Positions 1 to 60,448 of a stretch of DNA of 60,448 nt are shown one piece after another. Numbering within the stretch: position 1 is the first letter of the stretch; every line of letters starts with the position of its first letter. Under the pieces are notes generated by a model. That model was given only the letters and a program-made list of their open reading frames with translations. It had not been told where the DNA came from and did no database searches. The position numbers and the translations under genes were made by a program. The stretch covers positions 1 to 60,448 of IMG/VR virus record IMGVR_UViG_3300025099_000002, one strand, 5' to 3'. The stretch comes from a virus.

Positions 1-127
1 CGTTACCTGTCGTAACATTAACACCAACATCCGCTCCCACAAAAGTATTATCTCCACCTGTTGTAATACCTGTTCCTGTGTTGTACCCAAACATTGTATT
101 TTTACTAGCAGTTGTAACAGCATCACC
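1..127. repeat. Terminal direct repeat, left copy (circular overlap)
   Basis: The first 127 bases are identical to the last 127 (60322-60448). A repeat of exactly this length is what a k-mer assembler leaves when it closes a circle, so it is more likely an assembly overlap than a packaged terminal repeat. It lies inside a fibre gene that reads in frame across the join. Confidence 0.95.
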
Positions 128-1036
128 GGCCGCAAACCCCATAAGTGTATTTTTTGCACCAGTTGTAATTGCTCCACCTGCGGATTGTCCTATGCCAACA
201 TTATAAGATGCTGTCGTAACAGACCCTAAAGCATTAAGACCCATAGCTATATTAGATGAACCAGTTGTTATAGCGTCACCAGCTAGACCTCCGATGAGGA
301 CGTTTTCAATGCCTGTGGTTATTGCTCCACCTGCGGTATAACCAACTGCTGTGTTATACATATCAGTATTACTGTCAGGATTCATAGCTCCTAAAGCATC
401 TGCACCTACAGCAACATTTCTGTCTCCAGTAACATTAGCATCCATTGCTTTTACACCAATGGCTGTGTTACCATCTCCTGCTGCATTTAATTTTAATGCT
501 TGATAACCAAAAGCCGTGTTTTCAGAAGAGGTTGATACTGTTTTTCCTGCTTCAAAACCAACAAAAGTATTTGCATCACCAGTAGTAATCGCAGTACCTG
601 CTTCGTCACCCACAGCCACGTTGTAGTTACCGCCAGATGTTATTGAGTTACCTGCGTTGACACCTGCTCTGAAGTTAGATGTACCTAATGTACTACTAGA
701 TATGTCTGCACCAAAACTTACGTTACTTACAAATGCACCACCGTCTACTGCTGACACAGTATCAGCTACACTAAATGCATCATAGACTACTACCTCAAGT
801 ATATCATCTACTGCAGCACCAGATACCAATACAATAGATGTACCTGTAGTTGATGCGTAGTCAGTGACAGCCTTAAGCATTACACCATTTAGATATACGT
901 CAGTGTAGTTCGTATCTGTATATGTTAGCGTTACGTTACTATTGTCTGCACCACTAAAGCTAGTCTGACCTGCAGTAGCTGTGTAGTTGTACCGTGTACG
1001 TAGTCCAACACTAGGTGATTTTCCTATGTATGGCAT
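1..1036 (-). CDS. S74-type tail fibre with YadA-like repeats, N-terminal part (continues at 60321)
   Basis: This is the 5' part of a 651-residue gene cut by the ends of the window. Translation starts at the ATG complementary to 1034-1036 (MPYIGKSPSVG), a fibre N-terminus style common in marine podoviruses, and runs to base 1 with no stop. After the circular join it continues from 60321 down to a stop at 59402. The first ~100 residues look like a virion-attachment domain. From about residue 115 a 17-residue repeat of the form TTGxxNTxxGxxAGxxx begins, resembling the left-handed beta-roll of YadA-type adhesin heads. It is a paralogue of the neighbouring fibre at 57467-59398. Likely role: receptor-binding tail fibre. 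The function is inferred from repeat type and context. Confidence 0.88.
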   Translation of the reverse strand, partial: MPYIGKSPSVGLRTRYNYTATAGQTSFSGADNSNVTLTYTDTNYTDVYLNGVMLKAVTDYASTTGTSIVLVSGAAVDDILEVVVYDAFSVADTVSAVDGGAFVSNVSFGADISSSTLGTSNFRAGVNAGNSITSGGNYNVAVGDEAGTAITTGDANTFVGFEAGKTVSTSSENTAFGYQALKLNAAGDGNTAIGVKAMDANVTGDRNVAVGADALGAMNPDSNTDMYNTAVGYTAGGAITTGIENVLIGGLAGDAITTGSSNIAMGLNALGSVTTASYNVGIGQSAGGAITTGAKNTLMGFAAGDAVTTASKNTMFGYNTGTGITTGGDNTFVGADVGVNVTTGN

Positions 1037-1048
1037 TTAGTTATTCTC

Positions 1049-2089
1049 CTATTCTAACGCTGTTATTCTAGCTTCTAATTCTTGTATCGTTTTTACGAGC
1101 AATGGTACGAGTTTACTATAATCCAGACCTTGTGGATCTATCTCACCAGCTTCGTGATGTCCGTCAGGATGTACTGCGTCTTTCTCACCAGCAACCGCTT
1201 CAGGTACTATACTTGATACTTCGTGAGCTAAAAATCCATCAATCAGCGTATTAGTGTCGTCAGCTATCCAGTTAAATCGTTTTGGTTTTAGTTGTTTTAA
1301 CCTTGTAGTAGCACCTGTCATATCTACTACGTTTTCTTTAAGACGGTAATCCGAAGATGTATGATAAGCTGTAGAAGATGCACTTGTAGTAATACGACCA
1401 ACAAGTGAGCCAGTAGCGTTATCAAACTCTATAGCATTGAATCCGTTTGTACCTATTTTAATACCCATTGCTGTAGAATCAGCTTGACCTGTAATGTAAA
1501 ATAAATCTGTTGGATCGCAATTTATACCAACCTTGCCAGAACCAGCACCAGCATCAACCTTAAATAAATTTACAAGACCTGAACCTTCAACTCTAAAGTT
1601 TATATCGTGACCATCTTGATTAAACACTGTTTCAGTGGGAAGTATATCTAAACGGTTTCTATATGTTGCATTAGTTACAGTACCAAATCTTAAAATACCA
1701 TCTTCTGAGCCAGAAGTTACATCATCAATAAAGCATTGTATGCCAGCATATAGCTCAGCGTTACCAGCACTATCCCTACCCATAAAATCTAGTTGTACTA
1801 TTTCGTCATTATTTGCTGGACTAGCACTAGCTTTTTCAAATGTTATTCTCATACCATTTGCATCAGCGTTAGAATTCCTAAATCTTGAGTTTACAACATT
1901 TGCTCCAGATCCTAAGACTTCAAAAGTATCAGCAGCTTCTGCAGTTGTACCACCTATACTTACTACGTCATTCCCACCATCCACAAACAACATATTAGCA
2001 TTACCGTTAGACTCAATACGGAAGTCTACATCAGTTGAGCCTTCATTTATTACGACACCTTGTTCTTGTCTAATTGTAGTTAATGCCAT
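1049..2089 (-). CDS. Tail fibre/spike with C-terminal S74 chaperone domain (346 aa)
   Basis: The C-terminal ~100 residues are an intramolecular chaperone of the endosialidase (peptidase S74) type. They show the self-cleavage signature SDYRLKENV beginning near S246, then the usual K-x-F-N-W segment, a conserved GFLAHEV stretch and a terminal trimeric coiled coil ending in ITALE. In this family the chaperone trimerises the fibre and then cuts itself off at the serine. The N-terminal 245 residues are beta-rich and of low similarity to the other fibres here. It directly follows the 94-residue protein at 2105-2389 in the late unit. Role as a receptor-binding protein is inferred. Confidence 0.88.
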   Translation of the reverse strand: MALTTIRQEQGVVINEGSTDVDFRIESNGNANMLFVDGGNDVVSIGGTTAEAADTFEVLGSGANVVNSRFRNSNADANGMRITFEKASASPANNDEIVQLDFMGRDSAGNAELYAGIQCFIDDVTSGSEDGILRFGTVTNATYRNRLDILPTETVFNQDGHDINFRVEGSGLVNLFKVDAGAGSGKVGINCDPTDLFYITGQADSTAMGIKIGTNGFNAIEFDNATGSLVGRITTSASSTAYHTSSDYRLKENVVDMTGATTRLKQLKPKRFNWIADDTNTLIDGFLAHEVSSIVPEAVAGEKDAVHPDGHHEAGEIDPQGLDYSKLVPLLVKTIQELEARITALE

Positions 2090-2104
2090 TGTGCGTTTCC
2101 TTTA

Positions 2105-2389
2105 TTATGCATCATCTCGCTGTTTACGAGTTTTATAGTCTGACCTAGCTGTTACAAGTGCTACAAAGTCTGCTTGGTTACTAGGTATGCTATCCGTAAA
2201 GCTCTCATCATTCATGAGCTTAGTAGTCCACTCAGACTGCATACGTTTCCAGCAGTTGTTAAGTTTGCCAGTAACTGCACCGTCAATCCAAGCATCTAAG
2301 CCTGAGTTATCTGCTGCTGTGTATAGATCATTAGCGAGTATCTTTTGCTGTAAATCTGTAAGTGTTATTGTTTTAGTGTGGTTTGCCAT
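2105..2389 (-). CDS. Small conserved phage structural-region protein (94 aa)
   Basis: Short soluble protein beginning MANHTKTITLTDLQQKIL, with a central Trp-containing segment and a C-terminus rich in Arg and Asp. It recalls small proteins found between tail-fibre genes in cyanophages and other marine phages, to which I can attach no proven function. It lies between two fibre genes with short gaps. There is no signal peptide or membrane segment. Confidence 0.7.
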   Translation of the reverse strand: MANHTKTITLTDLQQKILANDLYTAADNSGLDAWIDGAVTGKLNNCWKRMQSEWTTKLMNDESFTDSIPSNQADFVALVTARSDYKTRKQRDDA

Positions 2390-2429
2390 TGTTATGTCTC
2401 CTTTATGACAGGGTTATTTCACCCGATGG

Positions 2430-3446
2430 TTAGCAAGCTAAATAGCCTGAGAAAAAAGTAGCTGTCTGAATATCTGTTTGTGCAGTACCTGAATGGTGTA
2501 CTACATTTAAAATAACAGTATCGTTAGCATCCATATCAGCAAGCATAGCCCCAGAAATAGACCAATAACCTGCATCTTGCCCAAAGTCTGGGTCTATAAT
2601 AAAATTATACGTTCTGTTACTAGTTACTAATTTTGCTTCATAATACAAAGAAGCAGAGTCTACATTTAGTAAGGTTAATTGAAAGTTTAGTTGATACTTA
2701 CCTGTAACTGGGGCAGTAAATGTGTTAGACGCAAAGTTAGAACCTACATCATATACTTCTGTACCAAAAACAACTGTAACTTGAGTACCAGTAGCAATAT
2801 TATTTTGATTGCTTGCAGGATTTACAAGAAACGCTGGTTGTTTAGGCATAGTAACATGACCATTACCATCAATAAGCATTGCATCACTAGCATTAGTCCT
2901 AAAGCTCATAGAATTAGTGCTATGAAAATATTCAATCCTACCTACATCTGGGTCTTCGTTATCACCAAACATAATAGATGTTTCATTTTCACCAAGTATC
3001 GTGATGCCTGAATAGTCTGAATTTTCTACAACTAATTCATTAGCATTACCATTTACAGATGAAGCTGCACTATCCCCAGACTTAACGTGCAATTTTCCTA
3101 ATGGAGAAGTTTCTCCAATACCTACAGCATCACTAAAAGTACCTGTAGTAGCAGCAAGTGCTGAACTAGCTGGGTGTACAACTGAGCCTATGGTTACACC
3201 TAAATAGTTAACGAAGATGTTTGCTGTACCTGTAGAGGGTGCTGCACTAAATGTAAGTGTAGTACCATTAGATACTGCGTAAGCTGCAGTGTCTTGGATA
3301 ACGCCATCTACAGATACCAATAAGTCTTGGTCTGTGCCTACTGGTCTACTTAATGTAAAGGCAGTTGTACTACCATCGCCATTAAACTGTTGTACAGTAG
3401 GTATGCTAGTAAATCTATCTGCTGGTGCGTTACCAATGTATGCCAT
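2430..3446 (-). CDS. Tail fibre-like protein (338 aa)
   Basis: The start is placed at the ATG complementary to 3444-3446 (MAYIGNAPADRF), which overlaps the stop of the upstream gene as TAATG. A start 18 codons earlier is in frame but lies inside the upstream gene. The first ~90 residues form a fibre N-terminal domain of the type seen in marine phages, with an FTLSRPVG-like segment and a short beta repeat. The C-terminal ~130 residues have the look of a C1q/TNF-like or lectin-like beta-sandwich (TGKYQLNFQLTL segment), common at fibre tips. No S74 motif is present. Likely part of the adsorption apparatus. Confidence 0.78.
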   Translation of the reverse strand: MAYIGNAPADRFTSIPTVQQFNGDGSTTAFTLSRPVGTDQDLLVSVDGVIQDTAAYAVSNGTTLTFSAAPSTGTANIFVNYLGVTIGSVVHPASSALAATTGTFSDAVGIGETSPLGKLHVKSGDSAASSVNGNANELVVENSDYSGITILGENETSIMFGDNEDPDVGRIEYFHSTNSMSFRTNASDAMLIDGNGHVTMPKQPAFLVNPASNQNNIATGTQVTVVFGTEVYDVGSNFASNTFTAPVTGKYQLNFQLTLLNVDSASLYYEAKLVTSNRTYNFIIDPDFGQDAGYWSISGAMLADMDANDTVILNVVHHSGTAQTDIQTATFFSGYLAC

Positions 3447-3811
3447 TAGGTGATCTCCATTATACTCAATGTTCCGCTTAGTTTGTCTGCTACAGAACAA
3501 TCAATCGTAATTTGATCTGTAGTTTCTAGTACCACTTTGTTACCAGACATAAGCTCTAATGCACTACTAGCAGGTATAGGTGCATCTTGAACTATAATGC
3601 TTGTACCGTTAGCGGTGTTATTAGTTACTGCTCTGTTTGCTGTATCACTTACTAGTCTAACTGTAGCTGTAACTTGAGATGTGTGTATATTAGATAATAT
3701 CAACCCCAAAACAACTGTAGTTGTACCAGAAGCAGCAGTGTACATTACATACGGTGTACCTGCACTCGCAGGTTCTGCTGCAAAGTTTACAACCTTAAAC
3801 GTGTTTGCCAT
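3446..3811 (-). CDS. Structural-region protein, beta-rich (121 aa)
   Basis: Small protein starting MANTFKVVNF, predicted mostly beta strands, with no signal peptide. Its stop codon overlaps the next gene's ATG (TAATG), indicating coupled translation with the fibre downstream. It resembles short proteins sitting beside fibre genes in marine podoviruses. A virion or fibre-assembly role is inferred from position only. Confidence 0.68.
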   Translation of the reverse strand: MANTFKVVNFAAEPASAGTPYVMYTAASGTTTVVLGLILSNIHTSQVTATVRLVSDTANRAVTNNTANGTSIIVQDAPIPASSALELMSGNKVVLETTDQITIDCSVADKLSGTLSIMEIT

Positions 3812-3826
3812 GATTTAGTTCCTTTC

Positions 3827-6724
3827 TTATCCTAGTGCAATGGCTAGGGCTGTTGCATCATCTGCTGCCGAAGTAGTGGTGGCTATGGTTCCAGCTACAC
3901 TAGGCAAGGTTAATGTTATATCAGCCGTTGATGCTGGACCGATTAATGTTACTTTATTTGTTCCGTTATCTGAGTCCTCAAAGAACTCTACAAAACCTGC
4001 TGATGTAGCTCCATTCTTAAGTGACATACCTGCATTAAATATATCTTTAGCTGTTGATGTTGATATACCTACCTGGGCAGTAGTTCCACTTATTTCTACG
4101 TTACCATTGATATCTATTAATGTAGAGTTAAGCTCAATCTCATCGTCTGCATTAATGTCTAAATCACCGTCAGCAGGTGAACCAATGTTAATGGCACTGT
4201 CACGAAACTGAACCACCATAGCTGCATTAAGAAGTATACCTGTATCTGCAACGTGTGTCAACGTTACATCTTTATCTGCACCGAACCCTAATACTGCAGC
4301 ATCGCTGTCTAATGTTAAATCATCACCTACAAGAAGATCACCGTCTATATCTACGTCACTAGAGAAGTCACCTGTAGCTGCGTCTAGTTCACCAGTAACA
4401 GTAAAGTTACGTAAACCTGTGTAGTCTTTGTTAGCGTCTAATACAACTGCCTTAGATGCAATCGCTGTACCTATTGCAGTACTACCTAAGTCTAGTGCGT
4501 TGATCTCACCTACAACTACAGTAGCTCCATCTAGTATGTTTAACTCTTCTGGTGTAGAGCTAACTTGAGTATTACTTGCTGCAGCTAGAACGGGTAGTGT
4601 ACCTGATTGGTTAGGTAAGTTAATTGTTCTGTCTGCTGTAGGATCTACAACTGTAAGTGTAGTTTCGTGGTCATCTGCAGTAGCACCTTCAAACACTACA
4701 GCGTTAGCTGCTTCCATAGTAACTGTGTCAACTTGTGTAGTTGTACCTGTTACAGTTAAGTCACCCGATATAGTTACATTGTCTGTAAATACTACATCGT
4801 CTGTTCCTGTAGGAACTCGCATAACAATAGTATCAGCATCGTTTTTAATTGTTACATCATTTGTTGAACCTTGACCTGTAAGGATAAGACCTTCAACAGA
4901 TGTGTAACCTATAGCTGCGTTATCTCCTGCTGCTGTGTCACCTGCTGGCTCTACTGTACCTGAAGTAGTAATGTTACCTGCTGCAACTACTGTACCTGAT
5001 ACATCTAAGTTACCATTTAGATCTACTGTAGTAGCAGCTAATTGTATCTCTGTATCAGCAACAATGTCTAGTTGACCATCTGTGCTAGAGTTTAAGTATA
5101 GCCCTGTATCACGGAACTGTATCTTATTGTCTGTAGCTATAGTTGTAGCAGCAGCTATGTTAACCGCACCATCAATATCAACTATGTCTAAGTTAGCTGT
5201 ACCGTCTATATCTATATCACCAGATATATCTAGTGCTGTACCTATCAGTGTCTGTGTCAGTGTTACCTGACCATTAGAAGCAATAGTTATAGCGTCTACA
5301 TCTGATGCAGATCCTATAGTCTTACCGTCACCTATGATTATGTCATCAGCAAATGTAGCAATACCAGTTACACCTAATGTGCCACTAACATCCATTGTAC
5401 CGTTAACGTCAATAGCTGTAGCGTTAAGCTCAATCTCATCTGTTGCGTTAATGTCTAAGACTGTAGCACTAGGAGCGTTAATAAACTGTGACGCATCGTT
5501 AAACTGCAGTGCCATTGTGCTGTTAAGTAACAAGCCTGTGTCAGCTACGTGTGTCAGTGTGACATCTGTATCAGCACCAAAACCTAGTACTGCAGCATCA
5601 GATAAAAGTGTAAGATCATCACCTACTGTAGCATCAGCAGACATAGTAACATTACCACTAACACTAGCAGTACCGTTTATGTCTATTGTAGTAGCTGTAA
5701 GGTCTATCTCATCTGTAGCACCTAGCGATAATACAGTAGCACTTGAGCCATGTATAAACTGTGATGCATCATTAAATTCTATTTTTCTAGTGCTGTTTAC
5801 TCTTACACCTGTGTCTGGAATATGTGTAAGTGATACGTCTTGGTCAGCACCTAAGTAGATAACTCCTGAGTCACCTAAGTAAAGATCACCGAACTCTAAG
5901 CTAGATGTACCTAGTGTAGCACCGTCAGCTACTGTAGGAACAAACGCTGTACTTGCTGATATAGTAGTACCAACTATTGTACTAGAGCCAGTTATAGCTC
6001 CAGTTACACCTAGTGTACCAGCTACAGTAGCATTAACGTCAACGTCAAGTGTATCAATGTGAGCTGTGCCATCTATAAAAATGTCACGCCATTCTTGACT
6101 GGAGCTACCTAAATCATACGTATTGTCATCGTCAGGTATAATGTGTGAGTCTACATCTGCACCAAACACAACATTGTCTGACGCACTGTCGCCTAACGTA
6201 AGTGTGCCACCATTAAATGTGGTAGTACCTGTAACTGTCGCATTACCTGCTACTGTTAAGTTACCACCTACTGCTAGGTTGCCAGATATATCAGCAGCAC
6301 CATTCATGTCTATAGTAGTAGCTGCTATCTGTATTTCTGTGTCAGCTACAAGATCTAGCTGCCCATCTGCTGAAGAGTTAATGTATATTGCTGTATCACG
6401 AAACTGTAGTTTTTCTGTAGAAGCTACGAGTATGTCATCAGAGAACTCAAAGTAGTCTTCGTCTTCCATCCACGACATTACACCGTCATTAGATTCACCG
6501 TCATACGTTACTACAATGTTTTGTCCTGATGTTCCATCACCTATAGTAATAGTTGTACCTAATAACTTAGTTATAGGACCGCCTTCTGCGGTTGTACCAT
6601 CGTGTGTGTGTCCTGAGCTTGCAGCAAAAGCAGCTAGTAGCTGGTCAAACTCGTTATTAGTGTGGTCTGCGGTAATCGTATCTCCGTCAGTGTAAGACGA
6701 TTGCCTTGTGTAAGTAGCACCCAT
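3827..6724 (-). CDS. Long modular tail fibre (965 aa)
   Basis: The N-terminus (MGATYTRQSSYTDGDT) with a GHTHDG motif near residue 38 is typical of phage fibre attachment domains. Most of the rest consists of about five copies of a module of up to 70 residues that contains a GADxDVTLTHVADTG or QFRDTxxYxNS segment, then DEIELxAT and xIDINGxxxVSG. The modules are joined by strand-rich linkers full of T, G, D and A. This suggests a long trimeric beta-fibre made by module duplication. No S74 domain is seen at the C-terminus, which ends in ATALAIALG. It abuts the tail-tube gene upstream. Confidence 0.85.
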   Translation of the reverse strand: MGATYTRQSSYTDGDTITADHTNNEFDQLLAAFAASSGHTHDGTTAEGGPITKLLGTTITIGDGTSGQNIVVTYDGESNDGVMSWMEDEDYFEFSDDILVASTEKLQFRDTAIYINSSADGQLDLVADTEIQIAATTIDMNGAADISGNLAVGGNLTVAGNATVTGTTTFNGGTLTLGDSASDNVVFGADVDSHIIPDDDNTYDLGSSSQEWRDIFIDGTAHIDTLDVDVNATVAGTLGVTGAITGSSTIVGTTISASTAFVPTVADGATLGTSSLEFGDLYLGDSGVIYLGADQDVSLTHIPDTGVRVNSTRKIEFNDASQFIHGSSATVLSLGATDEIDLTATTIDINGTASVSGNVTMSADATVGDDLTLLSDAAVLGFGADTDVTLTHVADTGLLLNSTMALQFNDASQFINAPSATVLDINATDEIELNATAIDVNGTMDVSGTLGVTGIATFADDIIIGDGKTIGSASDVDAITIASNGQVTLTQTLIGTALDISGDIDIDGTANLDIVDIDGAVNIAAATTIATDNKIQFRDTGLYLNSSTDGQLDIVADTEIQLAATTVDLNGNLDVSGTVVAAGNITTSGTVEPAGDTAAGDNAAIGYTSVEGLILTGQGSTNDVTIKNDADTIVMRVPTGTDDVVFTDNVTISGDLTVTGTTTQVDTVTMEAANAVVFEGATADDHETTLTVVDPTADRTINLPNQSGTLPVLAAASNTQVSSTPEELNILDGATVVVGEINALDLGSTAIGTAIASKAVVLDANKDYTGLRNFTVTGELDAATGDFSSDVDIDGDLLVGDDLTLDSDAAVLGFGADKDVTLTHVADTGILLNAAMVVQFRDSAINIGSPADGDLDINADDEIELNSTLIDINGNVEISGTTAQVGISTSTAKDIFNAGMSLKNGATSAGFVEFFEDSDNGTNKVTLIGPASTADITLTLPSVAGTIATTTSAADDATALAIALG

Positions 6725-8446
6725 TTATCTTCTTGCTCCTGTTTGATACTCTAATTGAAATCCTTTAAGTGAATAAGGGGCTGTATTACCGCCATCATTA
6801 ACACGTAAAGCTACAGCAAACCCTGAACCCTCAACGGATTGCCTAACTAGAGGTTGTGATACACCACCGTAAGTAGGTGCGCCATAAGATGAAGTTCCGT
6901 ATATAGCAACAACATCAGTCGAATCTAAAGGATATGCTGCAGGTCTAGCTGACTCTGGGTCTTCGTAGTCATATCTTATAAAGAGATCAGCATCTATTGC
7001 TGCTTCGGGTTTATAGTTAACAATAACTCGTTGCATATGTTTTCTAATACCTGGATCTTGAAACGTTAAGTCTGGACTACGATACTTACCAAATATAGTA
7101 GTACCGTCAAAGTCATTCCCTAGTTCTTGTCTGTATACGTAACCGTTAAACCCACCATGAAGAACTTTTACATCACCTGTAGTAATTAAGTCATCTGTTG
7201 CAGAAGGTTTTAAACCTCTTATTTCAGAAAACTCGTATTTGTTATCTCTTTTAACACAGATTATACCTTTAGTAGCTGATTCTGTTCTTCCGTCTTTAGT
7301 AAAGAATATTCTGTATTGTGTTTTGTCTGCTACAACTACACTGTCAAATAAAGTTGAGTCAGCTATATTCTCGTCAAACAAAGACTGTACGTTTGTACTT
7401 ATTGTACCTAAGTCAACGTCACCAATGTTAGCAGTACCAGCTACTGTTCGTAATCCGTCAGGACCAAGAAATATTAAGTTACCAGCAAACTCTTGTATTG
7501 TGTCACCGTTTATGCAACCAATGTTACGTGTAACTGGAGTTACAGCAAAATTAGCTGACGATGTTCCAGTCAATGCGAAGATCCTGTTTTCACAGAATAT
7601 ATACAATGCATCACGGAAAGATTTTATACCTGTTATAGTATCATCTATTTTAATGCTACCTGCACCGCTACCACTGTTAAAGGCATCCTCATCAAAAGGT
7701 TGACTAAATACTAGTTCTTGTGGTGTAGCTGACATACCAGCGTAAAACATATGTTGCTTAAAAGATATGACAAACTTAGCATTAGATACAGAACTCTCAC
7801 TTATATCTGTTGCAGCTAAAGAAGTATTAAATACTGTTGGAGGGTTGTCACCATCAACTACAACTATTTTATCGTTGCCATCAAAGTTAAAACGCTCAAA
7901 CTTATACTTACCTGCGTTTGTTCTTCCTGTATCTCTTACAGTCCAGTCTTCGGAAATTATATCACTTTTAGCGTGTGCTGCTGCTGTAGTAGAAGATGTA
8001 GCGCGAGTTACTCCCGTAAATGTAGTAGCTGTAATACCTGTATAAGTAAAAAACTCACTGTTAACCTGTAGTGTACCACTAGAACTAAACCCTGTAGTAG
8101 AATCTACATTAATAGTACCTGAACCTGTCATCGCTGTATTAGCAGCTATACTTGATCCTAATACATTACTAGCGGAACTCCATATCTTTTCACCGCGAGC
8201 AGCTAATACATTATCACTAAAAGCAGCTACCATTAACACTTTTTCTGAGTTAGCTGTTGTAAAAGGTACAACTTGATTAACGAACTTTTTAAAACCACTA
8301 ATACGTCTGTAGCCACCCTGAATGTCTGGTTCAAAGTTCTCTAGTTCTAATGCCTCTCCTGGTTGCATCATAAACGTAGAACGATTTAGTATAAGACCAC
8401 CCTCACAGTTAAAGGAGGCTGGTTCTACCTGTGAACTATCTGGCAT
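6725..8446 (-). CDS. Tail tubular / head-to-tail connector protein B-like (573 aa)
   Basis: Large beta-rich protein beginning MPDSSQVEPASFNCEGGL, then a LELENFEPDIQGGYRR segment typical of the nozzle or stabilisation proteins of podoviruses (equivalent in position to T7 gp12). An EFFTYTGITATTFTGVTRA-like insert is shared with the neighbouring tail protein at 8448-9386, suggesting a repeated small domain exchanged between the two. Role: lower tail tube. The assignment rests on gene order (capsid, tube A, tube B, fibres) and general resemblance. Confidence 0.72.
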   Translation of the reverse strand: MPDSSQVEPASFNCEGGLILNRSTFMMQPGEALELENFEPDIQGGYRRISGFKKFVNQVVPFTTANSEKVLMVAAFSDNVLAARGEKIWSSASNVLGSSIAANTAMTGSGTINVDSTTGFSSSGTLQVNSEFFTYTGITATTFTGVTRATSSTTAAAHAKSDIISEDWTVRDTGRTNAGKYKFERFNFDGNDKIVVVDGDNPPTVFNTSLAATDISESSVSNAKFVISFKQHMFYAGMSATPQELVFSQPFDEDAFNSGSGAGSIKIDDTITGIKSFRDALYIFCENRIFALTGTSSANFAVTPVTRNIGCINGDTIQEFAGNLIFLGPDGLRTVAGTANIGDVDLGTISTNVQSLFDENIADSTLFDSVVVADKTQYRIFFTKDGRTESATKGIICVKRDNKYEFSEIRGLKPSATDDLITTGDVKVLHGGFNGYVYRQELGNDFDGTTIFGKYRSPDLTFQDPGIRKHMQRVIVNYKPEAAIDADLFIRYDYEDPESARPAAYPLDSTDVVAIYGTSSYGAPTYGGVSQPLVRQSVEGSGFAVALRVNDGGNTAPYSLKGFQLEYQTGARR

Positions 8447-8447
8447 A

Positions 8448-9386
8448 TTAAGATACTCTTAAAGCGTTAGGTCTTGCAACTGAAGACGTTCCTAATGGGT
8501 ATGTTGAGCGTAAATACTCAAATCTATTAACTAGTAGTGATTGCATACTTTTAATACCATCGTTAAACAACTCCATGTTTAATTGGTATTGAGCAACCTC
8601 ACCTCTGTATTGATAAACGAAAGCTGTAGCTCCTGCAACAATAACGTAAGAAAACCTATCGGGTATAGTAGTAGTGTCACTGTGAGCCGCTAGATCTGCA
8701 GGAAAAGTAAAATAGTCGAACTTTATTTGATATGACTTTGTAGGGTGTGGATATAATAAGTAATTATTGTCTGGCTTTCTAACTACGTACTGAGGTAAAC
8801 CACCACCGTCAAACTGAGCTACAGTAACACCACTATCGTGAGCAGCCGCTGTAGTAGCAGACGTAGCACGGGTTACACCTGTAAACGTAGTAGACGAACC
8901 TATAGCTGTATAAGATACAATCTCGTTACCTATATACAAACTACCCGATGCTGAAAAACCTGATGTACTAGCTACGGTGATAGTAGTTACAGAGTCAGTG
9001 TGCGATGTACTTAACGTAGTAGTTTCTATTTCATCTTCTTGTGAGATATACTTATCAATGTAATCATTATAGTTTAGTATCTTTAGTTTACCACCTGAGC
9101 TACCTAAGTCTGAGTCTTTAGCTACTCTAAATGTATTGTAGTCTACTGTCTTAGTAGAAGTAGGTAGTGCGTAAGATACTACACCTGCTGTTAGTGTCTG
9201 TGTGGCAAGTGCATGATTAAATGGATAATTATATTCTCTTTGATTTATGTAGCGTATAGCTTCATTAACAGCATTCTGAGCTTGTACTTGCATACCTCTA
9301 GCTGAGGTAAAGTTAGAAGAAGTTAATACAACTTCATTTAATTTAGTTATAACTTTATTAGTTAGTGTGAGATATGTCTCAGCCAT
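8448..9386 (-). CDS. Tail tubular protein A-like (312 aa)
   Basis: Begins MAETYLTLTNKVITKLNEV with an early helical segment (VNEAIRYINQREYNYPFN), the usual opening of podovirus adaptor/tail tube A proteins (T7 gp11 position). A beta insert around residues 125-185 (TTLSTSHTDSVTTITV, then VTRATSATTAAAHDSG) nearly matches one in the next gene. A good ribosome site (GGAGC) precedes the start. It follows the head genes after a GC-rich hairpin at 9408-9427. Role: attaches to the portal and starts the tail tube; inferred. Confidence 0.74.
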   Translation of the reverse strand: MAETYLTLTNKVITKLNEVVLTSSNFTSARGMQVQAQNAVNEAIRYINQREYNYPFNHALATQTLTAGVVSYALPTSTKTVDYNTFRVAKDSDLGSSGGKLKILNYNDYIDKYISQEDEIETTTLSTSHTDSVTTITVASTSGFSASGSLYIGNEIVSYTAIGSSTTFTGVTRATSATTAAAHDSGVTVAQFDGGGLPQYVVRKPDNNYLLYPHPTKSYQIKFDYFTFPADLAAHSDTTTIPDRFSYVIVAGATAFVYQYRGEVAQYQLNMELFNDGIKSMQSLLVNRFEYLRSTYPLGTSSVARPNALRVS

Positions 9387-9407
9387 AATAGCTCCTATGT
9401 AGTAGAA

Positions 9408-9427
9408 GGGGCAAGTTGCCCTGCCCC
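9408..9427 (-). terminator. GC-rich hairpin between head and tail genes
   Basis: GGGGCA (9408-9413) pairs with TGCCCC (9422-9427) around an 8-base loop, in the gap between the head-protein gene and tube A. On the leftward transcript it is followed by TTCTACT, a weak T run, so it may be a partial terminator that lowers tail expression relative to capsid. The local G/C density is unusual for this AT-rich genome. Confidence 0.5.
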
Positions 9428-9441
9428 CTCATTATAGTAAT

Positions 9442-9954
9442 TTAAGCTAATAGATCTCTATCAACTTCATTAGCATCGTAATCTCCAGGATTATCTATGT
9501 TCATAAGAACCATCCATACCCGAATCTTACCACCTGTCGGTGCTGTAGTTGCTGCTTGAAGTTCTAGATCCATTGTTGTTGCCGTGGAACCAGTGAGGTT
9601 CGGGAACACACCAGGAATCATAGTAGCATAGGAACCAACCGCCATAGCGTCTGTGTCCATTGCTGCAACGAACTCATCAACATCAGCAGCAATACCACCT
9701 GTAGAGGCAGTAGTAATACCTAAGTTGAATGTTGTGTCGTTTGATTCTCCAGTCAATAGAGCCTCAATTTCGTAACCTGCAGCCATAATAAGAGTATCTG
9801 TTGGTATTGTGAAGATTTGCAAAATATCGTCTGCAGCTAATGCCGCAGCGTTATTTGTGTTTTCTACAGCAATATCAATAGTATTACTTACTAAGTATGG
9901 AGCAGGAGCAGAAGGTCTGTGAACCGCTTGTAAACTTGATGAATATGTAGCCAT
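9442..9954 (-). CDS. Putative head decoration protein (170 aa)
   Basis: Small beta-rich acidic protein (MATYSSSLQAVHRPSAPAP) directly downstream of the major capsid gene. Gene position, size and the Ala/Thr/Asp-rich beta character fit a capsid decoration or stabilising protein. No sequence motif proves this. Its transcript probably comes from the promoter before the capsid gene, and a hairpin follows its stop. Confidence 0.6.
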   Translation of the reverse strand: MATYSSSLQAVHRPSAPAPYLVSNTIDIAVENTNNAAALAADDILQIFTIPTDTLIMAAGYEIEALLTGESNDTTFNLGITTASTGGIAADVDEFVAAMDTDAMAVGSYATMIPGVFPNLTGSTATTMDLELQAATTAPTGGKIRVWMVLMNIDNPGDYDANEVDRDLLA

Positions 9955-9968
9955 TTGTCAGTCCTCCC

Positions 9969-11042
9969 TTACGCTGCGTTGTACTGTGCAACAGTGATAG
10001 CTTCAGGACGAAGTATCTTTCTGCCGTACAAATGCATCCCACGAACAATATCAGCAAAACTATCAGGATCTCGATAGGTTTCTGTTTTATTGATCTGTTC
10101 TGCGGTTGCTATAGCTGAGTCGTGTCCAGCTACGATTACACCAAAGTTAGCGAGTTGGTTTGCAGTACCTGTAGTACCTGGACCTGTGCCAACGGATGGT
10201 AGGTTACTAGAAACATATACACGGAAGCCGCCTAAATTGCTGACTGCTAAACCATTACGTATACTTCCTGACGCACCGAAATCAGCGTTATGAAGACGTG
10301 AATCCTCATCTCGTAAGATTTCCATGAATACTGGGTCAATGACTAACCAACGACCTGCTGTATCAACTTGTTGTTGATCAAGCAAACGAGCCATACGAGC
10401 TATTACCATAAGAGGTGAAGCAGTCGCTGTTGGTAGTGCAGTTGCACCAGGTAGACGAGCAGCAATCGGAATAGAGTGCGACCCTGCGGAACTTGTAGTA
10501 ATGTTACCAAAAGAACCTTTATTTAGCTTCATACTGGACAACAATTCGTCTGTGCCAGCAGTAGCTACTGCAACAGTACCATTAGTAGTTGCATTTACCG
10601 CATCGGCAGATGAACTAAGTGATGACTGTTTGTAACCTGCCAAATAACCAAGTACTTCTTGGTCGTATTGATCAGATAAACGATATGCAGCACGATCTGT
10701 TGCAAGTTGCATGAAGTTAATGTGTGAATGTGCTTCTTCAATGTCGTCCATTTTAAATGCAAAGTAATTTGCTTTATCGACTACAAGTGAGAAGTCTTCA
10801 TCATCAAGATCTTGCGCTTGAACAGTTGTGCCACGGGCATAAGAACTAACCGAAATTTCTGGCTCCTTAATGATCTTGACTGTGTCGCCCTGACCACTAA
10901 TTTCTCCAAAATAATCTGAGTTAGTTATATCGCCCACAACAGTACTCTTGCGGAATGCAAGCTGTACTTTTTTTGAATAGATTATAGCACTAAAATTACC
11001 ATTCGGTAAGTTGCCATAACCTGCTGCGGTTGTGAAAGCCAT
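9969..11042 (-). CDS. Major capsid protein (357 aa)
   Basis: HK97-type shell protein by size and context. The N-terminus (MAFTTAAGYGNLPNGNF) and the segment YFGEISGQGDTVKI followed by SVSSYARGTTV are typical of marine podovirus capsid proteins, with a long N-arm, a VVDKANYFAFKMDDIEEA spine-helix region and a C-terminal YGRKILRPEAI. The start is set at the second ATG because GGAGG lies 8 bases before it; an ATG five codons earlier sits on top of that ribosome site. Upstream is the scaffold, then a promoter and a ~210-base leader, so this gene can be transcribed independently of the rest of the late unit. Confidence 0.9.
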   Translation of the reverse strand: MAFTTAAGYGNLPNGNFSAIIYSKKVQLAFRKSTVVGDITNSDYFGEISGQGDTVKIIKEPEISVSSYARGTTVQAQDLDDEDFSLVVDKANYFAFKMDDIEEAHSHINFMQLATDRAAYRLSDQYDQEVLGYLAGYKQSSLSSSADAVNATTNGTVAVATAGTDELLSSMKLNKGSFGNITTSSAGSHSIPIAARLPGATALPTATASPLMVIARMARLLDQQQVDTAGRWLVIDPVFMEILRDEDSRLHNADFGASGSIRNGLAVSNLGGFRVYVSSNLPSVGTGPGTTGTANQLANFGVIVAGHDSAIATAEQINKTETYRDPDSFADIVRGMHLYGRKILRPEAITVAQYNAA

Positions 11043-11213
11043 AATAAAATCCTCCATTAAGATGTTTGGCTTGAGTTAAAAGCGTAACACTTAGCGAAGA
11101 GGCTGATGTTTTCTAAGGTGCATTAACTGTAACTATGCCTAGCTAAAATTAACGGGCTTATACTTATCAGGTAGTCTTAGTAAGTAGTATAGGCTTGGGG
11201 TTTATAAATAACC

Positions 11214-11255
11214 TAACTTTAAGAGTAGCTACATATCTGAAGGGTCTTAAAGTTA
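11214..11255 (-). promoter_or_regulatory. Leader hairpin of the capsid mRNA
   Basis: TAACTTTAAGA (11214-11224) and TCTTAAAGTTA (11245-11255) are perfect 11-base inverted arms around a 20-base loop. The pairing extends further with ACC/GGT after a 2-base bulge. The structure begins roughly 14 bases after the predicted transcription start, so it may act as a 5' stabiliser or control element of the capsid transcript. Confidence 0.6.
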
Positions 11256-11275
11256 TTGGTTACTTATCTCGTATA

Positions 11276-11303
11276 GTTATATACAAATAAAACACAATGT
11301 CAA
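11276..11303 (-). promoter_or_regulatory. Sigma70-like promoter for the capsid gene
   Basis: On the leftward strand TTGACA (11303-11298), a 16-base spacer and TATAAC (11281-11276). The predicted start near 11269 gives a leader of about 210 bases before the capsid protein. The -10 and -35 elements match those before the whole late unit at 24641-24668. Confidence 0.75.
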
Positions 11304-11316
11304 TAACTAAATTAAT

Positions 11317-12195
11317 TTAACGGGCTGCTCCCGTAATATCGTAAAAGTTAGGGTTATCTCTAGACGCTTGAAGTATAGCATCCTGATGCTTTTCGTATTC
11401 TTCCATAGACATTTTGTCAACCATAGATTCTGTGTACTTAGGTTTAGATGAGTCTTGATCAGGATTAGCTGAATTACGTTTAGGTACTACTACAGACGCT
11501 GCTTCTTTAGTTGATGCTTTTTTACCTTTAGTGTCTATGCCGTTATCTACTTTATACAAATCTATTACTCTTACTACAGACATTGCATCGTCTGAGTTTT
11601 TGTATAAGGCATCTTTAACCCATTTAGGTTGTACGTCTGCCCAATCATGAAACGCATCACTGTCTTTTAGTTCATCAAAATCAGAATGAGACTTACGTAT
11701 TTCATTTTCAGCTTTAGTTCTTTGAGCTTCAGCGTTTATCTCGTCTATACGTTGTAGTCTATCTTCTGCTTGACTAAACTTTTCTTGCGCTTTCTTTTCA
11801 GCTATAGTTTCAACTATTGCAGCTACATCGGGGTACTTCTCTGCCCATGCACCTATATCTTCGTCTGACTTAGGTGGTCTAATATCTGCTGCTAGGTCAG
11901 GGTTATTGAGGCGTTCTTCTAGAGCTTTTATCTTAGCGTCTTGTTCGTTTATATACTTACGAGCATCTGTGTGTCTTTTCTTGTAAGTTTTTTCTTCTGG
12001 GCTAAGGTTTTCTTCCTTTTTAACTTCTACTTTTTCTTCTACGGGTTCTTCTGTAGAAGCTTCTTCTTCTGGTGCTGCTGTAAGTTTATCTAATTCAGCT
12101 TGCTCTTCTTCGATGCGTCTCTTATTAGCGTTATTGTGTTTGCTATCTACGAAACCTGCTGTTTTAGGTTTTACTACTGCTTCTGGCTCTGGCAT
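11317..12195 (-). CDS. Capsid scaffolding protein (292 aa)
   Basis: Located immediately before the capsid gene. The protein is highly charged and helical: Glu/Lys-rich residues 25-110 (EEEQAELDKL, EEKVEVKKEENL), a long predicted coiled coil to ~170, and a basic/polar C-terminus ending NFYDITGAAR. This is the classical profile of a podovirus scaffold that fills the procapsid and is then removed. There is no sign of a protease domain. Confidence 0.82.
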   Translation of the reverse strand: MPEPEAVVKPKTAGFVDSKHNNANKRRIEEEQAELDKLTAAPEEEASTEEPVEEKVEVKKEENLSPEEKTYKKRHTDARKYINEQDAKIKALEERLNNPDLAADIRPPKSDEDIGAWAEKYPDVAAIVETIAEKKAQEKFSQAEDRLQRIDEINAEAQRTKAENEIRKSHSDFDELKDSDAFHDWADVQPKWVKDALYKNSDDAMSVVRVIDLYKVDNGIDTKGKKASTKEAASVVVPKRNSANPDQDSSKPKYTESMVDKMSMEEYEKHQDAILQASRDNPNFYDITGAAR

Positions 12196-12283
12196 AATTG
12201 TATTTCCTTTTGTTATATGGGGTCCGTAATTTTACGGAGTAGCCTAGTTGTTATTTTGCCTTATTTGTATTACTGTGTCAATA

Positions 12284-13483
12284 TTATGTTTTCTTTCTGC
12301 GTGAGATAAAACCACCTTTATTCATAGGCCCCGTGAAACCTGAACCCTCCGTACCATCATCTATACCTGCGGCTGCAGCGTTTGCTGCACCTTGAGCAGA
12401 TCCATAACCAGGAGTGCCATCAAGTGAATAGCCATCCCCTGTATATTGACTATCAGGGTCTGCTTTTGCTTTAGCTATTGTAGCTTGTTGATATGCTTTT
12501 GTTTTTTCATTATGTTTATCAGCGTGTTGTTTATTAAATCTTCCTAATGCATTAACAGCCCAAGAAAAAGGACCTGTATAATTAATCATATCATTAGCTT
12601 TACTCATGTAATCTTGTTGTTGCTCTAATGACATTTTACTAAAAGTAGGTGTCATTGGAACATCATCTGGTCCATCGGGTTGTTCTTTTGGTATTTTCTT
12701 TTTTACTGCTTCTGTAGGTGCAGCTCCTTTTTGTATAGTATCCGCTGTTTTAAAAGACGAACTACCGTAGCCTCCTCCTGTTCCTGGAGTTAAGAAAGCA
12801 TAAGGATTAAAAGCCTCGTTTAGCTGTTGTTGTTGCATCATAGATAACCAATCATCAGCACTATAATTATCTTTAGAGTGATCTCCTCCGTGAGCGTATC
12901 CTTGAACTACGCCACCTTCCATAAATCCTACACCTTTATCGGCTAACTTTTGTTGTAAGGAAGGATTCTTCTGCACTGCACCCATGATACGATCTATTAG
13001 TTGATCTGTTTTAGCGTCATCTTCCATATTCATAGAGGCCTTCTGTGTTACTGCACCGCCTTGCTCACTTTGATCTAAACCTTGTTCTAGACCACCTACG
13101 TTAAAACCTACTGCACCACCCTCACTAGCTTGTAGCACAGATTCTAACTGCTGCATATCATCTGGTGATAGATCTAAACCATTAGGTTGATCTGGGGTTG
13201 GTGCAGTAGGGCCAGGTCCAGCAACAGGTTCTCCACCTATGCGACCTTCATCTGCCATTTTAGCTATTTCCATCTTAGCGTTCTCTCTAAGATCTTCAAA
13301 AAACTTTAACCCGTAGAATCGTAATACATCAGCAGGTACTACATATTCTCCTTCACTCAGCATAGCTGGTACATCATCTCTTACTTCTTCTGGCAGAGAT
13401 CCCATTGGTACATCATTACCGCTTACTGGGTCTTGTCTTCCTGACTCAGATAGAGCCATCTCCATTTGATCATTTACTGCCAT
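12284..13483 (-). CDS. Virion-region protein of marine phages (399 aa)
   Basis: Contains DVPAMLSEGEYVVPADVLR near residue 40, a segment I recognise from head-region proteins of cyanophages and other marine phages, followed by FEDLRENAKMEIAKM. Much of the rest is low-complexity and disordered: Gly, Gln, Pro and Asp rich, with an QQQQ run and GGYGSSSFK. It lies between the 73-residue protein and the scaffold, starting inside the former's 3' end (14-base overlap). It could be a head-completion or internal protein; function not established. Confidence 0.65.
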   Translation of the reverse strand: MAVNDQMEMALSESGRQDPVSGNDVPMGSLPEEVRDDVPAMLSEGEYVVPADVLRFYGLKFFEDLRENAKMEIAKMADEGRIGGEPVAGPGPTAPTPDQPNGLDLSPDDMQQLESVLQASEGGAVGFNVGGLEQGLDQSEQGGAVTQKASMNMEDDAKTDQLIDRIMGAVQKNPSLQQKLADKGVGFMEGGVVQGYAHGGDHSKDNYSADDWLSMMQQQQLNEAFNPYAFLTPGTGGGYGSSSFKTADTIQKGAAPTEAVKKKIPKEQPDGPDDVPMTPTFSKMSLEQQQDYMSKANDMINYTGPFSWAVNALGRFNKQHADKHNEKTKAYQQATIAKAKADPDSQYTGDGYSLDGTPGYGSAQGAANAAAAGIDDGTEGSGFTGPMNKGGFISRRKKT

Positions 13484-13691
13484 TTATCTCATCCCTTAAA
13501 TATTTTAATTTACGTAAAGCTGTTACCTCACCTTGACACCTATAGATATCTGCTTCACCTTGCACTTGCTCCATTTTAACGTGTACTTGATTTATTTTTT
13601 CATCTAATACTTTACAAAAAGCATCCCATACGGTTTTATCGTTAGTTATTTTTTTAATTGATATTATATGTTCCACATAACTTCCTGTCAT
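13470..13691 (-). CDS. Small helical protein between portal and scaffold genes (73 aa)
   Basis: Mostly alpha-helical, with a central segment VLDEKINQVHVKMEQVQGEAD and a basic tail (LRKLKYLRDEI). Similar short coiled-coil proteins lie beside portal genes in many podoviruses. Its ATG overlaps the upstream stop (TAATG), and its end overlaps the following gene by 14 bases, indicating coupled translation. Confidence 0.68.
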   Translation of the reverse strand: MTGSYVEHIISIKKITNDKTVWDAFCKVLDEKINQVHVKMEQVQGEADIYRCQGEVTALRKLKYLRDEINGSK

Positions 13692-16327
13692 TACCTACTC
13701 ATTAATCCGTTGTTGGGTGCTGTAACTAAACCACCCTTAGCGTACCTACCTTTTAAACCTTCTATATTATCTAACTTTAAACCTTTAATGTCTATAGTTA
13801 TTATTTCTTTAAATCTAGGTTTTGAAGCATCCCATATTTCTTCTTCTGGTCCTGGTTTATATTGACCTATACGAGTTACATTACCAGTAGCTAAATCTAC
13901 TGTTTCTCTATCTGCATCTTGAAAGATACCTGCTCCTGCAAGATCATCTGCATTTTCAACATTAGGAATAAAATCTTCATCAAGAGGACCTTCATCATCA
14001 AGAAGGATATCAGCAAAATCTACTTCAACTTCTTGATCATTTTCCCAGTCTTCACGTCTTCCTTTATAGGGATTTTCTCTTTGTGTACGTTTTACTTTTA
14101 TTTTAGGTTCTTCTGTAGTTATATTTTTTAATGCTCTATCCATACTTATTATATAGTTATCTTTAAGAACTGAACCTTTTAAGAAATCTATCCCTCTTTC
14201 TTTACCTATGTCAAAAGGTGCAGGAATACGTATAGTGTCTATGCCTTCTCGTTTTGCATATACAATTATAGATTGTAGAAGTTTTTCTAAGTACCTTTCA
14301 GGTGCAGAATATCTACCTGTAGGTATAGGTAATTTTCTTTCTACAAAACCAGGGTTTTTTACTTTAACGTTCTTTAATAGTTGTCTTTTATCAAGCGGTC
14401 CTTGTTTTTGTCCTTTTATAGGCTCTAAAGAAATAGTTTTTATTTTTCTAGTGTGTTTATACTTAGGGTCTGCAGCTTTAAGTAAATATTTAAAGGGAAA
14501 GTCTTTACTCATATTAAACGAAGTATTTTTATCAAATTCAAAGAAAGAAATCTCAATGTTTTTAGTAAGTTCTTCATCTACTATTTTGTCTAATTGTTTT
14601 GTTGAAACTGCATCACCTTTATATGCAAAAATAGATCCATCCTTGTATTTAATATCTTTTGCAAACTTAGGAGTGGTCTTATATAAAAAATTATTTATAG
14701 TATCTAATTGTTCGTCTCGAAGATCGGGTTTATCCACAAGCATAAATTGTCCAGATATTGAATCATTTGCTTGATCAATTAATTCAAACCCTCTATCAGA
14801 TCTTGTGTTTCCATATGGACCTTTTAATCCTATCTCGTTCATCCAATTTTGTTCTGACAGATATAAATACTCTATTTTTACTGCATCTTTAGGGCTTTCA
14901 TTTCTTAAAAACAAAACCTCTGACGGTGTTAAATCACTGTATTCTCCGTAATAAGGTTGCTTAACCATAAAAGAAGTTCGAGTGTCAAGTTCAGCTTGTT
15001 CTTCAGGACTTATTCTACCTCTTCTTGACTGTTCAGCATAATTTCTATCTAAAGCGTCTAGTGCGCTTTCAGCTTTATTTCTTTTATTAAAATTAGATAG
15101 CATAAGAGCATCACTAAGTATCTCTCCTTCTCTAACTGAATGAGCTTCTTTCTCAAAGTATTCATCTGAGTAGTTAGGTTTTTTAGGTCTATTATTATAA
15201 CCTAATGCATTAGGACCTTTTAAGTCACGCATAGCATCAGTTTGAAACTCTGACATGAGAATTTCTTTAATACCATCATGTGTAGTGTAAACATCTCCTC
15301 TAGCGTGAGCTAAAGTCGGACCTGCTTCTTTATTTATAGAATGAGTTAGTCCTATATTTTTATCTATAAAATTAGCTCTTCCCTCATACGTATCGCTACC
15401 CTTAACAAAAACAGGATTAACATTTATAGATAATTCAAAACTATCAGAAGGGTTATCAGGATATTTTTGTGCTAAGTCTTCATCATTTATAACATTTTTA
15501 ATGTTTTGTCGTTGTGTTTGAGAATACGACCAATCCTTATCTTTATCATAAATAGTATTAACAGAAGCATTTTCTTTTTTTAATCTGTTTAAAGTGTCAG
15601 ATTTAGTTTTAATATTAGCTGTAACTATAATACCTTTATCTTCTAATAATTTATTAAGGTCTTTATTAGTATATGTAGTGTTGTCATCTAAGTTAAAACC
15701 TATAAACGCTGCTTCTTCTTCGTTATAATTTTTTACTTTGTTTAATTTTTGTTTAATTTGTTTACCTAACATTCCTGTATTTTTTATATTTAAGGAACGT
15801 AAAGAAGACTCTATAGTACTATAAAAAGGCATCAACTCTGTAGATGCAGATTCAGGGATGGCAGTCTCAGACCTACGTATAGTAAGATCATCTCCTCTTG
15901 GTCCTGTTCTAGGATTATTTACAACAGGTTTAAAATAAGGATTATCTGCTTCGGGTTCAAATCTCTGAAAGTCGTAAGTAATGTCTCCTGTACTTTCTGA
16001 AAAAACTTCTTCTTTAGTTTGTATTTCACTTTTAGAACCACTATAAAACCTAGGTTCAAAATTACTGTCAAAATTATATTCATCTTTAACAGGAAAACCT
16101 TCAGCTATAGGATATCGCATTCTATCTTCAGCAGTATAGGGATCTAGTATCTGCCCTTCTTTAATAAGTCTATCTTCTCCTTCTGAAGAAACTGTAGTTT
16201 TAAATAAAGGATTAACTTCTCCAAAATCAATAGGAGCATCTAAGTCATTTTTACCTATATCCTTACCCTTAACGCCTAATAGTATATCTCTAAAACCATT
16301 AGCGAATTGTCTAGCTAGTTGACCCAT
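13691..16327 (-). CDS. Large protein with polyvalent-protein-like domain (878 aa)
   Basis: Very large protein placed just after the portal gene and coupled to it (TAATG). Two stretches resemble a domain found in phage polyvalent proteins: TLAHARGDVY followed by EILMSEFQTDAM (about residues 340-375), and LEKLLQSIIVYAKREGIDTI with IPAPFDIG (about 690-715). In such proteins these match a HxR, then I.E.QSD, then LK..L..A...G.D.I pattern. The rest is charged and mostly helical. No membrane segment. It may be an injected internal protein with an enzymatic fold; function unknown. Confidence 0.6.
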   Translation of the reverse strand: MGQLARQFANGFRDILLGVKGKDIGKNDLDAPIDFGEVNPLFKTTVSSEGEDRLIKEGQILDPYTAEDRMRYPIAEGFPVKDEYNFDSNFEPRFYSGSKSEIQTKEEVFSESTGDITYDFQRFEPEADNPYFKPVVNNPRTGPRGDDLTIRRSETAIPESASTELMPFYSTIESSLRSLNIKNTGMLGKQIKQKLNKVKNYNEEEAAFIGFNLDDNTTYTNKDLNKLLEDKGIIVTANIKTKSDTLNRLKKENASVNTIYDKDKDWSYSQTQRQNIKNVINDEDLAQKYPDNPSDSFELSINVNPVFVKGSDTYEGRANFIDKNIGLTHSINKEAGPTLAHARGDVYTTHDGIKEILMSEFQTDAMRDLKGPNALGYNNRPKKPNYSDEYFEKEAHSVREGEILSDALMLSNFNKRNKAESALDALDRNYAEQSRRGRISPEEQAELDTRTSFMVKQPYYGEYSDLTPSEVLFLRNESPKDAVKIEYLYLSEQNWMNEIGLKGPYGNTRSDRGFELIDQANDSISGQFMLVDKPDLRDEQLDTINNFLYKTTPKFAKDIKYKDGSIFAYKGDAVSTKQLDKIVDEELTKNIEISFFEFDKNTSFNMSKDFPFKYLLKAADPKYKHTRKIKTISLEPIKGQKQGPLDKRQLLKNVKVKNPGFVERKLPIPTGRYSAPERYLEKLLQSIIVYAKREGIDTIRIPAPFDIGKERGIDFLKGSVLKDNYIISMDRALKNITTEEPKIKVKRTQRENPYKGRREDWENDQEVEVDFADILLDDEGPLDEDFIPNVENADDLAGAGIFQDADRETVDLATGNVTRIGQYKPGPEEEIWDASKPRFKEIITIDIKGLKLDNIEGLKGRYAKGGLVTAPNNGLMSR

Positions 16328-18474
16328 TATTGTACGTTCCCACTAAAGCCTTGTTCACCTGGTGCTGCTGCACTTCCTATTCCTATATTAGAACCTCCAC
16401 CGCCTGTCATATCAGTAGTAGCTTGAGGAGCAGGACCTGCAGCAGGTGCGCTTCCACCAGCAGGATTAGGAGTAGGAGGTACTCCTGCTTGAGGAGGTAC
16501 TCCAGCAGGTTCTGGAGGTGCTTGAAAGCCTTTAAGTATTTCAGCTTGTATAGCTGCGTCTTGTAAAGAGTTAGTTACTTTATCTGGATCTAAGTCCATA
16601 CTAACAGCTATTTCACGTATAATGTAATCCATCTTAGCGAAAGGAGCTAGTATCGGGTTCTGTGCTACCTGTAAGAACTGCATCAATCGTTGACTACGTA
16701 CTTCGTTAGCCATCAATGATTCAGTACCTTGCGCTTTAACGTCTAAGTCACCCTTTATTTCTGGATCATAATCGAACTGCATATTAAAGTTAAAGAATGC
16801 TTTACCTAATGGGTTAATCAAGTAGTCATCTACGTTCTTTATAACAGTTCGTATAGAACCATTAGCTGCAGACATAAGCATAGAAATCCCAGAAGCAGTT
16901 CTCCCCACTCCAGAGACACCTGTTTGCCCATGCGCGAAAGACGGGAACCCTGTACTTTCATCGGCTAACACCCTTGCTTTATCAAATAGTTGCATATTTT
17001 CTTGGGCTACATTAGGGAACTTAGTGCCGAAGATGGCTTGTCCTGGCGCACCACCTTGCCTACGAAACGTCTTTCCTGGATACACACTTAGGTCTTGCCC
17101 AGGTACTAAGTTAGTCTCGTCTACTTCTATAATTAAGTTACCTGACAACGCAGCATTATCAATAGCCATACGCATGAAGCCATTCATCAAGGTCTGTGTG
17201 TCATCCATGTTTTCAGCTATGCCTACACCGAAGAAACTATAAGGTGATACTTCATACGGCACAGCGTAGTACGGAATATAGGAAGGCTTGAATGGGTTCA
17301 TAACTAAACGCAGTACTTCGTTGTTACATATCCATATGTTTACGTTTAGTTGCTCTGCGTCTTTTAGCTCTTTAGGTATATCTATTTCGTGTTCTTCTAA
17401 TATCTCTCTATCTACAAAACCCCAGAACTCTAGTACTTCGTAGCGTTCAGCTTGTGAGCCGTGTTCTGCTTCTTCCATAGTTTGTTCCCACCACTTTTTA
17501 GTGTAGGACTCACCCATGTTTAAAGACATATCTATAGCGTTTTTACGGAAGAAGGGTCTATCTTTTAATGCTCTCATCTGTGATCGAGACATCTTATGTC
17601 GTTCTACTACATATTCAGCTTCATCCATGTTAGCTGCATCAGGATCAGGGTAGAAGTTCCATATAGATACGTTGCTAGTTGAAGGTACAGTTTTAATTGT
17701 AGGATTATATTCACCACCTTCATCCCAGTTAGCGTATTCTTTAGATACAGCAAACGGACCTTTCATTATACCCGTACCAAATAGAGCTAACTCAAATGCT
17801 GCTAACCTTAATTGTTTGTTAGCACCAGACTCTTCTAGCTGGTCGTGTATTTTTTTCTGCATTTTCTTAGCTGCAACTAACGCAGGATGAAAAGTAATAC
17901 TTGTAGGTGTAGTACCTGGACCTTCAACAAGTTTTTCTTCTACGGGTTCTAACTTATTTTGTAATGCACCTAATCTGTCTTTAATAGAATTAATTGTGTC
18001 ACCTGGTTCTAGTGTATTATCAGGCGAGAAAGTAGGTCTATTAAATGCTTCTTTTATCTCCTCTATGCCTTGTTCTGCTTTAGGATCTGCATCAAAATGC
18101 ACTGTATCAGCTACACCTTCAGGTAAGGTAGTAGGGTCTACACTAAGAGGAAATTTATTATTACCGAACAACACGTCAATGACTTGCCCGTATGCTGCAA
18201 GTGTTTTAGTTTTAGTTACTTTAACGAATACACGAGAACGTTCTGTGTCAGTAAACTGTACATCAGGGCCATACAAACCTCTGTAGTTTCTGTAAGCTTG
18301 TAACCAACGTGTCTCATCATTTTGTCTAGCGTCTTCTGCTTTACTAAACTTACCCTCAACAAAATTAGCTATTCTACCTACTGACGGGTCTACATTATCT
18401 TCCGTTTTTTTAGCGTCATCTATAAAGGAAGACTCGTCAGATTCAATGTTGTATTCTAGATCATCTTCAGCCAT
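16327..18474 (-). CDS. Portal protein (715 aa)
   Basis: Size and order (terminase large, portal, then scaffold and capsid) mark the dodecameric head portal. Features include the N-terminal FSKAEDARQNDETRWLQAY helix, SVWNFYPDP-like segment (VSIWNFYPDPDA), the YEVSPYSFFGVGIAENM region, and a Gly/Ala/Pro/Gln-rich disordered tail from about residue 655. The length is typical for the larger portals of marine podoviruses. It overlaps the next gene by one base (TAATG) and starts three bases after the terminase stop. Confidence 0.88.
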   Translation of the reverse strand: MAEDDLEYNIESDESSFIDDAKKTEDNVDPSVGRIANFVEGKFSKAEDARQNDETRWLQAYRNYRGLYGPDVQFTDTERSRVFVKVTKTKTLAAYGQVIDVLFGNNKFPLSVDPTTLPEGVADTVHFDADPKAEQGIEEIKEAFNRPTFSPDNTLEPGDTINSIKDRLGALQNKLEPVEEKLVEGPGTTPTSITFHPALVAAKKMQKKIHDQLEESGANKQLRLAAFELALFGTGIMKGPFAVSKEYANWDEGGEYNPTIKTVPSTSNVSIWNFYPDPDAANMDEAEYVVERHKMSRSQMRALKDRPFFRKNAIDMSLNMGESYTKKWWEQTMEEAEHGSQAERYEVLEFWGFVDREILEEHEIDIPKELKDAEQLNVNIWICNNEVLRLVMNPFKPSYIPYYAVPYEVSPYSFFGVGIAENMDDTQTLMNGFMRMAIDNAALSGNLIIEVDETNLVPGQDLSVYPGKTFRRQGGAPGQAIFGTKFPNVAQENMQLFDKARVLADESTGFPSFAHGQTGVSGVGRTASGISMLMSAANGSIRTVIKNVDDYLINPLGKAFFNFNMQFDYDPEIKGDLDVKAQGTESLMANEVRSQRLMQFLQVAQNPILAPFAKMDYIIREIAVSMDLDPDKVTNSLQDAAIQAEILKGFQAPPEPAGVPPQAGVPPTPNPAGGSAPAAGPAPQATTDMTGGGGSNIGIGSAAAPGEQGFSGNVQ

Positions 18475-18477
18475 ATG

Positions 18478-20055
18478 TTAATATCCAAATGTTGTATCTG
18501 ACGCTTGAAAGCCAGAGCGTTGTGTAGCAGGATTAAAATCCCATAATGAACTTCTTGGTCTTGTCATAACACCATATCGTAAGGCATCGTATAAGTGGTC
18601 TTCTGCGTGTGTATCTACATCTTCAGGATTACGTTTGTCTAAAGGTAAACTAGGTACTTGCGCTATTGTATTAGTACAACTAGAAAAAAACACTAACCTT
18701 GGTTCTTCTGTAAACTCGTCTACCTGTAGCCTTCTATGTATTTCGTTTTTACCTGATACACGAGAGCCTTTACTTCTGTCGGATGGTCGCCATCTGCAAC
18801 CCTTCATGTTCATCTGTTCAGCTAAACTAGGTCCTGTGTCGCCTCTGTTGTGCCACAGTGAAGAGTCTAACACACCATATCTAATTGTACCATCTTCTTG
18901 TTCTACGTCAAGTATCATGTCAGCTAAATCTGTAGCTGTAACTTTAGTAACATACATTTCTCTGTATACTACTAACTGTTCTGCTGGAGTTACAGCTATC
19001 CATACTACACCAGTCCAGCTACCGTATCCGTAGTCACACGCTCTAAATCTAGTCCAACTCTTAGGTATAGTGTACGGATCTACTACGTGTATGTTACGGT
19101 TAAACTCAGGGAATGCTGCACCTTCGTTTACATCCCAGTTACCTTCTAGTAGTTGCTTACGTTGATGTTCAGGTAGAGATAGAAGCATCGCTTCGTAGTC
19201 ACCACCCTCTGACAAGTAAGGATTATCAAACAAACTAGCAGGTATAAACCTACGTTTAAATAAAGGCTGTCCTTCGCGGCTGTGACCTTTAGGGTATATT
19301 AATGTATCGCCTGACTCTATGTTTGTAGCCCAGAAAGGATCTTTAGCTGGACTAGGGTCGATAAACATCTTCTTAACCCACTGATGTCCTGCACCTCCTG
19401 GGTTGGTAGTTGCTCTCATATACAAACCTAACTCGTCAGAGTGTGCGCTCCTGAGTCTTGATCTCATATAATTCCAAGCGTAAGGAGTACTCCATTGTGT
19501 AAGTTCGTCAAAACCAATCCAATTGAAAGCCTGACCTTGATAACGCATGACATCCATGTCTTTATCGAGGTAAGACATCCAGAGTCTACCACCTCTAGGG
19601 GAAATCCATTGGCTTTTTCGTTCAGACCACTTAATTCCTGGTATTGCTTTAGGATATAGCTCTTGGCTTTTCTGTATAAGCTCACGTAGTTCCTCTGTCG
19701 TGTGTCGGACTAATAAACCACTAAAATTAGGGTTATTTAAGCCGTGTAAGGGGTCAGCAAGCATCGCAAAACTTTTTCCACCACCTGCTGCGCCCCCAAA
19801 TAGTACTTCTCGCTCTGAAGAAGATAAGAAATCTGTTTGTGGTCCTGCGTTAGGAGAAAACACTACGTTTTGTAGCTCTTCTACAGGTATTTCTGATGGT
19901 ATAGGCGTAGCTGCTACTGTTTTAGGCTGTTTCTTCTCTGTAGGAGTAGCTGCCGATACCTTTTTCTTCGAGTTTTTGGATTTCTTCAAGCGTTTCTTTG
20001 AGCCTTCTGGCAAGTTCGCGTTTAATTTTAGCTGATCTCTTACGTTTTTGCTCAA
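18478..20055 (-). CDS. terL: Terminase large subunit
   Basis: DNA-packaging motor. Walker A GGAAGGGKS at residues 87-95 (K94), Walker B WIGFDE with D183-E184, and a C-terminal RuvC-like nuclease with acidic residues D341 (CDYGYG), D397 (VLDSSLW) and D490 (DHLYDALRYG). The frame opens with a TTG at 20055, giving a Lys-rich extension of about 60 residues that overlaps the previous gene by 134 bases. The conserved region begins only near residue 64 (VVFSPNAGPQTDF), so the true start may be further in, for instance at the GTG near residue 65. The identity is certain, the start is not. Confidence 0.93.
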   Translation of the reverse strand: MSKNVRDQLKLNANLPEGSKKRLKKSKNSKKKVSAATPTEKKQPKTVAATPIPSEIPVEELQNVVFSPNAGPQTDFLSSSEREVLFGGAAGGGKSFAMLADPLHGLNNPNFSGLLVRHTTEELRELIQKSQELYPKAIPGIKWSERKSQWISPRGGRLWMSYLDKDMDVMRYQGQAFNWIGFDELTQWSTPYAWNYMRSRLRSAHSDELGLYMRATTNPGGAGHQWVKKMFIDPSPAKDPFWATNIESGDTLIYPKGHSREGQPLFKRRFIPASLFDNPYLSEGGDYEAMLLSLPEHQRKQLLEGNWDVNEGAAFPEFNRNIHVVDPYTIPKSWTRFRACDYGYGSWTGVVWIAVTPAEQLVVYREMYVTKVTATDLADMILDVEQEDGTIRYGVLDSSLWHNRGDTGPSLAEQMNMKGCRWRPSDRSKGSRVSGKNEIHRRLQVDEFTEEPRLVFFSSCTNTIAQVPSLPLDKRNPEDVDTHAEDHLYDALRYGVMTRPRSSLWDFNPATQRSGFQASDTTFGY

Positions 20056-20341
20056 CTTTTATTCGCTTTCTTAAACCTTCACCAGAAATATAACGATTAG
20101 TTTGTTTAGTTAACCAAATAGCTACATCTTTGTAAGCATACTGCTTTAAATGTCGTTTAGCAAGTTCTAATGCTTCTAGTTCTATAAATACAGGTTGTAA
20201 AAGTTTATCGTTAGCTTCATCTATTGTGTAACCGAAAGGTATGGTACGACTTACACGCGCTATAGTGTGCCATTCTTTCTCTTTACCTTTATTAGGTTTA
20301 GGTAATTCCCAGTACCCTAACCCTGTATATCTTGTACGCAT
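19922..20341 (-). CDS. Putative helix-turn-helix protein upstream of terL (139 aa)
   Basis: The segment YAYKDVAIWLTKQTNRYISGEGLRKRI (about residues 68-94; first 20 quoted in part) reads as a helix-turn-helix of the kind that recognises DNA, followed by a very basic coiled tail (KRKRSAKIKRELARR). Genes like this lie directly before terL in many marine phages. It may help the terminase choose DNA, as a second small subunit. It overlaps the terL frame by 134 bases. Confidence 0.68.
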   Translation of the reverse strand: MRTRYTGLGYWELPKPNKGKEKEWHTIARVSRTIPFGYTIDEANDKLLQPVFIELEALELAKRHLKQYAYKDVAIWLTKQTNRYISGEGLRKRIKVEQKRKRSAKIKRELARRLKETLEEIQKLEEKGIGSYSYREETA

Positions 20342-20356
20342 AGTATAGTACTGTAT

Positions 20357-20602
20357 TTATCTTCTTTTAGCTGTTTTTGTTCTAGGAAAAGACCTATTTG
20401 ATGCTTTAGTAGACATCTTAAGGTTCTTACGGCTATTGTTTAGTGGGTTATTGTTTTTATGAGCTACATCTCTGCCGTCATTCTTCTTAGCTACACCACC
20501 AGCTACCATTTTAGCTCTTGCAGTGTTGCGAGATGCACGTTTCTTTATCTGTGCAGGTTTACCTTGGTAGTTTTTGTATTCACTCTTATAGTTTCTATTC
20601 AT
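20357..20602 (-). CDS. HNH-like small basic protein (81 aa)
   Basis: Very basic protein with a C-terminal HNH-like core: GRDVAHKNNNPLNNSRKNL then KASNRSF. The pattern D-x-x-H ... N-x-x-x-N-L ... N-R is that of small HNH-fold phage proteins. The start is set at the ATG at 20602, which overlaps the terminase small subunit gene (ATGAATAG). HNH proteins beside terminase genes often help genome cutting at packaging. The first His of the nuclease core is present, but catalysis cannot be confirmed. Confidence 0.7.
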   Translation of the reverse strand: MNRNYKSEYKNYQGKPAQIKKRASRNTARAKMVAGGVAKKNDGRDVAHKNNNPLNNSRKNLKMSTKASNRSFPRTKTAKRR

Positions 20603-20963
20603 TATTACCCTCTTTAGGTGGTAAATAAAATACACTACTAGATGCTTGTATGTCTACTTTATCAGTCTTAATCAAACCAGCCCTATCTAACACATCTTTA
20701 GCTGCAACCATCTTCTCTTTTATACCTAGCTCTGTAGGGTCGTTCACAGCGTTACCTAGCGCAAAAGCTGCACGAGGCGCAGTTCTAGCAAAATATGAGC
20801 GTGTAGCGTCTAGTATCTCTTCTTTGAGCGACTCAACTATAATACGTGTAGGTGTATTATCGCTGTAGCCTGATAGCTTCTTAGCTAGGACTACATCACC
20901 TGCTGCTTGATCGAACAGTACCTCTAAGAAGTTCTGTTGGTTTTCCGTTAATTGTCTAGCCAT
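20595..20963 (-). CDS. terS: Terminase small subunit (122 aa)
   Basis: Opens with LTENQQNFLEVLFDQA and AKKLSGYSDNT, the DNA-binding N-terminus of Terminase_2-like small subunits. It continues with ILDATRSYFARTAPRAAFAL, a central helical oligomerisation part (KMVAAKDVLDRAGL), and ends YLPPKEGNNE. The family recognises phage DNA and recruits the large subunit. It is located two genes before terL and overlaps the HNH-like gene by 8 bases. Confidence 0.82.
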   Translation of the reverse strand: MARQLTENQQNFLEVLFDQAAGDVVLAKKLSGYSDNTPTRIIVESLKEEILDATRSYFARTAPRAAFALGNAVNDPTELGIKEKMVAAKDVLDRAGLIKTDKVDIQASSSVFYLPPKEGNNE

Positions 20964-20965
20964 AA

Positions 20966-21232
20966 CTACGCTGTTACCTTTTTTCTTCTTCTACCTGATG
21001 CTGTCACTGACCAGTTTACTCTTTTAGATGACGTTTTTTTAGCTGCTTCTTTTTTAGTTATTCGTGAAGCTACGTTAGCAGGTCTACAAGCAGGGTATGG
21101 TCTGCCTTTATCTTTTTTACCACTACGACCACAGGGTTTACCTGTTTTTACGTCACGCCAATCTTCTTTAAACCATTTGCGTAAACCACCCTTATAAGAA
21201 CTAGTTTTTGGTTTTGTTTTTCTAGGGGCCAT
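20966..21232 (-). CDS. DUF5872-like basic protein (88 aa)
   Basis: Pattern GGLRKWFKEDWRDVKTGKPC, then CGRSGKKDKGRPYPACRP, ANVASRIT and a Lys/Arg-rich end, which I recognise as the DUF5872 family. Its members are small, very basic and frequent in marine phages; the function is not known. Two conserved Cys (about residues 34 and 49) may bind metal. Its ATG overlaps the stop of the previous small gene (TAATG). Confidence 0.72.
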   Translation of the reverse strand: MAPRKTKPKTSSYKGGLRKWFKEDWRDVKTGKPCGRSGKKDKGRPYPACRPANVASRITKKEAAKKTSSKRVNWSVTASGRRRKKVTA

Positions 21233-21396
21233 TACGCATACCCACCACCACGTTTTTTATATGTTCTAACTAACCAAGCATTAGCGTAAGCAGAAGGATA
21301 GACTTTAAATTTACTTTTAGCTTCTGATTTTACTGCATTGTATAGTTTTTTATTACTAGGGGTAGGTGAACTTGTTTTTTTAGATTTTGCTGCCAT
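21232..21396 (-). CDS. Small basic conserved phage protein (54 aa)
   Basis: Translates as a short Lys-rich protein containing FKVYPSAYANAWLVRTYKKR and ending GGGYA. This YPSAYAN motif recurs in small proteins near terminase genes of marine phages. Stop and start overlap the neighbouring gene as TAATG, supporting a real gene. Likely an injected or DNA-associated protein; function unknown. Confidence 0.75.
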   Translation of the reverse strand: MAAKSKKTSSPTPSNKKLYNAVKSEAKSKFKVYPSAYANAWLVRTYKKRGGGYA

Positions 21397-21398
21397 AG

Positions 21399-21575
21399 TT
21401 ATGATTTCTTTTTTCTAAGTTTTTTTTGTACTGTTTTAGATAACTCACTAAGGTGGTATAACTTTTTACTATTCTTATTGTGTGTTTTACCTGTATGCAA
21501 TACACCGTTAGACATTTTATGCATACCACCTGTATGAACTGTACCGTCACGAAGATAATGTTTTACGCCTTTCAT
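21399..21575 (-). CDS. Small basic protein with TG-H motif (58 aa)
   Basis: Starts at the ATG two bases after the TGA of the Cys-rich mini-gene (TGACATG), which is a better choice than a GTG four codons earlier. It holds the repeated motif YLRDGTVHTGGMHKM and NGVLHTGKTHNK, two near-copies of a xxGxxHTG unit, then a Lys-rich tail. Common in late small-gene clusters of marine phages; function unknown. Confidence 0.7.
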   Translation of the reverse strand: MKGVKHYLRDGTVHTGGMHKMSNGVLHTGKTHNKNSKKLYHLSELSKTVQKKLRKKKS

Positions 21576-21576
21576 G

Positions 21577-21657
21577 TCAGCTACCACACTGACATTTATC
21601 GCAACAACTACAAGGCATATTAAGTAAGGATCTTATTAATCGTTTAATGTAAGCCAT
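21577..21657 (-). CDS. Cys-rich 26-residue mini-protein
   Basis: ATG at 21657 follows the stop of the holin-like gene by one base (TAACATG), and its own TGA is one base before the next ATG (TGACATG). The product is MAYIKRLIRSLLNMP plus CSCCDKCQCGS: an amphipathic basic helix and a tail with five Cys in nine residues. The tail could bind zinc or an iron-sulphur centre. The tight packing argues for real translation; similarity to known proteins was not recognised. Confidence 0.55.
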   Translation of the reverse strand: MAYIKRLIRSLLNMPCSCCDKCQCGS

Positions 21658-21658
21658 G

Positions 21659-21823
21659 TTACTCTGCCCCACCTTTTTCTTTTAGCACTAAGCCAAATAT
21701 ACCACAGATAATACCTGCCCAAGTAAATACAGGGTTACTAAATAATATACCTAAACCAACACCAGCTACAGCAACTGCTAGGTAGCTTGAAGGTTCTTTT
21801 AGTCTTCCTTTAATCCAATCCAT
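21659..21823 (-). CDS. Holin-like two-helix membrane protein (54 aa)
   Basis: MDWIKGRLKEPSSYLAVAV is a short polar start followed by two hydrophobic helices (about residues 14-28 and 31-47) and a charged tail (KEKGGAE). This is the layout of a small class II holin and resembles small membrane proteins of marine podoviruses. It sits in the late small-gene cluster that also carries a u-spanin. A second holin candidate lies at 22845-23171. Pore activity is inferred. Confidence 0.65.
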   Translation of the reverse strand: MDWIKGRLKEPSSYLAVAVAGVGLGILFSNPVFTWAGIICGIFGLVLKEKGGAE

Positions 21824-21828
21824 AGTTG

Positions 21829-21972
21829 TTATTCTCCTATTGTTAATCTTTTAATGTCACCACGACAGATACCTAAATCGTTTAGTTCTCTTTCTGTCAT
21901 ATTCATTAGCTGCCAGTATGCTGTTTTGTTTTCTGTGTATGTTTTATATATGTTAATTAATCGTCTGATCAT
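21829..21972 (-). CDS. DUF1127-family protein (47 aa)
   Basis: The 47-residue protein contains YWQLMNMTERELNDLGICR followed by GDIKRL, the diagnostic core of DUF1127 (YjiS-like), a family abundant in alphaproteobacteria. In Rhodobacter and Agrobacterium, members influence RNA turnover and nutrient responses. It has a strong ribosome site (AAAGAGGAG, 8 bases before the ATG) and lies six bases upstream of the holin-like gene. Presence in a phage suggests a host-derived regulator of RNA or stress; that is inference. Confidence 0.8.
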   Translation of the reverse strand: MIRRLINIYKTYTENKTAYWQLMNMTERELNDLGICRGDIKRLTIGE

Positions 21973-22059
21973 TTTGTATAACTCCTCTTTAATGACTAAG
22001 GAAGTTATACCATATTTAGTTATATCATAAAAATGCTATTATTGCAACCCCGATATGAT

Positions 22060-22257
22060 CTAAGCTGTTTTACCTAATGACTTTAACTTAAAACAGTGTG
22101 TTGCTACATACACTTTATTCTTACTTAGTGCCTTACCCATTTTAGTTACACTGTCTGAACACGCAGGTTTGTCTTGAAACAAACCTCCCGTTCTAACCAT
22201 TATATCGCAGGTGTCAGCTTCTAGTGTAATACAGTGAAGTATGACAGCTAACCACAT
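22060..22257 (-). CDS. Small secreted or membrane-linked Cys protein (65 aa)
   Basis: MWLAVILHCITLEADTCDIM gives a short hydrophobic N-terminus, possibly a signal or anchor. The rest has three further Cys and a KACSDSV-like stretch. Its ATG overlaps the stop of the basic EF-hand gene (TAATG). No family recognised; could be periplasmic, with disulfides. Confidence 0.6.
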   Translation of the reverse strand: MWLAVILHCITLEADTCDIMVRTGGLFQDKPACSDSVTKMGKALSKNKVYVATHCFKLKSLGKTA

Positions 22258-22832
22258 TACTTTTTCTTTTTACTGTTGTAGAACATACCGCCACCACGAT
22301 AGTCCGACATACCTTTTTTAGACATACCACCACGGTTCATCATTTTAAAGTCTGAACCAGATATTTTACCATCTTTGTTTTTATCTAATTTAGATTGACC
22401 GCCTGACATATAACCCATTTTCTTTTTACCGTACATTATACCACCTTTGTTTTTACCTAGTGCTTTTCGAGTAGCCATTATTAAGTCATACTCTTTCTTA
22501 GGTATCATTTTACCATTAAACATTTTTAATTCTGTTACTTTATCTGCTTTCTTATTTTTCTTACCGAACATTGAAACTTTTTCTAGTTTATCTAGGCTAG
22601 ATCTATTTCTAGTTTTACTAAGCTTTTCGTTTTCTTTAGCTATACTCTTTTTTTGTTTTTTATCTTTATACTCTTTACGTAAACGCTCTAGCTCTTCCAT
22701 TCTACGTTTTTCTACGGACTCTCTGTCCATCTTCAATGGTTTAGCTTTATTAGTTTTCTTTTTCTTCTTAGCTTCTTTTCTAAGTTTCTCTAGTCTTTTT
22801 TGACGTTTAGCTTCTTCTTCTTCTCTACCCAT
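22257..22832 (-). CDS. Lys-rich protein with EF-hand loop (191 aa)
   Basis: The first ~110 residues are a highly charged coiled coil full of KKK and EEE runs. A canonical 12-residue calcium loop, DKNKDGKISGSD, lies at about 150-161 (ligand positions D, N, D, I/S and terminal D). The tail is Gly/Met-rich with GGMSKKG and RGGGMFYN repeats. Similar Lys/Gly/Met tails occur in marine phage structural-region proteins. It lies next to another EF-hand protein at 22845-23171. Function unknown; calcium binding is predicted from the loop. Confidence 0.7.
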   Translation of the reverse strand: MGREEEEAKRQKRLEKLRKEAKKKKKTNKAKPLKMDRESVEKRRMEELERLRKEYKDKKQKKSIAKENEKLSKTRNRSSLDKLEKVSMFGKKNKKADKVTELKMFNGKMIPKKEYDLIMATRKALGKNKGGIMYGKKKMGYMSGGQSKLDKNKDGKISGSDFKMMNRGGMSKKGMSDYRGGGMFYNSKKKK

Positions 22833-22844
22833 AGTACTTACCCT

Positions 22845-23171
22845 TTATTTAGACTTTGTTTTACTTATTGCTGTAGCACCCATGAATCCTACAACTACTC
22901 CTAACTGAGCTACTATAAAAGTATTTAAAAAACTAGCAGCGGATTCCATTTTTTCTGCACTTACAATAGGTGTAAACAATATTATAACTGCTACTATAGT
23001 TACAGACATTGCCAGCCACGCCATTATACGCTGTGTGTCCATTAGCTTATCTTCGTTCTCTAGGCGTATCCACCTTTCGTGGCGATCCATTTCTTCGTCA
23101 GTAATAATGCCGTCACCATCAGTGTCAGCCATAGCGTACTTACTGTCTACTTGTAGCTTCTTAGGTGACAC
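22845..23171 (-). CDS. EF-hand membrane protein, holin candidate (108 aa)
   Basis: A perfect EF-hand loop DTDGDGIITDEE lies at residues 16-27. A charged linker follows, then two transmembrane helices (about 49-70 and 81-103) and a basic tail. The two-helix pattern and location near the u-spanin and another holin-like gene suggest a lysis role. The loop could make activity depend on calcium. Coupled to the gene upstream by a one-base overlap. Alternative: a membrane anchor for virion release. Confidence 0.68.
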   Translation of the reverse strand: MSPKKLQVDSKYAMADTDGDGIITDEEMDRHERWIRLENEDKLMDTQRIMAWLAMSVTIVAVIILFTPIVSAEKMESAASFLNTFIVAQLGVVVGFMGATAISKTKSK

Positions 23172-23521
23172 TACTTAGTCTTTTTCTTTTTCTTATTAGG
23201 TTTTATCTTTTTAATTACCTTAGTAGTCCACGCTTCGTTGACTTCTGTATCTGGGTCATCTTTAATGTAGTGGCCTTTATCGTTTCTAGCTCGTACTAGT
23301 TCTGTCTCAACTGGGTCAGCAGCTACAAGGGCTTCTTCGGGTGTAGCTTCTTCCTCTACTTTATTACATATAGCTTCTATCTCTTCGTCTTTAAACCATA
23401 CCTGTCCGTAGGCATCCATACCTGCTTCGGGTTGACCGTTAAGTCCTAAGACTGTGTTGTCATCTTGTACTACAAAGCCTTTAGCTTCTAGGTTGCTCTT
23501 CTTGTCTGTGAATATACTCAT
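23171..23521 (-). CDS. Acidic protein with Lys tail (116 aa)
   Basis: Opens MSIFTDKKSNLEAKGFVVQ, has an acidic middle (EEIEAICNKVEEEATPEE) and ends in a run of KPNKKKKKTK. No membrane segment or motif was recognised. It sits between the DUF6321-like protein and the EF-hand membrane protein. Possibly a small virion or assembly factor. Confidence 0.6.
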   Translation of the reverse strand: MSIFTDKKSNLEAKGFVVQDDNTVLGLNGQPEAGMDAYGQVWFKDEEIEAICNKVEEEATPEEALVAADPVETELVRARNDKGHYIKDDPDTEVNEAWTTKVIKKIKPNKKKKKTK

Positions 23522-23539
23522 CTTACTTCCTTATGTGTG

Positions 23540-23836
23540 TTAACACTTCCACCGTCTTCTAGCTTGTCTTATTCTAGAGTTAGGATCATTCCTAGTCTTA
23601 GCTGAACTTTTCTTTAGTTGACCTAAAGATCTAGCGCAGTACGACTTTCGTCTGGCTGCTAGTTTACCACCCTTTTTAACTTTACCTGTAACAGCAGTCT
23701 TTAAATTACTACCTGGGTTTTTAGCTCGATACGCTGCAACACCTTTAGCGGTCATACCTGCACCGTCTCTAGTCTTACGGTAATTAGCGTTCTTACCTGT
23801 AGTAGTTTTTGGTATAGCTTTTTTATTATCACCCAC
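23540..23836 (-). CDS. DUF6321-like small basic protein (98 aa)
   Basis: Core GAGMTAKGVAAYRAKNPGS, then AVTGKVKKGGKLAARRKSY and a C-terminal SRIRQARRRWKC. This pattern is that of the DUF6321 family, widespread in marine phages, with no proven role. Very basic, with Cys at the extreme C-terminus. Overlaps the u-spanin gene by 8 bases. Might coat or bind nucleic acid. Confidence 0.75.
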   Translation of the reverse strand: MGDNKKAIPKTTTGKNANYRKTRDGAGMTAKGVAAYRAKNPGSNLKTAVTGKVKKGGKLAARRKSYCARSLGQLKKSSAKTRNDPNSRIRQARRRWKC

Positions 23837-24224
23837 GGTATCTACCTAACGTAATAGTCTTGAGGAATCCTCTCCATATTTCTATAGGAGAAGGTAGTAC
23901 CCAACCCAGTACAAGTAACAAGATCATCCACAAGGGTATGTCTTGGTTCATAACGTTTATGCTATCTACGTTACCTTGTGGTGCTAGTTGGCTTTCAACT
24001 TTAGTGTTTGTTATGGTAGCGTTGTCGCCAGCTTTAGTTTCAGTTGACTCTGAGTTAGATACAAGGGCTTTAGTGTTGTTCTTACCTGCTTGTACATCAG
24101 CGTTAACTGTAGGACCGCTGGACTTACCGCCTCCTATCAGTTTGCTAACTACAAAGCCTGTACCTAAACATCCGCTGAGTGGCATTATGCATAACAATAA
24201 TATTACAATGTGTTTAATCCGCAT
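23829..24224 (-). CDS. Unimolecular spanin (u-spanin), 131 aa
   Basis: An N-terminal lipoprotein signal with lipobox LSGC (C19) is followed by a periplasmic linker (Gly/Ser/Thr/Asn-rich, residues 20-92), a C-terminal membrane helix (96-111, IPLWMILLLVLGWVL) and a short cytoplasmic basic tail. Lipid anchor in the outer membrane plus helix in the inner membrane is the architecture of phage T1 gp11-type u-spanins, which fuse both membranes at lysis. It overlaps the first late gene by 11 bases. Confidence 0.8.
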   Translation of the reverse strand: MRIKHIVILLLCIMPLSGCLGTGFVVSKLIGGGKSSGPTVNADVQAGKNNTKALVSNSESTETKAGDNATITNTKVESQLAPQGNVDSINVMNQDIPLWMILLLVLGWVLPSPIEIWRGFLKTITLGRYRG

Positions 24225-24483
24225 ACGGTCTTATCCTATCTGGGTCTAACACATCTTTACGGTCTAAGTGACCCTCAAGATACATAGCTCTCTCTACGTG
24301 ATCTAAAGAATACAAAGTTCCTGTGTCATTATATATTGCTTGTCTTACGTAAAATACATCAGATCTAGGAATGTGTATGTTCTTTAACGCATTAGAATTG
24401 TTAGAAGCTAAAGCTCTGTAAAAGTTACCTAACACATCATCTGTGTTATTACTAGTATTACATAGTTTTACTTGCTTTAACAT
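24214..24483 (-). CDS. First gene of the late unit (89 aa)
   Basis: Starts at ATG 24483, not at the TTG three codons earlier, because AAAGG lies 9-10 bases upstream. The C-terminal part (DHVERAMYLEGHLDRKDV then DPDRIRPY) recalls a conserved small protein of marine phages. No domain of known function. Being first after the control region, it will be among the earliest late products. Overlaps the spanin gene. Confidence 0.65.
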   Translation of the reverse strand: MLKQVKLCNTSNNTDDVLGNFYRALASNNSNALKNIHIPRSDVFYVRQAIYNDTGTLYSLDHVERAMYLEGHLDRKDVLDPDRIRPYAD

Positions 24484-24532
24484 ATAAGTCAAGCCTTTAT
24501 TTTATTAATTACATATTAGGGGGGAATAGTTA

Positions 24533-24561
24533 ATACTAACACAACAAAAAGATTACGTCAA
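24533..24561 (-). promoter_or_regulatory. Second leftward promoter (late unit)
   Basis: On the leftward strand TTGACG (24561-24556), a 17-base spacer and TAGTAT (24538-24533). Weaker -10 than the upstream promoter, and about 50 bases before the first late gene. Confidence 0.5.
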
Positions 24562-24640
24562 TGGTAAGTATAACTTTTTATGTTACGTACTTTTTTTATT
24601 ATTTAACTTTAAAGTATTACTTACCTACTACTACTACGTA

Positions 24641-24668
24641 GTTATACTTAAAGTTCGTGCTGTGTCAA
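24641..24668 (-). promoter_or_regulatory. Main leftward promoter of the late unit
   Basis: TTGACA (24668-24663), 16-base spacer, TATAAC (24646-24641) on the leftward strand. Same -35, spacing and -10 as the capsid promoter at 11276-11303, and similar bases after the -10. Predicted start near 24634, giving a leader of about 150 bases. Confidence 0.72.
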
Positions 24669-25057
24669 TACCCTAAATCAAGTATATTACATATTGTAAC
24701 AAATCTTGATACTAATAGTTATACTAGTTGTAACACTTTGTAACATTTCTTGTAGTGGTTGTGCTTGTATACAACAATAAAAGGGCGTTTCAAAAATCAC
24801 TTCTGTGTATTTGTACATATATACGTAACGGGTATGGTGGGGGTGGCACTCGCAGGGGTCAATATTGTGTTTGGTTTTTGCTAGGATACACATACTATCA
24901 TATAAACTATTGATATCATTATATATTTATACGGATTAGTTATTCTTTAAGGTATAAAAAACAAGTGTTTGCTAGGCCTACAAAAAAAGAGGTGTTTTTA
25001 TTGTTTTGATGCATGACTATATATATGCAAAAAAAAGTTTTACTCATCACTAACCAG

Positions 25058-25083
25058 AAAACCATATCCCAAAACCATATCCC
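25058..25083 (+). repeat. Tandem 13-base repeat, AAAACCATATCCC x2
   Basis: Two adjacent identical copies of AAAACCATATCCC, with a degenerate third match (ATACCCATATC) around 25108-25118. It lies about 90 bases before the early promoter, and could bind a regulator or replication initiator. Confidence 0.6.
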
Positions 25084-25125
25084 CCTCTAAAAGTTTTTCT
25101 AAATGGTATACCCATATCTATAGCA

Positions 25126-25150
25126 GTTCGAGGTCGTTACCTCGCACTAA
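25126..25150 (+). repeat. Early-region palindrome, copy 1
   Basis: GTTCGAGGT-CGTT-ACCTCGCACTAA. The 6-base arms CGAGGT/ACCTCG are perfect, and GT/AC outside a single mismatch extend the pairing. First of five copies found only in the first 4 kb of the early unit. Here it lies 25 bases upstream of the predicted -35. Confidence 0.85.
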
Positions 25151-25174
25151 ATAAATTATTTTACTTAGGGTCGC

Positions 25175-25202
25175 TTGACTTATGTTACTCAATTTGTAAT
25201 AA
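25175..25202 (+). promoter_or_regulatory. Rightward early promoter
   Basis: TTGACT (25175-25180), 16-base spacer, TAATAA (25197-25202), followed by a leader of about 38 bases with ACGGAGA just before the first early ATG. Confidence 0.6.
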
Positions 25203-25246
25203 GAGTTGTACTACTAAAACTTAATCTTAATTTACGGAGAATAAAA

Positions 25247-25873
25247 ATGACACAAGTACAACTAAAGATCGCTACACCTTCAACTCTAAAGTGCGTTATG
25301 GATAGCTCAGGCGTTTTCACAATAGGTCGAGGCAAAGAGGCTGTGGCCTATCAACCAAACGAATTATTAGACTATTGCGCGGATTTAATGGATCAAGCGA
25401 AACTAAATGGTGTATCTCAAATTGAAACTTATATCACTGTGGGTAATGCTATTGAGCAATACAAATTACTATATCCAACTAATAACCAAAAATTTAAAGC
25501 TTCAGTAGATAAATCTAGGTTTGGCATGGAATATAACTCTAAGTCTAGAACGGCTCTAATGAATATCGCTACCAACGCGGATAACATTCGCAAGGCCTTC
25601 GTTAAAGATCCGTCAATTGCTTTCCAAGGCCTAGACAGCCTAGCCAAAAAAGCGCGCGGCTATACTCGACCTACTGCAACCACTAAGCCTAAGAAAACGT
25701 CTAAGTCTAAGTCTAAATCAAACGTAGCATTTAAGGCTCAAAATAAATCGGAGAACGGTTTAGATGCCATTGTCGATATGTCACTTGAACTAGTCACATT
25801 AGCTCTATCACTAGGTCAAACTGAAGCTCAGGTTGTTGCTTTAATTCAGGACAACTTTAAAGACCTATCTTAA
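25247..25873 (+). CDS. First early protein, unknown function (208 aa)
   Basis: Start set at ATG 25247, preceded by ACGGAGA; the upstream TTG in frame overlaps the -35 of the promoter. Three parts are visible: an N-terminal alpha/beta region of about 125 residues (KIATPSTLKCVMDSSGVFTI; ITVGNAIEQYKLLY), a disordered Lys/Ser linker at about 145-165 (KPKKTSKSKSKSN), and a C-terminal helix (IVDMSLELVTLALSLGQ). As the first gene after the early promoter it is a candidate host-takeover or regulatory protein. No family recognised. Confidence 0.75.
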   Translation: MTQVQLKIATPSTLKCVMDSSGVFTIGRGKEAVAYQPNELLDYCADLMDQAKLNGVSQIETYITVGNAIEQYKLLYPTNNQKFKASVDKSRFGMEYNSKSRTALMNIATNADNIRKAFVKDPSIAFQGLDSLAKKARGYTRPTATTKPKKTSKSKSKSNVAFKAQNKSENGLDAIVDMSLELVTLALSLGQTEAQVVALIQDNFKDLS

Positions 25874-25899
25874 ACTAAACTATTACAATTTAATATTTC

Positions 25900-25927
25900 G
25901 CCTAGCGTGTTTAATTATGCGCTAGGC
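25900..25927 (+). terminator. Stem-loop after the first early gene
   Basis: GCCTAGCG (25900-25907) and CGCTAGGC (25920-25927) form a perfect 8-base stem with a 12-base loop. It is followed by TTAAGCTTGTCTT rather than a clean T run, so it may be a weak terminator or an mRNA end stabiliser. The 183-base gap 25874-26056 otherwise holds palindrome copy 2. Confidence 0.45.
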
Positions 25928-26008
25928 TTAAGCTTGTCTTATGCTATGCATACTGTAAATCATGATAGTATGTATTGCATGGGGCGCGTTAGGCGTTTCA
26001 TATTAACC

Positions 26009-26033
26009 GTTCGAGGTAGCTACCTTGGACTAA
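26009..26033 (+). repeat. Early-region palindrome, copy 2
   Basis: GTTCGAGGT-AGCT-ACCTTGGACTAAA, with one G-T wobble pair in the stem. The 12-base core AGGTAGCTACCT is perfectly symmetric. It lies 24 bases before the next ATG, with AAAGGA between. The flank TAACCRTTCGAGGTAGCTACC is shared with copy 4. Confidence 0.85.
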
Positions 26034-26056
26034 ACTTTAAAGTAAAGGATATATAA

Positions 26057-26293
26057 ATGGATAAAGATTTTAAATTTCAGTGTACTACAGGTGCATTAAA
26101 TACACCGCATATTACTATAGGTAATGTAAGTATCGTTAAGTTTGATAATCACTGTGAGGTAGCTATTATAACAAATAATGGTGATTTAGTGCATGGGCGT
26201 AGCGTAAAGTTTGAGACAGCTAGGCAATTAGCTAACGCTATCTTAGCTATACTTGATGGGGCTATGTATGATGAGGATGCCTACGATGCATGA
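26057..26293 (+). CDS. Small early protein (78 aa)
   Basis: Short beta-alpha protein: a strand-rich first half (FKFQCTTGALNTPHITI; VAIITNNGDLVHG), then a helix (ETARQLANAILAILDG) and an acidic end DEDAYDA. Ribosome site AAAGGA. No known family recognised. It starts just after palindrome copy 2 and overlaps the first mini membrane gene by 8 bases. Confidence 0.7.
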   Translation: MDKDFKFQCTTGALNTPHITIGNVSIVKFDNHCEVAIITNNGDLVHGRSVKFETARQLANAILAILDGAMYDEDAYDA

Positions 26294-26393
26294 TGACATA
26301 ATGCTTATGGCACTAACAGCAATCATAGCTACGCCTATTGTAGCATTTATAGTTTATATATTGTGGGAGCAGTGGCTGTGGAGGGATAGATAA
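26286..26393 (+). CDS. Mini membrane protein 1 (35 aa)
   Basis: A single predicted membrane helix: ALTAIIATPIVAFIVYILW, ending EQWLWRDR. ATG lies inside the preceding gene's last codons, and its TAA overlaps the next ATG (TAATG). Its P-x-x-A-F-x-x-Y-x-L-W-x-x-W segment is shared with the next mini-protein, so the two are likely duplicates. Confidence 0.62.
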   Translation: MHDDIMLMALTAIIATPIVAFIVYILWEQWLWRDR

Positions 26394-26491
26394 TGAATAC
26401 TGATATTACTATATTGATTGGCCTTTATGTATTTATATTTGTGCCATTCATAGCGTTTGCATTGTATATGCTGTGGGATGATTGGCGGTGA
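26393..26491 (+). CDS. Mini membrane protein 2 (32 aa)
   Basis: A second tiny single-helix protein (ILIGLYVFIFVPFIAFALY, then MLWDDWR), directly coupled to the first by TAATG. Shared pattern PxxAFxxYxLW[ED]xW with the first. Candidate membrane-targeted early effector, for example blocking superinfection; function unknown. Confidence 0.62.
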   Translation: MNTDITILIGLYVFIFVPFIAFALYMLWDDWR

Positions 26492-26492
26492 T

Positions 26493-26521
26493 TTGACATC
26501 CCCTTTATCTTTAGTTATACA
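26493..26521 (+). promoter_or_regulatory. Strong sigma70-like early promoter
   Basis: TTGACA (26493-26498), 17-base spacer, TATACA (26516-26521). The predicted transcription start, 26528-26530, coincides with the first base of palindrome copy 3, so that palindrome would be the operator at +1 or the 5' hairpin of the mRNA. Confidence 0.75.
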
Positions 26522-26529
26522 AGTAAACA

Positions 26530-26554
26530 GTTCGAGGTAACGACCTCGCACTAC
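26530..26554 (+). repeat. Early-region palindrome, copy 3
   Basis: GTTCGAGGT-AACG-ACCTCGCACTAC. The central 16 bases are the exact reverse complement of the core of copy 1, while the flanks keep the same orientation. It lies at the predicted start of the transcript from 26493-26521. Confidence 0.85.
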
Positions 26555-26584
26555 AATTTAATCTTAAACAACATGGAGAATAAT

Positions 26585-27178
26585 ATGTATAAACGTGACA
26601 ACAAAAAAATAGCTAAGTTCATACTGAAGAACCCCGACAACACTGTAATAGGTATAACGTTTGTGCTTGGCACTATTCAGAATGCATTGTCTAACGTAGG
26701 CAAGTTTATGGATGGTGTAGCTAATGAGGGTGCAACCAGTATAGCAATGACTATGAAACGTAATGGTTACTTGTACGCTGTAGAACACAAGCACGTATTG
26801 CATCAAGCACTCAAGGTAGCAGTCAAACATAACGACCCAGTTGGTGCTATAGATGTACTCACTAACGTACCCAACTTAGGCATAGTCAAGGCGGCATTTG
26901 TGGCTCAGTTAGTAGGGTTAGATGTAGCGTGTCTCGATAGTCATAACCTCGATAGGTTAGGCCTAGATCGTGCTGCACTAAAGTTCGCTAAGACTGTTAA
27001 GCCAGAGACTAAGCTTAAGAAGATACAGAAATACGTACTCTTAACTCAGGAAACTGGTGGCTCTGAGTATTGGTGGAATACTTGGTGCGACTACGTAGCT
27101 GGTAACAGAGCTAACAAGAAATTAACTACAGGTGATGCGGTATCTGCGTATCACGCAACTTGCATAATAGGAGGATAA
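26585..27178 (+). CDS. HhH-GPD-like early protein (197 aa)
   Basis: Start set at ATG 26585 because GGAGA of the preceding ATGGAGA is its ribosome site. Residues 95-126 read VPNLGIVKAAFVAQL, a short spacer, then CLDSHNLDRLG. This matches the helix-hairpin-helix plus following Asp of HhH-GPD DNA glycosylases and similar phage proteins. The Lys usually found in bifunctional glycosylases is not evident. Possible DNA-binding or base-excision role; it could instead be a catalytically dead binder. Follows palindrome copy 3. Confidence 0.6.
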   Translation: MYKRDNKKIAKFILKNPDNTVIGITFVLGTIQNALSNVGKFMDGVANEGATSIAMTMKRNGYLYAVEHKHVLHQALKVAVKHNDPVGAIDVLTNVPNLGIVKAAFVAQLVGLDVACLDSHNLDRLGLDRAALKFAKTVKPETKLKKIQKYVLLTQETGGSEYWWNTWCDYVAGNRANKKLTTGDAVSAYHATCIIGG

Positions 27179-27194
27179 TCAAGTAACGATAACC

Positions 27195-27219
27195 ATTCGA
27201 GGTAGCTACCTCGTACTAA
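27195..27219 (+). repeat. Early-region palindrome, copy 4
   Basis: ATTCGAGGT-AGCT-ACCTCGTACTAAA. The central CGAGGTAGCTACCTCG is a perfect 16-base palindrome. It sits 24 bases before the next ATG, in a 65-base gap. Confidence 0.85.
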
Positions 27220-27243
27220 ACTTTAACTTATGGAGGACATAGA

Positions 27244-27639
27244 ATGTCACTTAACTGGAACTGCGAAGCAGTAGAAGACTTCGATAATGTATGTATGAAA
27301 GAAGATAATACCTTATCTAACTTAACCGAAACACTAATATGGGCTGGAGCTAGTGTAGGCTACGGAGAGATCACTAAAAAGAATTACGTTAATTACCACA
27401 AACGTATGGCTTTCATTGAAGCTATGCGAGGTGTTTACTTACGTACAGAGGTACGAGGTAAGGTTGTAGATAGACCTATCACTATAAATGACATCAAAAA
27501 GCATATAGGTTTACACACTAACTGGGATAACAAGTCAGATAGCCAATGGCTTAAAGACTTCTATAAAAATGAGTTAGGTTACGTTAGATGGCGTAACCTA
27601 GATCTATTCACTGAAACACAAAACAAGGAGATAAAATAA
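27244..27639 (+). CDS. Early protein of unknown function (131 aa)
   Basis: Mixed alpha/beta protein without membrane segments; notable pieces are TLIWAGASVGYGEITKKN and a C-terminal HIGLHTNWDNKS then YVRWRNLDLF. Ribosome site GGAGG, 6-7 bases before the ATG. Follows palindrome copy 4 and is coupled to the next gene (TAATG). No family recognised. Confidence 0.7.
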   Translation: MSLNWNCEAVEDFDNVCMKEDNTLSNLTETLIWAGASVGYGEITKKNYVNYHKRMAFIEAMRGVYLRTEVRGKVVDRPITINDIKKHIGLHTNWDNKSDSQWLKDFYKNELGYVRWRNLDLFTETQNKEIK

Positions 27640-27857
27640 TGCACAATATGATTAAAGAAATAAAATTTGTTACTGATGCAAACCTAAAGTTCTTAACTAA
27701 AAAACTAAAAACACATAAAATGTACTTAGAGTACATACGATCTACTTTGTTGGAACAAACTAGAATAAGACAAGCTAGAGGTAAAAGTGCATTGGCTATG
27801 GCTAGAATTGAGAAGGCTTTAGAGTATGTAGAAAAACTATTAGAGGAGGTAAAATAA
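27639..27857 (+). CDS. Small coiled-coil early protein (72 aa)
   Basis: Basic, almost wholly helical (DANLKFLTKKLKTHKMYLEY ... KALEYVEKLLEEVK). Its ATG overlaps the previous stop (TAATG), and its last codons (GAGGAGG) supply the ribosome site of the next gene. Function unknown. Confidence 0.65.
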   Translation: MHNMIKEIKFVTDANLKFLTKKLKTHKMYLEYIRSTLLEQTRIRQARGKSALAMARIEKALEYVEKLLEEVK

Positions 27858-27859
27858 AA

Positions 27860-28117
27860 ATGCTTATAGGATTAACTTATATACAAGACATACCCGAAAG
27901 CCTTAACAGCTTTCCTATAATAGCGTGGCGACCCATACCACTACGAGACTTCAAGAATGCGTACTGGTGTGGTGTATGTTACAGGCACAATCATAAGCTA
28001 CACCCTTACGTATGCTTCACTGCTTACCGTCACAATATAGATGACAACTCTTGGGCTGAGGGTAGCTACTACGCCACTATGGAGGAGGCACTATATTGTT
28101 TTGCAAAAAGAACCTAA
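27860..28117 (+). CDS. Small early protein rich in aromatic residues and His/Cys (85 aa)
   Basis: Contains AYWCGVCYRHNHKLHPYVC and SYYATMEEALYCFAK. The C-x-x-C followed by several His and another Cys could hold a metal, but no family was recognised. Strong ribosome site (GAGGAGG). Confidence 0.65.
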   Translation: MLIGLTYIQDIPESLNSFPIIAWRPIPLRDFKNAYWCGVCYRHNHKLHPYVCFTAYRHNIDDNSWAEGSYYATMEEALYCFAKRT

Positions 28118-28272
28118 GAAAAACTACGGTGTGCAAACGTACACGTAAGGCACTACGCGCAGATAAGTGGTGGAGTAGTGCCTACTTAAAACAAATGTTA
28201 TCTAAAAACAGAGGAGATACTAATGAAACAGATAATAAAACAATCCGTAATGCATCACGGAAAGAAAATTAA
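28096..28272 (+). CDS. Possible small gene with TTG start (58 aa)
   Basis: An open frame starting at TTG 28096 with GGAGGAGG exactly 7 bases upstream. It encodes a basic protein (KRTRKALRADKWWSSAYLKQ) and ends inside the next gene, overlapping it by 50 bases. Without it, 28118-28222 would be a 105-base gap in a region otherwise tightly packed. The overlap and non-ATG start keep confidence low. Confidence 0.4.
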   Translation: MFCKKNLRKTTVCKRTRKALRADKWWSSAYLKQMLSKNRGDTNETDNKTIRNASRKEN

Positions 28273-28474
28273 GATGAATAGGGAGTACGGTGATCCCAAG
28301 AATAATAATCTATGGAGTTACCCTGATGATGAAACAATAGAATACGATAATGTATTAGATCTGCGTTTATGGAAAGATAATAAAGGACGCAAAGTTTTTT
28401 CTATTTATGTAGCAGGTAACACTGATGATCCAGTTGAACACTATCGTTTAATAGATTTGTATCGAGATGAATAA
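28223..28474 (+). CDS. Small early protein (83 aa)
   Basis: Basic/acidic mixed protein (MKQIIKQSVMHHGKKIKMN ... DDPVEHYRLIDLYRDE) with a GAGGAGATACTA ribosome site. It overlaps the next gene by 8 bases. No family recognised. Confidence 0.68.
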   Translation: MKQIIKQSVMHHGKKIKMNREYGDPKNNNLWSYPDDETIEYDNVLDLRLWKDNKGRKVFSIYVAGNTDDPVEHYRLIDLYRDE

Positions 28475-28718
28475 TAAACTTCGTATAACTAAACGTCTTT
28501 ATGATTGGTGCGTTTTAAATAAAGAACCAGTACCTCGCATCTTCAAAAAATCTCATATGTATTATTGGATAGACGTAGATGATAAACCCAAGATGGATTC
28601 CATACTGTTGTGGGCTGACTGTTTGTTTTATCAATCTAGCGACAGAAAAGTAAAAGGATCAGCATCATCACTTAAAAAAGCATACGGTAAATATATAAGT
28701 ATGCAGAACCTCATTTGA
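28467..28718 (+). CDS. Small early protein (83 aa)
   Basis: Basic protein (MNNKLRITKRLYDWCVLNKE; HMYYWIDVDDKPKMDSILLW). No membrane helix, no family recognised. Its stop overlaps a TTGACA sequence, but no good -10 follows at the right distance. Confidence 0.66.
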   Translation: MNNKLRITKRLYDWCVLNKEPVPRIFKKSHMYYWIDVDDKPKMDSILLWADCLFYQSSDRKVKGSASSLKKAYGKYISMQNLI

Positions 28719-28760
28719 CAACAGGATTACTATATGATATCTCTGTTGTACAACTAAAGT

Positions 28761-28785
28761 GTTCGAGGTCATTACCTCGGACGCT
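28761..28785 (+). repeat. Early-region palindrome, copy 5
   Basis: GTTCGAGGT-CATT-ACCTCGGACGCTC, perfect 6-base stem plus GT/AC extension. It lies 30 bases before the start of the DUF932-like gene and is the last copy found; none was seen after 28.8 kb or in the late unit. Confidence 0.83.
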
Positions 28786-28814
28786 CAACTCACTAAGCTA
28801 TGAAAGGAAAACAA

Positions 28815-29696
28815 ATGGCTTTAGATACAACAAACTACCAAAAAGAATACTTCAACTTAACTACAGACTTCGAAGTGCCTCAGCACCTAGACTTCCCTAT
28901 TAGATACGAAGACACACGCTTCAAGGGTAAGAAGTATGTCATCAACGGCAATACTGATGAGGTCTTGGGTATTGTGGGTGCAGGGTTTCCGTCTGTACCT
29001 CACGGTGACTTCTTCAGGAACATCGTCAATGCAATCGTAGAGAACTTCGGTTCAGAGGATACGTCAGAGGTTATACCTAGGTTTAGTTCAGCACATAATG
29101 GTGCAGTAGCATTACTAGACATAGTGTTCCCTAACATATCTTACACTATCCGTACTGATAAGCATACAACTGAGGTATCTCAACGAGCTATCTTGTGGCA
29201 CGGTATAGACGGCACTAAGAGTAACTTGGGTGTGTTCGGTGCAGTCGATAACTTTTGTACTAACGGTATTATTACTGGTACATACGAGCAAGTACGTAAG
29301 AAGAATACATCAGGCTTTAGTCTTAGTAACTTCGTTGATGAGATAAAGCAGTCACACAATAACTTCATAGAACACGCTAAGTACCTACAGCGTATGGCTG
29401 ACACAAACTTCGGTGCGTCTCAAATGGACAACTTAAAAGAATTGTTAGAGCCTATGGGTATGTCTAAGCGTATGGCTAGTAATATGTATGACTTGTTTAT
29501 AGATGAAGCTTCTGTTAGAGGTAAGAACCTCTGGGCTTTGTATAGTGCCATGACTAACTACAGTAGTCACACTGATAACGGCTTTAAGTTAAAAGATATG
29601 GGTAACGATACTCGTGCTACATCAATGTGGGAACGTGAACAGAAGGTAGTCAAGTGGACTAACTCAACAACATTTAAGGAGCTACTAGCGGCATGA
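28815..29696 (+). CDS. DUF932-like early protein (293 aa)
   Basis: Start set at ATG 28815, preceded by AAAGGAAA; an ATG five codons earlier overlaps that ribosome site. The order of motifs, a YVINGNTDEVLGIVGAGF segment, then FSSAHNGAVALLDIVF, then FGAVDNFCTNGIITG, fits the DUF932 family found in phages and plasmids, whose role is unknown. It is the largest early gene before the recombinase. Preceded by palindrome copy 5, suggesting it shares control with the small genes upstream. Confidence 0.7.
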   Translation: MALDTTNYQKEYFNLTTDFEVPQHLDFPIRYEDTRFKGKKYVINGNTDEVLGIVGAGFPSVPHGDFFRNIVNAIVENFGSEDTSEVIPRFSSAHNGAVALLDIVFPNISYTIRTDKHTTEVSQRAILWHGIDGTKSNLGVFGAVDNFCTNGIITGTYEQVRKKNTSGFSLSNFVDEIKQSHNNFIEHAKYLQRMADTNFGASQMDNLKELLEPMGMSKRMASNMYDLFIDEASVRGKNLWALYSAMTNYSSHTDNGFKLKDMGNDTRATSMWEREQKVVKWTNSTTFKELLAA

Positions 29697-30004
29697 GTAA
29701 TAAATCATTCAATATAATTATGGAGACACAACAAGATATACATTTTGTTCCTTTATCTCACGAGCAAAACAGGTATTTTGTTATGTCCTTTTTAAGGAAA
29801 GATAATGCCTTGCAGAAATGCAAGGTGTTAAAACATAAGTTTCCTGAGTACAGTTTTTCTGTAGAAAAGAGATCACCTAGTCAGCATATGGGAAATGCTT
29901 TTCCTGAGATGTTTAGGGAGGCGGTAAACATTATGTTACAAGATCATCCAGATTACCTTAGTCTTAAAAAGAAAACACCACATCTAACCTTAGTGAAAGG
30001 ATAA
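29693..30004 (+). CDS. Early protein of unknown function (103 aa)
   Basis: Basic protein overlapping the DUF932-like gene by ATGA. Contains FVMSFLRKDNALQKCKVLK and a C-terminal LSLKKKTPHLTLVKG. No known family. Likely co-translated with its neighbour. Confidence 0.66.
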   Translation: MSNKSFNIIMETQQDIHFVPLSHEQNRYFVMSFLRKDNALQKCKVLKHKFPEYSFSVEKRSPSQHMGNAFPEMFREAVNIMLQDHPDYLSLKKKTPHLTLVKG

Positions 30005-30007
30005 CTA

Positions 30008-30151
30008 ATGACTGAACATTTAGATACGATATGGGAAGTATTACACGCCTATCGGGAAGACAACATTCCAGAGGGTATTGATAACAACGATGAGACGTGG
30101 GATGATATCTGCTACGCTATGGCTATAATAAAGGAGAAGATTAATGCCTAA
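30008..30151 (+). CDS. Small acidic protein (47 aa)
   Basis: MTEHLDTIWEVLHAYREDN, then DETWDDICYAMAIIKEKIN: helical, very acidic. Its last codons include AAGGAGA, the ribosome site of the next gene, which it overlaps by 8 bases. Could be a small inhibitor or DNA mimic; no family recognised. Confidence 0.62.
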   Translation: MTEHLDTIWEVLHAYREDNIPEGIDNNDETWDDICYAMAIIKEKINA

Positions 30152-30347
30152 AGTATGGATTAGCGCAACAATGGAAACCTATCTGAAATGGGAGGGAGAC
30201 GTACCCGATGACGTACCCGAAGATGAACGGCGTACATGGATCAAACGCAACGTGGACGGTGGTGAGTTCATACAGCATGACGGCATAATGGATGGCGGTT
30301 GGTATTTGAGCGACGACGTACACTTAGTAGATGAAGGAGATAACTAA
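30144..30347 (+). CDS. Small acidic early protein (67 aa)
   Basis: Acidic (DVPDDVPEDERRTWIKR; DDVHLVDEGDN) with two Trp-containing strands (YLKWEGDV, GGWYLSDDV). It starts behind a good ribosome site and ends in TAATG overlap with the next gene. No family recognised. Confidence 0.66.
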   Translation: MPKVWISATMETYLKWEGDVPDDVPEDERRTWIKRNVDGGEFIQHDGIMDGGWYLSDDVHLVDEGDN

Positions 30348-30610
30348 TGAAACCTATAATTAAATTCGAAGACGATGAACTAAATTGTATAAACGTATGC
30401 CTCGATCATTTCATAGAAGACAACGCAGATGCTTTTAAATTTGATTTCTATCCTTGTTTCCCTTTTAAACAAGAAGAATTACATCAAGGAAAAAAATCTG
30501 TTTCTGTTCAACTAAAAACTTACTCTGATTTTCTAAAGAAAATAAGTGTAGCTGTTAGAACTTTAAATAAAATTAAAAAACTAACTGAAATACAAGAGAA
30601 GGAAGAATAA
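30347..30610 (+). CDS. Small early protein (87 aa)
   Basis: Helical protein (INVCLDHFIEDNADAFKF; FLKKISVAVRTLNKIKKL). Translation coupled to the gene before (TAATG). No domain recognised. Confidence 0.65.
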   Translation: MKPIIKFEDDELNCINVCLDHFIEDNADAFKFDFYPCFPFKQEELHQGKKSVSVQLKTYSDFLKKISVAVRTLNKIKKLTEIQEKEE

Positions 30611-30611
30611 T

Positions 30612-30758
30612 ATGATGAAGAAATATAAAGTAGCGTTTACATATGAAGAAGAAGTAGAAGCTACTGATCGTTGGGAAGCACTACTAACAGTTGCAGAAAA
30701 AGGTGAAACAATACTTGAAAACTTTTCATCAGATGCAACAGTGGAGGAAATAATATGA
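30612..30758 (+). CDS. Small acidic protein (48 aa)
   Basis: MMKKYKVAFTYEEEVEATDR followed by a helix WEALLTVAEKGETI. Ends in ATGA overlap with the next gene, starting a chain of four coupled mini-genes. It looks like a beta strand plus helix mini-domain of the kind seen at 40642-40809; function unknown. Confidence 0.6.
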   Translation: MMKKYKVAFTYEEEVEATDRWEALLTVAEKGETILENFSSDATVEEII

Positions 30759-30925
30759 TGAATAAGGAACTATTAGAAGAAGTACGTAAAGCAAACAGCT
30801 TAGTTGCGTGTCTGTTAGATGATACAGATAGAACAGTATCTGATTATTTAAATGATATAAAACAAATACAAAACCAGTTAAATTTTGTAGAGAATTACAT
30901 TTCAGAAAGAAAGGAAATAAAATGA
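30755..30925 (+). CDS. Small helical protein (56 aa)
   Basis: Helical, with VRKANSLVACLLDDTDRTVS and a C-terminal coiled segment. ATGA overlaps at both ends. No family recognised. Confidence 0.6.
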   Translation: MMNKELLEEVRKANSLVACLLDDTDRTVSDYLNDIKQIQNQLNFVENYISERKEIK

Positions 30926-31095
30926 ATGATAGCCAAATAAATGCACTAGCAAAAGCTATAGCCAATCAAGATGCTAAAACAGGTTACATAACAGATTGGC
31001 ATCACGCATATGAAAACGCCTTTCATGCTATAGAACAAAACCCAGATTTATTTACATATAAAAAAACTATTCAAGAAAGGGGGAAAATAATATGA
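30922..31095 (+). CDS. Small protein with His/aromatic centre (57 aa)
   Basis: MNDSQINALAKAIANQDAKT, then DWHHAYENAFHAIEQ; compact helical protein. It is coupled by ATGA overlaps to both neighbours. No family recognised. Confidence 0.6.
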   Translation: MNDSQINALAKAIANQDAKTGYITDWHHAYENAFHAIEQNPDLFTYKKTIQERGKII

Positions 31096-31217
31096 GTATA
31101 TTTAGTGGTCTAATAGCAGTAATGCTATTGATAGCTTTTACAGCTCCGTCTACAACAGTAGATGATGCTGTCAATAAAGATGATAGTACTACAACTACTA
31201 CTACAACTGACGAGTAA
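31092..31217 (+). CDS. Small membrane/secreted protein with poly-Thr tail (41 aa)
   Basis: An N-terminal hydrophobic helix (IFSGLIAVMLLIAFTAP) is followed by an acidic linker and a run of seven Thr before DE. It could be a membrane-anchored peptide or a cleaved signal peptide. The run is encoded by repeated ACT/ACA codons. Last gene before the terminator at 31238. Confidence 0.58.
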   Translation: MSIFSGLIAVMLLIAFTAPSTTVDDAVNKDDSTTTTTTTDE

Positions 31218-31237
31218 CATTAGTTGTATAACAACAA

Positions 31238-31270
31238 GGTATCCCTGCTTCTGGGGGTACTTTAATTTAA
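31238..31270 (+). terminator. Rho-independent terminator in the early unit
   Basis: GTATCCC (31239-31245) pairs with GGGGTAC (31254-31260) through one G-T, loop TGCTTCTG, then TTTAATTTAA. The TGCTTCTG loop and flanking Cs and Gs are typical of strong phage terminators. It follows the mini-gene chain and precedes a new gene group. Confidence 0.72.
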
Positions 31271-31288
31271 CTTAGAAGGAATTAATAA

Positions 31289-31537
31289 ATGAATTGTTAT
31301 GGAACAGTAAGAATCTATGAAGTTGATAAGTCATACAAAGTAAAAGTTAAAGGTTTTCCAAGGCGTTATGAAATTAAAAGACATAAAGACGAAAAAAAGT
31401 GGAAGTATAAACTAGTTGGCACAGATAAATATATAAACGACATAGAAGACTTAGTCGTAATGCAAAGAGAATGGCTAAGAAAATTTATGTATGCTGATGG
31501 TTTAAAGTTTGAGTATGTCTTAGAGGAGATACATTGA
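31289..31537 (+). CDS. Small basic protein (82 aa)
   Basis: Basic beta-rich start (TVRIYEVDKSYKVKVKGF) and acidic end. AAGGA ribosome site. The end of the gene, TTAGAGGAGATACA, also serves as ribosome site for the next gene and recurs almost exactly at the end of that gene. No family recognised. Confidence 0.66.
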   Translation: MNCYGTVRIYEVDKSYKVKVKGFPRRYEIKRHKDEKKWKYKLVGTDKYINDIEDLVVMQREWLRKFMYADGLKFEYVLEEIH

Positions 31538-31538
31538 T

Positions 31539-31892
31539 ATGAGACTATACACAGATCAGAAAGGCAATTGGAGAGGCACTCAAGCTGACGCTAAAAAAGA
31601 TTTAGACCAATGGGATACTACAGATGTACCCACAAGTAAGGCTGAGTTACTTGAGTTTCTCAATGTACATAAAGTTGGTGCGGCTAATGTTATAAAGCCA
31701 GTTAAATATGTAACGCCAACAAGTTCACATGAGTTTGTCCATGATGATGAGGGTGAGGTAGTCGCTATCAAGCCTAGAGTTTCACCTATAGATAAAAGCA
31801 ACCTAAAGAATGCATTCGAACAGGCAGGAGCAGCAAGAGAGTCTCTTAAACGTGTCTTCGAAAAACTAAAAGAGTTAGAGGAGATACACTGA
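31539..31892 (+). CDS. Early protein of unknown function (117 aa)
   Basis: Contains YTDQKGNWRGTQADAKKDL, a WRGTQADA-type motif, and a C-terminal helix (NLKNAFEQAGAARESLKRVF). Both ends carry GAGGAGATACA. The QA-D-A-K motif resembles short phage proteins that modify host factors, but this is only a resemblance. Confidence 0.66.
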   Translation: MRLYTDQKGNWRGTQADAKKDLDQWDTTDVPTSKAELLEFLNVHKVGAANVIKPVKYVTPTSSHEFVHDDEGEVVAIKPRVSPIDKSNLKNAFEQAGAARESLKRVFEKLKELEEIH

Positions 31893-31894
31893 CA

Positions 31895-32101
31895 ATGAGA
31901 AAAGTTATACTTAGTAGTACCCACCCAGTAAAATCGCTACACGGTCACACGCAAGCTGAGTGGGATCTCTTGTCAGAGGAAGAGAAGTTACACGCTTGGT
32001 TAAAGACGTGTCCGTTTGATTACCTGATGGTAGGCATCGAGGAAGGACTAAGAACTGTAAACTTTGTTGTAGAGGAAACTATAGATGATGAAGATAGTTA
32101 A
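31895..32101 (+). CDS. Small early protein (68 aa)
   Basis: Basic start (MRKVILSSTHPVKSLHGHT), acidic end (EETIDDEDS), a Trp-containing middle (AWLKTCPFDYLMVGI). It overlaps the next mini-gene. No family recognised. Confidence 0.64.
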   Translation: MRKVILSSTHPVKSLHGHTQAEWDLLSEEEKLHAWLKTCPFDYLMVGIEEGLRTVNFVVEETIDDEDS

Positions 32102-32189
32102 GTCTGTTATAAACAGTATACTATATTTTATGTTTTTATGTTTTGTTACATACGTTTTTTATGGTGTAGCATTTAGTTTTATTTCATGA
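32085..32189 (+). CDS. Small membrane protein (34 aa)
   Basis: A single long hydrophobic segment (SILYFMFLCFVTYVFYGVAF) makes up most of the product. It starts inside the previous gene and ends in an ATGA overlap with the next. Could be a membrane-acting early peptide. Confidence 0.5.
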   Translation: MMKIVKSVINSILYFMFLCFVTYVFYGVAFSFIS

Positions 32190-32356
32190 GTGTTGATGGT
32201 GAGGAGGATGACCCAGTTGATGATTGGGCATCCACCGACTTAACTAAATTAGAGGATAAAGGAGAAGATAATGTTCCTATCAAAAAAGATGAGGGAGAAG
32301 ATAAATCAGTACGCAGTAGCACAACACAAACTAAGAAGAAAAAGAATGAGAAATAA
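32186..32356 (+). CDS. Small charged protein overlapping another frame (56 aa)
   Basis: Acidic start (SVDGEEDDPVDDWASTDL) and basic Lys tail (TQTKKKKNEK), predicted disordered. Starts by ATGA overlap with the upstream gene. Its last 86 bases are also covered, in another frame, by the gene at 32271-32432. One of the two might not be translated. Confidence 0.48.
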   Translation: MSVDGEEDDPVDDWASTDLTKLEDKGEDNVPIKKDEGEDKSVRSSTTQTKKKKNEK

Positions 32357-32432
32357 ATGTAGACTTATTGATGCATTTATGGGAAAAGACTTTTGTTCTC
32401 ACGCTTGGTCATACTGGGTTACAAATAAATGA
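32271..32432 (+). CDS. Small basic protein coupled to the integrase (53 aa)
   Basis: Strong ribosome site (AAAGGAGAAGATA before ATG) and an ATGA overlap with the recombinase start. Very basic N-terminus (SKKMREKINQY; LRRKRMRNKC), then CRLIDAFMGKDFC. Size, charge and place directly before an integrase fit a recombination directionality factor, but no excisionase motif was recognised. Confidence 0.5.
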   Translation: MFLSKKMREKINQYAVAQHKLRRKRMRNKCRLIDAFMGKDFCSHAWSYWVTNK

Positions 32433-33358
32433 AACGAAAGAAGTTAGTTATATCAGAAAGTTCAACAGTTAGACAGGCGTGTGAGTTTTACTTTAGCACC
32501 CCTGCCTATCTTAAAATATCAGGTAGAAGCCAAAAAGATTATTACAACACTATGATTAAAGCGTGTAACACACCCGTGCAAAACAATAAGTTGTTCGGTG
32601 GCATACGATTAAAAGACGTTAGGTTTAAACACGCTACTCATTTATATGATACTTGGTTAGCTAACATAGGTGTCAGACAAGCTAACTTTCATCGTACTTG
32701 TATGAGTATTGTTTTTAATACTGCTATACGTAATGAAGCTATTGTATCTAATCCAATGTCTTTAGTTAAAGGCACACCAGATACGGCTCGTAAAGTTAAA
32801 TGGACAGAGAACCAAGTAAAACTATTTTTAGCTACTGCCTTTAGTGAATACAGGTGGAAAGCAATAGGCTTGATAGCTTATATGGCATATGAATGGGGTC
32901 AAAGACCTGGAGATATGCGTAATTTAAAGTGGGATACATTAAACTTAAATGAGAAAAGACTAGACTTAGAACAAAGTAAAAGAAGAGCTAATGTACACTT
33001 ACCAATTAGTGATGATCTTATAAAAATACTTAAGAAGCAGTATGAATACGTTAAAGATATTTCTGAATACGTTGCACCTCGTGTGTATCCTAGAAATGGT
33101 GGCTACTCACCGTATAATATGTCAGAGATATCTACTTTAGCTAATGAAGTTAAAGAAGAGGCAGGTCTACCTAAAGAGTTATGGATTATGGACTTAAGAC
33201 GTACAGTTATAACTGAAATGGTTGAAGCAGGAGTTGACGTTACAGGTATCATGCAAGTTAGTGGACACAGTAGTCCTGATAGCGTCACGCCTTATCTAGT
33301 TAATACTTTTCGTGGGGCATCAACAGCATTAAATAAAAGAAAGGCTAATAAAGAATGA
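32429..33358 (+). CDS. int: Tyrosine recombinase / integrase (309 aa)
   Basis: Core-binding N-terminal part (to about 110) and catalytic C-terminal domain. Catalytic residues: R159 (WGQRPGDMR), a Lys in the beta hairpin (EQSKRRANVHL), R257 (MDLRRTVI), H280 (SGHSS) and Y289 (VTPYLVNT). The usual His before LRRT is Met (M254). Family members cut and rejoin DNA at a short core site. It overlaps both neighbours by ATGA. No repressor or att site was found beside it; HMO-2011-type phages are known to carry an integrase while being isolated as lytic. Confidence 0.9.
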   Translation: MKRKKLVISESSTVRQACEFYFSTPAYLKISGRSQKDYYNTMIKACNTPVQNNKLFGGIRLKDVRFKHATHLYDTWLANIGVRQANFHRTCMSIVFNTAIRNEAIVSNPMSLVKGTPDTARKVKWTENQVKLFLATAFSEYRWKAIGLIAYMAYEWGQRPGDMRNLKWDTLNLNEKRLDLEQSKRRANVHLPISDDLIKILKKQYEYVKDISEYVAPRVYPRNGGYSPYNMSEISTLANEVKEEAGLPKELWIMDLRRTVITEMVEAGVDVTGIMQVSGHSSPDSVTPYLVNTFRGASTALNKRKANKE

Positions 33359-34143
33359 ATGTTAAGTCTCACCTAGATACTTTAACGATAGCTGAGGGTC
33401 AGCGTTTAAGAATGGATTGCCCACAGTGCAGAGCTAAAAATACATTTACTGTATGGAAGGATGACGGTGTATTAGTTTACCACTGCTTCAAACTTAGTTG
33501 TACAGTTAGGGGTGCATACGGAATAGGCATGACTGCTGATGAGATTAAAGTTAAGATGCAGGGTCACTCTACCGATAAGCCTATTGATACAGAGCGTATG
33601 GTAGTGCCAGAGTACTTAGTTAAACCATCACATCAACACACAGAAATGCAAAAGTTTATAAGGAAATGGAACCTTTATACAGAAGACTTAATGTATGACG
33701 TTAAGGATAGTCGTGCAGTATTTCTGATAAAAGAAAACAACAGGTTGCTAGATGCCACTGGTAGATCTTTAAATGGGTCTAAACCTAAGTGGTTTAGGTA
33801 TACAGGAGAAGCTACTGTTTTTACAAGAGTGTTAGGTAACTCAAACGATACAGTAGTAATAGTTGAGGATGTCATTAGTGCTATAACTATTGCACATCTT
33901 TTTCCTAGAACAACGGGGTTAGCTATCTTAGGTACTTCACTAGGTGAGGCTCAAATGCAACACATACAAAACTATTCTAAGGTAGTTGTAGCGTTAGACC
34001 CTGATGCCGCACACAAGACCTTGACATACAAACGAGAGATAGAGGCTTGGACAGGATTAAACACTATAGCCATGCGGCTAGAAGATGATATAAAATATAA
34101 AATAGAGGACGACATAGCTAAGTTAGAAAGGATATTACAATGA
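33355..34143 (+). CDS. DNA primase with zinc finger and TOPRIM domain (262 aa)
   Basis: Corresponds to the primase half of T7 gp4. The zinc-binding module has C22-C25 (CPQC) and C44-C49 (HCFKLSC). The TOPRIM core shows VVIVEDVISAITI (Glu) and VALDPDAA (DxD). It makes RNA primers on the lagging strand. The helicase is a separate gene two genes downstream. Overlaps the integrase and the next gene by 4 bases each. Confidence 0.88.
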   Translation: MNVKSHLDTLTIAEGQRLRMDCPQCRAKNTFTVWKDDGVLVYHCFKLSCTVRGAYGIGMTADEIKVKMQGHSTDKPIDTERMVVPEYLVKPSHQHTEMQKFIRKWNLYTEDLMYDVKDSRAVFLIKENNRLLDATGRSLNGSKPKWFRYTGEATVFTRVLGNSNDTVVIVEDVISAITIAHLFPRTTGLAILGTSLGEAQMQHIQNYSKVVVALDPDAAHKTLTYKREIEAWTGLNTIAMRLEDDIKYKIEDDIAKLERILQ

Positions 34144-34313
34144 GTATATGTGGTGAGATAGAGAATGTTAAAGTAGAGATAGAGACACTAGAAGAGTTAA
34201 TTAAAAATGAACCTAAAGATGGGTTTAATGCTTGTAGTAATATATCCGTTATGGTTTTAGATTCTATTAGATCAGCTAAGAAAAGACTAAAAGAACTGGA
34301 AGCCGCTCAATGA
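34140..34313 (+). CDS. Small helical protein between primase and helicase (57 aa)
   Basis: Two helices rich in Glu and Lys (ENVKVEIETLEELIKN; DSIRSAKKRLKELEAA) with two Cys between. It is joined to primase and helicase genes by ATGA overlaps on both sides. Possibly a bridging factor for the split primase/helicase; function unknown. Confidence 0.62.
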   Translation: MSICGEIENVKVEIETLEELIKNEPKDGFNACSNISVMVLDSIRSAKKRLKELEAAQ

Positions 34314-35536
34314 TGGAACTGGCTCTCATCAAAACGATGATGAATAAAGAGTTCTATGAAAGACATAAAGGTATACGTTGCCCAGATAAAATCTTTACTA
34401 AAGACACTCGTAAAATTAAACAATCACTAGATGTCGCTATGAAAGAATACGACACTGACTTATCAGCATCAGACTTAGAAGCTCTATTCTTTTCTACTAA
34501 TCAGACTATGACTACATCAAACAAAGAGATGTATAAAATACTTTTTAGTAAGCTAACTAAAGAACAACCCATGAATGATAGCATAGCTGAAGAGGTGCTA
34601 TCTAAATTGTTTCAACAAGTTGTAGGCGAAGAGGTAGCTAACTTAGGTTTTGATTACGTTAATGGTACAACCAATTCGCTAGAGCCTCTGCGTAACATCT
34701 TAGAAAAATATCAGGATGACTTTACGCCTAACCTCAAGATTGAGTACGGTGACATATCTTTTGAAACAATACTTAAATCTTCGAAGATACAATCACAATG
34801 GAAGTTTAACATACCTAGCTTAAAGCGTAAGGTAGAAGGTATCTCTGGTGGTCACTTTATAATTGTAGGAGCTAGACCTAATACAGGTAAGACTTCTTTC
34901 CATGCTTCCTCTATAGCTGCACCTAATGGTTTTGCTCACCAAGGTGCTAAATGTATGGTGCTGTGCAACGAAGAAGACTACATTAGAGTAGCCGCTAGGT
35001 ACTTATGTGCAGCTTCTAGTATGTCTCTAGAAGAGATTAATACTAATCAATCTTTAGCTATGTCACGATACAGTAAAGTCCGTAAAAACATAACAATTAT
35101 AGATAGTACATCTAAAGACTTAGCGTGGGTTGAATCTATTATAAAACAAGATGAGCCAGACATAGTTATCATAGATATCGGAGATAAGTTTGCACCTAAG
35201 ACAAGTGATAAGTCTGATGTATACCTAAAAGATGCCGCTATATACGCACGTAACATAGCTAAACAGTACAACTGTGCAGTGATATGGATGTCACAGCTCA
35301 ATGCTGAAGCTGAAGGTAGGGTGCGTGTAGATCAATCTATGCTTGAAGGTAGCCGAACAGGTAAAGCCGCTGAAGCGGATCTTATATTACTTGTAGCTCG
35401 TAACCCTATAACGGATGAGAGCGAAGAAGAAGACAGACAGAGGCACTTAGTAATAGCTAAGAATAAGTTAACAGGAGGCTGGCACGGTACTATTCATTGT
35501 AACTTAGACGGTGAACGCAGTCAGTACTTGGTGTAG
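34310..35536 (+). CDS. Replicative DNA helicase, DnaB/T7 gp4-like (408 aa)
   Basis: RecA-fold helicase. Walker A GARPNTGKTS at 187-196 (K194) and Walker B with VIIDIGDKF. Later WMSQLNAEAEG and SRTGKAAEADL match the sensor and arginine-finger regions. The N-terminal 150 residues are helical, as in DnaB linker domains. It unwinds DNA ahead of the polymerase. It is separated from the primase by a 57-residue gene. Followed by the polymerase after two bases. Confidence 0.87.
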   Translation: MMELALIKTMMNKEFYERHKGIRCPDKIFTKDTRKIKQSLDVAMKEYDTDLSASDLEALFFSTNQTMTTSNKEMYKILFSKLTKEQPMNDSIAEEVLSKLFQQVVGEEVANLGFDYVNGTTNSLEPLRNILEKYQDDFTPNLKIEYGDISFETILKSSKIQSQWKFNIPSLKRKVEGISGGHFIIVGARPNTGKTSFHASSIAAPNGFAHQGAKCMVLCNEEDYIRVAARYLCAASSMSLEEINTNQSLAMSRYSKVRKNITIIDSTSKDLAWVESIIKQDEPDIVIIDIGDKFAPKTSDKSDVYLKDAAIYARNIAKQYNCAVIWMSQLNAEAEGRVRVDQSMLEGSRTGKAAEADLILLVARNPITDESEEEDRQRHLVIAKNKLTGGWHGTIHCNLDGERSQYLV

Positions 35537-35538
35537 CT

Positions 35539-37587
35539 ATGAGACTAGTATTAGATGTAGAGAATACAGTAACTAAACGAGGTGGTAAGAAACATCTAGA
35601 TCCCTTTGAGCCAACAAACTCTCTAGTACAGGTAGGGTTTAAGAACGTAGACATACCAACAGAGAGATATATGCTTACGTTTGATCACACTGAATATAAG
35701 GATACTAGTGGTGCTAACTATAAGTTAGTACAGCAAGCATTAGACGAGACTACACTACTCATCATGCACAATGCTCAGTACGACTTGATGTGGCTCTGGG
35801 CGAGTGGCTTCAAGTATGATGGGGCGGTGTGGGATACGATGCTGGCGGCATACATACTCATACGAGGACAAAAGTTTCCGCTGTCCTTAGAGCAATGTGC
35901 TATCAGAGCAAACTTACCTTTTCAGAAAGATGATACACTCAAGGCTTACTTTAAGAAAGGTTACAACACAGATGAGATACCTCTTGATGAGTTAACTTAT
36001 TACTTAGGGTGTGACTTAGATACTACGTGTGCCTTGTATGAACACCAACTCAAGAGTTATTCTTTAGATGAATCATTAGGCATGGTTACTGTAAGAGATC
36101 TAACATTTAAAGTTTGTCAGACGCTTACTCGTATGTATATGTCAGGCTTTAAGGTAGACAGAGCCGCATTAGTAAAAGTGCGTACTGAGTTTGAGAATGA
36201 GAAAGCAATACTAGAAGATAGGTTGCACGATCAAGTCAAGCTATTAATGGGTGACACTCCTATTAATTTAAACTCCCCAGAACAAATGTCACAAGTTATA
36301 TTTAGCCGTAAGGTAGATAATAAGAAAGAGTGGGCTGATTTATTTGAGCATACTAGGACACCTGCTGAGTACAAAGATGCCGTAGAAGCTAACAGTAAAT
36401 TAATTAGGCGTACAACTGCTTACACTTGCCCTGTATGTTTAGGTGAAGGTAAGACCTATAAAACTAAGAAAGATGGCACTCGTTTCGCTAAACCTAATAG
36501 GTGTGTGGGGTGTGATACTCGTGGCTATCAACTGAAGCAATTAAATCAGTTAGCTGGGCTAGGACTTATTGCACCCTCGAAGAAGTGGGTTAGTGCTAAT
36601 GGTTTTAGTACGAGTAAACAGAACTTAGATACACTAATAGCTACAGCTAAGAATAATAATATGGATGAAGCTATAAAGTTCTTGACTGATTTAAAAAGAC
36701 TATCTGCTGTATCGTCTTACTTATCTTCTTTCGTTGAAGGTATAGATATATTTACTAAACCAGATAACTTCTTACACGTAAGTCTTACACAACACGTAAC
36801 ATCTACAGGTAGGTTCTCAGGTCGTAATCCTAATATGCAGAATATGCCCCGTGGAAATACGTTCCCAGTTAAGAAAGTGTTTATATCTAGATGGGATGGC
36901 GGTCAGATCCTGGAGGCAGACTTCGCTCAACTAGAGTTCCGTGTAGCTGCATTTCTCTCACAAGACCCTGTAGCTATCACAGAGATCAACCAAGGGTTTG
37001 ATGTACATAGCTACACAGCTAAAGTTATTAGTGATGCAGGGCAGCCTATTTCTCGTACTACCGCAAAATCTCATACATTTGCCCCTCTTTTTGGTGCGAG
37101 TTCATATGGTAAATCAAAAGCAGAGGGTGCATACTACGATCACTTTAACGAGAAGTACCAAGGCATAGCTGCTTGGCATCAGAGTTTAGCTGAAGAGGCG
37201 TTACGCTTCGAGAAGATTACTACACCCAGCGGAAGGCAGTACGCTTTTCCTAAAGTAGTACGTAGGCAAAATGGTGGAGTGTCTAGCTTCACTATGATTA
37301 AGAATTACCCTGTGCAAGGGTTTAGTACTGGAGATATAGTACCCCTTGTATTGGTAGAACTAGAGGAGAGACTAAGTAAACTGCAGTCTTGTCTAGTTAA
37401 TACGGTGCATGACTCAACAGTAGTTGACGTACACCCTACAGAGATACCTTACGTCATATCTATAATAGATACACTTAACAAAGATCTTAATGTTATCATA
37501 GAAGAAACGTATGGTGTGACCATGAACGTTCCACTACTTTTAGAAGCTAAAATAGGAGCTAATTGGCTTGACACAAAAGACGTTTGA
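35539..37587 (+). CDS. polA: Family A DNA polymerase with DnaJ-like zinc insertion (682 aa)
   Basis: The 3'-5' exonuclease domain has Exo I D6/E8 (LDVEN), Exo II HNAQYDL and Exo III YYLGCDLD. Then, at 297-329, comes a zinc finger: C297PVC300LGEG and C322VGC325DTRG, a half-DnaJ cysteine motif. The polymerase domain has motif A D461 (ADFAQLEFR), motif B R506-K510-F514-F518 (RTTAKSHTFAPLFG) and motif C H624-D625 (VHDST). From memory, this insertion is the signature of HMO-2011-type phages. F514 sits at the position called 762 in E. coli Pol I. The residue normally Tyr in motif B (Y766) is Phe here. Confidence 0.95.
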   Translation: MRLVLDVENTVTKRGGKKHLDPFEPTNSLVQVGFKNVDIPTERYMLTFDHTEYKDTSGANYKLVQQALDETTLLIMHNAQYDLMWLWASGFKYDGAVWDTMLAAYILIRGQKFPLSLEQCAIRANLPFQKDDTLKAYFKKGYNTDEIPLDELTYYLGCDLDTTCALYEHQLKSYSLDESLGMVTVRDLTFKVCQTLTRMYMSGFKVDRAALVKVRTEFENEKAILEDRLHDQVKLLMGDTPINLNSPEQMSQVIFSRKVDNKKEWADLFEHTRTPAEYKDAVEANSKLIRRTTAYTCPVCLGEGKTYKTKKDGTRFAKPNRCVGCDTRGYQLKQLNQLAGLGLIAPSKKWVSANGFSTSKQNLDTLIATAKNNNMDEAIKFLTDLKRLSAVSSYLSSFVEGIDIFTKPDNFLHVSLTQHVTSTGRFSGRNPNMQNMPRGNTFPVKKVFISRWDGGQILEADFAQLEFRVAAFLSQDPVAITEINQGFDVHSYTAKVISDAGQPISRTTAKSHTFAPLFGASSYGKSKAEGAYYDHFNEKYQGIAAWHQSLAEEALRFEKITTPSGRQYAFPKVVRRQNGGVSSFTMIKNYPVQGFSTGDIVPLVLVELEERLSKLQSCLVNTVHDSTVVDVHPTEIPYVISIIDTLNKDLNVIIEETYGVTMNVPLLLEAKIGANWLDTKDV

Positions 37588-37596
37588 TGGTATAAC
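37568..37596 (+). promoter_or_regulatory. Promoter inside the end of polA
   Basis: TTGACA (37568-37573), 17-base spacer, TATAAC (37591-37596), overlapping the last codons of the polymerase. It would start transcription near 37603, about 27 bases before the next ATG. This gives the ssDNA-binding-position gene and nucleotide genes their own promoter. Confidence 0.72.
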
Positions 37597-37629
37597 TTAA
37601 CTTCATTTTTTGACAACAAAGGATACAAA

Positions 37630-38523
37630 ATGTCAGATATAGCATTAGTACCTCAAGAGGGTACATCAATTAAGGAAATGATGGGTATACCCGTCTACAC
37701 AAATACAGTTTCTCAGTCTTCTTTAGCTCAACTTAGTCTTTTAAATAAGTCTATTATGGGTGAAGTAGAAGTGAATGGTAAGAAAGTTAAAACTGAAATA
37801 GTACCGCCTACATCTTTTAAGCTTAGTTTAAGTAAAGAAGAGAATTTATATAGTGATGGTGTAGAAATACGAACTTTCTCTGTAAGAGAGAGATGGAGTA
37901 AGTGGTTAGCTGAAGACAATAACTTCTTAAAAAGTGTCACAATAAGTCCTGCTCAAGGTAGTATATTTAGTATGGATCTTAAAGATACACAGGGTGGCTT
38001 TAATGGTAACAGGCATATGGGTTACGTTGAAGACTTCTATACTCTTACGCCTGATCAACAGCAATCTATACGTAATGTGAAAAGAACTGTTCTTGTCTTA
38101 GGTGAAGTTAAACTTAATAATCCTGTCGATGAAGAAGGTGTTATTAAAGAGGATTACATAGATAAGTGGACACCTTGCGTATTTGAGTTCAAGAATATGC
38201 CTTCTTATAATAAACTTAAAAAGGTATACACTGCATTACAAAGTAAAAGTGGAGAGACAGGTACTATAGTATATTCTCAAAAACTTAATGGTGTAGAAGC
38301 TACGATGGCTAACGGTAACACTTATGCTGTTTTTGAATCTGAGGTAGGAGATAAGATAGGTCACTTAGAGGATGACTCTGATAAACTTATTATCTTTTCT
38401 GATTGGATAACTAAGCACGATAAGTATGTAAATGATGAATGGGATAGAGCTAATGTAAGTTCGTTTAGTGCTACTGATGCTGACCTAGTAGCTTCAATGG
38501 TTAATGTTGAGGAATCCAATTAA
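37630..38523 (+). CDS. Protein at the single-strand-DNA-binding position (297 aa)
   Basis: A soluble mixed protein with long beta segments, an acidic C-terminal end (SDWITKHDKYVNDEW, then VNVEESN) and no catalytic motif seen. The location between polymerase and exonuclease plus an own promoter suggests abundant production, as for T7 gp2.5. The acidic tail also fits single-strand binding proteins. Identity not proven. Coupled to the next gene by TAATG. Confidence 0.5.
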   Translation: MSDIALVPQEGTSIKEMMGIPVYTNTVSQSSLAQLSLLNKSIMGEVEVNGKKVKTEIVPPTSFKLSLSKEENLYSDGVEIRTFSVRERWSKWLAEDNNFLKSVTISPAQGSIFSMDLKDTQGGFNGNRHMGYVEDFYTLTPDQQQSIRNVKRTVLVLGEVKLNNPVDEEGVIKEDYIDKWTPCVFEFKNMPSYNKLKKVYTALQSKSGETGTIVYSQKLNGVEATMANGNTYAVFESEVGDKIGHLEDDSDKLIIFSDWITKHDKYVNDEWDRANVSSFSATDADLVASMVNVEESN

Positions 38524-39386
38524 TGCATCCTACCGAGCTTAAAGTTAATCTGTTTTTACAGAACGCTCTTGAGGGTAAGACGACTATAACTGAGGAGGTG
38601 GCTGATAAGGTTGCCTCTGACGTTAGGTCAGCAATGCTTAAGCAATTCTCTGGTGGTCCAAGAGATGATTTTCGTTTACGTATGAGTAACATAGGTAAGC
38701 CTACGTGTCAGTTGTGGCATCAAAAGAATAAAGCTGAAAGTAAAGCACCCTACGAACCTCACTTTTTAATTAACATGATTATAGGTGACATCGTTGAGGC
38801 AGTGTTTAAAGGGTTACTTACATCTGCAGGGATTGTGTTTGACGACAACGATACAGTATCTTTAGATTTAGGGGAGTTAGGTCATATAAAAGGTGAGTAT
38901 GATATGATACTAGATGGTGCTGTTGATGATGTTAAGTCAGCTAGTAACTACTCATTTAACACACGCTTTTCTTCTTTTGAGAAACTAATAGAGAAAGATA
39001 CTTTTGGTTATATACCACAGTTAGTAGGGTATGGTGTAGCCGCTGATAAAAATATAGGAGGTTTCTGGGTAATTAATAAAGAGAACGGTTCTTTTAAATA
39101 CGTTAACATTAATGCAGTAGATAAAGAATCCGTACTAGAAAAAATAAAAGAAACGGTGTCGTATATACAAGAGGATAAACCTTTTGAACGCTGTTTCGAA
39201 CCTGTACCTGAGTATCACAACAGACAACCTTCAGGCAATATGAAATTAGGTGAGACGTGTAGATGGTGCAACTTTAAGAGTGTTTGTTGGGAGAACCTAC
39301 AGACCTTACCTTCCAGGGTATCAAAAGCAAGAGTGTTACCTATGGTAGATTACGTATTAATAAATGACAATAAGGAAGCAGTTTAA
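38523..39386 (+). CDS. PD-(D/E)XK nuclease, Cas4/RecB-like (287 aa)
   Basis: Core motif at about 120-145: GHIKGEYDMILDG, then VDDVKSAS, giving the D...(E/D)xK signature. A C-terminal Cys group (CRWCNFKSVCW with an upstream Cys) resembles the metal or iron-sulphur site of Cas4/AddB-type nucleases. In this gene neighbourhood it likely takes the role of the T7 gp6 exonuclease in degrading host DNA and recombination. Overlaps the previous gene (TAATG). Confidence 0.8.
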   Translation: MHPTELKVNLFLQNALEGKTTITEEVADKVASDVRSAMLKQFSGGPRDDFRLRMSNIGKPTCQLWHQKNKAESKAPYEPHFLINMIIGDIVEAVFKGLLTSAGIVFDDNDTVSLDLGELGHIKGEYDMILDGAVDDVKSASNYSFNTRFSSFEKLIEKDTFGYIPQLVGYGVAADKNIGGFWVINKENGSFKYVNINAVDKESVLEKIKETVSYIQEDKPFERCFEPVPEYHNRQPSGNMKLGETCRWCNFKSVCWENLQTLPSRVSKARVLPMVDYVLINDNKEAV

Positions 39387-39601
39387 TGAACAGGACGTTT
39401 ACAATAGACGATAAATCTTACGCAGAAGAAGATATGAATGAAGATCAAAAACGATTATTTAACACCATATTAAACATACAAAATGAAATAGGGTCAGTTA
39501 AATTAAAGTTTGATAGCTACGACACTTACGCTAAAGTCCTTAGCCAACAATTAGCACATTCTTTAACTTCAGAGAGTGCTGATAAGCCAAGTGAAACGTA
39601 G
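39386..39601 (+). CDS. Small helical protein (71 aa)
   Basis: Helical acidic protein (DEDMNEDQKRLF-like; NTILNIQNEIGSVKLKF) with a tail LTSESADKPSET. Coupled to the preceding nuclease gene (TAATG) and overlapping the endonuclease gene. No family recognised, though such bridging proteins commonly lie here. Confidence 0.62.
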   Translation: MNRTFTIDDKSYAEEDMNEDQKRLFNTILNIQNEIGSVKLKFDSYDTYAKVLSQQLAHSLTSESADKPSET

Positions 39602-40037
39602 ATACAATCCTAAATGGAATACCTATCGTAGTGGCTTAGAAGACAGATTAGTAGAGAGTCTATCTAAAATACAAAAAGAAGTCAGGTATGAGCAGTTAAA
39701 GATAGAGTGGGAAGACTTACGCTATCGTACTTACACGCCTGACTTTTTATTAGACAACGGTATTATAGTTGAAGCTAAAGGTATGTTTGACTCTGAAGAT
39801 AGGCATAAACACAAGTGTGTTAGAAAACAACATCCTGAATTAGATATACGTTTTGTGTTTAGTAACGCTAAAGCTAAGTTGTATAAGGGTGCTAAGAGTA
39901 CTTATTCAGATTGGTGTGATAAGAATAAATTTAAGTGGTCACACAGAATAATACCTGAAGTTTGGTTAAAAGAAAAAGGCAGACGTACAACGAAGAAGGT
40001 AGTTAAGCTTAAACAAAAAAGAAGGAAAGCAATATGA
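39591..40037 (+). CDS. T7 endonuclease I-like Holliday junction resolvase (148 aa)
   Basis: Close match to T7 gp3: SGLEDRLVESLSK, then YTPDFLL with the catalytic Asp, IVEAKGMFDSEDR with ExK, and KQHPELDIRFVFS. Lengths agree (T7 gp3 is 149 aa). It cuts branched DNA before packaging and helps digest host DNA. The start is placed at GTG 39591 (KRRYNPKW); a GTG five codons earlier is also possible but overlaps the previous gene further. Confidence 0.9.
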   Translation: MKRRYNPKWNTYRSGLEDRLVESLSKIQKEVRYEQLKIEWEDLRYRTYTPDFLLDNGIIVEAKGMFDSEDRHKHKCVRKQHPELDIRFVFSNAKAKLYKGAKSTYSDWCDKNKFKWSHRIIPEVWLKEKGRRTTKKVVKLKQKRRKAI

Positions 40038-40339
40038 CAGATGGTATAAAGAGTGACCATACTTATTTGTTAGCTTTTATTGCATCTGATCACGATACGT
40101 TTGAGGAGTGGGATGATCAATTTGAAATGAACGCAGTAATAAGTCCTAACAACAGAGACACCAAAGAAACAAAGAGTTACTTCTTAACACTTATACGACT
40201 ACTACAGCATTGTACGTTTCTGTTGAATGAAGATGATACCTTCCGTGAATTTGTACAAAACGATCTTATAGATTTAGAACAAAAAGAAAGAGGCAGTAAC
40301 GTGATTAGTTTATTCAGTCCTACGAAGGGGTCAGCATAA
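40034..40339 (+). CDS. Unknown protein (101 aa)
   Basis: Helical acidic protein (DHTYLLAFIASDHDTFEEW; LIRLLQHCTFLLNEDDTF) ending ISLFSPTKGSA. Starts in ATGA overlap with the resolvase. No family recognised. Sits among DNA metabolism genes. Confidence 0.64.
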   Translation: MTDGIKSDHTYLLAFIASDHDTFEEWDDQFEMNAVISPNNRDTKETKSYFLTLIRLLQHCTFLLNEDDTFREFVQNDLIDLEQKERGSNVISLFSPTKGSA

Positions 40340-40645
40340 ATGGCTAAATGGTCAACAGAAGAATGGAAACCAGCAAAAGATAAGCATGGTTATTACACAG
40401 AAACAGTTGAAAAAGATATTGATGTAGTCAATAAACCTATACACTATAATCAAAATGGTAGTATGGAATGTATACAAGCTATTGAAGCATTAATAACTAC
40501 TATGGATCAGAAGTATGCTTATCACGCAGGAGCTATACTTAAGTACCTGTGGCGGTTCGAGTATAAGAATGGCCTAGAAGACTTAGAAAAAGCTGAGTGG
40601 TATCTACAAAGATTAATTAAAAAGTACAAAGAGGTACACAAATGA
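40340..40645 (+). CDS. DUF3310 protein (101 aa)
   Basis: The signature VNKPIHYNQNGSMECIQAIE, then YHAGAILKYLWRFEYKNG and LEDLEKAEWYLQRLI is diagnostic of DUF3310, often annotated as a phage nucleotide kinase-like protein. True activity has not been shown for most members. In the nucleotide-supply group near MazG and the reductase. Starts right after the previous stop. Confidence 0.87.
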   Translation: MAKWSTEEWKPAKDKHGYYTETVEKDIDVVNKPIHYNQNGSMECIQAIEALITTMDQKYAYHAGAILKYLWRFEYKNGLEDLEKAEWYLQRLIKKYKEVHK

Positions 40646-40809
40646 AGACCTTTAGTGTCACCTTAGTTGTAGAGGTAGACGAGCCTAACAATCTTTTAAG
40701 TGCTACAGAAGATTTACACACAGAAGATATCTACGATATGTTTCATAACATGATTCACGATATTGATGACGTAAAATTATCTAATGTATTAGTTAGGCAT
40801 AGAAAATGA
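40642..40809 (+). CDS. Small protein (55 aa)
   Basis: MKTFSVTLVVEVDEPNNLLS, then an acidic helix and a basic end (NVLVRHRK). Coupled by ATGA to both neighbours. It has the strand-helix look of the 48-residue protein at 30612-30758; no family recognised. Confidence 0.6.
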   Translation: MKTFSVTLVVEVDEPNNLLSATEDLHTEDIYDMFHNMIHDIDDVKLSNVLVRHRK

Positions 40810-40961
40810 ATTGTTGGCACTGCAAAACCCAGCTTATATGGGGTGGAGATCACGACATAGATCATGAAGACGATACGTGGTCTATGGTAACTAACCTAAG
40901 TTGTCCTGAGTGTAACTGCCACGTAGACGTATATTATCCGAAAGAAGGTACTAATGACTGA
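40806..40961 (+). CDS. Zinc-ribbon mini-protein (51 aa)
   Basis: Two metal knuckles, CWHC (C3, C6) and CPEC (C33, C36), with an acidic His/Asp loop between: a minimal zinc ribbon. Proteins like this are frequent near nucleotide genes of marine phages. Overlaps the MazG-like gene by 8 bases. Confidence 0.68.
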   Translation: MNCWHCKTQLIWGGDHDIDHEDDTWSMVTNLSCPECNCHVDVYYPKEGTND

Positions 40962-41430
40962 ATACGAAATAAGAATAACCCCTGAAGAACAAATGCTTAA
41001 AGAGTTTATACAGACGTTTAAGGGTTCTTTAGATCTACGTCTGTGGATGAACCTAATAGAAGAAGAACTAGTAGAGTTACGTGCAGAAGACTACGGTACA
41101 GCAGGACACCTAAAAGAACTGTGTGACGTTATGTATGTATACAATGGTATGATGTTAACTACACCTAAGTTTGCAGGTGATCTTATATCTGAAGAAGAGT
41201 TAGCTGAAATAAATGAAGGCATAGATAAAGCTAGAGAAAGTATTACTATGTACTTTAATTTGTATACTGCTGAAGTAGTAGGTGAAGCTTTTACTAGAGT
41301 ACACAAAAGTAATATGAGTAAGTTAGGGCGTGATGGTAAGCCTATCTTTAGAGAAGATGGTAAGGTTCTTAAAGGACCAGACTACAAAGAACCAGACCTA
41401 TCCGATTTAATTATAACAAAGAAAGACTGA
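40954..41430 (+). CDS. MazG/HisE-like nucleotide pyrophosphohydrolase (158 aa)
   Basis: The first helices carry LIEEELVELRAED, then HLKELCDVMYVYNGM: the E-x2-E-x(n)-E-x2-D metal site of the all-alpha NTP pyrophosphohydrolases. The C-terminal region AFTRVHKSNMSKLGRDGKPI followed by DGKVLKGPDYKEPDL is typical of phage PRA-PH/MazG-like proteins. It hydrolyses nucleotides to tune pools. Placed directly before the reductase. Confidence 0.85.
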   Translation: MTEYEIRITPEEQMLKEFIQTFKGSLDLRLWMNLIEEELVELRAEDYGTAGHLKELCDVMYVYNGMMLTTPKFAGDLISEEELAEINEGIDKARESITMYFNLYTAEVVGEAFTRVHKSNMSKLGRDGKPIFREDGKVLKGPDYKEPDLSDLIITKKD

Positions 41431-41432
41431 TT

Positions 41433-43334
41433 ATGAACAATTACTTACCTACAGACTACCAAGCCTTTATTCATACGTCACGTTATGCTCGTTGGTTAGA
41501 GACAGAGAACAGAAGAGAGACGTGGGCTGAAACAGTAGATCGTTATATGACTAACATTATTAAGCCATACATAATGGATGATAGTACATACAACATGATA
41601 CAAGAATCTATACTAGACCTTAGTGTTATGCCTAGTATGAGATCTATGATGACTGCAGGACCTGCTGCAGCTAGAGACAATACTTGTATGTACAACTGTA
41701 GTTATTTACCCGTAGACACTGTACAATCCTTCGATGAGGCTATGTACATCCTCTTGTGTGGCACTGGTGTCGGATTCAGTGTCGAGAGGCAGTTCGTTCA
41801 ACGGCTTCCTGATGTTCCTGACCTCGTTGACAGTGACACTACTATTGTCGTCAAGGACAGTAAGGAGGGGTGGGCTAAGGCTCTTCGTCAAGTTATTGTA
41901 CTCCTATACGCTGGTGAAATACCTAAGTGGGATGTGTCTGCAGTTAGACCTGCTGGTGCTAGGCTGAAGACGTTTGGTGGTAGAGCATCTGGACCAGCTC
42001 CACTGATAGATTTGTTTAACTTTACTGTATCTATATTTAAAGGAGCGCAAGGTAGAAGGTTAGCCTCCATAGAGTGCCACGATCTAATGTGTAAAATAGG
42101 GGAGGTTGTCGTTGTAGGTGGTGTACGTAGGTCAGCTATGATATCTTTGTCTAACTTATCTGATGATAGAATGAGACACGCTAAGTCAGGTATGTGGTGG
42201 GAGAGTAGTCCACACAGAGCATTAGCTAATAACTCAGTTTGTTATACTGATAAACCTGATATGGAAACATTCATGCGTGAGTGGGTAGCTTTAGTTGAAA
42301 GTAAATCAGGTGAGCGTGGTGTGTTTAACAGACAGGCGTGTAAAGACTTAGCTATAAGGAGTGGTAGGCGTGATCCTAACTTTGAGTTTGGCACAAATCC
42401 CTGCAGTGAGATCAGCTTAAGGCCACAGGAATTTTGTAACCTTAGTGAGGTAGTAGTGCGTTCTACAGATGATGTACACACTATTATGCAGAAGGTTAGA
42501 GTCGCTACTATTATAGGTACGATACAATCTAACTACACTAAGTTTCCTTACCTTCGTAAGGCTTGGCAGAATAACTGTGAAGAAGAAAGACTATTAGGTG
42601 TTAGTCTTACAGGTATAATGGATAATCCTTTAATGACATTAGCTAATAAAGGTTTAAATAAAACCCTGGAGTCACTTAAAAACATAGCTATTGAAACTAA
42701 CAAAGAATGGGCTGGTCTTCTAGGTATACCACAGAGTACAGCTATTACTTGTTGTAAACCATCAGGCACAGTATCTCAGTTAGTAGATAGTGCGTCAGGT
42801 ATTCACGCTAGGCATTCACTGTATTATGTACGTACAGTTCGTGGAGATAACAAAGATCCACTAACTAAGTTCATGATAGAGCAAGGTATACCAGCAGAAC
42901 CATGTGTCATGAAACCAGACAATACTACAGTGTTTAGCTTTCCTGTTATGTCACCTAATAAGTCTGTAACACGTAACGATATGACAGCTTTAGAGCAATT
43001 AAATTTATGGTTAATCTATCAAAGACACTGGACTGAACACAAACCTTCTGTTACTATAACAGTACGAGACGAGGAATGGCTAGACGTAGGAGCATTTGTA
43101 TACAGGAACTTCAATGAGATGAGTGGCGTATCGTTTTTACCTCACTCAGATCATACTTACCAACAAGCACCGTATCAAGAGTGTGGTAAAGAAGAATACA
43201 AAGCGTTAAAAGGTATCATGCCCAAGAAGATTGACTGGGCTAAACTATCTGAGTTTGAGGCAGAAGATACTACTAAGTCTAGCCAGACCTTCGCCTGTAC
43301 GGGTGAAGTATGTGAGATAGTGGATATAAATTAA
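41433..43334 (+). CDS. nrdJ: Class II (B12-dependent) ribonucleotide reductase, monomeric type (633 aa)
   Basis: Makes deoxynucleotides from ribonucleotides with adenosylcobalamin. Active-site residues by comparison with the Lactobacillus leichmannii enzyme: C89 (MYNCSY), C324 and E326 (NPCSEIS), C335 (FCNLSE), and the redox pair C622-x4-C627 at the C-terminus (FACTGEVC). The HARHSLYYVRTVRGD and TCCKPSGTVSQL segments are typical. The enzyme needs no second subunit or oxygen, but the host must supply B12. It overlaps the next gene by one base. Confidence 0.93.
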   Translation: MNNYLPTDYQAFIHTSRYARWLETENRRETWAETVDRYMTNIIKPYIMDDSTYNMIQESILDLSVMPSMRSMMTAGPAAARDNTCMYNCSYLPVDTVQSFDEAMYILLCGTGVGFSVERQFVQRLPDVPDLVDSDTTIVVKDSKEGWAKALRQVIVLLYAGEIPKWDVSAVRPAGARLKTFGGRASGPAPLIDLFNFTVSIFKGAQGRRLASIECHDLMCKIGEVVVVGGVRRSAMISLSNLSDDRMRHAKSGMWWESSPHRALANNSVCYTDKPDMETFMREWVALVESKSGERGVFNRQACKDLAIRSGRRDPNFEFGTNPCSEISLRPQEFCNLSEVVVRSTDDVHTIMQKVRVATIIGTIQSNYTKFPYLRKAWQNNCEEERLLGVSLTGIMDNPLMTLANKGLNKTLESLKNIAIETNKEWAGLLGIPQSTAITCCKPSGTVSQLVDSASGIHARHSLYYVRTVRGDNKDPLTKFMIEQGIPAEPCVMKPDNTTVFSFPVMSPNKSVTRNDMTALEQLNLWLIYQRHWTEHKPSVTITVRDEEWLDVGAFVYRNFNEMSGVSFLPHSDHTYQQAPYQECGKEEYKALKGIMPKKIDWAKLSEFEAEDTTKSSQTFACTGEVCEIVDIN

Positions 43335-43744
43335 TGAAACAATTGGAGTTGTTTGATTTACCAGATAAAAAATCTATATCTAAAACTACTAGAGAATGCA
43401 ATAATTGTGGTGTAGTATTACCTTTAGAAGAATTTCCAATAGCCATGAAAAGTGAAAACAAAACTTGGTACAAAAAACACTGCAATGAATGTAAAAAGAA
43501 ATTTGTACGGGATTCTGCTTCAATTAAAAAACAAAATCTTAGTTCCTATCCTAGTGATAACGTTTGTCAATTGTGCAATAAAGAATCTGTCTACACTCTT
43601 AATTGTGATCATTGTCACAATACAAATATATTTAGAGGTTGGTTATGTAGGGATTGCAATCTTGGGTTGGGTCTTTTAGGAGACGACAAAGAGGGTGTAA
43701 AGAATGCTTTACATTATTTAGAAAGAAATAAACATGAATATTGA
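43334..43744 (+). CDS. Endonuclease VII-like HNH nuclease (136 aa)
   Basis: The core NCDHCHNTNIFRGWLCRDCN with LGLGLLGDD is the recombination endonuclease VII signature. Further CxxC pairs (CNNC, CNEC, CQLC) bind zinc. In T4, endo VII resolves branched DNA. Here it might also be a mobile HNH gene, but no intron or repeats were seen around it. Overlaps the next gene by 11 bases. Confidence 0.87.
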   Translation: MKQLELFDLPDKKSISKTTRECNNCGVVLPLEEFPIAMKSENKTWYKKHCNECKKKFVRDSASIKKQNLSSYPSDNVCQLCNKESVYTLNCDHCHNTNIFRGWLCRDCNLGLGLLGDDKEGVKNALHYLERNKHEY

Positions 43745-43937
43745 GCAAGAAGCAAAAACATACAGGCAAGATATAGGAAAAGAGTTTGATAATAACTTAA
43801 GTAAAGCATTTAAAGAGACAGAGCAGTTTATAATAAAAAACCTACACAACTCTGATGAACGGGATAGTTCGTTGCGTAGGCTTGAGGAGGCACGTTCTTG
43901 GTGTGTACTCTGTAAAGATAGGCACGGTGTCAGGTAA
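43734..43937 (+). CDS. Small helical protein resembling Acb2/Tad1 hairpin domain (67 aa)
   Basis: Two helices with a conserved second one: NSDERDSSLRRLEEARSWC, i.e. S-x-E-R-x5-L-x-E-A-x-x-W (L50, E51, A53, W56). This pattern recalls the Acb2/Tad1 hairpin family, whose Acb2 members bind cyclic nucleotide signals of the CBASS defence. The last gene of the early unit; its stop directly touches the stop of the opposing late unit. Resemblance is by eye only, so the function is a hypothesis. Confidence 0.5.
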   Translation: MNIEQEAKTYRQDIGKEFDNNLSKAFKETEQFIIKNLHNSDERDSSLRRLEEARSWCVLCKDRHGVR

Positions 43938-46900
43938 TTATCTACCTGCTCGTGCTTCTTTAGCTTGTGATTCTTGAAGAAATTTATTTGTCTTATATGC
44001 ACTAATAACTTTTTCTATTTGATTAGTAGTTAATTCTTCTGGTCTTTTATTTGGAAACCCAGCTATTTGCATATAAGAATCTAATTCACTTAATGGTATA
44101 CCACTTGACTTAGTTAATTTATAAAGAGCAGCAGTTTTAATATCCATATCACTGCTATCTGTTTTTTCTAAAAATTCTAATGCACTTTTTTTTGCTGCTG
44201 TAATTGTTGCATTAGTCATATTTACCCAGTCTTCTTGTTTATTTTTAGGGTCATTCCAGGAAGGACTATTATAAACTACTTTAGCTTCTTTTTCTAAAAA
44301 ATCATAAATTACTTCATTCATTCTATTGTTTACAGCAGGAAGATACGATTTTATTCCTCCCTTCCAATCAGGTCTACCTATTTTAGCAAACATCTTTTCA
44401 ATATTAGTTTGTTTATTAAGATACCTAGCACCAAACAAACGATTAAAAGGTATTCTTCCATTTTCTCTAGTTAAAGGCTTAAACTTTCTTTTAGCAAAAT
44501 CTTCTCCTCCAGCTATATCATTAATAGCTGCAAACATCTGATCTACATAACGTATACCATTTAAGAAAGATTGATTTGTTACATCAGCGTTTCTTCTATC
44601 GTATTCTACGTAATCCTCTCCTCTCAAAAGAGCTAAAGGCATATTAACCATATCAGCAGATCTTGTACCTGCTGAAGTAAATCTTCCTGCTAATTCTAAT
44701 AATGTAGATTGTAAAAATCCTTCAGGGTACTTTCTATTCTCTCCTCCAAATTCTTTATCGTCTTCAAGCATTCCTATAACGCCACCCCAAAACTGAGCTT
44801 GTGATTTACCTAACTCTCTAGTTAAGTTCTCAACACCATACTGTCTAATTATTGTGTCTTTAAATTCATCAGGTATCTCTAAACCCTGCGCTCTATAATT
44901 AAATACTCTACCCATTGTTCTGTAGAAGTTTAACGGGAACATATAAGTAAAGTCTCTTATTTGACCGTCCTTACCTCTATCTGCGTTAATAGGTAAATCT
45001 TCTTCCATGTTTCTTGCTTCATCATACATTAACGCTGTTGCTAATACCCAACCAGCAGAAGTCTTAGCCACTAAATCACCGTAGTCTTGTTGACTATTAA
45101 ATACTTTTTTACTTACTTTTTGTTTTCCACCAGTCTGACTAACTAAATCTATTCCATCTGACATAGCTTTTAATAAAAGGCTGCCTCCTGTATGATCTGC
45201 CATATGAGCTATTGTATTATTAAAGAATTGACCAAAAGGTATAAACAAACCCACCACAGGAACCTTATGAAAATCTTCTACAATATTAGCTGCTTGTTGT
45301 ACTAAATCACCTTGTGCATCACCATACTTTTTACTGAATACAGTTCTTAATGTATCTTCTACTGCTTTACTTTGCATCTCAATGTAAGATCTACCGTTTG
45401 AACCTATGCCCTCTACATTTTTCCATAAGTTATCATCTTGAAAAAACTCTGTTAGAGTAACTTTATGGTTTAGCCTTATTTGTTTATCAAATTGATATAT
45501 AAACTCTTGTGTTTTACTTAACATATCTTGGTGTTTAACGCCTGAAACTGTTTGCATTAAATTTATGTACTTATCATAAAAATTTGTTTTAGGTTTTTGG
45601 CCTAGTATTTCAGCCATAAGTTCGTCAGTTATATTAAATTCTTTTAAAAAAGCCTCATCTATGTCTAATCCTTTAATCATAGTATCTGTTTCAATACCAC
45701 CAGAAAGAAATCTAAATAATGCTTCTTTTGCTTCAGGGTTAGCTGCTAAAAAATTCATGGTAGCTTCTTGTGTGCCACCAGGATCAGCTAAGTTACGTAC
45801 TTTTTGTACTTGTAATTTAAATAACAAACCAGACTTAGTTAACATATCTTGACTCATTTCTTTACTGCCAACCCTTGCAGCTATTCCTGCACCCCCATAC
45901 AAAACTGCTCTAGTAGTATCACTTATAGTATTCATTGCTGACGCTGTTGTCCAACCTGATAAGTTTAAAGATGTAGTTCCTGGATGTGCAACCATAGATT
46001 TAATTAAGTTAGCTTGAAATCTTGACATAGTACCTGCTGCATTTCTTATAGGATGAGGTACTTTTTCTTTTATGTAATCTAAAAAAGCATTTCTTGAACC
46101 TAATTCTTCAGCGTCTACTCCTACCTCGTTCTTAATTGCATTTAAAACTTTCTCTTTAGGTGTGCGTCCTGCAGCTTTTCTGAGAGCATCTTGTGCTTGT
46201 TTTAATGTATTTAATGCAAAACCTTGTTCGGCTGCTTGTGCAGCTAATACATTCATTCCTTCATCTAAATTAGTACCCTCTAGACCTCTAATCTTAGAAG
46301 AAACAGATGATTTCCATACTTCATTAACTTCTTTTTTAATAGGATCAGGAAGAGATTTAACAGTCGTAGTTAACCAGTCTGTAAAGTGTTTGTAACCTTC
46401 TTGCCTATAGTTTTCAGGAACTACAATTCCCATTTCATCTAACTCTTTTATTAAACCGCGTACACCTGAATCTGCATCACCCATGAGAAAGCCTTTAAAT
46501 AAAACACCTGCTCTATCGTTCATTAAGTTACTGCCTTCAGCATCAAAACTTTTTATTGTGCCATCCATAACTTTTTTAGACCATCCGTCAGATCTAGTTT
46601 TCCAGTCCTTAAGACGTTCAGTTATTTGTTCAATAAATTCTGAGCCATTAACTTTTTCTATAGCTAACCTGTTTTGTTCTGCTACTGCTTTAGTTCTGTT
46701 AGCTGGTATAGAATCAATAGCGTGTAAAGTTAAAGGTAGAGAACCCCCCGATACTTTTTTAACTGGTCCAATAGGTATAGGATTTCCGTCTGCATCTAAC
46801 TTTCTTAATCCTTTACTTCTTTCTCCTCTTAGTAATTGATGAGGTAACAGTTCATACTCTACTACTTTATCACCTCTTTTAGCGGCTCTTTTCTGTGCGT

Positions 46901-48077
46901 GTCTAGTTATTCCGTACCCTATACCAAAACCTAGAACACTACTACCTCCAGCTATAGAACCCTGTAAGAGGCTATACCCTTCAGGCTGTCTTCCAGCTAA
47001 TATTTGCGCTTTTTGATAAGCAGCATCCGTACCCACTCCTATTGACATATCGTATGTACCCCAAACAGCAGCAGCTTTTAGTGCTTTCTTTTTAGTTGTA
47101 TCAACTACGGTATTTACAGCAAACCGTTCCACTTCTTTAGCTGTTTCTCTTTTCATAACTACTTGACCTGCTCTAGTAGCTAACCATTGTTTGCCTTTTT
47201 TCTTTAGGTACTTTTCCGTCACAGTTTGACGAACTAATTTACTAATCTGTGTAGAGGTTAATTTTGTACCTACTTTAGCTAATACACCTCCTATGGGAGT
47301 AGTTGCTAAAAACATAGGTATATTAATAGGGTCCAATATCATGTCTCCCATAAAATCTTTTAAGGCATCACCTCTTTCACCTAATGTAGAACCACTTCTA
47401 AATGTAGCATTAGACATATTTTCGTATAAAGTATAAGCATCTGCTACGTTTTGAAGTTTTTTTACTTGATGTTCAGGTACATTATTAATGCCACTAGATA
47501 TAGCTCCTGTTAGTTCTGTTGGAGAAGTTAAATCAATAGAAGTATCGTCCCTTCCTGAGCTAACTATATGATAGAGGTTTACTAACTCACTTACTGTAGT
47601 ATAACTCTCTCCGTTTGCAAACCCTCTCATACGGTTCATATATTTATCTACTACGTTTTTTCTAGTGTATATAGGGTTCCCTTTTGAATCTAAAGTATTT
47701 TCATTTATACCAAAAGTATCATCCATATACCTTTCAACTATGTAATAGTTATTATCATCCAATAAGTCTGAAGCAAAACGAGCATCTGTTTCTTCTATAG
47801 TAAACTTATCAGCAGGATTTATAGTAGACCTTAAGTAATCAATATCAGGGTTTGAAAAACGATTTAAGTCTGCATCACCAGTATCACTAAAAGTGTAACC
47901 TTGTCCTGCATCTGTTCTAGGAACTACGTGTGTAGAAGTATCAGCTACTTGATAACTAAGATCATCTAAAAAAGAATTAGTAGAAGAAACAGGTTCAACA
48001 CTGAGTTCTTTTTTTTCTTCTACTTCTTTTTCGGGTCGTTTAAGTAAACCAAGAGGAGGTATTCCAACAAAAGCCAT
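43938..48077 (-). CDS. Very large internal virion / DNA-ejection protein (1379 aa)
   Basis: The last and largest late gene. It corresponds in place to large internal core proteins of podoviruses (T7 gp16 position). Several hydrophobic stretches (ATTPIGGVLAKVG at about 260; a GGSSVLGFGIGYGI segment near 380) could insert in the host envelope, and long helical regions follow. No transglycosylase motif was seen here; that activity is in the 268-residue gene upstream. Likely injected and involved in DNA transport. No exact family known to me. Confidence 0.72.
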   Translation of the reverse strand: MAFVGIPPLGLLKRPEKEVEEKKELSVEPVSSTNSFLDDLSYQVADTSTHVVPRTDAGQGYTFSDTGDADLNRFSNPDIDYLRSTINPADKFTIEETDARFASDLLDDNNYYIVERYMDDTFGINENTLDSKGNPIYTRKNVVDKYMNRMRGFANGESYTTVSELVNLYHIVSSGRDDTSIDLTSPTELTGAISSGINNVPEHQVKKLQNVADAYTLYENMSNATFRSGSTLGERGDALKDFMGDMILDPINIPMFLATTPIGGVLAKVGTKLTSTQISKLVRQTVTEKYLKKKGKQWLATRAGQVVMKRETAKEVERFAVNTVVDTTKKKALKAAAVWGTYDMSIGVGTDAAYQKAQILAGRQPEGYSLLQGSIAGGSSVLGFGIGYGITRHAQKRAAKRGDKVVEYELLPHQLLRGERSKGLRKLDADGNPIPIGPVKKVSGGSLPLTLHAIDSIPANRTKAVAEQNRLAIEKVNGSEFIEQITERLKDWKTRSDGWSKKVMDGTIKSFDAEGSNLMNDRAGVLFKGFLMGDADSGVRGLIKELDEMGIVVPENYRQEGYKHFTDWLTTTVKSLPDPIKKEVNEVWKSSVSSKIRGLEGTNLDEGMNVLAAQAAEQGFALNTLKQAQDALRKAAGRTPKEKVLNAIKNEVGVDAEELGSRNAFLDYIKEKVPHPIRNAAGTMSRFQANLIKSMVAHPGTTSLNLSGWTTASAMNTISDTTRAVLYGGAGIAARVGSKEMSQDMLTKSGLLFKLQVQKVRNLADPGGTQEATMNFLAANPEAKEALFRFLSGGIETDTMIKGLDIDEAFLKEFNITDELMAEILGQKPKTNFYDKYINLMQTVSGVKHQDMLSKTQEFIYQFDKQIRLNHKVTLTEFFQDDNLWKNVEGIGSNGRSYIEMQSKAVEDTLRTVFSKKYGDAQGDLVQQAANIVEDFHKVPVVGLFIPFGQFFNNTIAHMADHTGGSLLLKAMSDGIDLVSQTGGKQKVSKKVFNSQQDYGDLVAKTSAGWVLATALMYDEARNMEEDLPINADRGKDGQIRDFTYMFPLNFYRTMGRVFNYRAQGLEIPDEFKDTIIRQYGVENLTRELGKSQAQFWGGVIGMLEDDKEFGGENRKYPEGFLQSTLLELAGRFTSAGTRSADMVNMPLALLRGEDYVEYDRRNADVTNQSFLNGIRYVDQMFAAINDIAGGEDFAKRKFKPLTRENGRIPFNRLFGARYLNKQTNIEKMFAKIGRPDWKGGIKSYLPAVNNRMNEVIYDFLEKEAKVVYNSPSWNDPKNKQEDWVNMTNATITAAKKSALEFLEKTDSSDMDIKTAALYKLTKSSGIPLSELDSYMQIAGFPNKRPEELTTNQIEKVISAYKTNKFLQESQAKEARAGR

Positions 48078-48085
48078 TATTTATC

Positions 48086-49282
48086 CTATCTGTTACCTTT
48101 TATTAATTTACCATTTATAAATGCGTAAGGCACTGAGTAAGTGTTACCTCTATACATTGTACTTAATTGTTTTTCGCTATTAAAAACCCCTATTTGACTA
48201 AAAGGAGGTATGTTTGGATCGTTTTGTTTAGCTATATCGTATTGCCTACGTAACTCTGCATCATACTTAGATCTTTCAGATTTATATATAGCTACTAGCT
48301 CAGGTGCATTTTCATTATTTGAAATAACACCTGGATTAGATATTTCGTCTATTACTAATGATCTAAAAGAATTTGTAAAAGGTACATCAGGTTGATATTT
48401 AGCAAACCAAGCTTCTCGTTTTTGTTCTGCTAAATACATATCTGTAATATCATCACTTATATATGCTTTATTTAGGTCATCTCCCCATTCCGCAAAAGCC
48501 ACAAACCCAGCATCACCTTCTTTCAAACCCTTTACAGAAGGTCCTCTATTATCATAAATACGTTTTACGTTTGCTTTAACACTTGCTCTAAAAGCTGATG
48601 CATTACGAATTTTTTGATCGGGTGTATACTGTGTTGGAAATACGTTTGGATTAAATGTAAATGCATTGGTAGTTTGATCATCATAACTAGCTGTTATCGT
48701 AGGATCAGTAGAAGCTATACGTCTAATATCTCTGCCTGTGAACTCTCCTGAACCAGCAAATGGTCTGTTTAACAAGGCCTCTACGTCATATCTATTCTCT
48801 CGTTTAAAGGGTGATTTAATACCAAAAATACTAGCCAGCCTACTGTTTTCTTTATCTTCTACAGGATCAACAGGGTTGCCTCTGTACAAACCAAAATACT
48901 TATCAATAGCACTCGTAAAGTTTAAGTTTGATTCTGATGCGTCTTCTGCTATAGCATAATTTATAGAATCATTAAATGCTTCAGGTGTTATGTCGTCTCT
49001 TTTATCCACAGTTGCATATACACTAGCTAAACCGTCTAACTTACCGTGATTAAGTATGTGCATAATACTTCCAGGAGTAGCTATGCCCTTTTGAATCATT
49101 CTGGTTGCCATTTGTTTATATGCACCTGCATCCTTTTTATTTCTCTGTAAAGCAGCAAGACCATCTCCACTCAACCACGAATCTGTCTCCTTGTAATACT
49201 CTTTCATCCAATCACGATCTTCTTTTTTTATAGCAGTGTATTGTCTTGCTGCACCGCCTAAACCTGCTAAAAACAACGACAT
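48086..49282 (-). CDS. Internal virion protein (398 aa)
   Basis: Begins MSLFLAGLGGAARQYTAIK with a short apolar start, then a long helical, charged body. Location inside the core-protein group (between a 230-residue protein and the 1379-residue one) suggests an injected virion protein. No motif recognised. Confidence 0.66.
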   Translation of the reverse strand: MSLFLAGLGGAARQYTAIKKEDRDWMKEYYKETDSWLSGDGLAALQRNKKDAGAYKQMATRMIQKGIATPGSIMHILNHGKLDGLASVYATVDKRDDITPEAFNDSINYAIAEDASESNLNFTSAIDKYFGLYRGNPVDPVEDKENSRLASIFGIKSPFKRENRYDVEALLNRPFAGSGEFTGRDIRRIASTDPTITASYDDQTTNAFTFNPNVFPTQYTPDQKIRNASAFRASVKANVKRIYDNRGPSVKGLKEGDAGFVAFAEWGDDLNKAYISDDITDMYLAEQKREAWFAKYQPDVPFTNSFRSLVIDEISNPGVISNNENAPELVAIYKSERSKYDAELRRQYDIAKQNDPNIPPFSQIGVFNSEKQLSTMYRGNTYSVPYAFINGKLIKGNR

Positions 49283-49283
49283 A

Positions 49284-49976
49284 TTACATTACCCCTCTAC
49301 TCATTAAACCCATATTTCTGGGGTCTTCTCTTGTTTCATTTAATGTTTCTTGTGCCATTGAGGATTCTTTAATACTAGCTACAGCCTCTGCTGCTGCAGG
49401 ATCTGTATTTTGTTCTACTGTAGGTTGTTCTTCCATCGGCATACTTCTTGGGTCGTTCATATTCATTTCTCGTTGAAAAGAGTCTACTTCTTCTGAAGCT
49501 AAAGCAGAAGTAGTTTCATCAATCATACCTGTACTCATTTCAGGATTATCTTCTAAGTCTAACTTAATAGCCCTCATTATAGCTTGCTCTTGTCTTTCTT
49601 CGCTACTAGTGTCTTCGTCTTCTCCGAAGTCTTCTTTATATTCTATACCAGCTTTATCAGCTAAACCCTTTACTTCAACAAAAATAGATGGAGATATTAT
49701 TAAACCTAAATCTATACTATGTATACCTGACGCAGTGGCTGTAGTCATCATAGTTGAAACAAGAGTTTTTACAGGTATGCCTTCTTCCAGTAAGTATAAA
49801 ACAGATTCCATAGATTTAGGTTTAGCTAACTTAGATAAATGATGTTTAACACCTTCTACGGGATTAGATATTTCGTATGGATTTTCCCATGGGAAGTTTT
49901 TTGGTGTATCAGTAAGGCTATGACCTGCTGGTGCAGCATGATCAATAGGCGTTACTTCAGTTAATTTATCAACCAT
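49284..49976 (-). CDS. Virion-region protein, acidic (230 aa)
   Basis: N-terminal part includes KSMESVLYLLEEGIPVKTLV and a possible hydrophobic stretch, GIHSIDLGLIISPSIFVEV. The C-terminal third is acidic and Met/Glu-rich (EEVDSFQREMNMNDPRSMP) and ends MGLMSRGVM, like small tail-tip or core proteins. It stops one base before the next gene starts. Similar proteins with 'xxGLxS' ends lie beside core genes in pelagiphages. Function inferred from place. Confidence 0.6.
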   Translation of the reverse strand: MVDKLTEVTPIDHAAPAGHSLTDTPKNFPWENPYEISNPVEGVKHHLSKLAKPKSMESVLYLLEEGIPVKTLVSTMMTTATASGIHSIDLGLIISPSIFVEVKGLADKAGIEYKEDFGEDEDTSSEERQEQAIMRAIKLDLEDNPEMSTGMIDETTSALASEEVDSFQREMNMNDPRSMPMEEQPTVEQNTDPAAAEAVASIKESSMAQETLNETREDPRNMGLMSRGVM

Positions 49977-50783
49977 TTATTGTGTTCCTTTAACATTAAA
50001 AAAGATAGAATCATAATCAGAAAGTTTACTTTTAAACTTATCAGATGGATCATATTTATTAGGATTATTAGGAGATAATGATTTTGTTTTAGCATATTTT
50101 AATGCTCCATTAATTCCTCCTAAATGGGCTACTGCTCTAAAAGAATTAAGTTGCATATTTTTTGTTATGTCTGGGTACTTGTAGTATGCTCTGTCTATAT
50201 CTTTTATGTGCCACTCATTTACTTTATCTTGTATAGAGTCACTATTTAAGTATTGTTTTGTAGTAATTTTAGTATCATTATTTTTATTGTAGTCGGTAAT
50301 TCTGTCTTGTCCTAATTGTATTAAACCAAAATAACCTTTTTTATTATCTGCCCTATAGTTATTACTGCTTTCTTTCATAGCTAGTTTTTTAAGAAAGTCA
50401 GTTTGATCTAAGTTTCTAGGTCTTGGTGTTATACTTTTAGTAACTTCTGTATTGTTTTCTCCAAAAGAATCTTTATTATAATTGTGATGTGTTACTTGCT
50501 GTTTTAATAATTGATGTATTTCAGGTATTAAACTTTTTAAAGGTGCATTAGAGGCTACTTGAACATCTTTCTTTTTTGTTCGTGAACCCAGTCCTTCTTT
50601 AAAGCTTTTTTGAAAGTCGCTTTCTTCTGGTATATTTTCAACAGCTCTCATAGCTCTACCACCTACTTGACTATCTATTTGTGCTGCAGTAGGTTGCGTG
50701 TTCTCTGTAGAGTCTAATGTTGCGTCTATCTGTTCTAATATATTACCAACAGTACCTACGTTTTCATTATTTTGATAAGACAT
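49977..50783 (-). CDS. Virion lytic transglycosylase (268 aa)
   Basis: A lysozyme-like SLT domain with catalytic Glu E138 in MKESSNNY and the GYFGLIQLG motif at 150-158, followed by a helix pattern with AVAHLGGINGALKYA. The N-terminal 120 residues are disordered and polar. It probably opens the peptidoglycan during DNA entry. Its position in the core-protein group argues for a virion role; no separate endolysin was recognised in the genome, so it may also serve in lysis. Confidence 0.83.
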   Translation of the reverse strand: MSYQNNENVGTVGNILEQIDATLDSTENTQPTAAQIDSQVGGRAMRAVENIPEESDFQKSFKEGLGSRTKKKDVQVASNAPLKSLIPEIHQLLKQQVTHHNYNKDSFGENNTEVTKSITPRPRNLDQTDFLKKLAMKESSNNYRADNKKGYFGLIQLGQDRITDYNKNNDTKITTKQYLNSDSIQDKVNEWHIKDIDRAYYKYPDITKNMQLNSFRAVAHLGGINGALKYAKTKSLSPNNPNKYDPSDKFKSKLSDYDSIFFNVKGTQ

Positions 50784-50810
50784 GATTTATCTACAATCCT
50801 TTTATAGTAA

Positions 50811-53207
50811 TTAACCTAACAGCCAACCAAGTAAAGCACCACCTATATCACCTGCATTAGACATATTATTTTGTAACTTAACAGCTTCTACAGTTGCTTC
50901 TTTACTCATTTGAGCTAACAAAATAGCATTAATACGATCTGCGTTACTCTCACTTGATTTCCAAGCCATAGACATTACATCTCTTTCTCTCTGCCATATC
51001 TGATCCATAGTACTTTGTGTAAACGCATTCTGTGTTTTAGCTAAAGTCATGTTAGCTTCGTTTTGAGCTGCTTGATCTAGTGTAGCAATATTCTGCCTCC
51101 ATTGAGCATTAGCTTGTGCTATAACTAAAGCATTTTTACTATTAAATTCTGTTCGTTGATTTTCAGCTTGAGCATTAAATTTTGCTATTGCATTAGTTTC
51201 GCCCACATTAAACTGTTTAAGAGCATTACTTTGCGCTACATTAAATTGAGCTGTCTGTGATGTTAAACTAGCCATAAATTGATTAGTTTGATTCTCTGAT
51301 GTTGCATTAAATTGTAGTGCTGCATTCTGTGCTGCTTGATCTGATAATATAGATTGTTGCATAGCTTGAGCTTTAAACATAGAGGCTTGTTGTGTATTAG
51401 ATAAGTTAGCCATATCCATTTGCAAGAAAGCGTCAGCATTTTTAATAGCAGCTTGCTGTTGATTAGATAAGTTAGCCATATCCATAGATGCCGCAGCAGC
51501 AGCGTTTTGTAGGGTAGTAGCTTGTTTAGAGTTTAACTCTGCTAAACCTATAGTCTTCATTAACTCAGAGTTGTTTATCTTAGCTTGTTCTTGTGCTGAA
51601 AATGTCAGGTTGTTAGCTTCAGCAAACTTAGCTGCATTAAAGATAGCTGTCTGTTGTCTGTTATCTATTTGCTTTCCTTGTAATGCTGCTTCTAATTGTG
51701 CATTAACTACATAGGCTTGTTGTTTAGCGGAAAGGTTAGCTACCTCTACTTGTAGAGCATTAGAGTTATCCTGTAGTATACCTTGCTGTTTATTATTTAA
51801 GTTAATATTAGCTACCTCAGCGTAACGTGCAGCTTGTACTAAGTTAGCTTGCTGTTGGTTAGATAGGTTCTGGCCTTGTAGTGACGCTTTAATCTGTGCG
51901 TTAGCTAACATAGTTTGTTGCATATTAGTTAAGTTCTGAGACTGTAATGAAAAACTATTACTACTATTCTGTAAGGCAGCTTGTTGTTCATTATTAAGGT
52001 TCTGTAGTTGTAAACCTTGTTGTGCTGCAGCATTAGATAAAGCAACCTGTTGACGATTGTTTAAGTTCTGCAGGTTCATGTTATTAAATATCTGTGCGTC
52101 CTGTGCTGCTATGGGTAATGCTGACTCCATAGCTGCTTGGTATATAGCTGCACCAGCCATAGAACTACCGCCTAATCCACGAGCTAACATAGCTGAGTTA
52201 GCTGCTCTTATAGCTCCAGCAGCCCACGCTGGTGTGCCATCATTAAAGTCTTGCATTAGGGATGATAGTTGTCCTTGCACTGTATCTTGTGCAGTTATGC
52301 TACCTTGTGCAGCTTCAGCTAGTGTCTCATTACTAACACTAAACTTTTCTAACTTAGCTGCTACCATAGTAGAGTCTGTGCTTAGACCTGCAGAAGTAAT
52401 AGCTGAAGCCTGTGCCATATCAGCGTCAGCTATCTGAGCGGCCTGGGGTAATTCTTCTGGTTTAACTGCAGTTGACGCTGCTACTATATTATCTGGAACT
52501 TGTGCATTAGCTATGTTAGCTTGAACAGCTTTATCGTCCATGCCTTGCGCTGTAGCTAATTCATCGGAGCTGGGTTGTCTAGTACCAGCTATAACTTCTT
52601 GTATATATTGAGGATCAACATTAACTGCATCAGCTTTAGCGTCACTAGATAAAACACCAGTAGGAGCAGTTACCTGAGCTGCTTCTGAAACAGTTCCTGT
52701 AGCTCCAGCACCAGACATAGCTGCATCTGTTTTTGCTGTAGCATCAGCAACGGGTGTCATTATAGTAGCAGCTATGTTAGCTGGTGTAGCTGCAGTATCA
52801 GCAGCACCCGTAGTAGCGGCTGTAGCAGTAGAAGCAGCACCTGCTTGTCCTGTACCTTCAGCTATAAATTGATCACTGCCTGTAGCAACTTTAGCTACGT
52901 CTGCCTTAGTAGCTAACTGCGTAGGATCAGTCATAGCTTTTTCTACAAGAACATTTTTACCTTCAGTTAACTTTTTATTATATGCATCTTGTCTTGCTTT
53001 AGCTGCAGCCTGTCTTTCTGCTTCAACTCTTTTTGCTTCTTCTGCTTTTCTTTTAGCTTCTTCTTCAGCCGCTTTCTTAGCAGCAGCAGCCTCCCTAGCT
53101 TTAGTTACTTCAGCTTCTGCAGCAGTAACTGCTTCTTGAGAGTCATATTCCTTGCCTTTTAATTCAGGAAAAGTAGATGTAAATTTTTCTGGAGATGATC
53201 CACCCAT
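50811..53207 (-). CDS. Hendecad-repeat internal virion protein (798 aa)
   Basis: Three parts. Residues ~20-90: Ala/Lys/Glu helix. Residues ~90-370: Ala/Thr-rich, disordered to helical. Residues ~375-700: about eleven 22-residue repeats like QNLNNEQQAALQNSSNS, then five or six 11-residue repeats such as KQFNVGETNAI and AKFNAQAENQR. Periods of 11 and 22 mark hendecad right-handed coiled coils. The end, GDIGGALLGWLLG, is hydrophobic and Gly-rich and may insert in membrane. Placed upstream of the transglycosylase. Likely a structural or trans-envelope ejection tube; inferred. Confidence 0.8.
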   Translation of the reverse strand: MGGSSPEKFTSTFPELKGKEYDSQEAVTAAEAEVTKAREAAAAKKAAEEEAKRKAEEAKRVEAERQAAAKARQDAYNKKLTEGKNVLVEKAMTDPTQLATKADVAKVATGSDQFIAEGTGQAGAASTATAATTGAADTAATPANIAATIMTPVADATAKTDAAMSGAGATGTVSEAAQVTAPTGVLSSDAKADAVNVDPQYIQEVIAGTRQPSSDELATAQGMDDKAVQANIANAQVPDNIVAASTAVKPEELPQAAQIADADMAQASAITSAGLSTDSTMVAAKLEKFSVSNETLAEAAQGSITAQDTVQGQLSSLMQDFNDGTPAWAAGAIRAANSAMLARGLGGSSMAGAAIYQAAMESALPIAAQDAQIFNNMNLQNLNNRQQVALSNAAAQQGLQLQNLNNEQQAALQNSSNSFSLQSQNLTNMQQTMLANAQIKASLQGQNLSNQQQANLVQAARYAEVANINLNNKQQGILQDNSNALQVEVANLSAKQQAYVVNAQLEAALQGKQIDNRQQTAIFNAAKFAEANNLTFSAQEQAKINNSELMKTIGLAELNSKQATTLQNAAAAASMDMANLSNQQQAAIKNADAFLQMDMANLSNTQQASMFKAQAMQQSILSDQAAQNAALQFNATSENQTNQFMASLTSQTAQFNVAQSNALKQFNVGETNAIAKFNAQAENQRTEFNSKNALVIAQANAQWRQNIATLDQAAQNEANMTLAKTQNAFTQSTMDQIWQRERDVMSMAWKSSESNADRINAILLAQMSKEATVEAVKLQNNMSNAGDIGGALLGWLLG

Positions 53208-53209
53208 AA

Positions 53210-53662
53210 TTAAAAGTCCTTCTTATGTAGTCTGGCTGGTTGTTTAAATCTACGCCAGTGTACTTTAGTTTGTTTTCCGTAAAGATCCTGTTTACGTTTT
53301 CTAATGGTTTTCATCATGTGCCTCGTGTCTCCTTGCGTAGATATAAACTCGATACCCCATAATTGTTTATCTGGTGGGTTTTCAGTTTGATAGTCTACTT
53401 CCTGTAGTTCATACTTACTATTTAAAAACTTATCTGCTGTCTCTTCGTCTAACCAAGCCCAAGTAATTAATCCTACAGGTTGTTCTCCTCTATAAAAGAA
53501 CCATATTCTGTGGTACATACATGGGTACAACAAGTAGCTCTGTATTAAAGGTACGTTATACCTACGATGGTCTTTACTGTGGTTAAATAAAAACAACCCG
53601 TCTTCTATAGCTTTATGGAAATTCATTAACTGTGTTATATCATACACAGGTGTAATTGTCAA
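53210..53662 (-). CDS. HlyC-like (RTX toxin-activating) lysine acyltransferase homologue (150 aa)
   Basis: Aligns by eye with HlyC: S29 and H32 in HSKDHRRY match its catalytic SPLHR motif, PVGLITWAWL matches PVAYCSWANL, and WGIEFISTQG matches WFIDWIAPFG with E105 in place of Asp92. HlyC transfers fatty acyl groups from acyl carrier protein onto lysines of RTX toxins. Such homologues are sometimes seen in marine phages and probably modify a virion or host protein. Start is a TTG at 53662; a GTG five codons later is an alternative. Confidence 0.8.
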   Translation of the reverse strand: MTITPVYDITQLMNFHKAIEDGLFLFNHSKDHRRYNVPLIQSYLLYPCMYHRIWFFYRGEQPVGLITWAWLDEETADKFLNSKYELQEVDYQTENPPDKQLWGIEFISTQGDTRHMMKTIRKRKQDLYGKQTKVHWRRFKQPARLHKKDF

Positions 53663-53668
53663 TAAAAC

Positions 53669-54226
53669 TTAGTTGCCAACTAACGGATTATCAAGGGCTT
53701 CTTGCAATCTTCTACTTAACTTTTCTTCTAATTTAATCATACTTTCATCAATACGTTTCTCTGTATCTCGCATTGTGTCTCGTACATCTTTTTCTGTTTC
53801 TCTGTTTAGTGACTCAGTTTCTCTTATAGAGGCTGTTGTGTCTTTCTGAAGAGTATTCATAGCAGACAACATATTCTCTAGAGACGCATCAATAAGTTCT
53901 TTAGTCTTTTTAACTCGTTCTTCTGACTTCTCTACCTTATTGTCTATCTTATCTACGTAAGACTCTATGCTTAGTATGTCTTCTCTAAGGTCGTCTTTAA
54001 TGTCGCGTGTGTAATCTATAGCGTCATCCAGTTTAGACTCTATTAGTGTGTTCTTAGCTTGTATAGCGTCTGTGTCTATATTCTGTATAATCTCTTTCAT
54101 ATCCATGTAGTCTTTGTAAAACTCAAAACCACCCCATAGACCACCGCCTAATGAGCCTAGCAGAGGCAGGATAAGAAGCATCTTACCACCTTTAATCTTA
54201 GCACCTGCTACTTCTACTTCTGCCAT
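53669..54226 (-). CDS. Membrane-anchored coiled-coil protein (185 aa)
   Basis: N-terminal membrane segment (~16-36: MLLILPLLGSLGGGLWGG), then ~140 residues of coiled coil (SIESYVDKIDNKVEKSEERV and similar), ending LDNPLVGN. The single anchor plus long coil recalls i-spanin-like or tape-like proteins, but it lies in the tail/ejection group. It follows the lipoprotein at 54236-54652. Pairing of an inner-membrane coil with an outer-membrane lipoprotein would resemble a second two-gene spanin system. That pairing is inference. Confidence 0.68.
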   Translation of the reverse strand: MAEVEVAGAKIKGGKMLLILPLLGSLGGGLWGGFEFYKDYMDMKEIIQNIDTDAIQAKNTLIESKLDDAIDYTRDIKDDLREDILSIESYVDKIDNKVEKSEERVKKTKELIDASLENMLSAMNTLQKDTTASIRETESLNRETEKDVRDTMRDTEKRIDESMIKLEEKLSRRLQEALDNPLVGN

Positions 54227-54235
54227 GTTATATCC

Positions 54236-54652
54236 TTAGTTCTCAAATGAAAGACTTCTTAACTGCTTAATCTCTTGTTGTAACTTCATTACTTCTAGTT
54301 CTTTTTTCTGTAACTCTAGTTCGTACAGTCTGTTACAATCTATTCTTGACTTAGCTCTCTTACCTAGTGGTATAATAATTCTACTGTATACACCTATGTC
54401 ACCAGTCTTTTTATTGTCAGTAGATATTGTTCCACCTTGTATTAAACCTGTAACGCCAAACTCTAATTGTGTTGCTGAACCTATAGCGTTACTACAATCT
54501 AGTTCCCCTGCTCTAAACTTATCTGACTGATAACCCATACTAGAGTTAGGTAGTGATAAGTTTAATGAGTTAGACGTAGAGTCTGCAAAAGCTGTTATGA
54601 TACTACACCCAGAAATAAGCACTACTAATAGTATTAATGCTAGTGTTTTCAT
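54236..54652 (-). CDS. Lipoprotein (138 aa)
   Basis: A lipoprotein signal (MKTLALILLVVLISGC) with lipobox Cys C16 leads to a secreted part: NSLNLSLPNSSMGY and a C-terminal helix (ELQKKELEVMKLQQEIKQL). Predicted outer-membrane lipoprotein. It could be an o-spanin partner for the coiled-coil protein next to it. It overlaps the previous gene by 4 bases. Confidence 0.7.
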   Translation of the reverse strand: MKTLALILLVVLISGCSIITAFADSTSNSLNLSLPNSSMGYQSDKFRAGELDCSNAIGSATQLEFGVTGLIQGGTISTDNKKTGDIGVYSRIIIPLGKRAKSRIDCNRLYELELQKKELEVMKLQQEIKQLRSLSFEN

Positions 54653-55035
54653 TTATCTTGTTTTATCTTAGAGCATATTCTAGATGATATTAGCGTAACT
54701 TGTTCTGTACTTTTAAATACTTTAGATTCTGTACATATGTAAACTGCTTTAGCTACATCTATTGCTCTTATATATACCTCAAATAGTTTTGTTTTATTGT
54801 AACCTATCTTAATTACCTTAGACGTAGAAGCAAAAGGTAAAGCTTTCCATTTATTAGTAAAGACACCTATCTCATAATACTCTACATCGTTACGTCTATT
54901 AAATAACTTCATCTTAGCTACAAACACATTGTCTACATATGAAGGCTTTAACTTAGGGTAGGTAGGTGTCATTTCGTGTGCATTTAAAGATGTACAAAAA
55001 ACTAGACCTACAAGTAATATTATTTTGCTATACAT
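54649..55035 (-). CDS. Secreted beta-rich protein (128 aa)
   Basis: Signal peptide MYSKIILLVGLVFCTSLNAH with cleavage after NAHE-like region, then a beta-rich domain (VAKMKLFNRRNDVEYYEI; KVIKIGYNKTKLFEVYIRA) and two Cys at the C-terminal half. The pattern recalls periplasmic chaperone N-domains, but the match is weak. Coupled to its neighbours by short overlaps. Confidence 0.62.
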   Translation of the reverse strand: MYSKIILLVGLVFCTSLNAHEMTPTYPKLKPSYVDNVFVAKMKLFNRRNDVEYYEIGVFTNKWKALPFASTSKVIKIGYNKTKLFEVYIRAIDVAKAVYICTESKVFKSTEQVTLISSRICSKIKQDK

Positions 55036-55517
55036 TCTGCTTTTATTATGGCTGTGTAGTTACCTGCTGGTAGTGACTTTGTACTACCGTACTGTGCAGT
55101 TGACTCTACAGTAAACCATGTGCTACCTGCAAGTGTTAAGTTAAACTCAGTTACGTTGTTATATGTAACCTTAGCTGCTTCATATGCTGACATAGCTGCT
55201 ACAGATACCTGTCCTACTGCTGTACTACCTGTCCAAGCAACTGAGTCATTAAGTGTTGGGCTTGATGAAAAGCTGTTAGGATGTGTAAACCTGGCTTTGT
55301 AGTAGTCTGCCTGTGCTACATCTATTCTAATAGAAGCCTTTACGCCACCGTCTGCTGGTGTTGTAGTTAGCTTATATGGTAACGGATGTCCGTAGACACC
55401 TGCTGTTTCAGTCCAGACAGAACACTTGCTTTGTACTTGACCTTGTATTGGTGAGTCCACTGCTAATGCAGAAGACCCTGACATTAACAGTGCTGCTATT
55501 GCTAATCTTTTTATCAT
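55020..55517 (-). CDS. Secreted protein (165 aa)
   Basis: Signal peptide MIKRLAIAALLMSGSSALAV, then a mature beta-rich domain with a Cys near the start (QGQVQSKCSVW) and one near the end (AIIKAECIAK), likely a disulfide. Together with the adjacent secreted proteins this is an exported set encoded in the virion region. The family is unknown to me; it looks like a pilin-like or Ig-like fold. Confidence 0.62.
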   Translation of the reverse strand: MIKRLAIAALLMSGSSALAVDSPIQGQVQSKCSVWTETAGVYGHPLPYKLTTTPADGGVKASIRIDVAQADYYKARFTHPNSFSSSPTLNDSVAWTGSTAVGQVSVAAMSAYEAAKVTYNNVTEFNLTLAGSTWFTVESTAQYGSTKSLPAGNYTAIIKAECIAK

Positions 55518-55529
55518 GATATCTCCATT

Positions 55530-56426
55530 TTATTTATCATACTGTGAACGAACTAATGTTCTGTGTAAATTATCTTGTGCTAAGTTTCTTAACGCTTTAC
55601 TATTATCTTCTATAACACCATCTTGTAGTGTAATTGTTTCTTCGTATTTACCACCTTCTATAACTGTACCGTAGTAACTATCTAGTGTACCTGTAGCAGC
55701 TAACTGTTGCATCATAGCGAGTTGTTGTGTTGGGTTAGCTATTTGTTCTGCTGCACCAGCTACAGACAGTGCTTTCTCTAGTTTTAACTCTTCCTGCTCT
55801 TCTTCTTCTTTAGCTTCTTGTTCTTTCTTTTCTTCTTCTTGTTCCTCTGTCTTACGGTCTAGTTGATATTTTACCCATTCATCGTAATAAGGATCAGTTA
55901 TATCTGGTTCATTGTCTAGTAATCCATTGTCTAGTAGATATTGATACAAAGCATCTTTAAAGTCTGGACAACTAGGATCAGCTAAAGGTATAAAACAAGG
56001 ATCAAACTTGTAGTTGTACGCTATTGTTACATCACTTAGTGTTGCGTCTCCTGTTACACCTACGTTACCTTCACCCCACGATGTACCTAAAGAAGGTGTA
56101 ACTAAATCAAAACCTATCTTAGTACTACTAGGTAACTTATCCCAGTTATCGTGTCTTTCGTATATATTACCTGAAGCCTTTAAGTTTTTATTTGTAATAG
56201 ATACTGTTGCGTTTGCATCTGTTTCTTTATTTATTGTGTACTGGTGATATACACCTTGTACTTTTAACCCAGCTTCAGGTGGCAGAACATCCGTCATATT
56301 CCATCTAAATGAGTTTTTAGCTACGTTATCTGTTCTACCGTATATTAAGTCAGAGTATGAATAAGAGGGCAAGCAACAACCCACCGATAGCACCAGCACC
56401 TGTAGCGGTACTCTTAGTGTCATCAT
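55530..56426 (-). CDS. Secreted charged protein (298 aa)
   Basis: Start set at ATG 56426, with AAGGAGGAA 6-7 bases upstream; earlier in-frame start codons lie inside the upstream gene. A signal peptide (MMTLRVPLQVLVLSVGCCLP) is followed by a beta-rich part (GLKVQGVYHQYTINKETD; LGTSWGEGNVGVTGD), a CFIPLADPSCPDF motif with two Cys, a Glu-rich coiled coil (EEEKKEQEAKEEEEQEEL) and a helical end. Related layouts occur in marine phage tail regions. Overlaps the 200-residue gene by 77 bases. Confidence 0.66.
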   Translation of the reverse strand: MMTLRVPLQVLVLSVGCCLPSYSYSDLIYGRTDNVAKNSFRWNMTDVLPPEAGLKVQGVYHQYTINKETDANATVSITNKNLKASGNIYERHDNWDKLPSSTKIGFDLVTPSLGTSWGEGNVGVTGDATLSDVTIAYNYKFDPCFIPLADPSCPDFKDALYQYLLDNGLLDNEPDITDPYYDEWVKYQLDRKTEEQEEEKKEQEAKEEEEQEELKLEKALSVAGAAEQIANPTQQLAMMQQLAATGTLDSYYGTVIEGGKYEETITLQDGVIEDNSKALRNLAQDNLHRTLVRSQYDK

Positions 56427-56952
56427 CCCATTCCTCCTTCTTACCTGTTTTAGCACCAGGTATTAGATGTGCGTTATTATTCCACGCTTCTTTAGCTGGT
56501 TTACCTACAAGTCCATCGTATGGGCAAGGTGTACCTGCATTCATCATGGAATCAAATATTCTTTTGTCTTGACACATTACAGATACAGCAGCTACTTTCA
56601 TGCCCATATCGTAAAGAACCTTAGCATTCTTTAGTCTTTCACAGTTCATGTCTCTGACTGTAGCACCTGCACTTATACCTAATATCTGTGTTTGTACTGC
56701 TCCTGATACACCTACAGTACATAAGTCTGAGTTAGACATATTAATACTAGGTGACATAGCTGAAGGTGGCGGTGATTTAACTGTAGTCTCAGACTTTAAG
56801 TTAGAGTTAACTGTAGAGTTTGTGTTACTGTTTGTCTCTATACAGTTAGAATTAGTAGTGCTATCACATGGCTCACCGTATGCTTCTTTAGCCATTAATG
56901 CTATGACACCTATAAAAGCTGCCCAACATAGGTATATTAGTATTTTTCTCAC
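56350..56952 (-). CDS. Secreted/membrane protein (200 aa)
   Basis: Signal peptide or anchor (MRKILIYLCWAAFIGVIALM), an Asn/Ser/Thr linker with N-glycine-like repeats (NSNTNSTVNSNLKS), a Cys-containing region (LCTVGVSGAV, DMNCERLK, VSVMCQDK, TPCPYDG), and a C-terminal membrane helix (GAGAIGGLLLALLFIL). Two membrane passes with a Cys-rich periplasmic domain fit an envelope protein, perhaps part of DNA entry or exclusion. Function unknown. Confidence 0.65.
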   Translation of the reverse strand: MRKILIYLCWAAFIGVIALMAKEAYGEPCDSTTNSNCIETNSNTNSTVNSNLKSETTVKSPPPSAMSPSINMSNSDLCTVGVSGAVQTQILGISAGATVRDMNCERLKNAKVLYDMGMKVAAVSVMCQDKRIFDSMMNAGTPCPYDGLVGKPAKEAWNNNAHLIPGAKTGKKEEWDDDTKSTATGAGAIGGLLLALLFIL

Positions 56953-56955
56953 TAG

Positions 56956-57201
56956 TTATTCCCCATTAAATGTCATCCATACTGCACCAGCTATAAAGGT
57001 AAGAGTAGCAACAGTAAATATTTTAACTGTAGTATTCCATATAGACTTACGTGTATCTCTCCACGCATCCAGTAAAGATCTCATTTCTTGTATGTCTCTA
57101 GCTGCATTCTCATCAGTTAAACCTATGCTCTCTAAAGCACGTTTAGCTGATCTGTCTAGCATAGCCTCTAGTTCTTCTGGGCTTAACTTTAGTTCTGACA
57201 T
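56956..57201 (-). CDS. DUF6127-like membrane protein (81 aa)
   Basis: N-terminal part MSELKLSPEELEAMLDRSAK, then LESIGLTDENAARDIQEMR, LLDAWRDTRKSIW and one transmembrane helix (IFTVATLTFIAGAVWMT) at the end. This order matches DUF6127, small tail-anchored proteins of alphaproteobacterial prophages. Function not known; a holin-like role has been suggested from context in some phages, but not shown. It starts 15 bases after the stop of the 57216-57461 gene. Confidence 0.72.
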   Translation of the reverse strand: MSELKLSPEELEAMLDRSAKRALESIGLTDENAARDIQEMRSLLDAWRDTRKSIWNTTVKIFTVATLTFIAGAVWMTFNGE

Positions 57202-57215
57202 AGTAAACCCTTATA

Positions 57216-57461
57216 TTAAGATGCAGTGTAACCTTTACCTGCTGTAATTGCATTGGTGGTTGCTGTCATAGACTCGCTACCCCAGTCTGACTTAGCTTTC
57301 ATTAGCTCAAGGTGTGCTACATTTCTGTCTACACAACCTTGTCTTGCTTCTTTTGCTTCATCAGCCATACTGTTACCAGCTATTACAGCAGTAATAAGGT
57401 CTATTGAGTGACCCATCGCTGCGTAATCTTGTGCTAGTTCTTCTGTTGTTCTGTCTGCCAT
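57216..57461 (-). CDS. Small conserved phage protein (81 aa)
   Basis: MADRTTEELAQDYAAMGHSI, then a helical segment with a conserved Cys (EARQGCVDRNVAHLELM) and a Thr/Ala-rich tail ITAGKGYTAS. Similar short proteins are seen next to fibre genes in marine phages. It lies five bases downstream of the fibre gene. Function unknown. Confidence 0.66.
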   Translation of the reverse strand: MADRTTEELAQDYAAMGHSIDLITAVIAGNSMADEAKEARQGCVDRNVAHLELMKAKSDWGSESMTATTNAITAGKGYTAS

Positions 57462-57466
57462 TTTAT

Positions 57467-59398
57467 TTATCCTTCTAGTGTTGCCACTCTTGCAGTAAGT
57501 GCTTCAATTAATGCGTTCTGTTCTTGAATCGCTTTTACGAGGATTGGTACAAACTTGCTGTACTGTAGACCCATTTGTTTACCATCACCTGATGTAGATA
57601 CAGTAAGGTTTTTCTTAGCGGCAGTTGTATATCCTGCGGCTTCTTCAAGTGCTTGAACTTCTTGTGCCTTAAAGCCTATGTCCAACCAGTCTTCTTTATG
57701 TGTTCCGTCTGGAGACTGTGCGTTAAGGTCATAACCATCAGCAGTCTTATCACCATACTTGCTACGTTTATCCCACTTATATGTTACAGGTGCTAGTGCC
57801 TTAACAAAATTTAAACCTAAGTCTAAAGCTGTAAAGTCTGTCTTGTCACGTTGGTCAGAAGCTACAGTCCAGTCTACTTGGATGTGTGCGCCATCAACGT
57901 TTTCATCACCTATACATATTTTATGATTGTCATTATTTACTTCACCTCCAGGACTTCCTGACCTACCAGCATCATTTCCCAGCAAGGTATTATTACCGCC
58001 TGTAGTTAAACCTATTCCAGCAGCACTACCAACCGCAGTGTTATTATTACCAGTAGTGGCATCGTCACCAGCCTGTAATCCAATATAAGTATTTTCTGCC
58101 CCTGTGGTTACTGACGACCCTGCTTGGTCTCCAACTGCTGTGTTACTAGCAGAAGAAGTTAATGCTCCTAGTGCATTGTGACCAAGAGCCGTGTTGTTTG
58201 TTCCTGTCGTACAAGTAGTTAAAGCATTTTTCCCAAAAGCACAGTTTGTATCGCCTGTAGTAATAGCATCACCTGCTAATGCCCCAACAAGTGTGTTGTT
58301 ATCTCCTGTGGTAATTAACATTCCTGTTGTTCTACCAACGCAAGTGTTGTAACCAGCTGTGGTCATTGTTTTGCCAGCTTCTCTTCCAATGGCAACATTG
58401 TATTGACCTGTTGTAAGTGAGCCTAATGCGTTGTTACCCATTGCAACATTCTGACCGCCTGTAGTAATTGCGTCACCAGAACCTGCACCTACAAGAGTAT
58501 TTTCTGTACCTGTGGTTATAGATTTACCAGATTCTTGTCCTACAGCAGTATTATTTTCTGCGGTAGTTAAAGCGTCTAAAGCACTTTTCCCAACAGCAAC
58601 ATTGTAATTCCCAGTTGTACAGTAGTACATTGCCGCAGTTCCAACAGCAACATTATGTTGTCCAGTCGTGTTTGTAAATAAAGCATCTCTGCCGACTGCT
58701 GTGTTGTGGTCTGAAGTAGTGGTATTTCCTCCTGCTCTATTACCAATAAAAGTGTTGCTATCTCCTGTTGTCAAATCTTTACCAGCACTATGACCCACAG
58801 CGGTATTAAGTGTACCAGTCGTATTTGCGTACATTGCATCTCTACCAATAGCAGTATTACTACTTGCGGTAGTATTTGTGAATAACGCACCTTCTCCCAC
58901 CGCAGTATTTTGTGCGCCTGTTGTGGTACTAGAACCAGAGGCTTGCCCAACAAAAGTGTTTGAAGCTCCAGTTGTAACTGCATCACCAGATAAACCGCCA
59001 ACGAAGGTGTTGTTTGTCGCTGTGGTTACTTCAACCCCTGCTCTTGCTCCAACTGCTGTGTTATAAACATCTGTTGCAGATGTAAAGTTTTGATTTGCTA
59101 ATGCGGATCTACCAATTGCAACTGAATTACTACCAAGCGTATCAGCACTAAGAGATTCAGAGCCTAATGCTGTGTTTTTAGTTCCAGTAGTTATAGCATC
59201 ACCTGAGCGATAACCTAATACAGTATTCTCATCACCAGTAGTAATCGCAGTACCAGCTTCATCTCCTAATGTAACATTAAAATTACCACCACTAGCAATA
59301 CTATTTCCTGCGTTGACACCTGCCCTATAGTTGCTTGTACCCAGTGTAGTTGTAGCAGGTTGGGTACGTACTGCTGCTAAATCTCTTGACCTACTCAT
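57467..59398 (-). CDS. Tail fibre with YadA-like repeats and S74 domain (643 aa)
   Basis: After a short start (MSRSRDLAAVRTQP), about 25 repeats of 17 residues follow, pattern TTGxxNTxxGxxAGxxx, predicted left-handed beta-roll. The C-terminal 130 residues are an S74 chaperone with cleavage motif SDQRDKTDF at S514, then a YKWDKRSKYGD segment, GFKAQEVQAL and a terminal coil. Its N-terminal repeats (TLGTSNYRAGVNAGNS) closely match those of the neighbour fibre across the join, so the two arose by duplication. Likely alternative receptor-binding proteins. Confidence 0.9.
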   Translation of the reverse strand: MSRSRDLAAVRTQPATTTLGTSNYRAGVNAGNSIASGGNFNVTLGDEAGTAITTGDENTVLGYRSGDAITTGTKNTALGSESLSADTLGSNSVAIGRSALANQNFTSATDVYNTAVGARAGVEVTTATNNTFVGGLSGDAVTTGASNTFVGQASGSSTTTGAQNTAVGEGALFTNTTASSNTAIGRDAMYANTTGTLNTAVGHSAGKDLTTGDSNTFIGNRAGGNTTTSDHNTAVGRDALFTNTTGQHNVAVGTAAMYYCTTGNYNVAVGKSALDALTTAENNTAVGQESGKSITTGTENTLVGAGSGDAITTGGQNVAMGNNALGSLTTGQYNVAIGREAGKTMTTAGYNTCVGRTTGMLITTGDNNTLVGALAGDAITTGDTNCAFGKNALTTCTTGTNNTALGHNALGALTSSASNTAVGDQAGSSVTTGAENTYIGLQAGDDATTGNNNTAVGSAAGIGLTTGGNNTLLGNDAGRSGSPGGEVNNDNHKICIGDENVDGAHIQVDWTVASDQRDKTDFTALDLGLNFVKALAPVTYKWDKRSKYGDKTADGYDLNAQSPDGTHKEDWLDIGFKAQEVQALEEAAGYTTAAKKNLTVSTSGDGKQMGLQYSKFVPILVKAIQEQNALIEALTARVATLEG

Positions 59399-59401
59399 CT
59401 A

Positions 59402-60448
59402 TTATGCTCCTTCTAGTGCTGCTAGTCTGTCAGCTAGTGCCTTATTCTCTGCGGATAGTTCTTGTACTGCTTTTACTAATACAGGTATTACTGCTGCTTC
59501 ACCAACTCTTTGTTGGCTAGTAGGGTCATCATCATCCCACATACTAAAACCATCTTTAATATCGCTGTGTTTATCAATAGCTGCTTTAACTTCTTGAGCT
59601 ATAAAGCCGTGTTGAGATTTAGAGTTTTTATAAACTTCTGTAGAACCTTCTTCATAACCTTTAAAGTTTTTAGGTAAATCACCTTTGTTTTTATAATTAA
59701 AAGTTACTGGCCTAAGATCGTTGATAAAGGCTAAACCTACAGTAGCATCTTCAATATCTTTTTTAACTCTTTCATCTGATACAGTTGCCCATGTTACGTT
59801 ACCGTGTGCAGCTCTAATGTCATCATTTACTTTTCCTAAAGTTGTATATCCTGCTTCTCCAGAAACAGAGTAACCTAAAACATTAGCAGCATCACCATCT
59901 GCTGCTGCTACATTAGCTAAAGCACCAATAATCACATTTTGTTCACCAGTGGTACAGCTTTCACCTGTACTTTTACCTACAAAAGTATTATTTGGACCTG
60001 TTGTAACTGAATCACCAGCCTCAGAGCCAACAAAAGTATTATCTGCTCCAGTAGTGACAGCAGTACCAGCTTTATTACCTAAAAAGGTGTTTTCATTTCC
60101 ACTTGTTGTAGCTTTCCCTGCACGTCTGCCAACAAAAGTATTGTCGTGACCTGTCATAGTAGCACCGCCACCAGCTTCATAGCCAATAAGCACACAATCA
60201 TCTATAGTAGTTGCTGCTTTTCCAGCAGCAGTTCCCATCATAACGTTTCTTGCACCTGTGGTTAATGCTTCTCCTGTTCCACCTACTACTCCAGACTCAC
60301 TACCACCGACTAATATATTGGCGTTACCTGTCGTAACATTAACACCAACATCCGCTCCCACAAAAGTATTATCTCCACCTGTTGTAATACCTGTTCCTGT
60401 GTTGTACCCAAACATTGTATTTTTACTAGCAGTTGTAACAGCATCACC
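59402..60448 (-). CDS. S74-type tail fibre with YadA-like repeats, C-terminal part (begins at 1036)
   Basis: This is the 3' part of the 651-residue gene that starts at 1036 and crosses the circle join; bases 60322-60448 repeat 1-127. It holds more 17-residue repeats (for example TTGADNTFVGSEAGDSV) and an S74 chaperone with motif SDERVKKDI at about S527, followed by a QHGFIAQEVKAAI segment and a coiled-coil end. It is separated from the paralogue at 57467-59398 by only three bases. Function: receptor-binding fibre, inferred. Confidence 0.88.
   Translation of the reverse strand, partial: GDAVTTASKNTMFGYNTGTGITTGGDNTFVGADVGVNVTTGNANILVGGSESGVVGGTGEALTTGARNVMMGTAAGKAATTIDDCVLIGYEAGGGATMTGHDNTFVGRRAGKATTSGNENTFLGNKAGTAVTTGADNTFVGSEAGDSVTTGPNNTFVGKSTGESCTTGEQNVIIGALANVAAADGDAANVLGYSVSGEAGYTTLGKVNDDIRAAHGNVTWATVSDERVKKDIEDATVGLAFINDLRPVTFNYKNKGDLPKNFKGYEEGSTEVYKNSKSQHGFIAQEVKAAIDKHSDIKDGFSMWDDDDPTSQQRVGEAAVIPVLVKAVQELSAENKALADRLAALEGA
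60322..60448. repeat. Terminal direct repeat, right copy (circular overlap)
   Basis: Identical to bases 1-127. Removing one copy gives a circle of 60,321 bp in which the fibre gene reads through without a break (1036 plus 920 bases = 652 codons including stop). Confidence 0.95.

What the first reader, a model, noticed from the sequence alone, without database searches (positions are those of the whole stretch)
57467..60448. Tandem duplicated S74 fibres made of 17-residue adhesin-like repeats
Two adjacent genes (643 and 651 residues) share N-terminal repeats and carry about 25 or more TTGxxNTxxGxxAG units each, with different tips and chaperones. A third S74 fibre lies at 1049-2089. This redundancy suggests multiple host receptors or a diversification system by repeat recombination.
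Basis: seen in the sequence. Interest (0 to 1): 0.52.

Follow-up and report, generated by a model that had tools for sequence, protein, structure and literature searches.

The report
Two modular adhesin-like phage tail fibres
A marine bacterial virus carries two neighbouring tail-fibre genes built from repeated adhesin-like units, each ending in a self-cleaving folding domain; this is a known kind of host-recognition protein, and comparison with relatives shows its pieces being swapped between viruses.

Summary
The window is a circular phage contig (127-bp end overlap). Fibre A (651 aa) wraps its ends (1036 down to 1, then 60321 down to 59402); fibre B (643 aa) is 57467-59398. A profile finds 20 and 26 17-residue units; shuffles give 0.6. 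Both, and the repeat-free fibre at 1049-2089, end in Peptidase_S74 chaperones with the Ser-Lys dyad. Twelve fibre B repeats model as a beta-roll closest to trimeric-adhesin heads (UspA1, CbpF). Recent duplication is not supported: units are about 49% identical in DNA, the chaperones 34% in protein, and the shared N-terminal repeats recur in other phages. Relatives show modular exchange: a 98%-identical relative keeps three fibre N-termini and replaces what follows; 33 fibre pairs share chaperones at 93% DNA or more with unrelated anchors; identity falls at the autocleavage serine; two relatives carry their two tips in opposite order. Repeat-number change is real but slow: 27 of 27 near-identical pairs agree, one 97-99% pair differs by exactly 216 bp. 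Multiple receptors remain inferred. Repeat S74 fibres with YadA-like regions and variable C-termini are published in marine phages: a new member of a known kind.

The parts
57467..59398 (-). fibre B, 643 aa; starts MSRSRDLA, no large anchor domain, 26 17-residue units (57956-59293), S74 chaperone from Ser514 (57470-57859)
59402..60448 (-). fibre A, C-terminal part: later repeats and S74 chaperone from Ser527 (59405-59779)
1..1036 (-). fibre A, N-terminal part: anchor (689-1036, residues 1-116) and first repeats; continues across the circular join, 651 aa in all, 20 units
1..127 (.). terminal direct repeat, identical to 60322-60448; shows that the contig is circular
60322..60448 (.). second copy of the 127-bp terminal repeat
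1049..2089 (-). third S74 fibre, 346 aa, no 17-residue repeats; first ~40 codons kept in relative L007, rest replaced
2430..3500 (-). fibre with N-terminal anchor and C1q-type tip, 356 aa from the listed TTG; in L007 the same anchor carries an S74 tip (551 aa)
3827..6724 (-). 965-aa main fibre (MGATYTRQSS anchor), 99.2% identical in L007; no S74 domain in the window
57216..57461 (-). 81-aa ORF after fibre B; shared with the B chaperone as one stretch in L084/L085 (89% DNA)

Best explanation
Fibres A and B are two receptor-binding tail fibres (or side fibres) of an HMO-2011-like marine phage. Each is probably a homotrimer: an N-terminal piece docks it to the virion, the 17-residue repeats stack as a beta-roll like the head of a trimeric adhesin, and the C-terminal S74 chaperone drives trimerisation and then cuts itself off at a serine (Ser527 in A, Ser514 in B), leaving the roll as the exposed binding surface. 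The genes sit in a host-recognition island in which anchors, shafts and chaperones are exchanged between phages, so the pair is a mosaic drawn from a shared pool of fibre parts rather than a fresh duplication. Repeat number changes occasionally by whole units through recombination inside the shaft. Shown by computation: domain content, repeats, predicted folds, dyad, anchor/tip exchange in relatives. Inferred: trimer, cleavage, virion position, receptor binding.
For: S74 over the Pfam cut-off in all three fibres; Ser-Lys dyad at +5 (as described in PMC8326128, passages seen). Repeat model (pLDDT 74.8, pTM 0.69) aligns best to UspA1 3pr7 (Z 16.6, 179 aligned, rmsd 2.0) and CbpF (Z 16.4), above LbH enzymes at 13-14. 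Chaperone model (pLDDT 87.1) matches MyRF ICA 7dc3 and phage chaperone 3gw6 (Foldseek probability 1.00; Z 9.1 and 7.9). PHROG tail spike family phrog_4636 at 1.7e-58 and 5.1e-98. L007: 98% DNA over 5.85 kb, anchors of three fibres kept, tips replaced. Of 5893 fibre pairs with any 80% DNA match, 33 share the chaperone at 93% or more with no 80% match in the anchor, and the upstream 1.5 kb is unshared in 26 of the 26 pairs where it could be measured; 19 share the anchor at 93% or more with no 80% match in the chaperone. Chaperone synonymous divergence (0.32-0.69) is below that of ordinary neighbour genes (1.28 to saturated) in the 5 of 10 loci where both could be compared. Among pairs chosen for alike chaperones and unlike shafts, identity steps up at the cleavage serine (135 pairs B-type, 22 pairs A-type). 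Tips in swapped order in L320 and L322.
Against: No virion, binding or cleavage data. Foldseek gives no match at E 0.001 or better for either model, and beta-solenoids align to each other easily; the monomer model cannot show a trimer. Pfam has no hit in the repeats. The step at the serine is partly built in by choosing pairs with alike chaperones, and purifying selection on the chaperone adds to it; A-type chaperones show a synonymous plateau near 0.5 that suggests some codon constraint. Many of the 33 pairs are near-copies of the same event. Fibre B lacks a recognisable docking domain, so how it reaches the virion is unknown.
Confidence: 0.8

Rival explanations
1. A and B arose by recent tandem duplication of one gene inside this phage lineage and then diverged.
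For: Adjacent, same direction, 3-bp spacer; 36% overall protein identity and alike N-terminal caps, one 45-bp stretch at 89% DNA.
Against: Repeat units average 48.7% DNA identity between A and B, the same as within A (48.4%) and B (50.2%); chaperones 34% identical and belonging to two large classes each found in many phages; cap of the partner ranks 40th of 47 and 17th of 47; L165 lacks both fibres where flanking genes are shared.
Confidence: 0.08
2. A dedicated fast diversification system: repeat number varies by slippage or recombination so that one phage population presents many fibre lengths and surfaces.
For: Repeat counts range from 12 to 68 among fibres of the two main chaperone classes; L110/L113 share shaft and chaperone at 97-99% but differ by one exact 216-bp block; L354/L360 and L330/L346 have replaced shaft middles with indels of which several are multiples of 51 bp.
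Against: 27 of 27 pairs at 99.7% DNA or more have equal counts and no gaps (many are re-assemblies of one virus); no tandem array found in A or B by TRF; longest exact internal repeat 16-17 bp.
Confidence: 0.1
3. Targeted mutagenesis by a diversity-generating retroelement.
For: Variable receptor-binding protein in a phage.
Against: No reverse transcriptase match in the window, while the same search finds one in 3 of 14 control genomes; variation is spread over all units and exchanged as blocks.
Confidence: 0.01
4. Invertible-segment switching of tips (Gin/Cin type).
For: Tips appear in opposite order in L320 and L322; the window has a tyrosine integrase.
Against: Genes point the same way and no inverted repeat pair of 18 nt or more lies in 57000-60448; the single 18-nt pair in 1-3600 is 89% complementary and looks like chance.
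Confidence: 0.02

Closest known systems
YadA-like, S74-containing pelagiphage tail fibre of Mizuno et al. 2014 (PMC3909814; abstract, section 12 and passages seen)
   Same: Marine phage tail fibre with a YadA-like (3S6L_A) region and an S74 domain; conserved N-terminus, variable C-terminal part that under-recruits metagenomic reads
   Different: Described as one long fibre; here two stand-alone repeat fibres lie in tandem, one with hardly any anchor, and exchange is seen in assembled relatives rather than in read recruitment
S74 / intramolecular chaperone fibres: K1F endosialidase (3gw6), T5 pb1 (4uw8; PMC4690869 passages seen), MyRF ICA (7dc3; PMC8326128 passages seen)
   Same: C-terminal self-cleaving chaperone with Ser-Lys dyad and C-terminal helix
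   Different: Shaft is a 17-residue adhesin-like roll instead of a triple beta-helix or bullet-shaped domain
Trimeric autotransporter adhesin heads (UspA1 3pr7, CbpF 9gh5, BpaC 7o23, YadA 1p9h)
   Same: Predicted beta-roll fold
   Different: Phage protein, 17-residue unit, no autotransporter membrane anchor, no Pfam match in the repeats
Receptor-binding protein mosaicism (PMC10684548 passages seen; PMC10579305 abstract and Discussion seen)
   Same: Exchange of anchors, tips and chaperone domains between phages
   Different: Those works do not, in the parts I saw, report a boundary at the cleavage serine or tip order swapped between tandem fibres

Membership tests
Peptidase_S74 / intramolecular chaperone fibres | C-terminal match to PF13884 over the curated cut-off | tested here: met
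   A 50 bits, B 34.9, third fibre 37.3, cut-off 22
Peptidase_S74 / intramolecular chaperone fibres | Ser-Lys dyad, lysine five residues after the cleavage serine | tested here: met
   SDERVK in A, SDQRDK in B, SDYRLK in the third fibre (dyad positions from PMC8326128)
Peptidase_S74 / intramolecular chaperone fibres | ICA fold with C-terminal helix | tested here: met
   model of fibre B only: helix 217-246, matches 7dc3, 3gw6, 4uw8
Peptidase_S74 / intramolecular chaperone fibres | autocleavage and trimerisation | not testable with these tools
   needs expressed protein
YadA-like trimeric adhesin heads | beta-roll fold | tested here: met
   Z 16.6 to 3pr7 over 179 residues; LbH enzymes follow at Z 13-14, so the match is not exclusive
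YadA-like trimeric adhesin heads | Pfam sequence match of the repeats | tested here: not met
   no family at E up to 1 for the window's 12-repeat stretch; only unrelated weak rows for five relatives
YadA-like trimeric adhesin heads | autotransporter membrane anchor | tested here: not met
   only S74 found in A and B; hence not filed as a member, only as folding like one
HMO-2011-like phages | homologous tail and capsid gene block | tested here: inconclusive
   6725-8446 is 49.7% identical to HMO-2011 over its whole length; other genes and gene order were not compared systematically (annotation of HMO-2011 seen)
Diversity-generating retroelement target | reverse transcriptase in the genome | tested here: not met
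   PF00078 absent from the window
Phase-variable tandem repeat gene | near-identical DNA repeat units | tested here: not met
   maximum unit identity 72.5%, no TRF array in A or B

The most novel reading that the evidence does not exclude
The disposable self-cleaving chaperone is the interchange standard of a shared pool of fibre shafts: crossovers fall at or near the cleavage serine and in the conserved N-terminal cap, so phages can trade shafts without breaking trimer assembly, and tandem fibre genes act as slots that accept any shaft-chaperone cassette, with unlike chaperones in the two slots keeping two alike shafts from forming mixed trimers.
Probability: 0.25. Interest if true: 0.62.

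Novelty: new member of a known kind. Interest (0 to 1): 0.36.

Why it matters
It places an abundant, mostly uncultured kind of marine phage fibre in a testable frame: which part is exchanged, where the boundary lies, and how fast repeat number changes. If the chaperone really is the common currency of exchange, its sequence class could predict which fibres can be traded between phages, and two-fibre phages would be natural tests of how a virus keeps alike trimers apart.

Tried and rejected
Orthogonal chaperones: I asked whether fibres in one contig avoid alike chaperones. In the first set (26 dereplicated loci, 40 pairs) no pair exceeded 0.55 identity and 2 were in the same class against 5.1 expected, P 0.077; for repeat-fibre pairs 1 of 9 was same-class. 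In the larger set (52 loci, 83 pairs) 4 pairs reach 0.6 against 7.6 expected, P 0.09, with counter-examples L512 (0.74), L525 (0.70), L516 (0.69) and L486 (0.60). So this is a trend only and not claimed.

Synonymous constraint as the sole reason for chaperone conservation: rejected for B-type chaperones, whose synonymous differences saturate (0.79) at 60-70% protein identity; not rejected for A-type (plateau 0.52). In B-type the chaperone has fewer synonymous differences than the shaft in only 751 of 1653 pairs overall, so the signal is confined to pairs with alike chaperones.

Host genomes: one scan of genome contigs with fibre B found 22 pattern matches but no relative. Sequence search of solved structures with fibre B: no match. 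DNA search of phage records with 57000-60448: no match. Inverted repeats and reverse transcriptase. Paper search for repeat number in tail fibres: no paper held all terms. Searches behind any statement about print; I do not claim that the exchange pattern is unpublished.

Cautions: loci were fetched by likeness to the window's fibres or to L322 and L007 fibres, so frequencies of chaperone classes are not those of the ocean. L320 and L322 are single assemblies and a chimera is not excluded. Two weak profile hits in the anchor of A were dropped from the count of 20.

Full report
Anatomy. The window has an exact 127-bp direct repeat at its ends and is therefore a circular phage contig of 60,321 bp (the record is a virus contig). 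The finding's first gene (B) is complete at 57467-59398. The spacer between A's stop and B's start is 3 bp. An iterated 17-column profile finds 20 units in A and 26 in B, spaced 17 residues apart with only four small insertions in all (4, 7 and 1 residues in A, 4 in B); shuffles of the same regions give 0.6 on average. The asparagine and glycine positions carry the most information and the positions after TTG and after the glycine the least.

Domains and fold. Pfam finds S74 in A, B and the 346-aa fibre, all over the cut-off, and the three serines have a lysine at +5, as in the dyad described for MyRF and endoNF (PMC8326128, passages). An AlphaFold2 model of 12 repeats of B, on a gap-free 50-sequence alignment, has one short strand per unit (pLDDT 74.8, pTM 0.69). 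Foldseek gives nothing significant, but VIA-align ranks trimeric adhesin heads first: UspA1 Z 16.6, CbpF 16.4, then left-handed beta-helix enzymes at 13-14 and BpaC at 13.5. The C-terminal model (pLDDT 87.1) matches MyRF ICA and phage chaperones. So the fold-level reading 'adhesin-like' is supported by prediction; sequence families do not reach it, and I do not file it as a YadA family member.

Relatives. The adjacent tail gene 6725-8446 is 49.7% identical to HMO-2011. Relatives came from seven of the eight IMG/VR scans that used window proteins or fibres of L322 and L007 (in all). In the closest informative one, L007, 5.85 kb of upstream tail genes are 98% identical, and then each of three fibre genes keeps its start and loses its end: the C1q-tipped 356-aa fibre becomes a 551-aa S74 fibre, the 346-aa S74 fibre becomes a 358-aa fibre with another S74 domain, and fibre A keeps about 160 codons, breaking off inside the first repeats. 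In L165, genes homologous to 53945-57201 (85%) lie about 0.35 kb from a gene whose end matches the 346-aa fibre, so A and B are absent there. B-type chaperones of up to 97.8% protein identity sit on quite different N-termini. After dereplication, 126 complete S74 fibres fall into 36 anchor and 17 chaperone clusters; of 754 pairs with chaperones at least 80% identical, 472 have anchors under 35%; of 233 pairs with anchors at least 80%, 74 have chaperones under 35% (the sample was drawn by likeness, so these are not natural frequencies).

Recent exchange. Among 367 complete S74 fibres, 33 pairs (26 fibres) share the chaperone at 93% DNA or more without any 80% match in the first 150 bp; the upstream 1.5 kb is unshared in all 26 pairs where it could be measured. 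Nineteen pairs (28 fibres) show the converse, among them the window and L007. Several pairs are copies of one event. In comparisons with the window, the B chaperone has synonymous divergence 0.32-0.69 where ordinary neighbours have 1.28 or more: L085, L097, L025, L108 and L261, that is 5 of the 10 loci with a B chaperone in that call; the other five had no ordinary neighbour to compare. Right-anchored profiles of pairs with alike chaperones and unlike shafts rise from about 0.4-0.7 protein identity before position -10 to 0.97-0.99 at the serine, in both classes. This is selected for by design in the chaperone itself; the place of the step is not.

Tandem slots. Window, L320, L322 and L063 each hold one A-type and one B-type repeat fibre. 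L320 and L322 share the same two anchors in the same order, but the shaft-chaperone parts are exchanged: the end of gene 1 of L320 matches the end of gene 2 of L322 at 85%, and the end of gene 2 of L320 matches the end of gene 1 of L322 at 92%, with anchors at 89-95%. L063 joins A-type to an MTRTRN start and B-type to another anchor, the opposite of the window. A general rule that co-resident chaperones must differ is not established.

Repeat number. Of 33 well-aligned fibre pairs, 27 are at 99.7% or more and all have equal counts without gaps; the six diverged pairs (four independent comparisons) differ. L110 and L113 have different anchors (50-70%), share the following shaft at 97.2%, then differ by exactly 216 bp, then continue at 99.4% to the end of the gene; 216 bp is also the strongest self-similarity lag of L110's shaft. 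This is a clean unit gain or loss. The window's own fibres have lag 51 and no long exact repeats, so they are not set up for slippage.

Comparison with what is known. Mizuno et al. 2014 (PMC3909814; abstract, section 12 and passages seen) show a marine tail fibre with a YadA-like region and an S74 domain, whose C-terminal part under-recruits, and C1q fibres that do the same. Mosaic receptor-binding proteins, including the intramolecular chaperone with different partners, are documented (PMC10684548, passages), and sharing of fibre and chaperone between distant Alteromonas phages too (PMC10579305, abstract and Discussion). T5 work reports that the chaperone masks the binding site until it is cut (PMC4690869, passages). 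The window's fibres therefore belong to a known kind. The tandem pairing, the boundary at the serine and the swapped order are details that I did not meet in the parts I read.

Verdict. Observation confirmed with corrected extent and counts; interpretation partly supported. Interest 0.36.

Noticed in passing
53210-53662 (-): 150-aa protein matching PF02794 (HlyC, RTX toxin acyltransferase family) at 2.4e-13, next to a 798-aa protein; pelagiphage HTVC112P has a gene annotated with the same family just before its tail protein and repeat fibre. Possibly an acyltransferase for a virion protein; no toxin gene was seen.
   Followed up: partly
2430-3500 (-): Fibre with a C1q-type tip whose anchor carries an S74 tip in the 98% relative L007: two unrelated tip types on one anchor.
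   Followed up: yes
57216-57461 (-): 81-aa ORF after fibre B, with synonymous and non-synonymous divergence to L085 both about 0.09, while the chaperone beside it is 97% conserved; may be a fibre-linked accessory protein.
   Followed up: partly
32429-33358 (+): Tyrosine integrase (PHROG match) in a genome without tRNA genes; suggests a temperate or formerly temperate phage.
   Followed up: no
L110, L135: Fibre shafts of relatives with a 216-bp (72-residue) higher-order repeat made of four units; absent from the window's fibres.
   Followed up: partly
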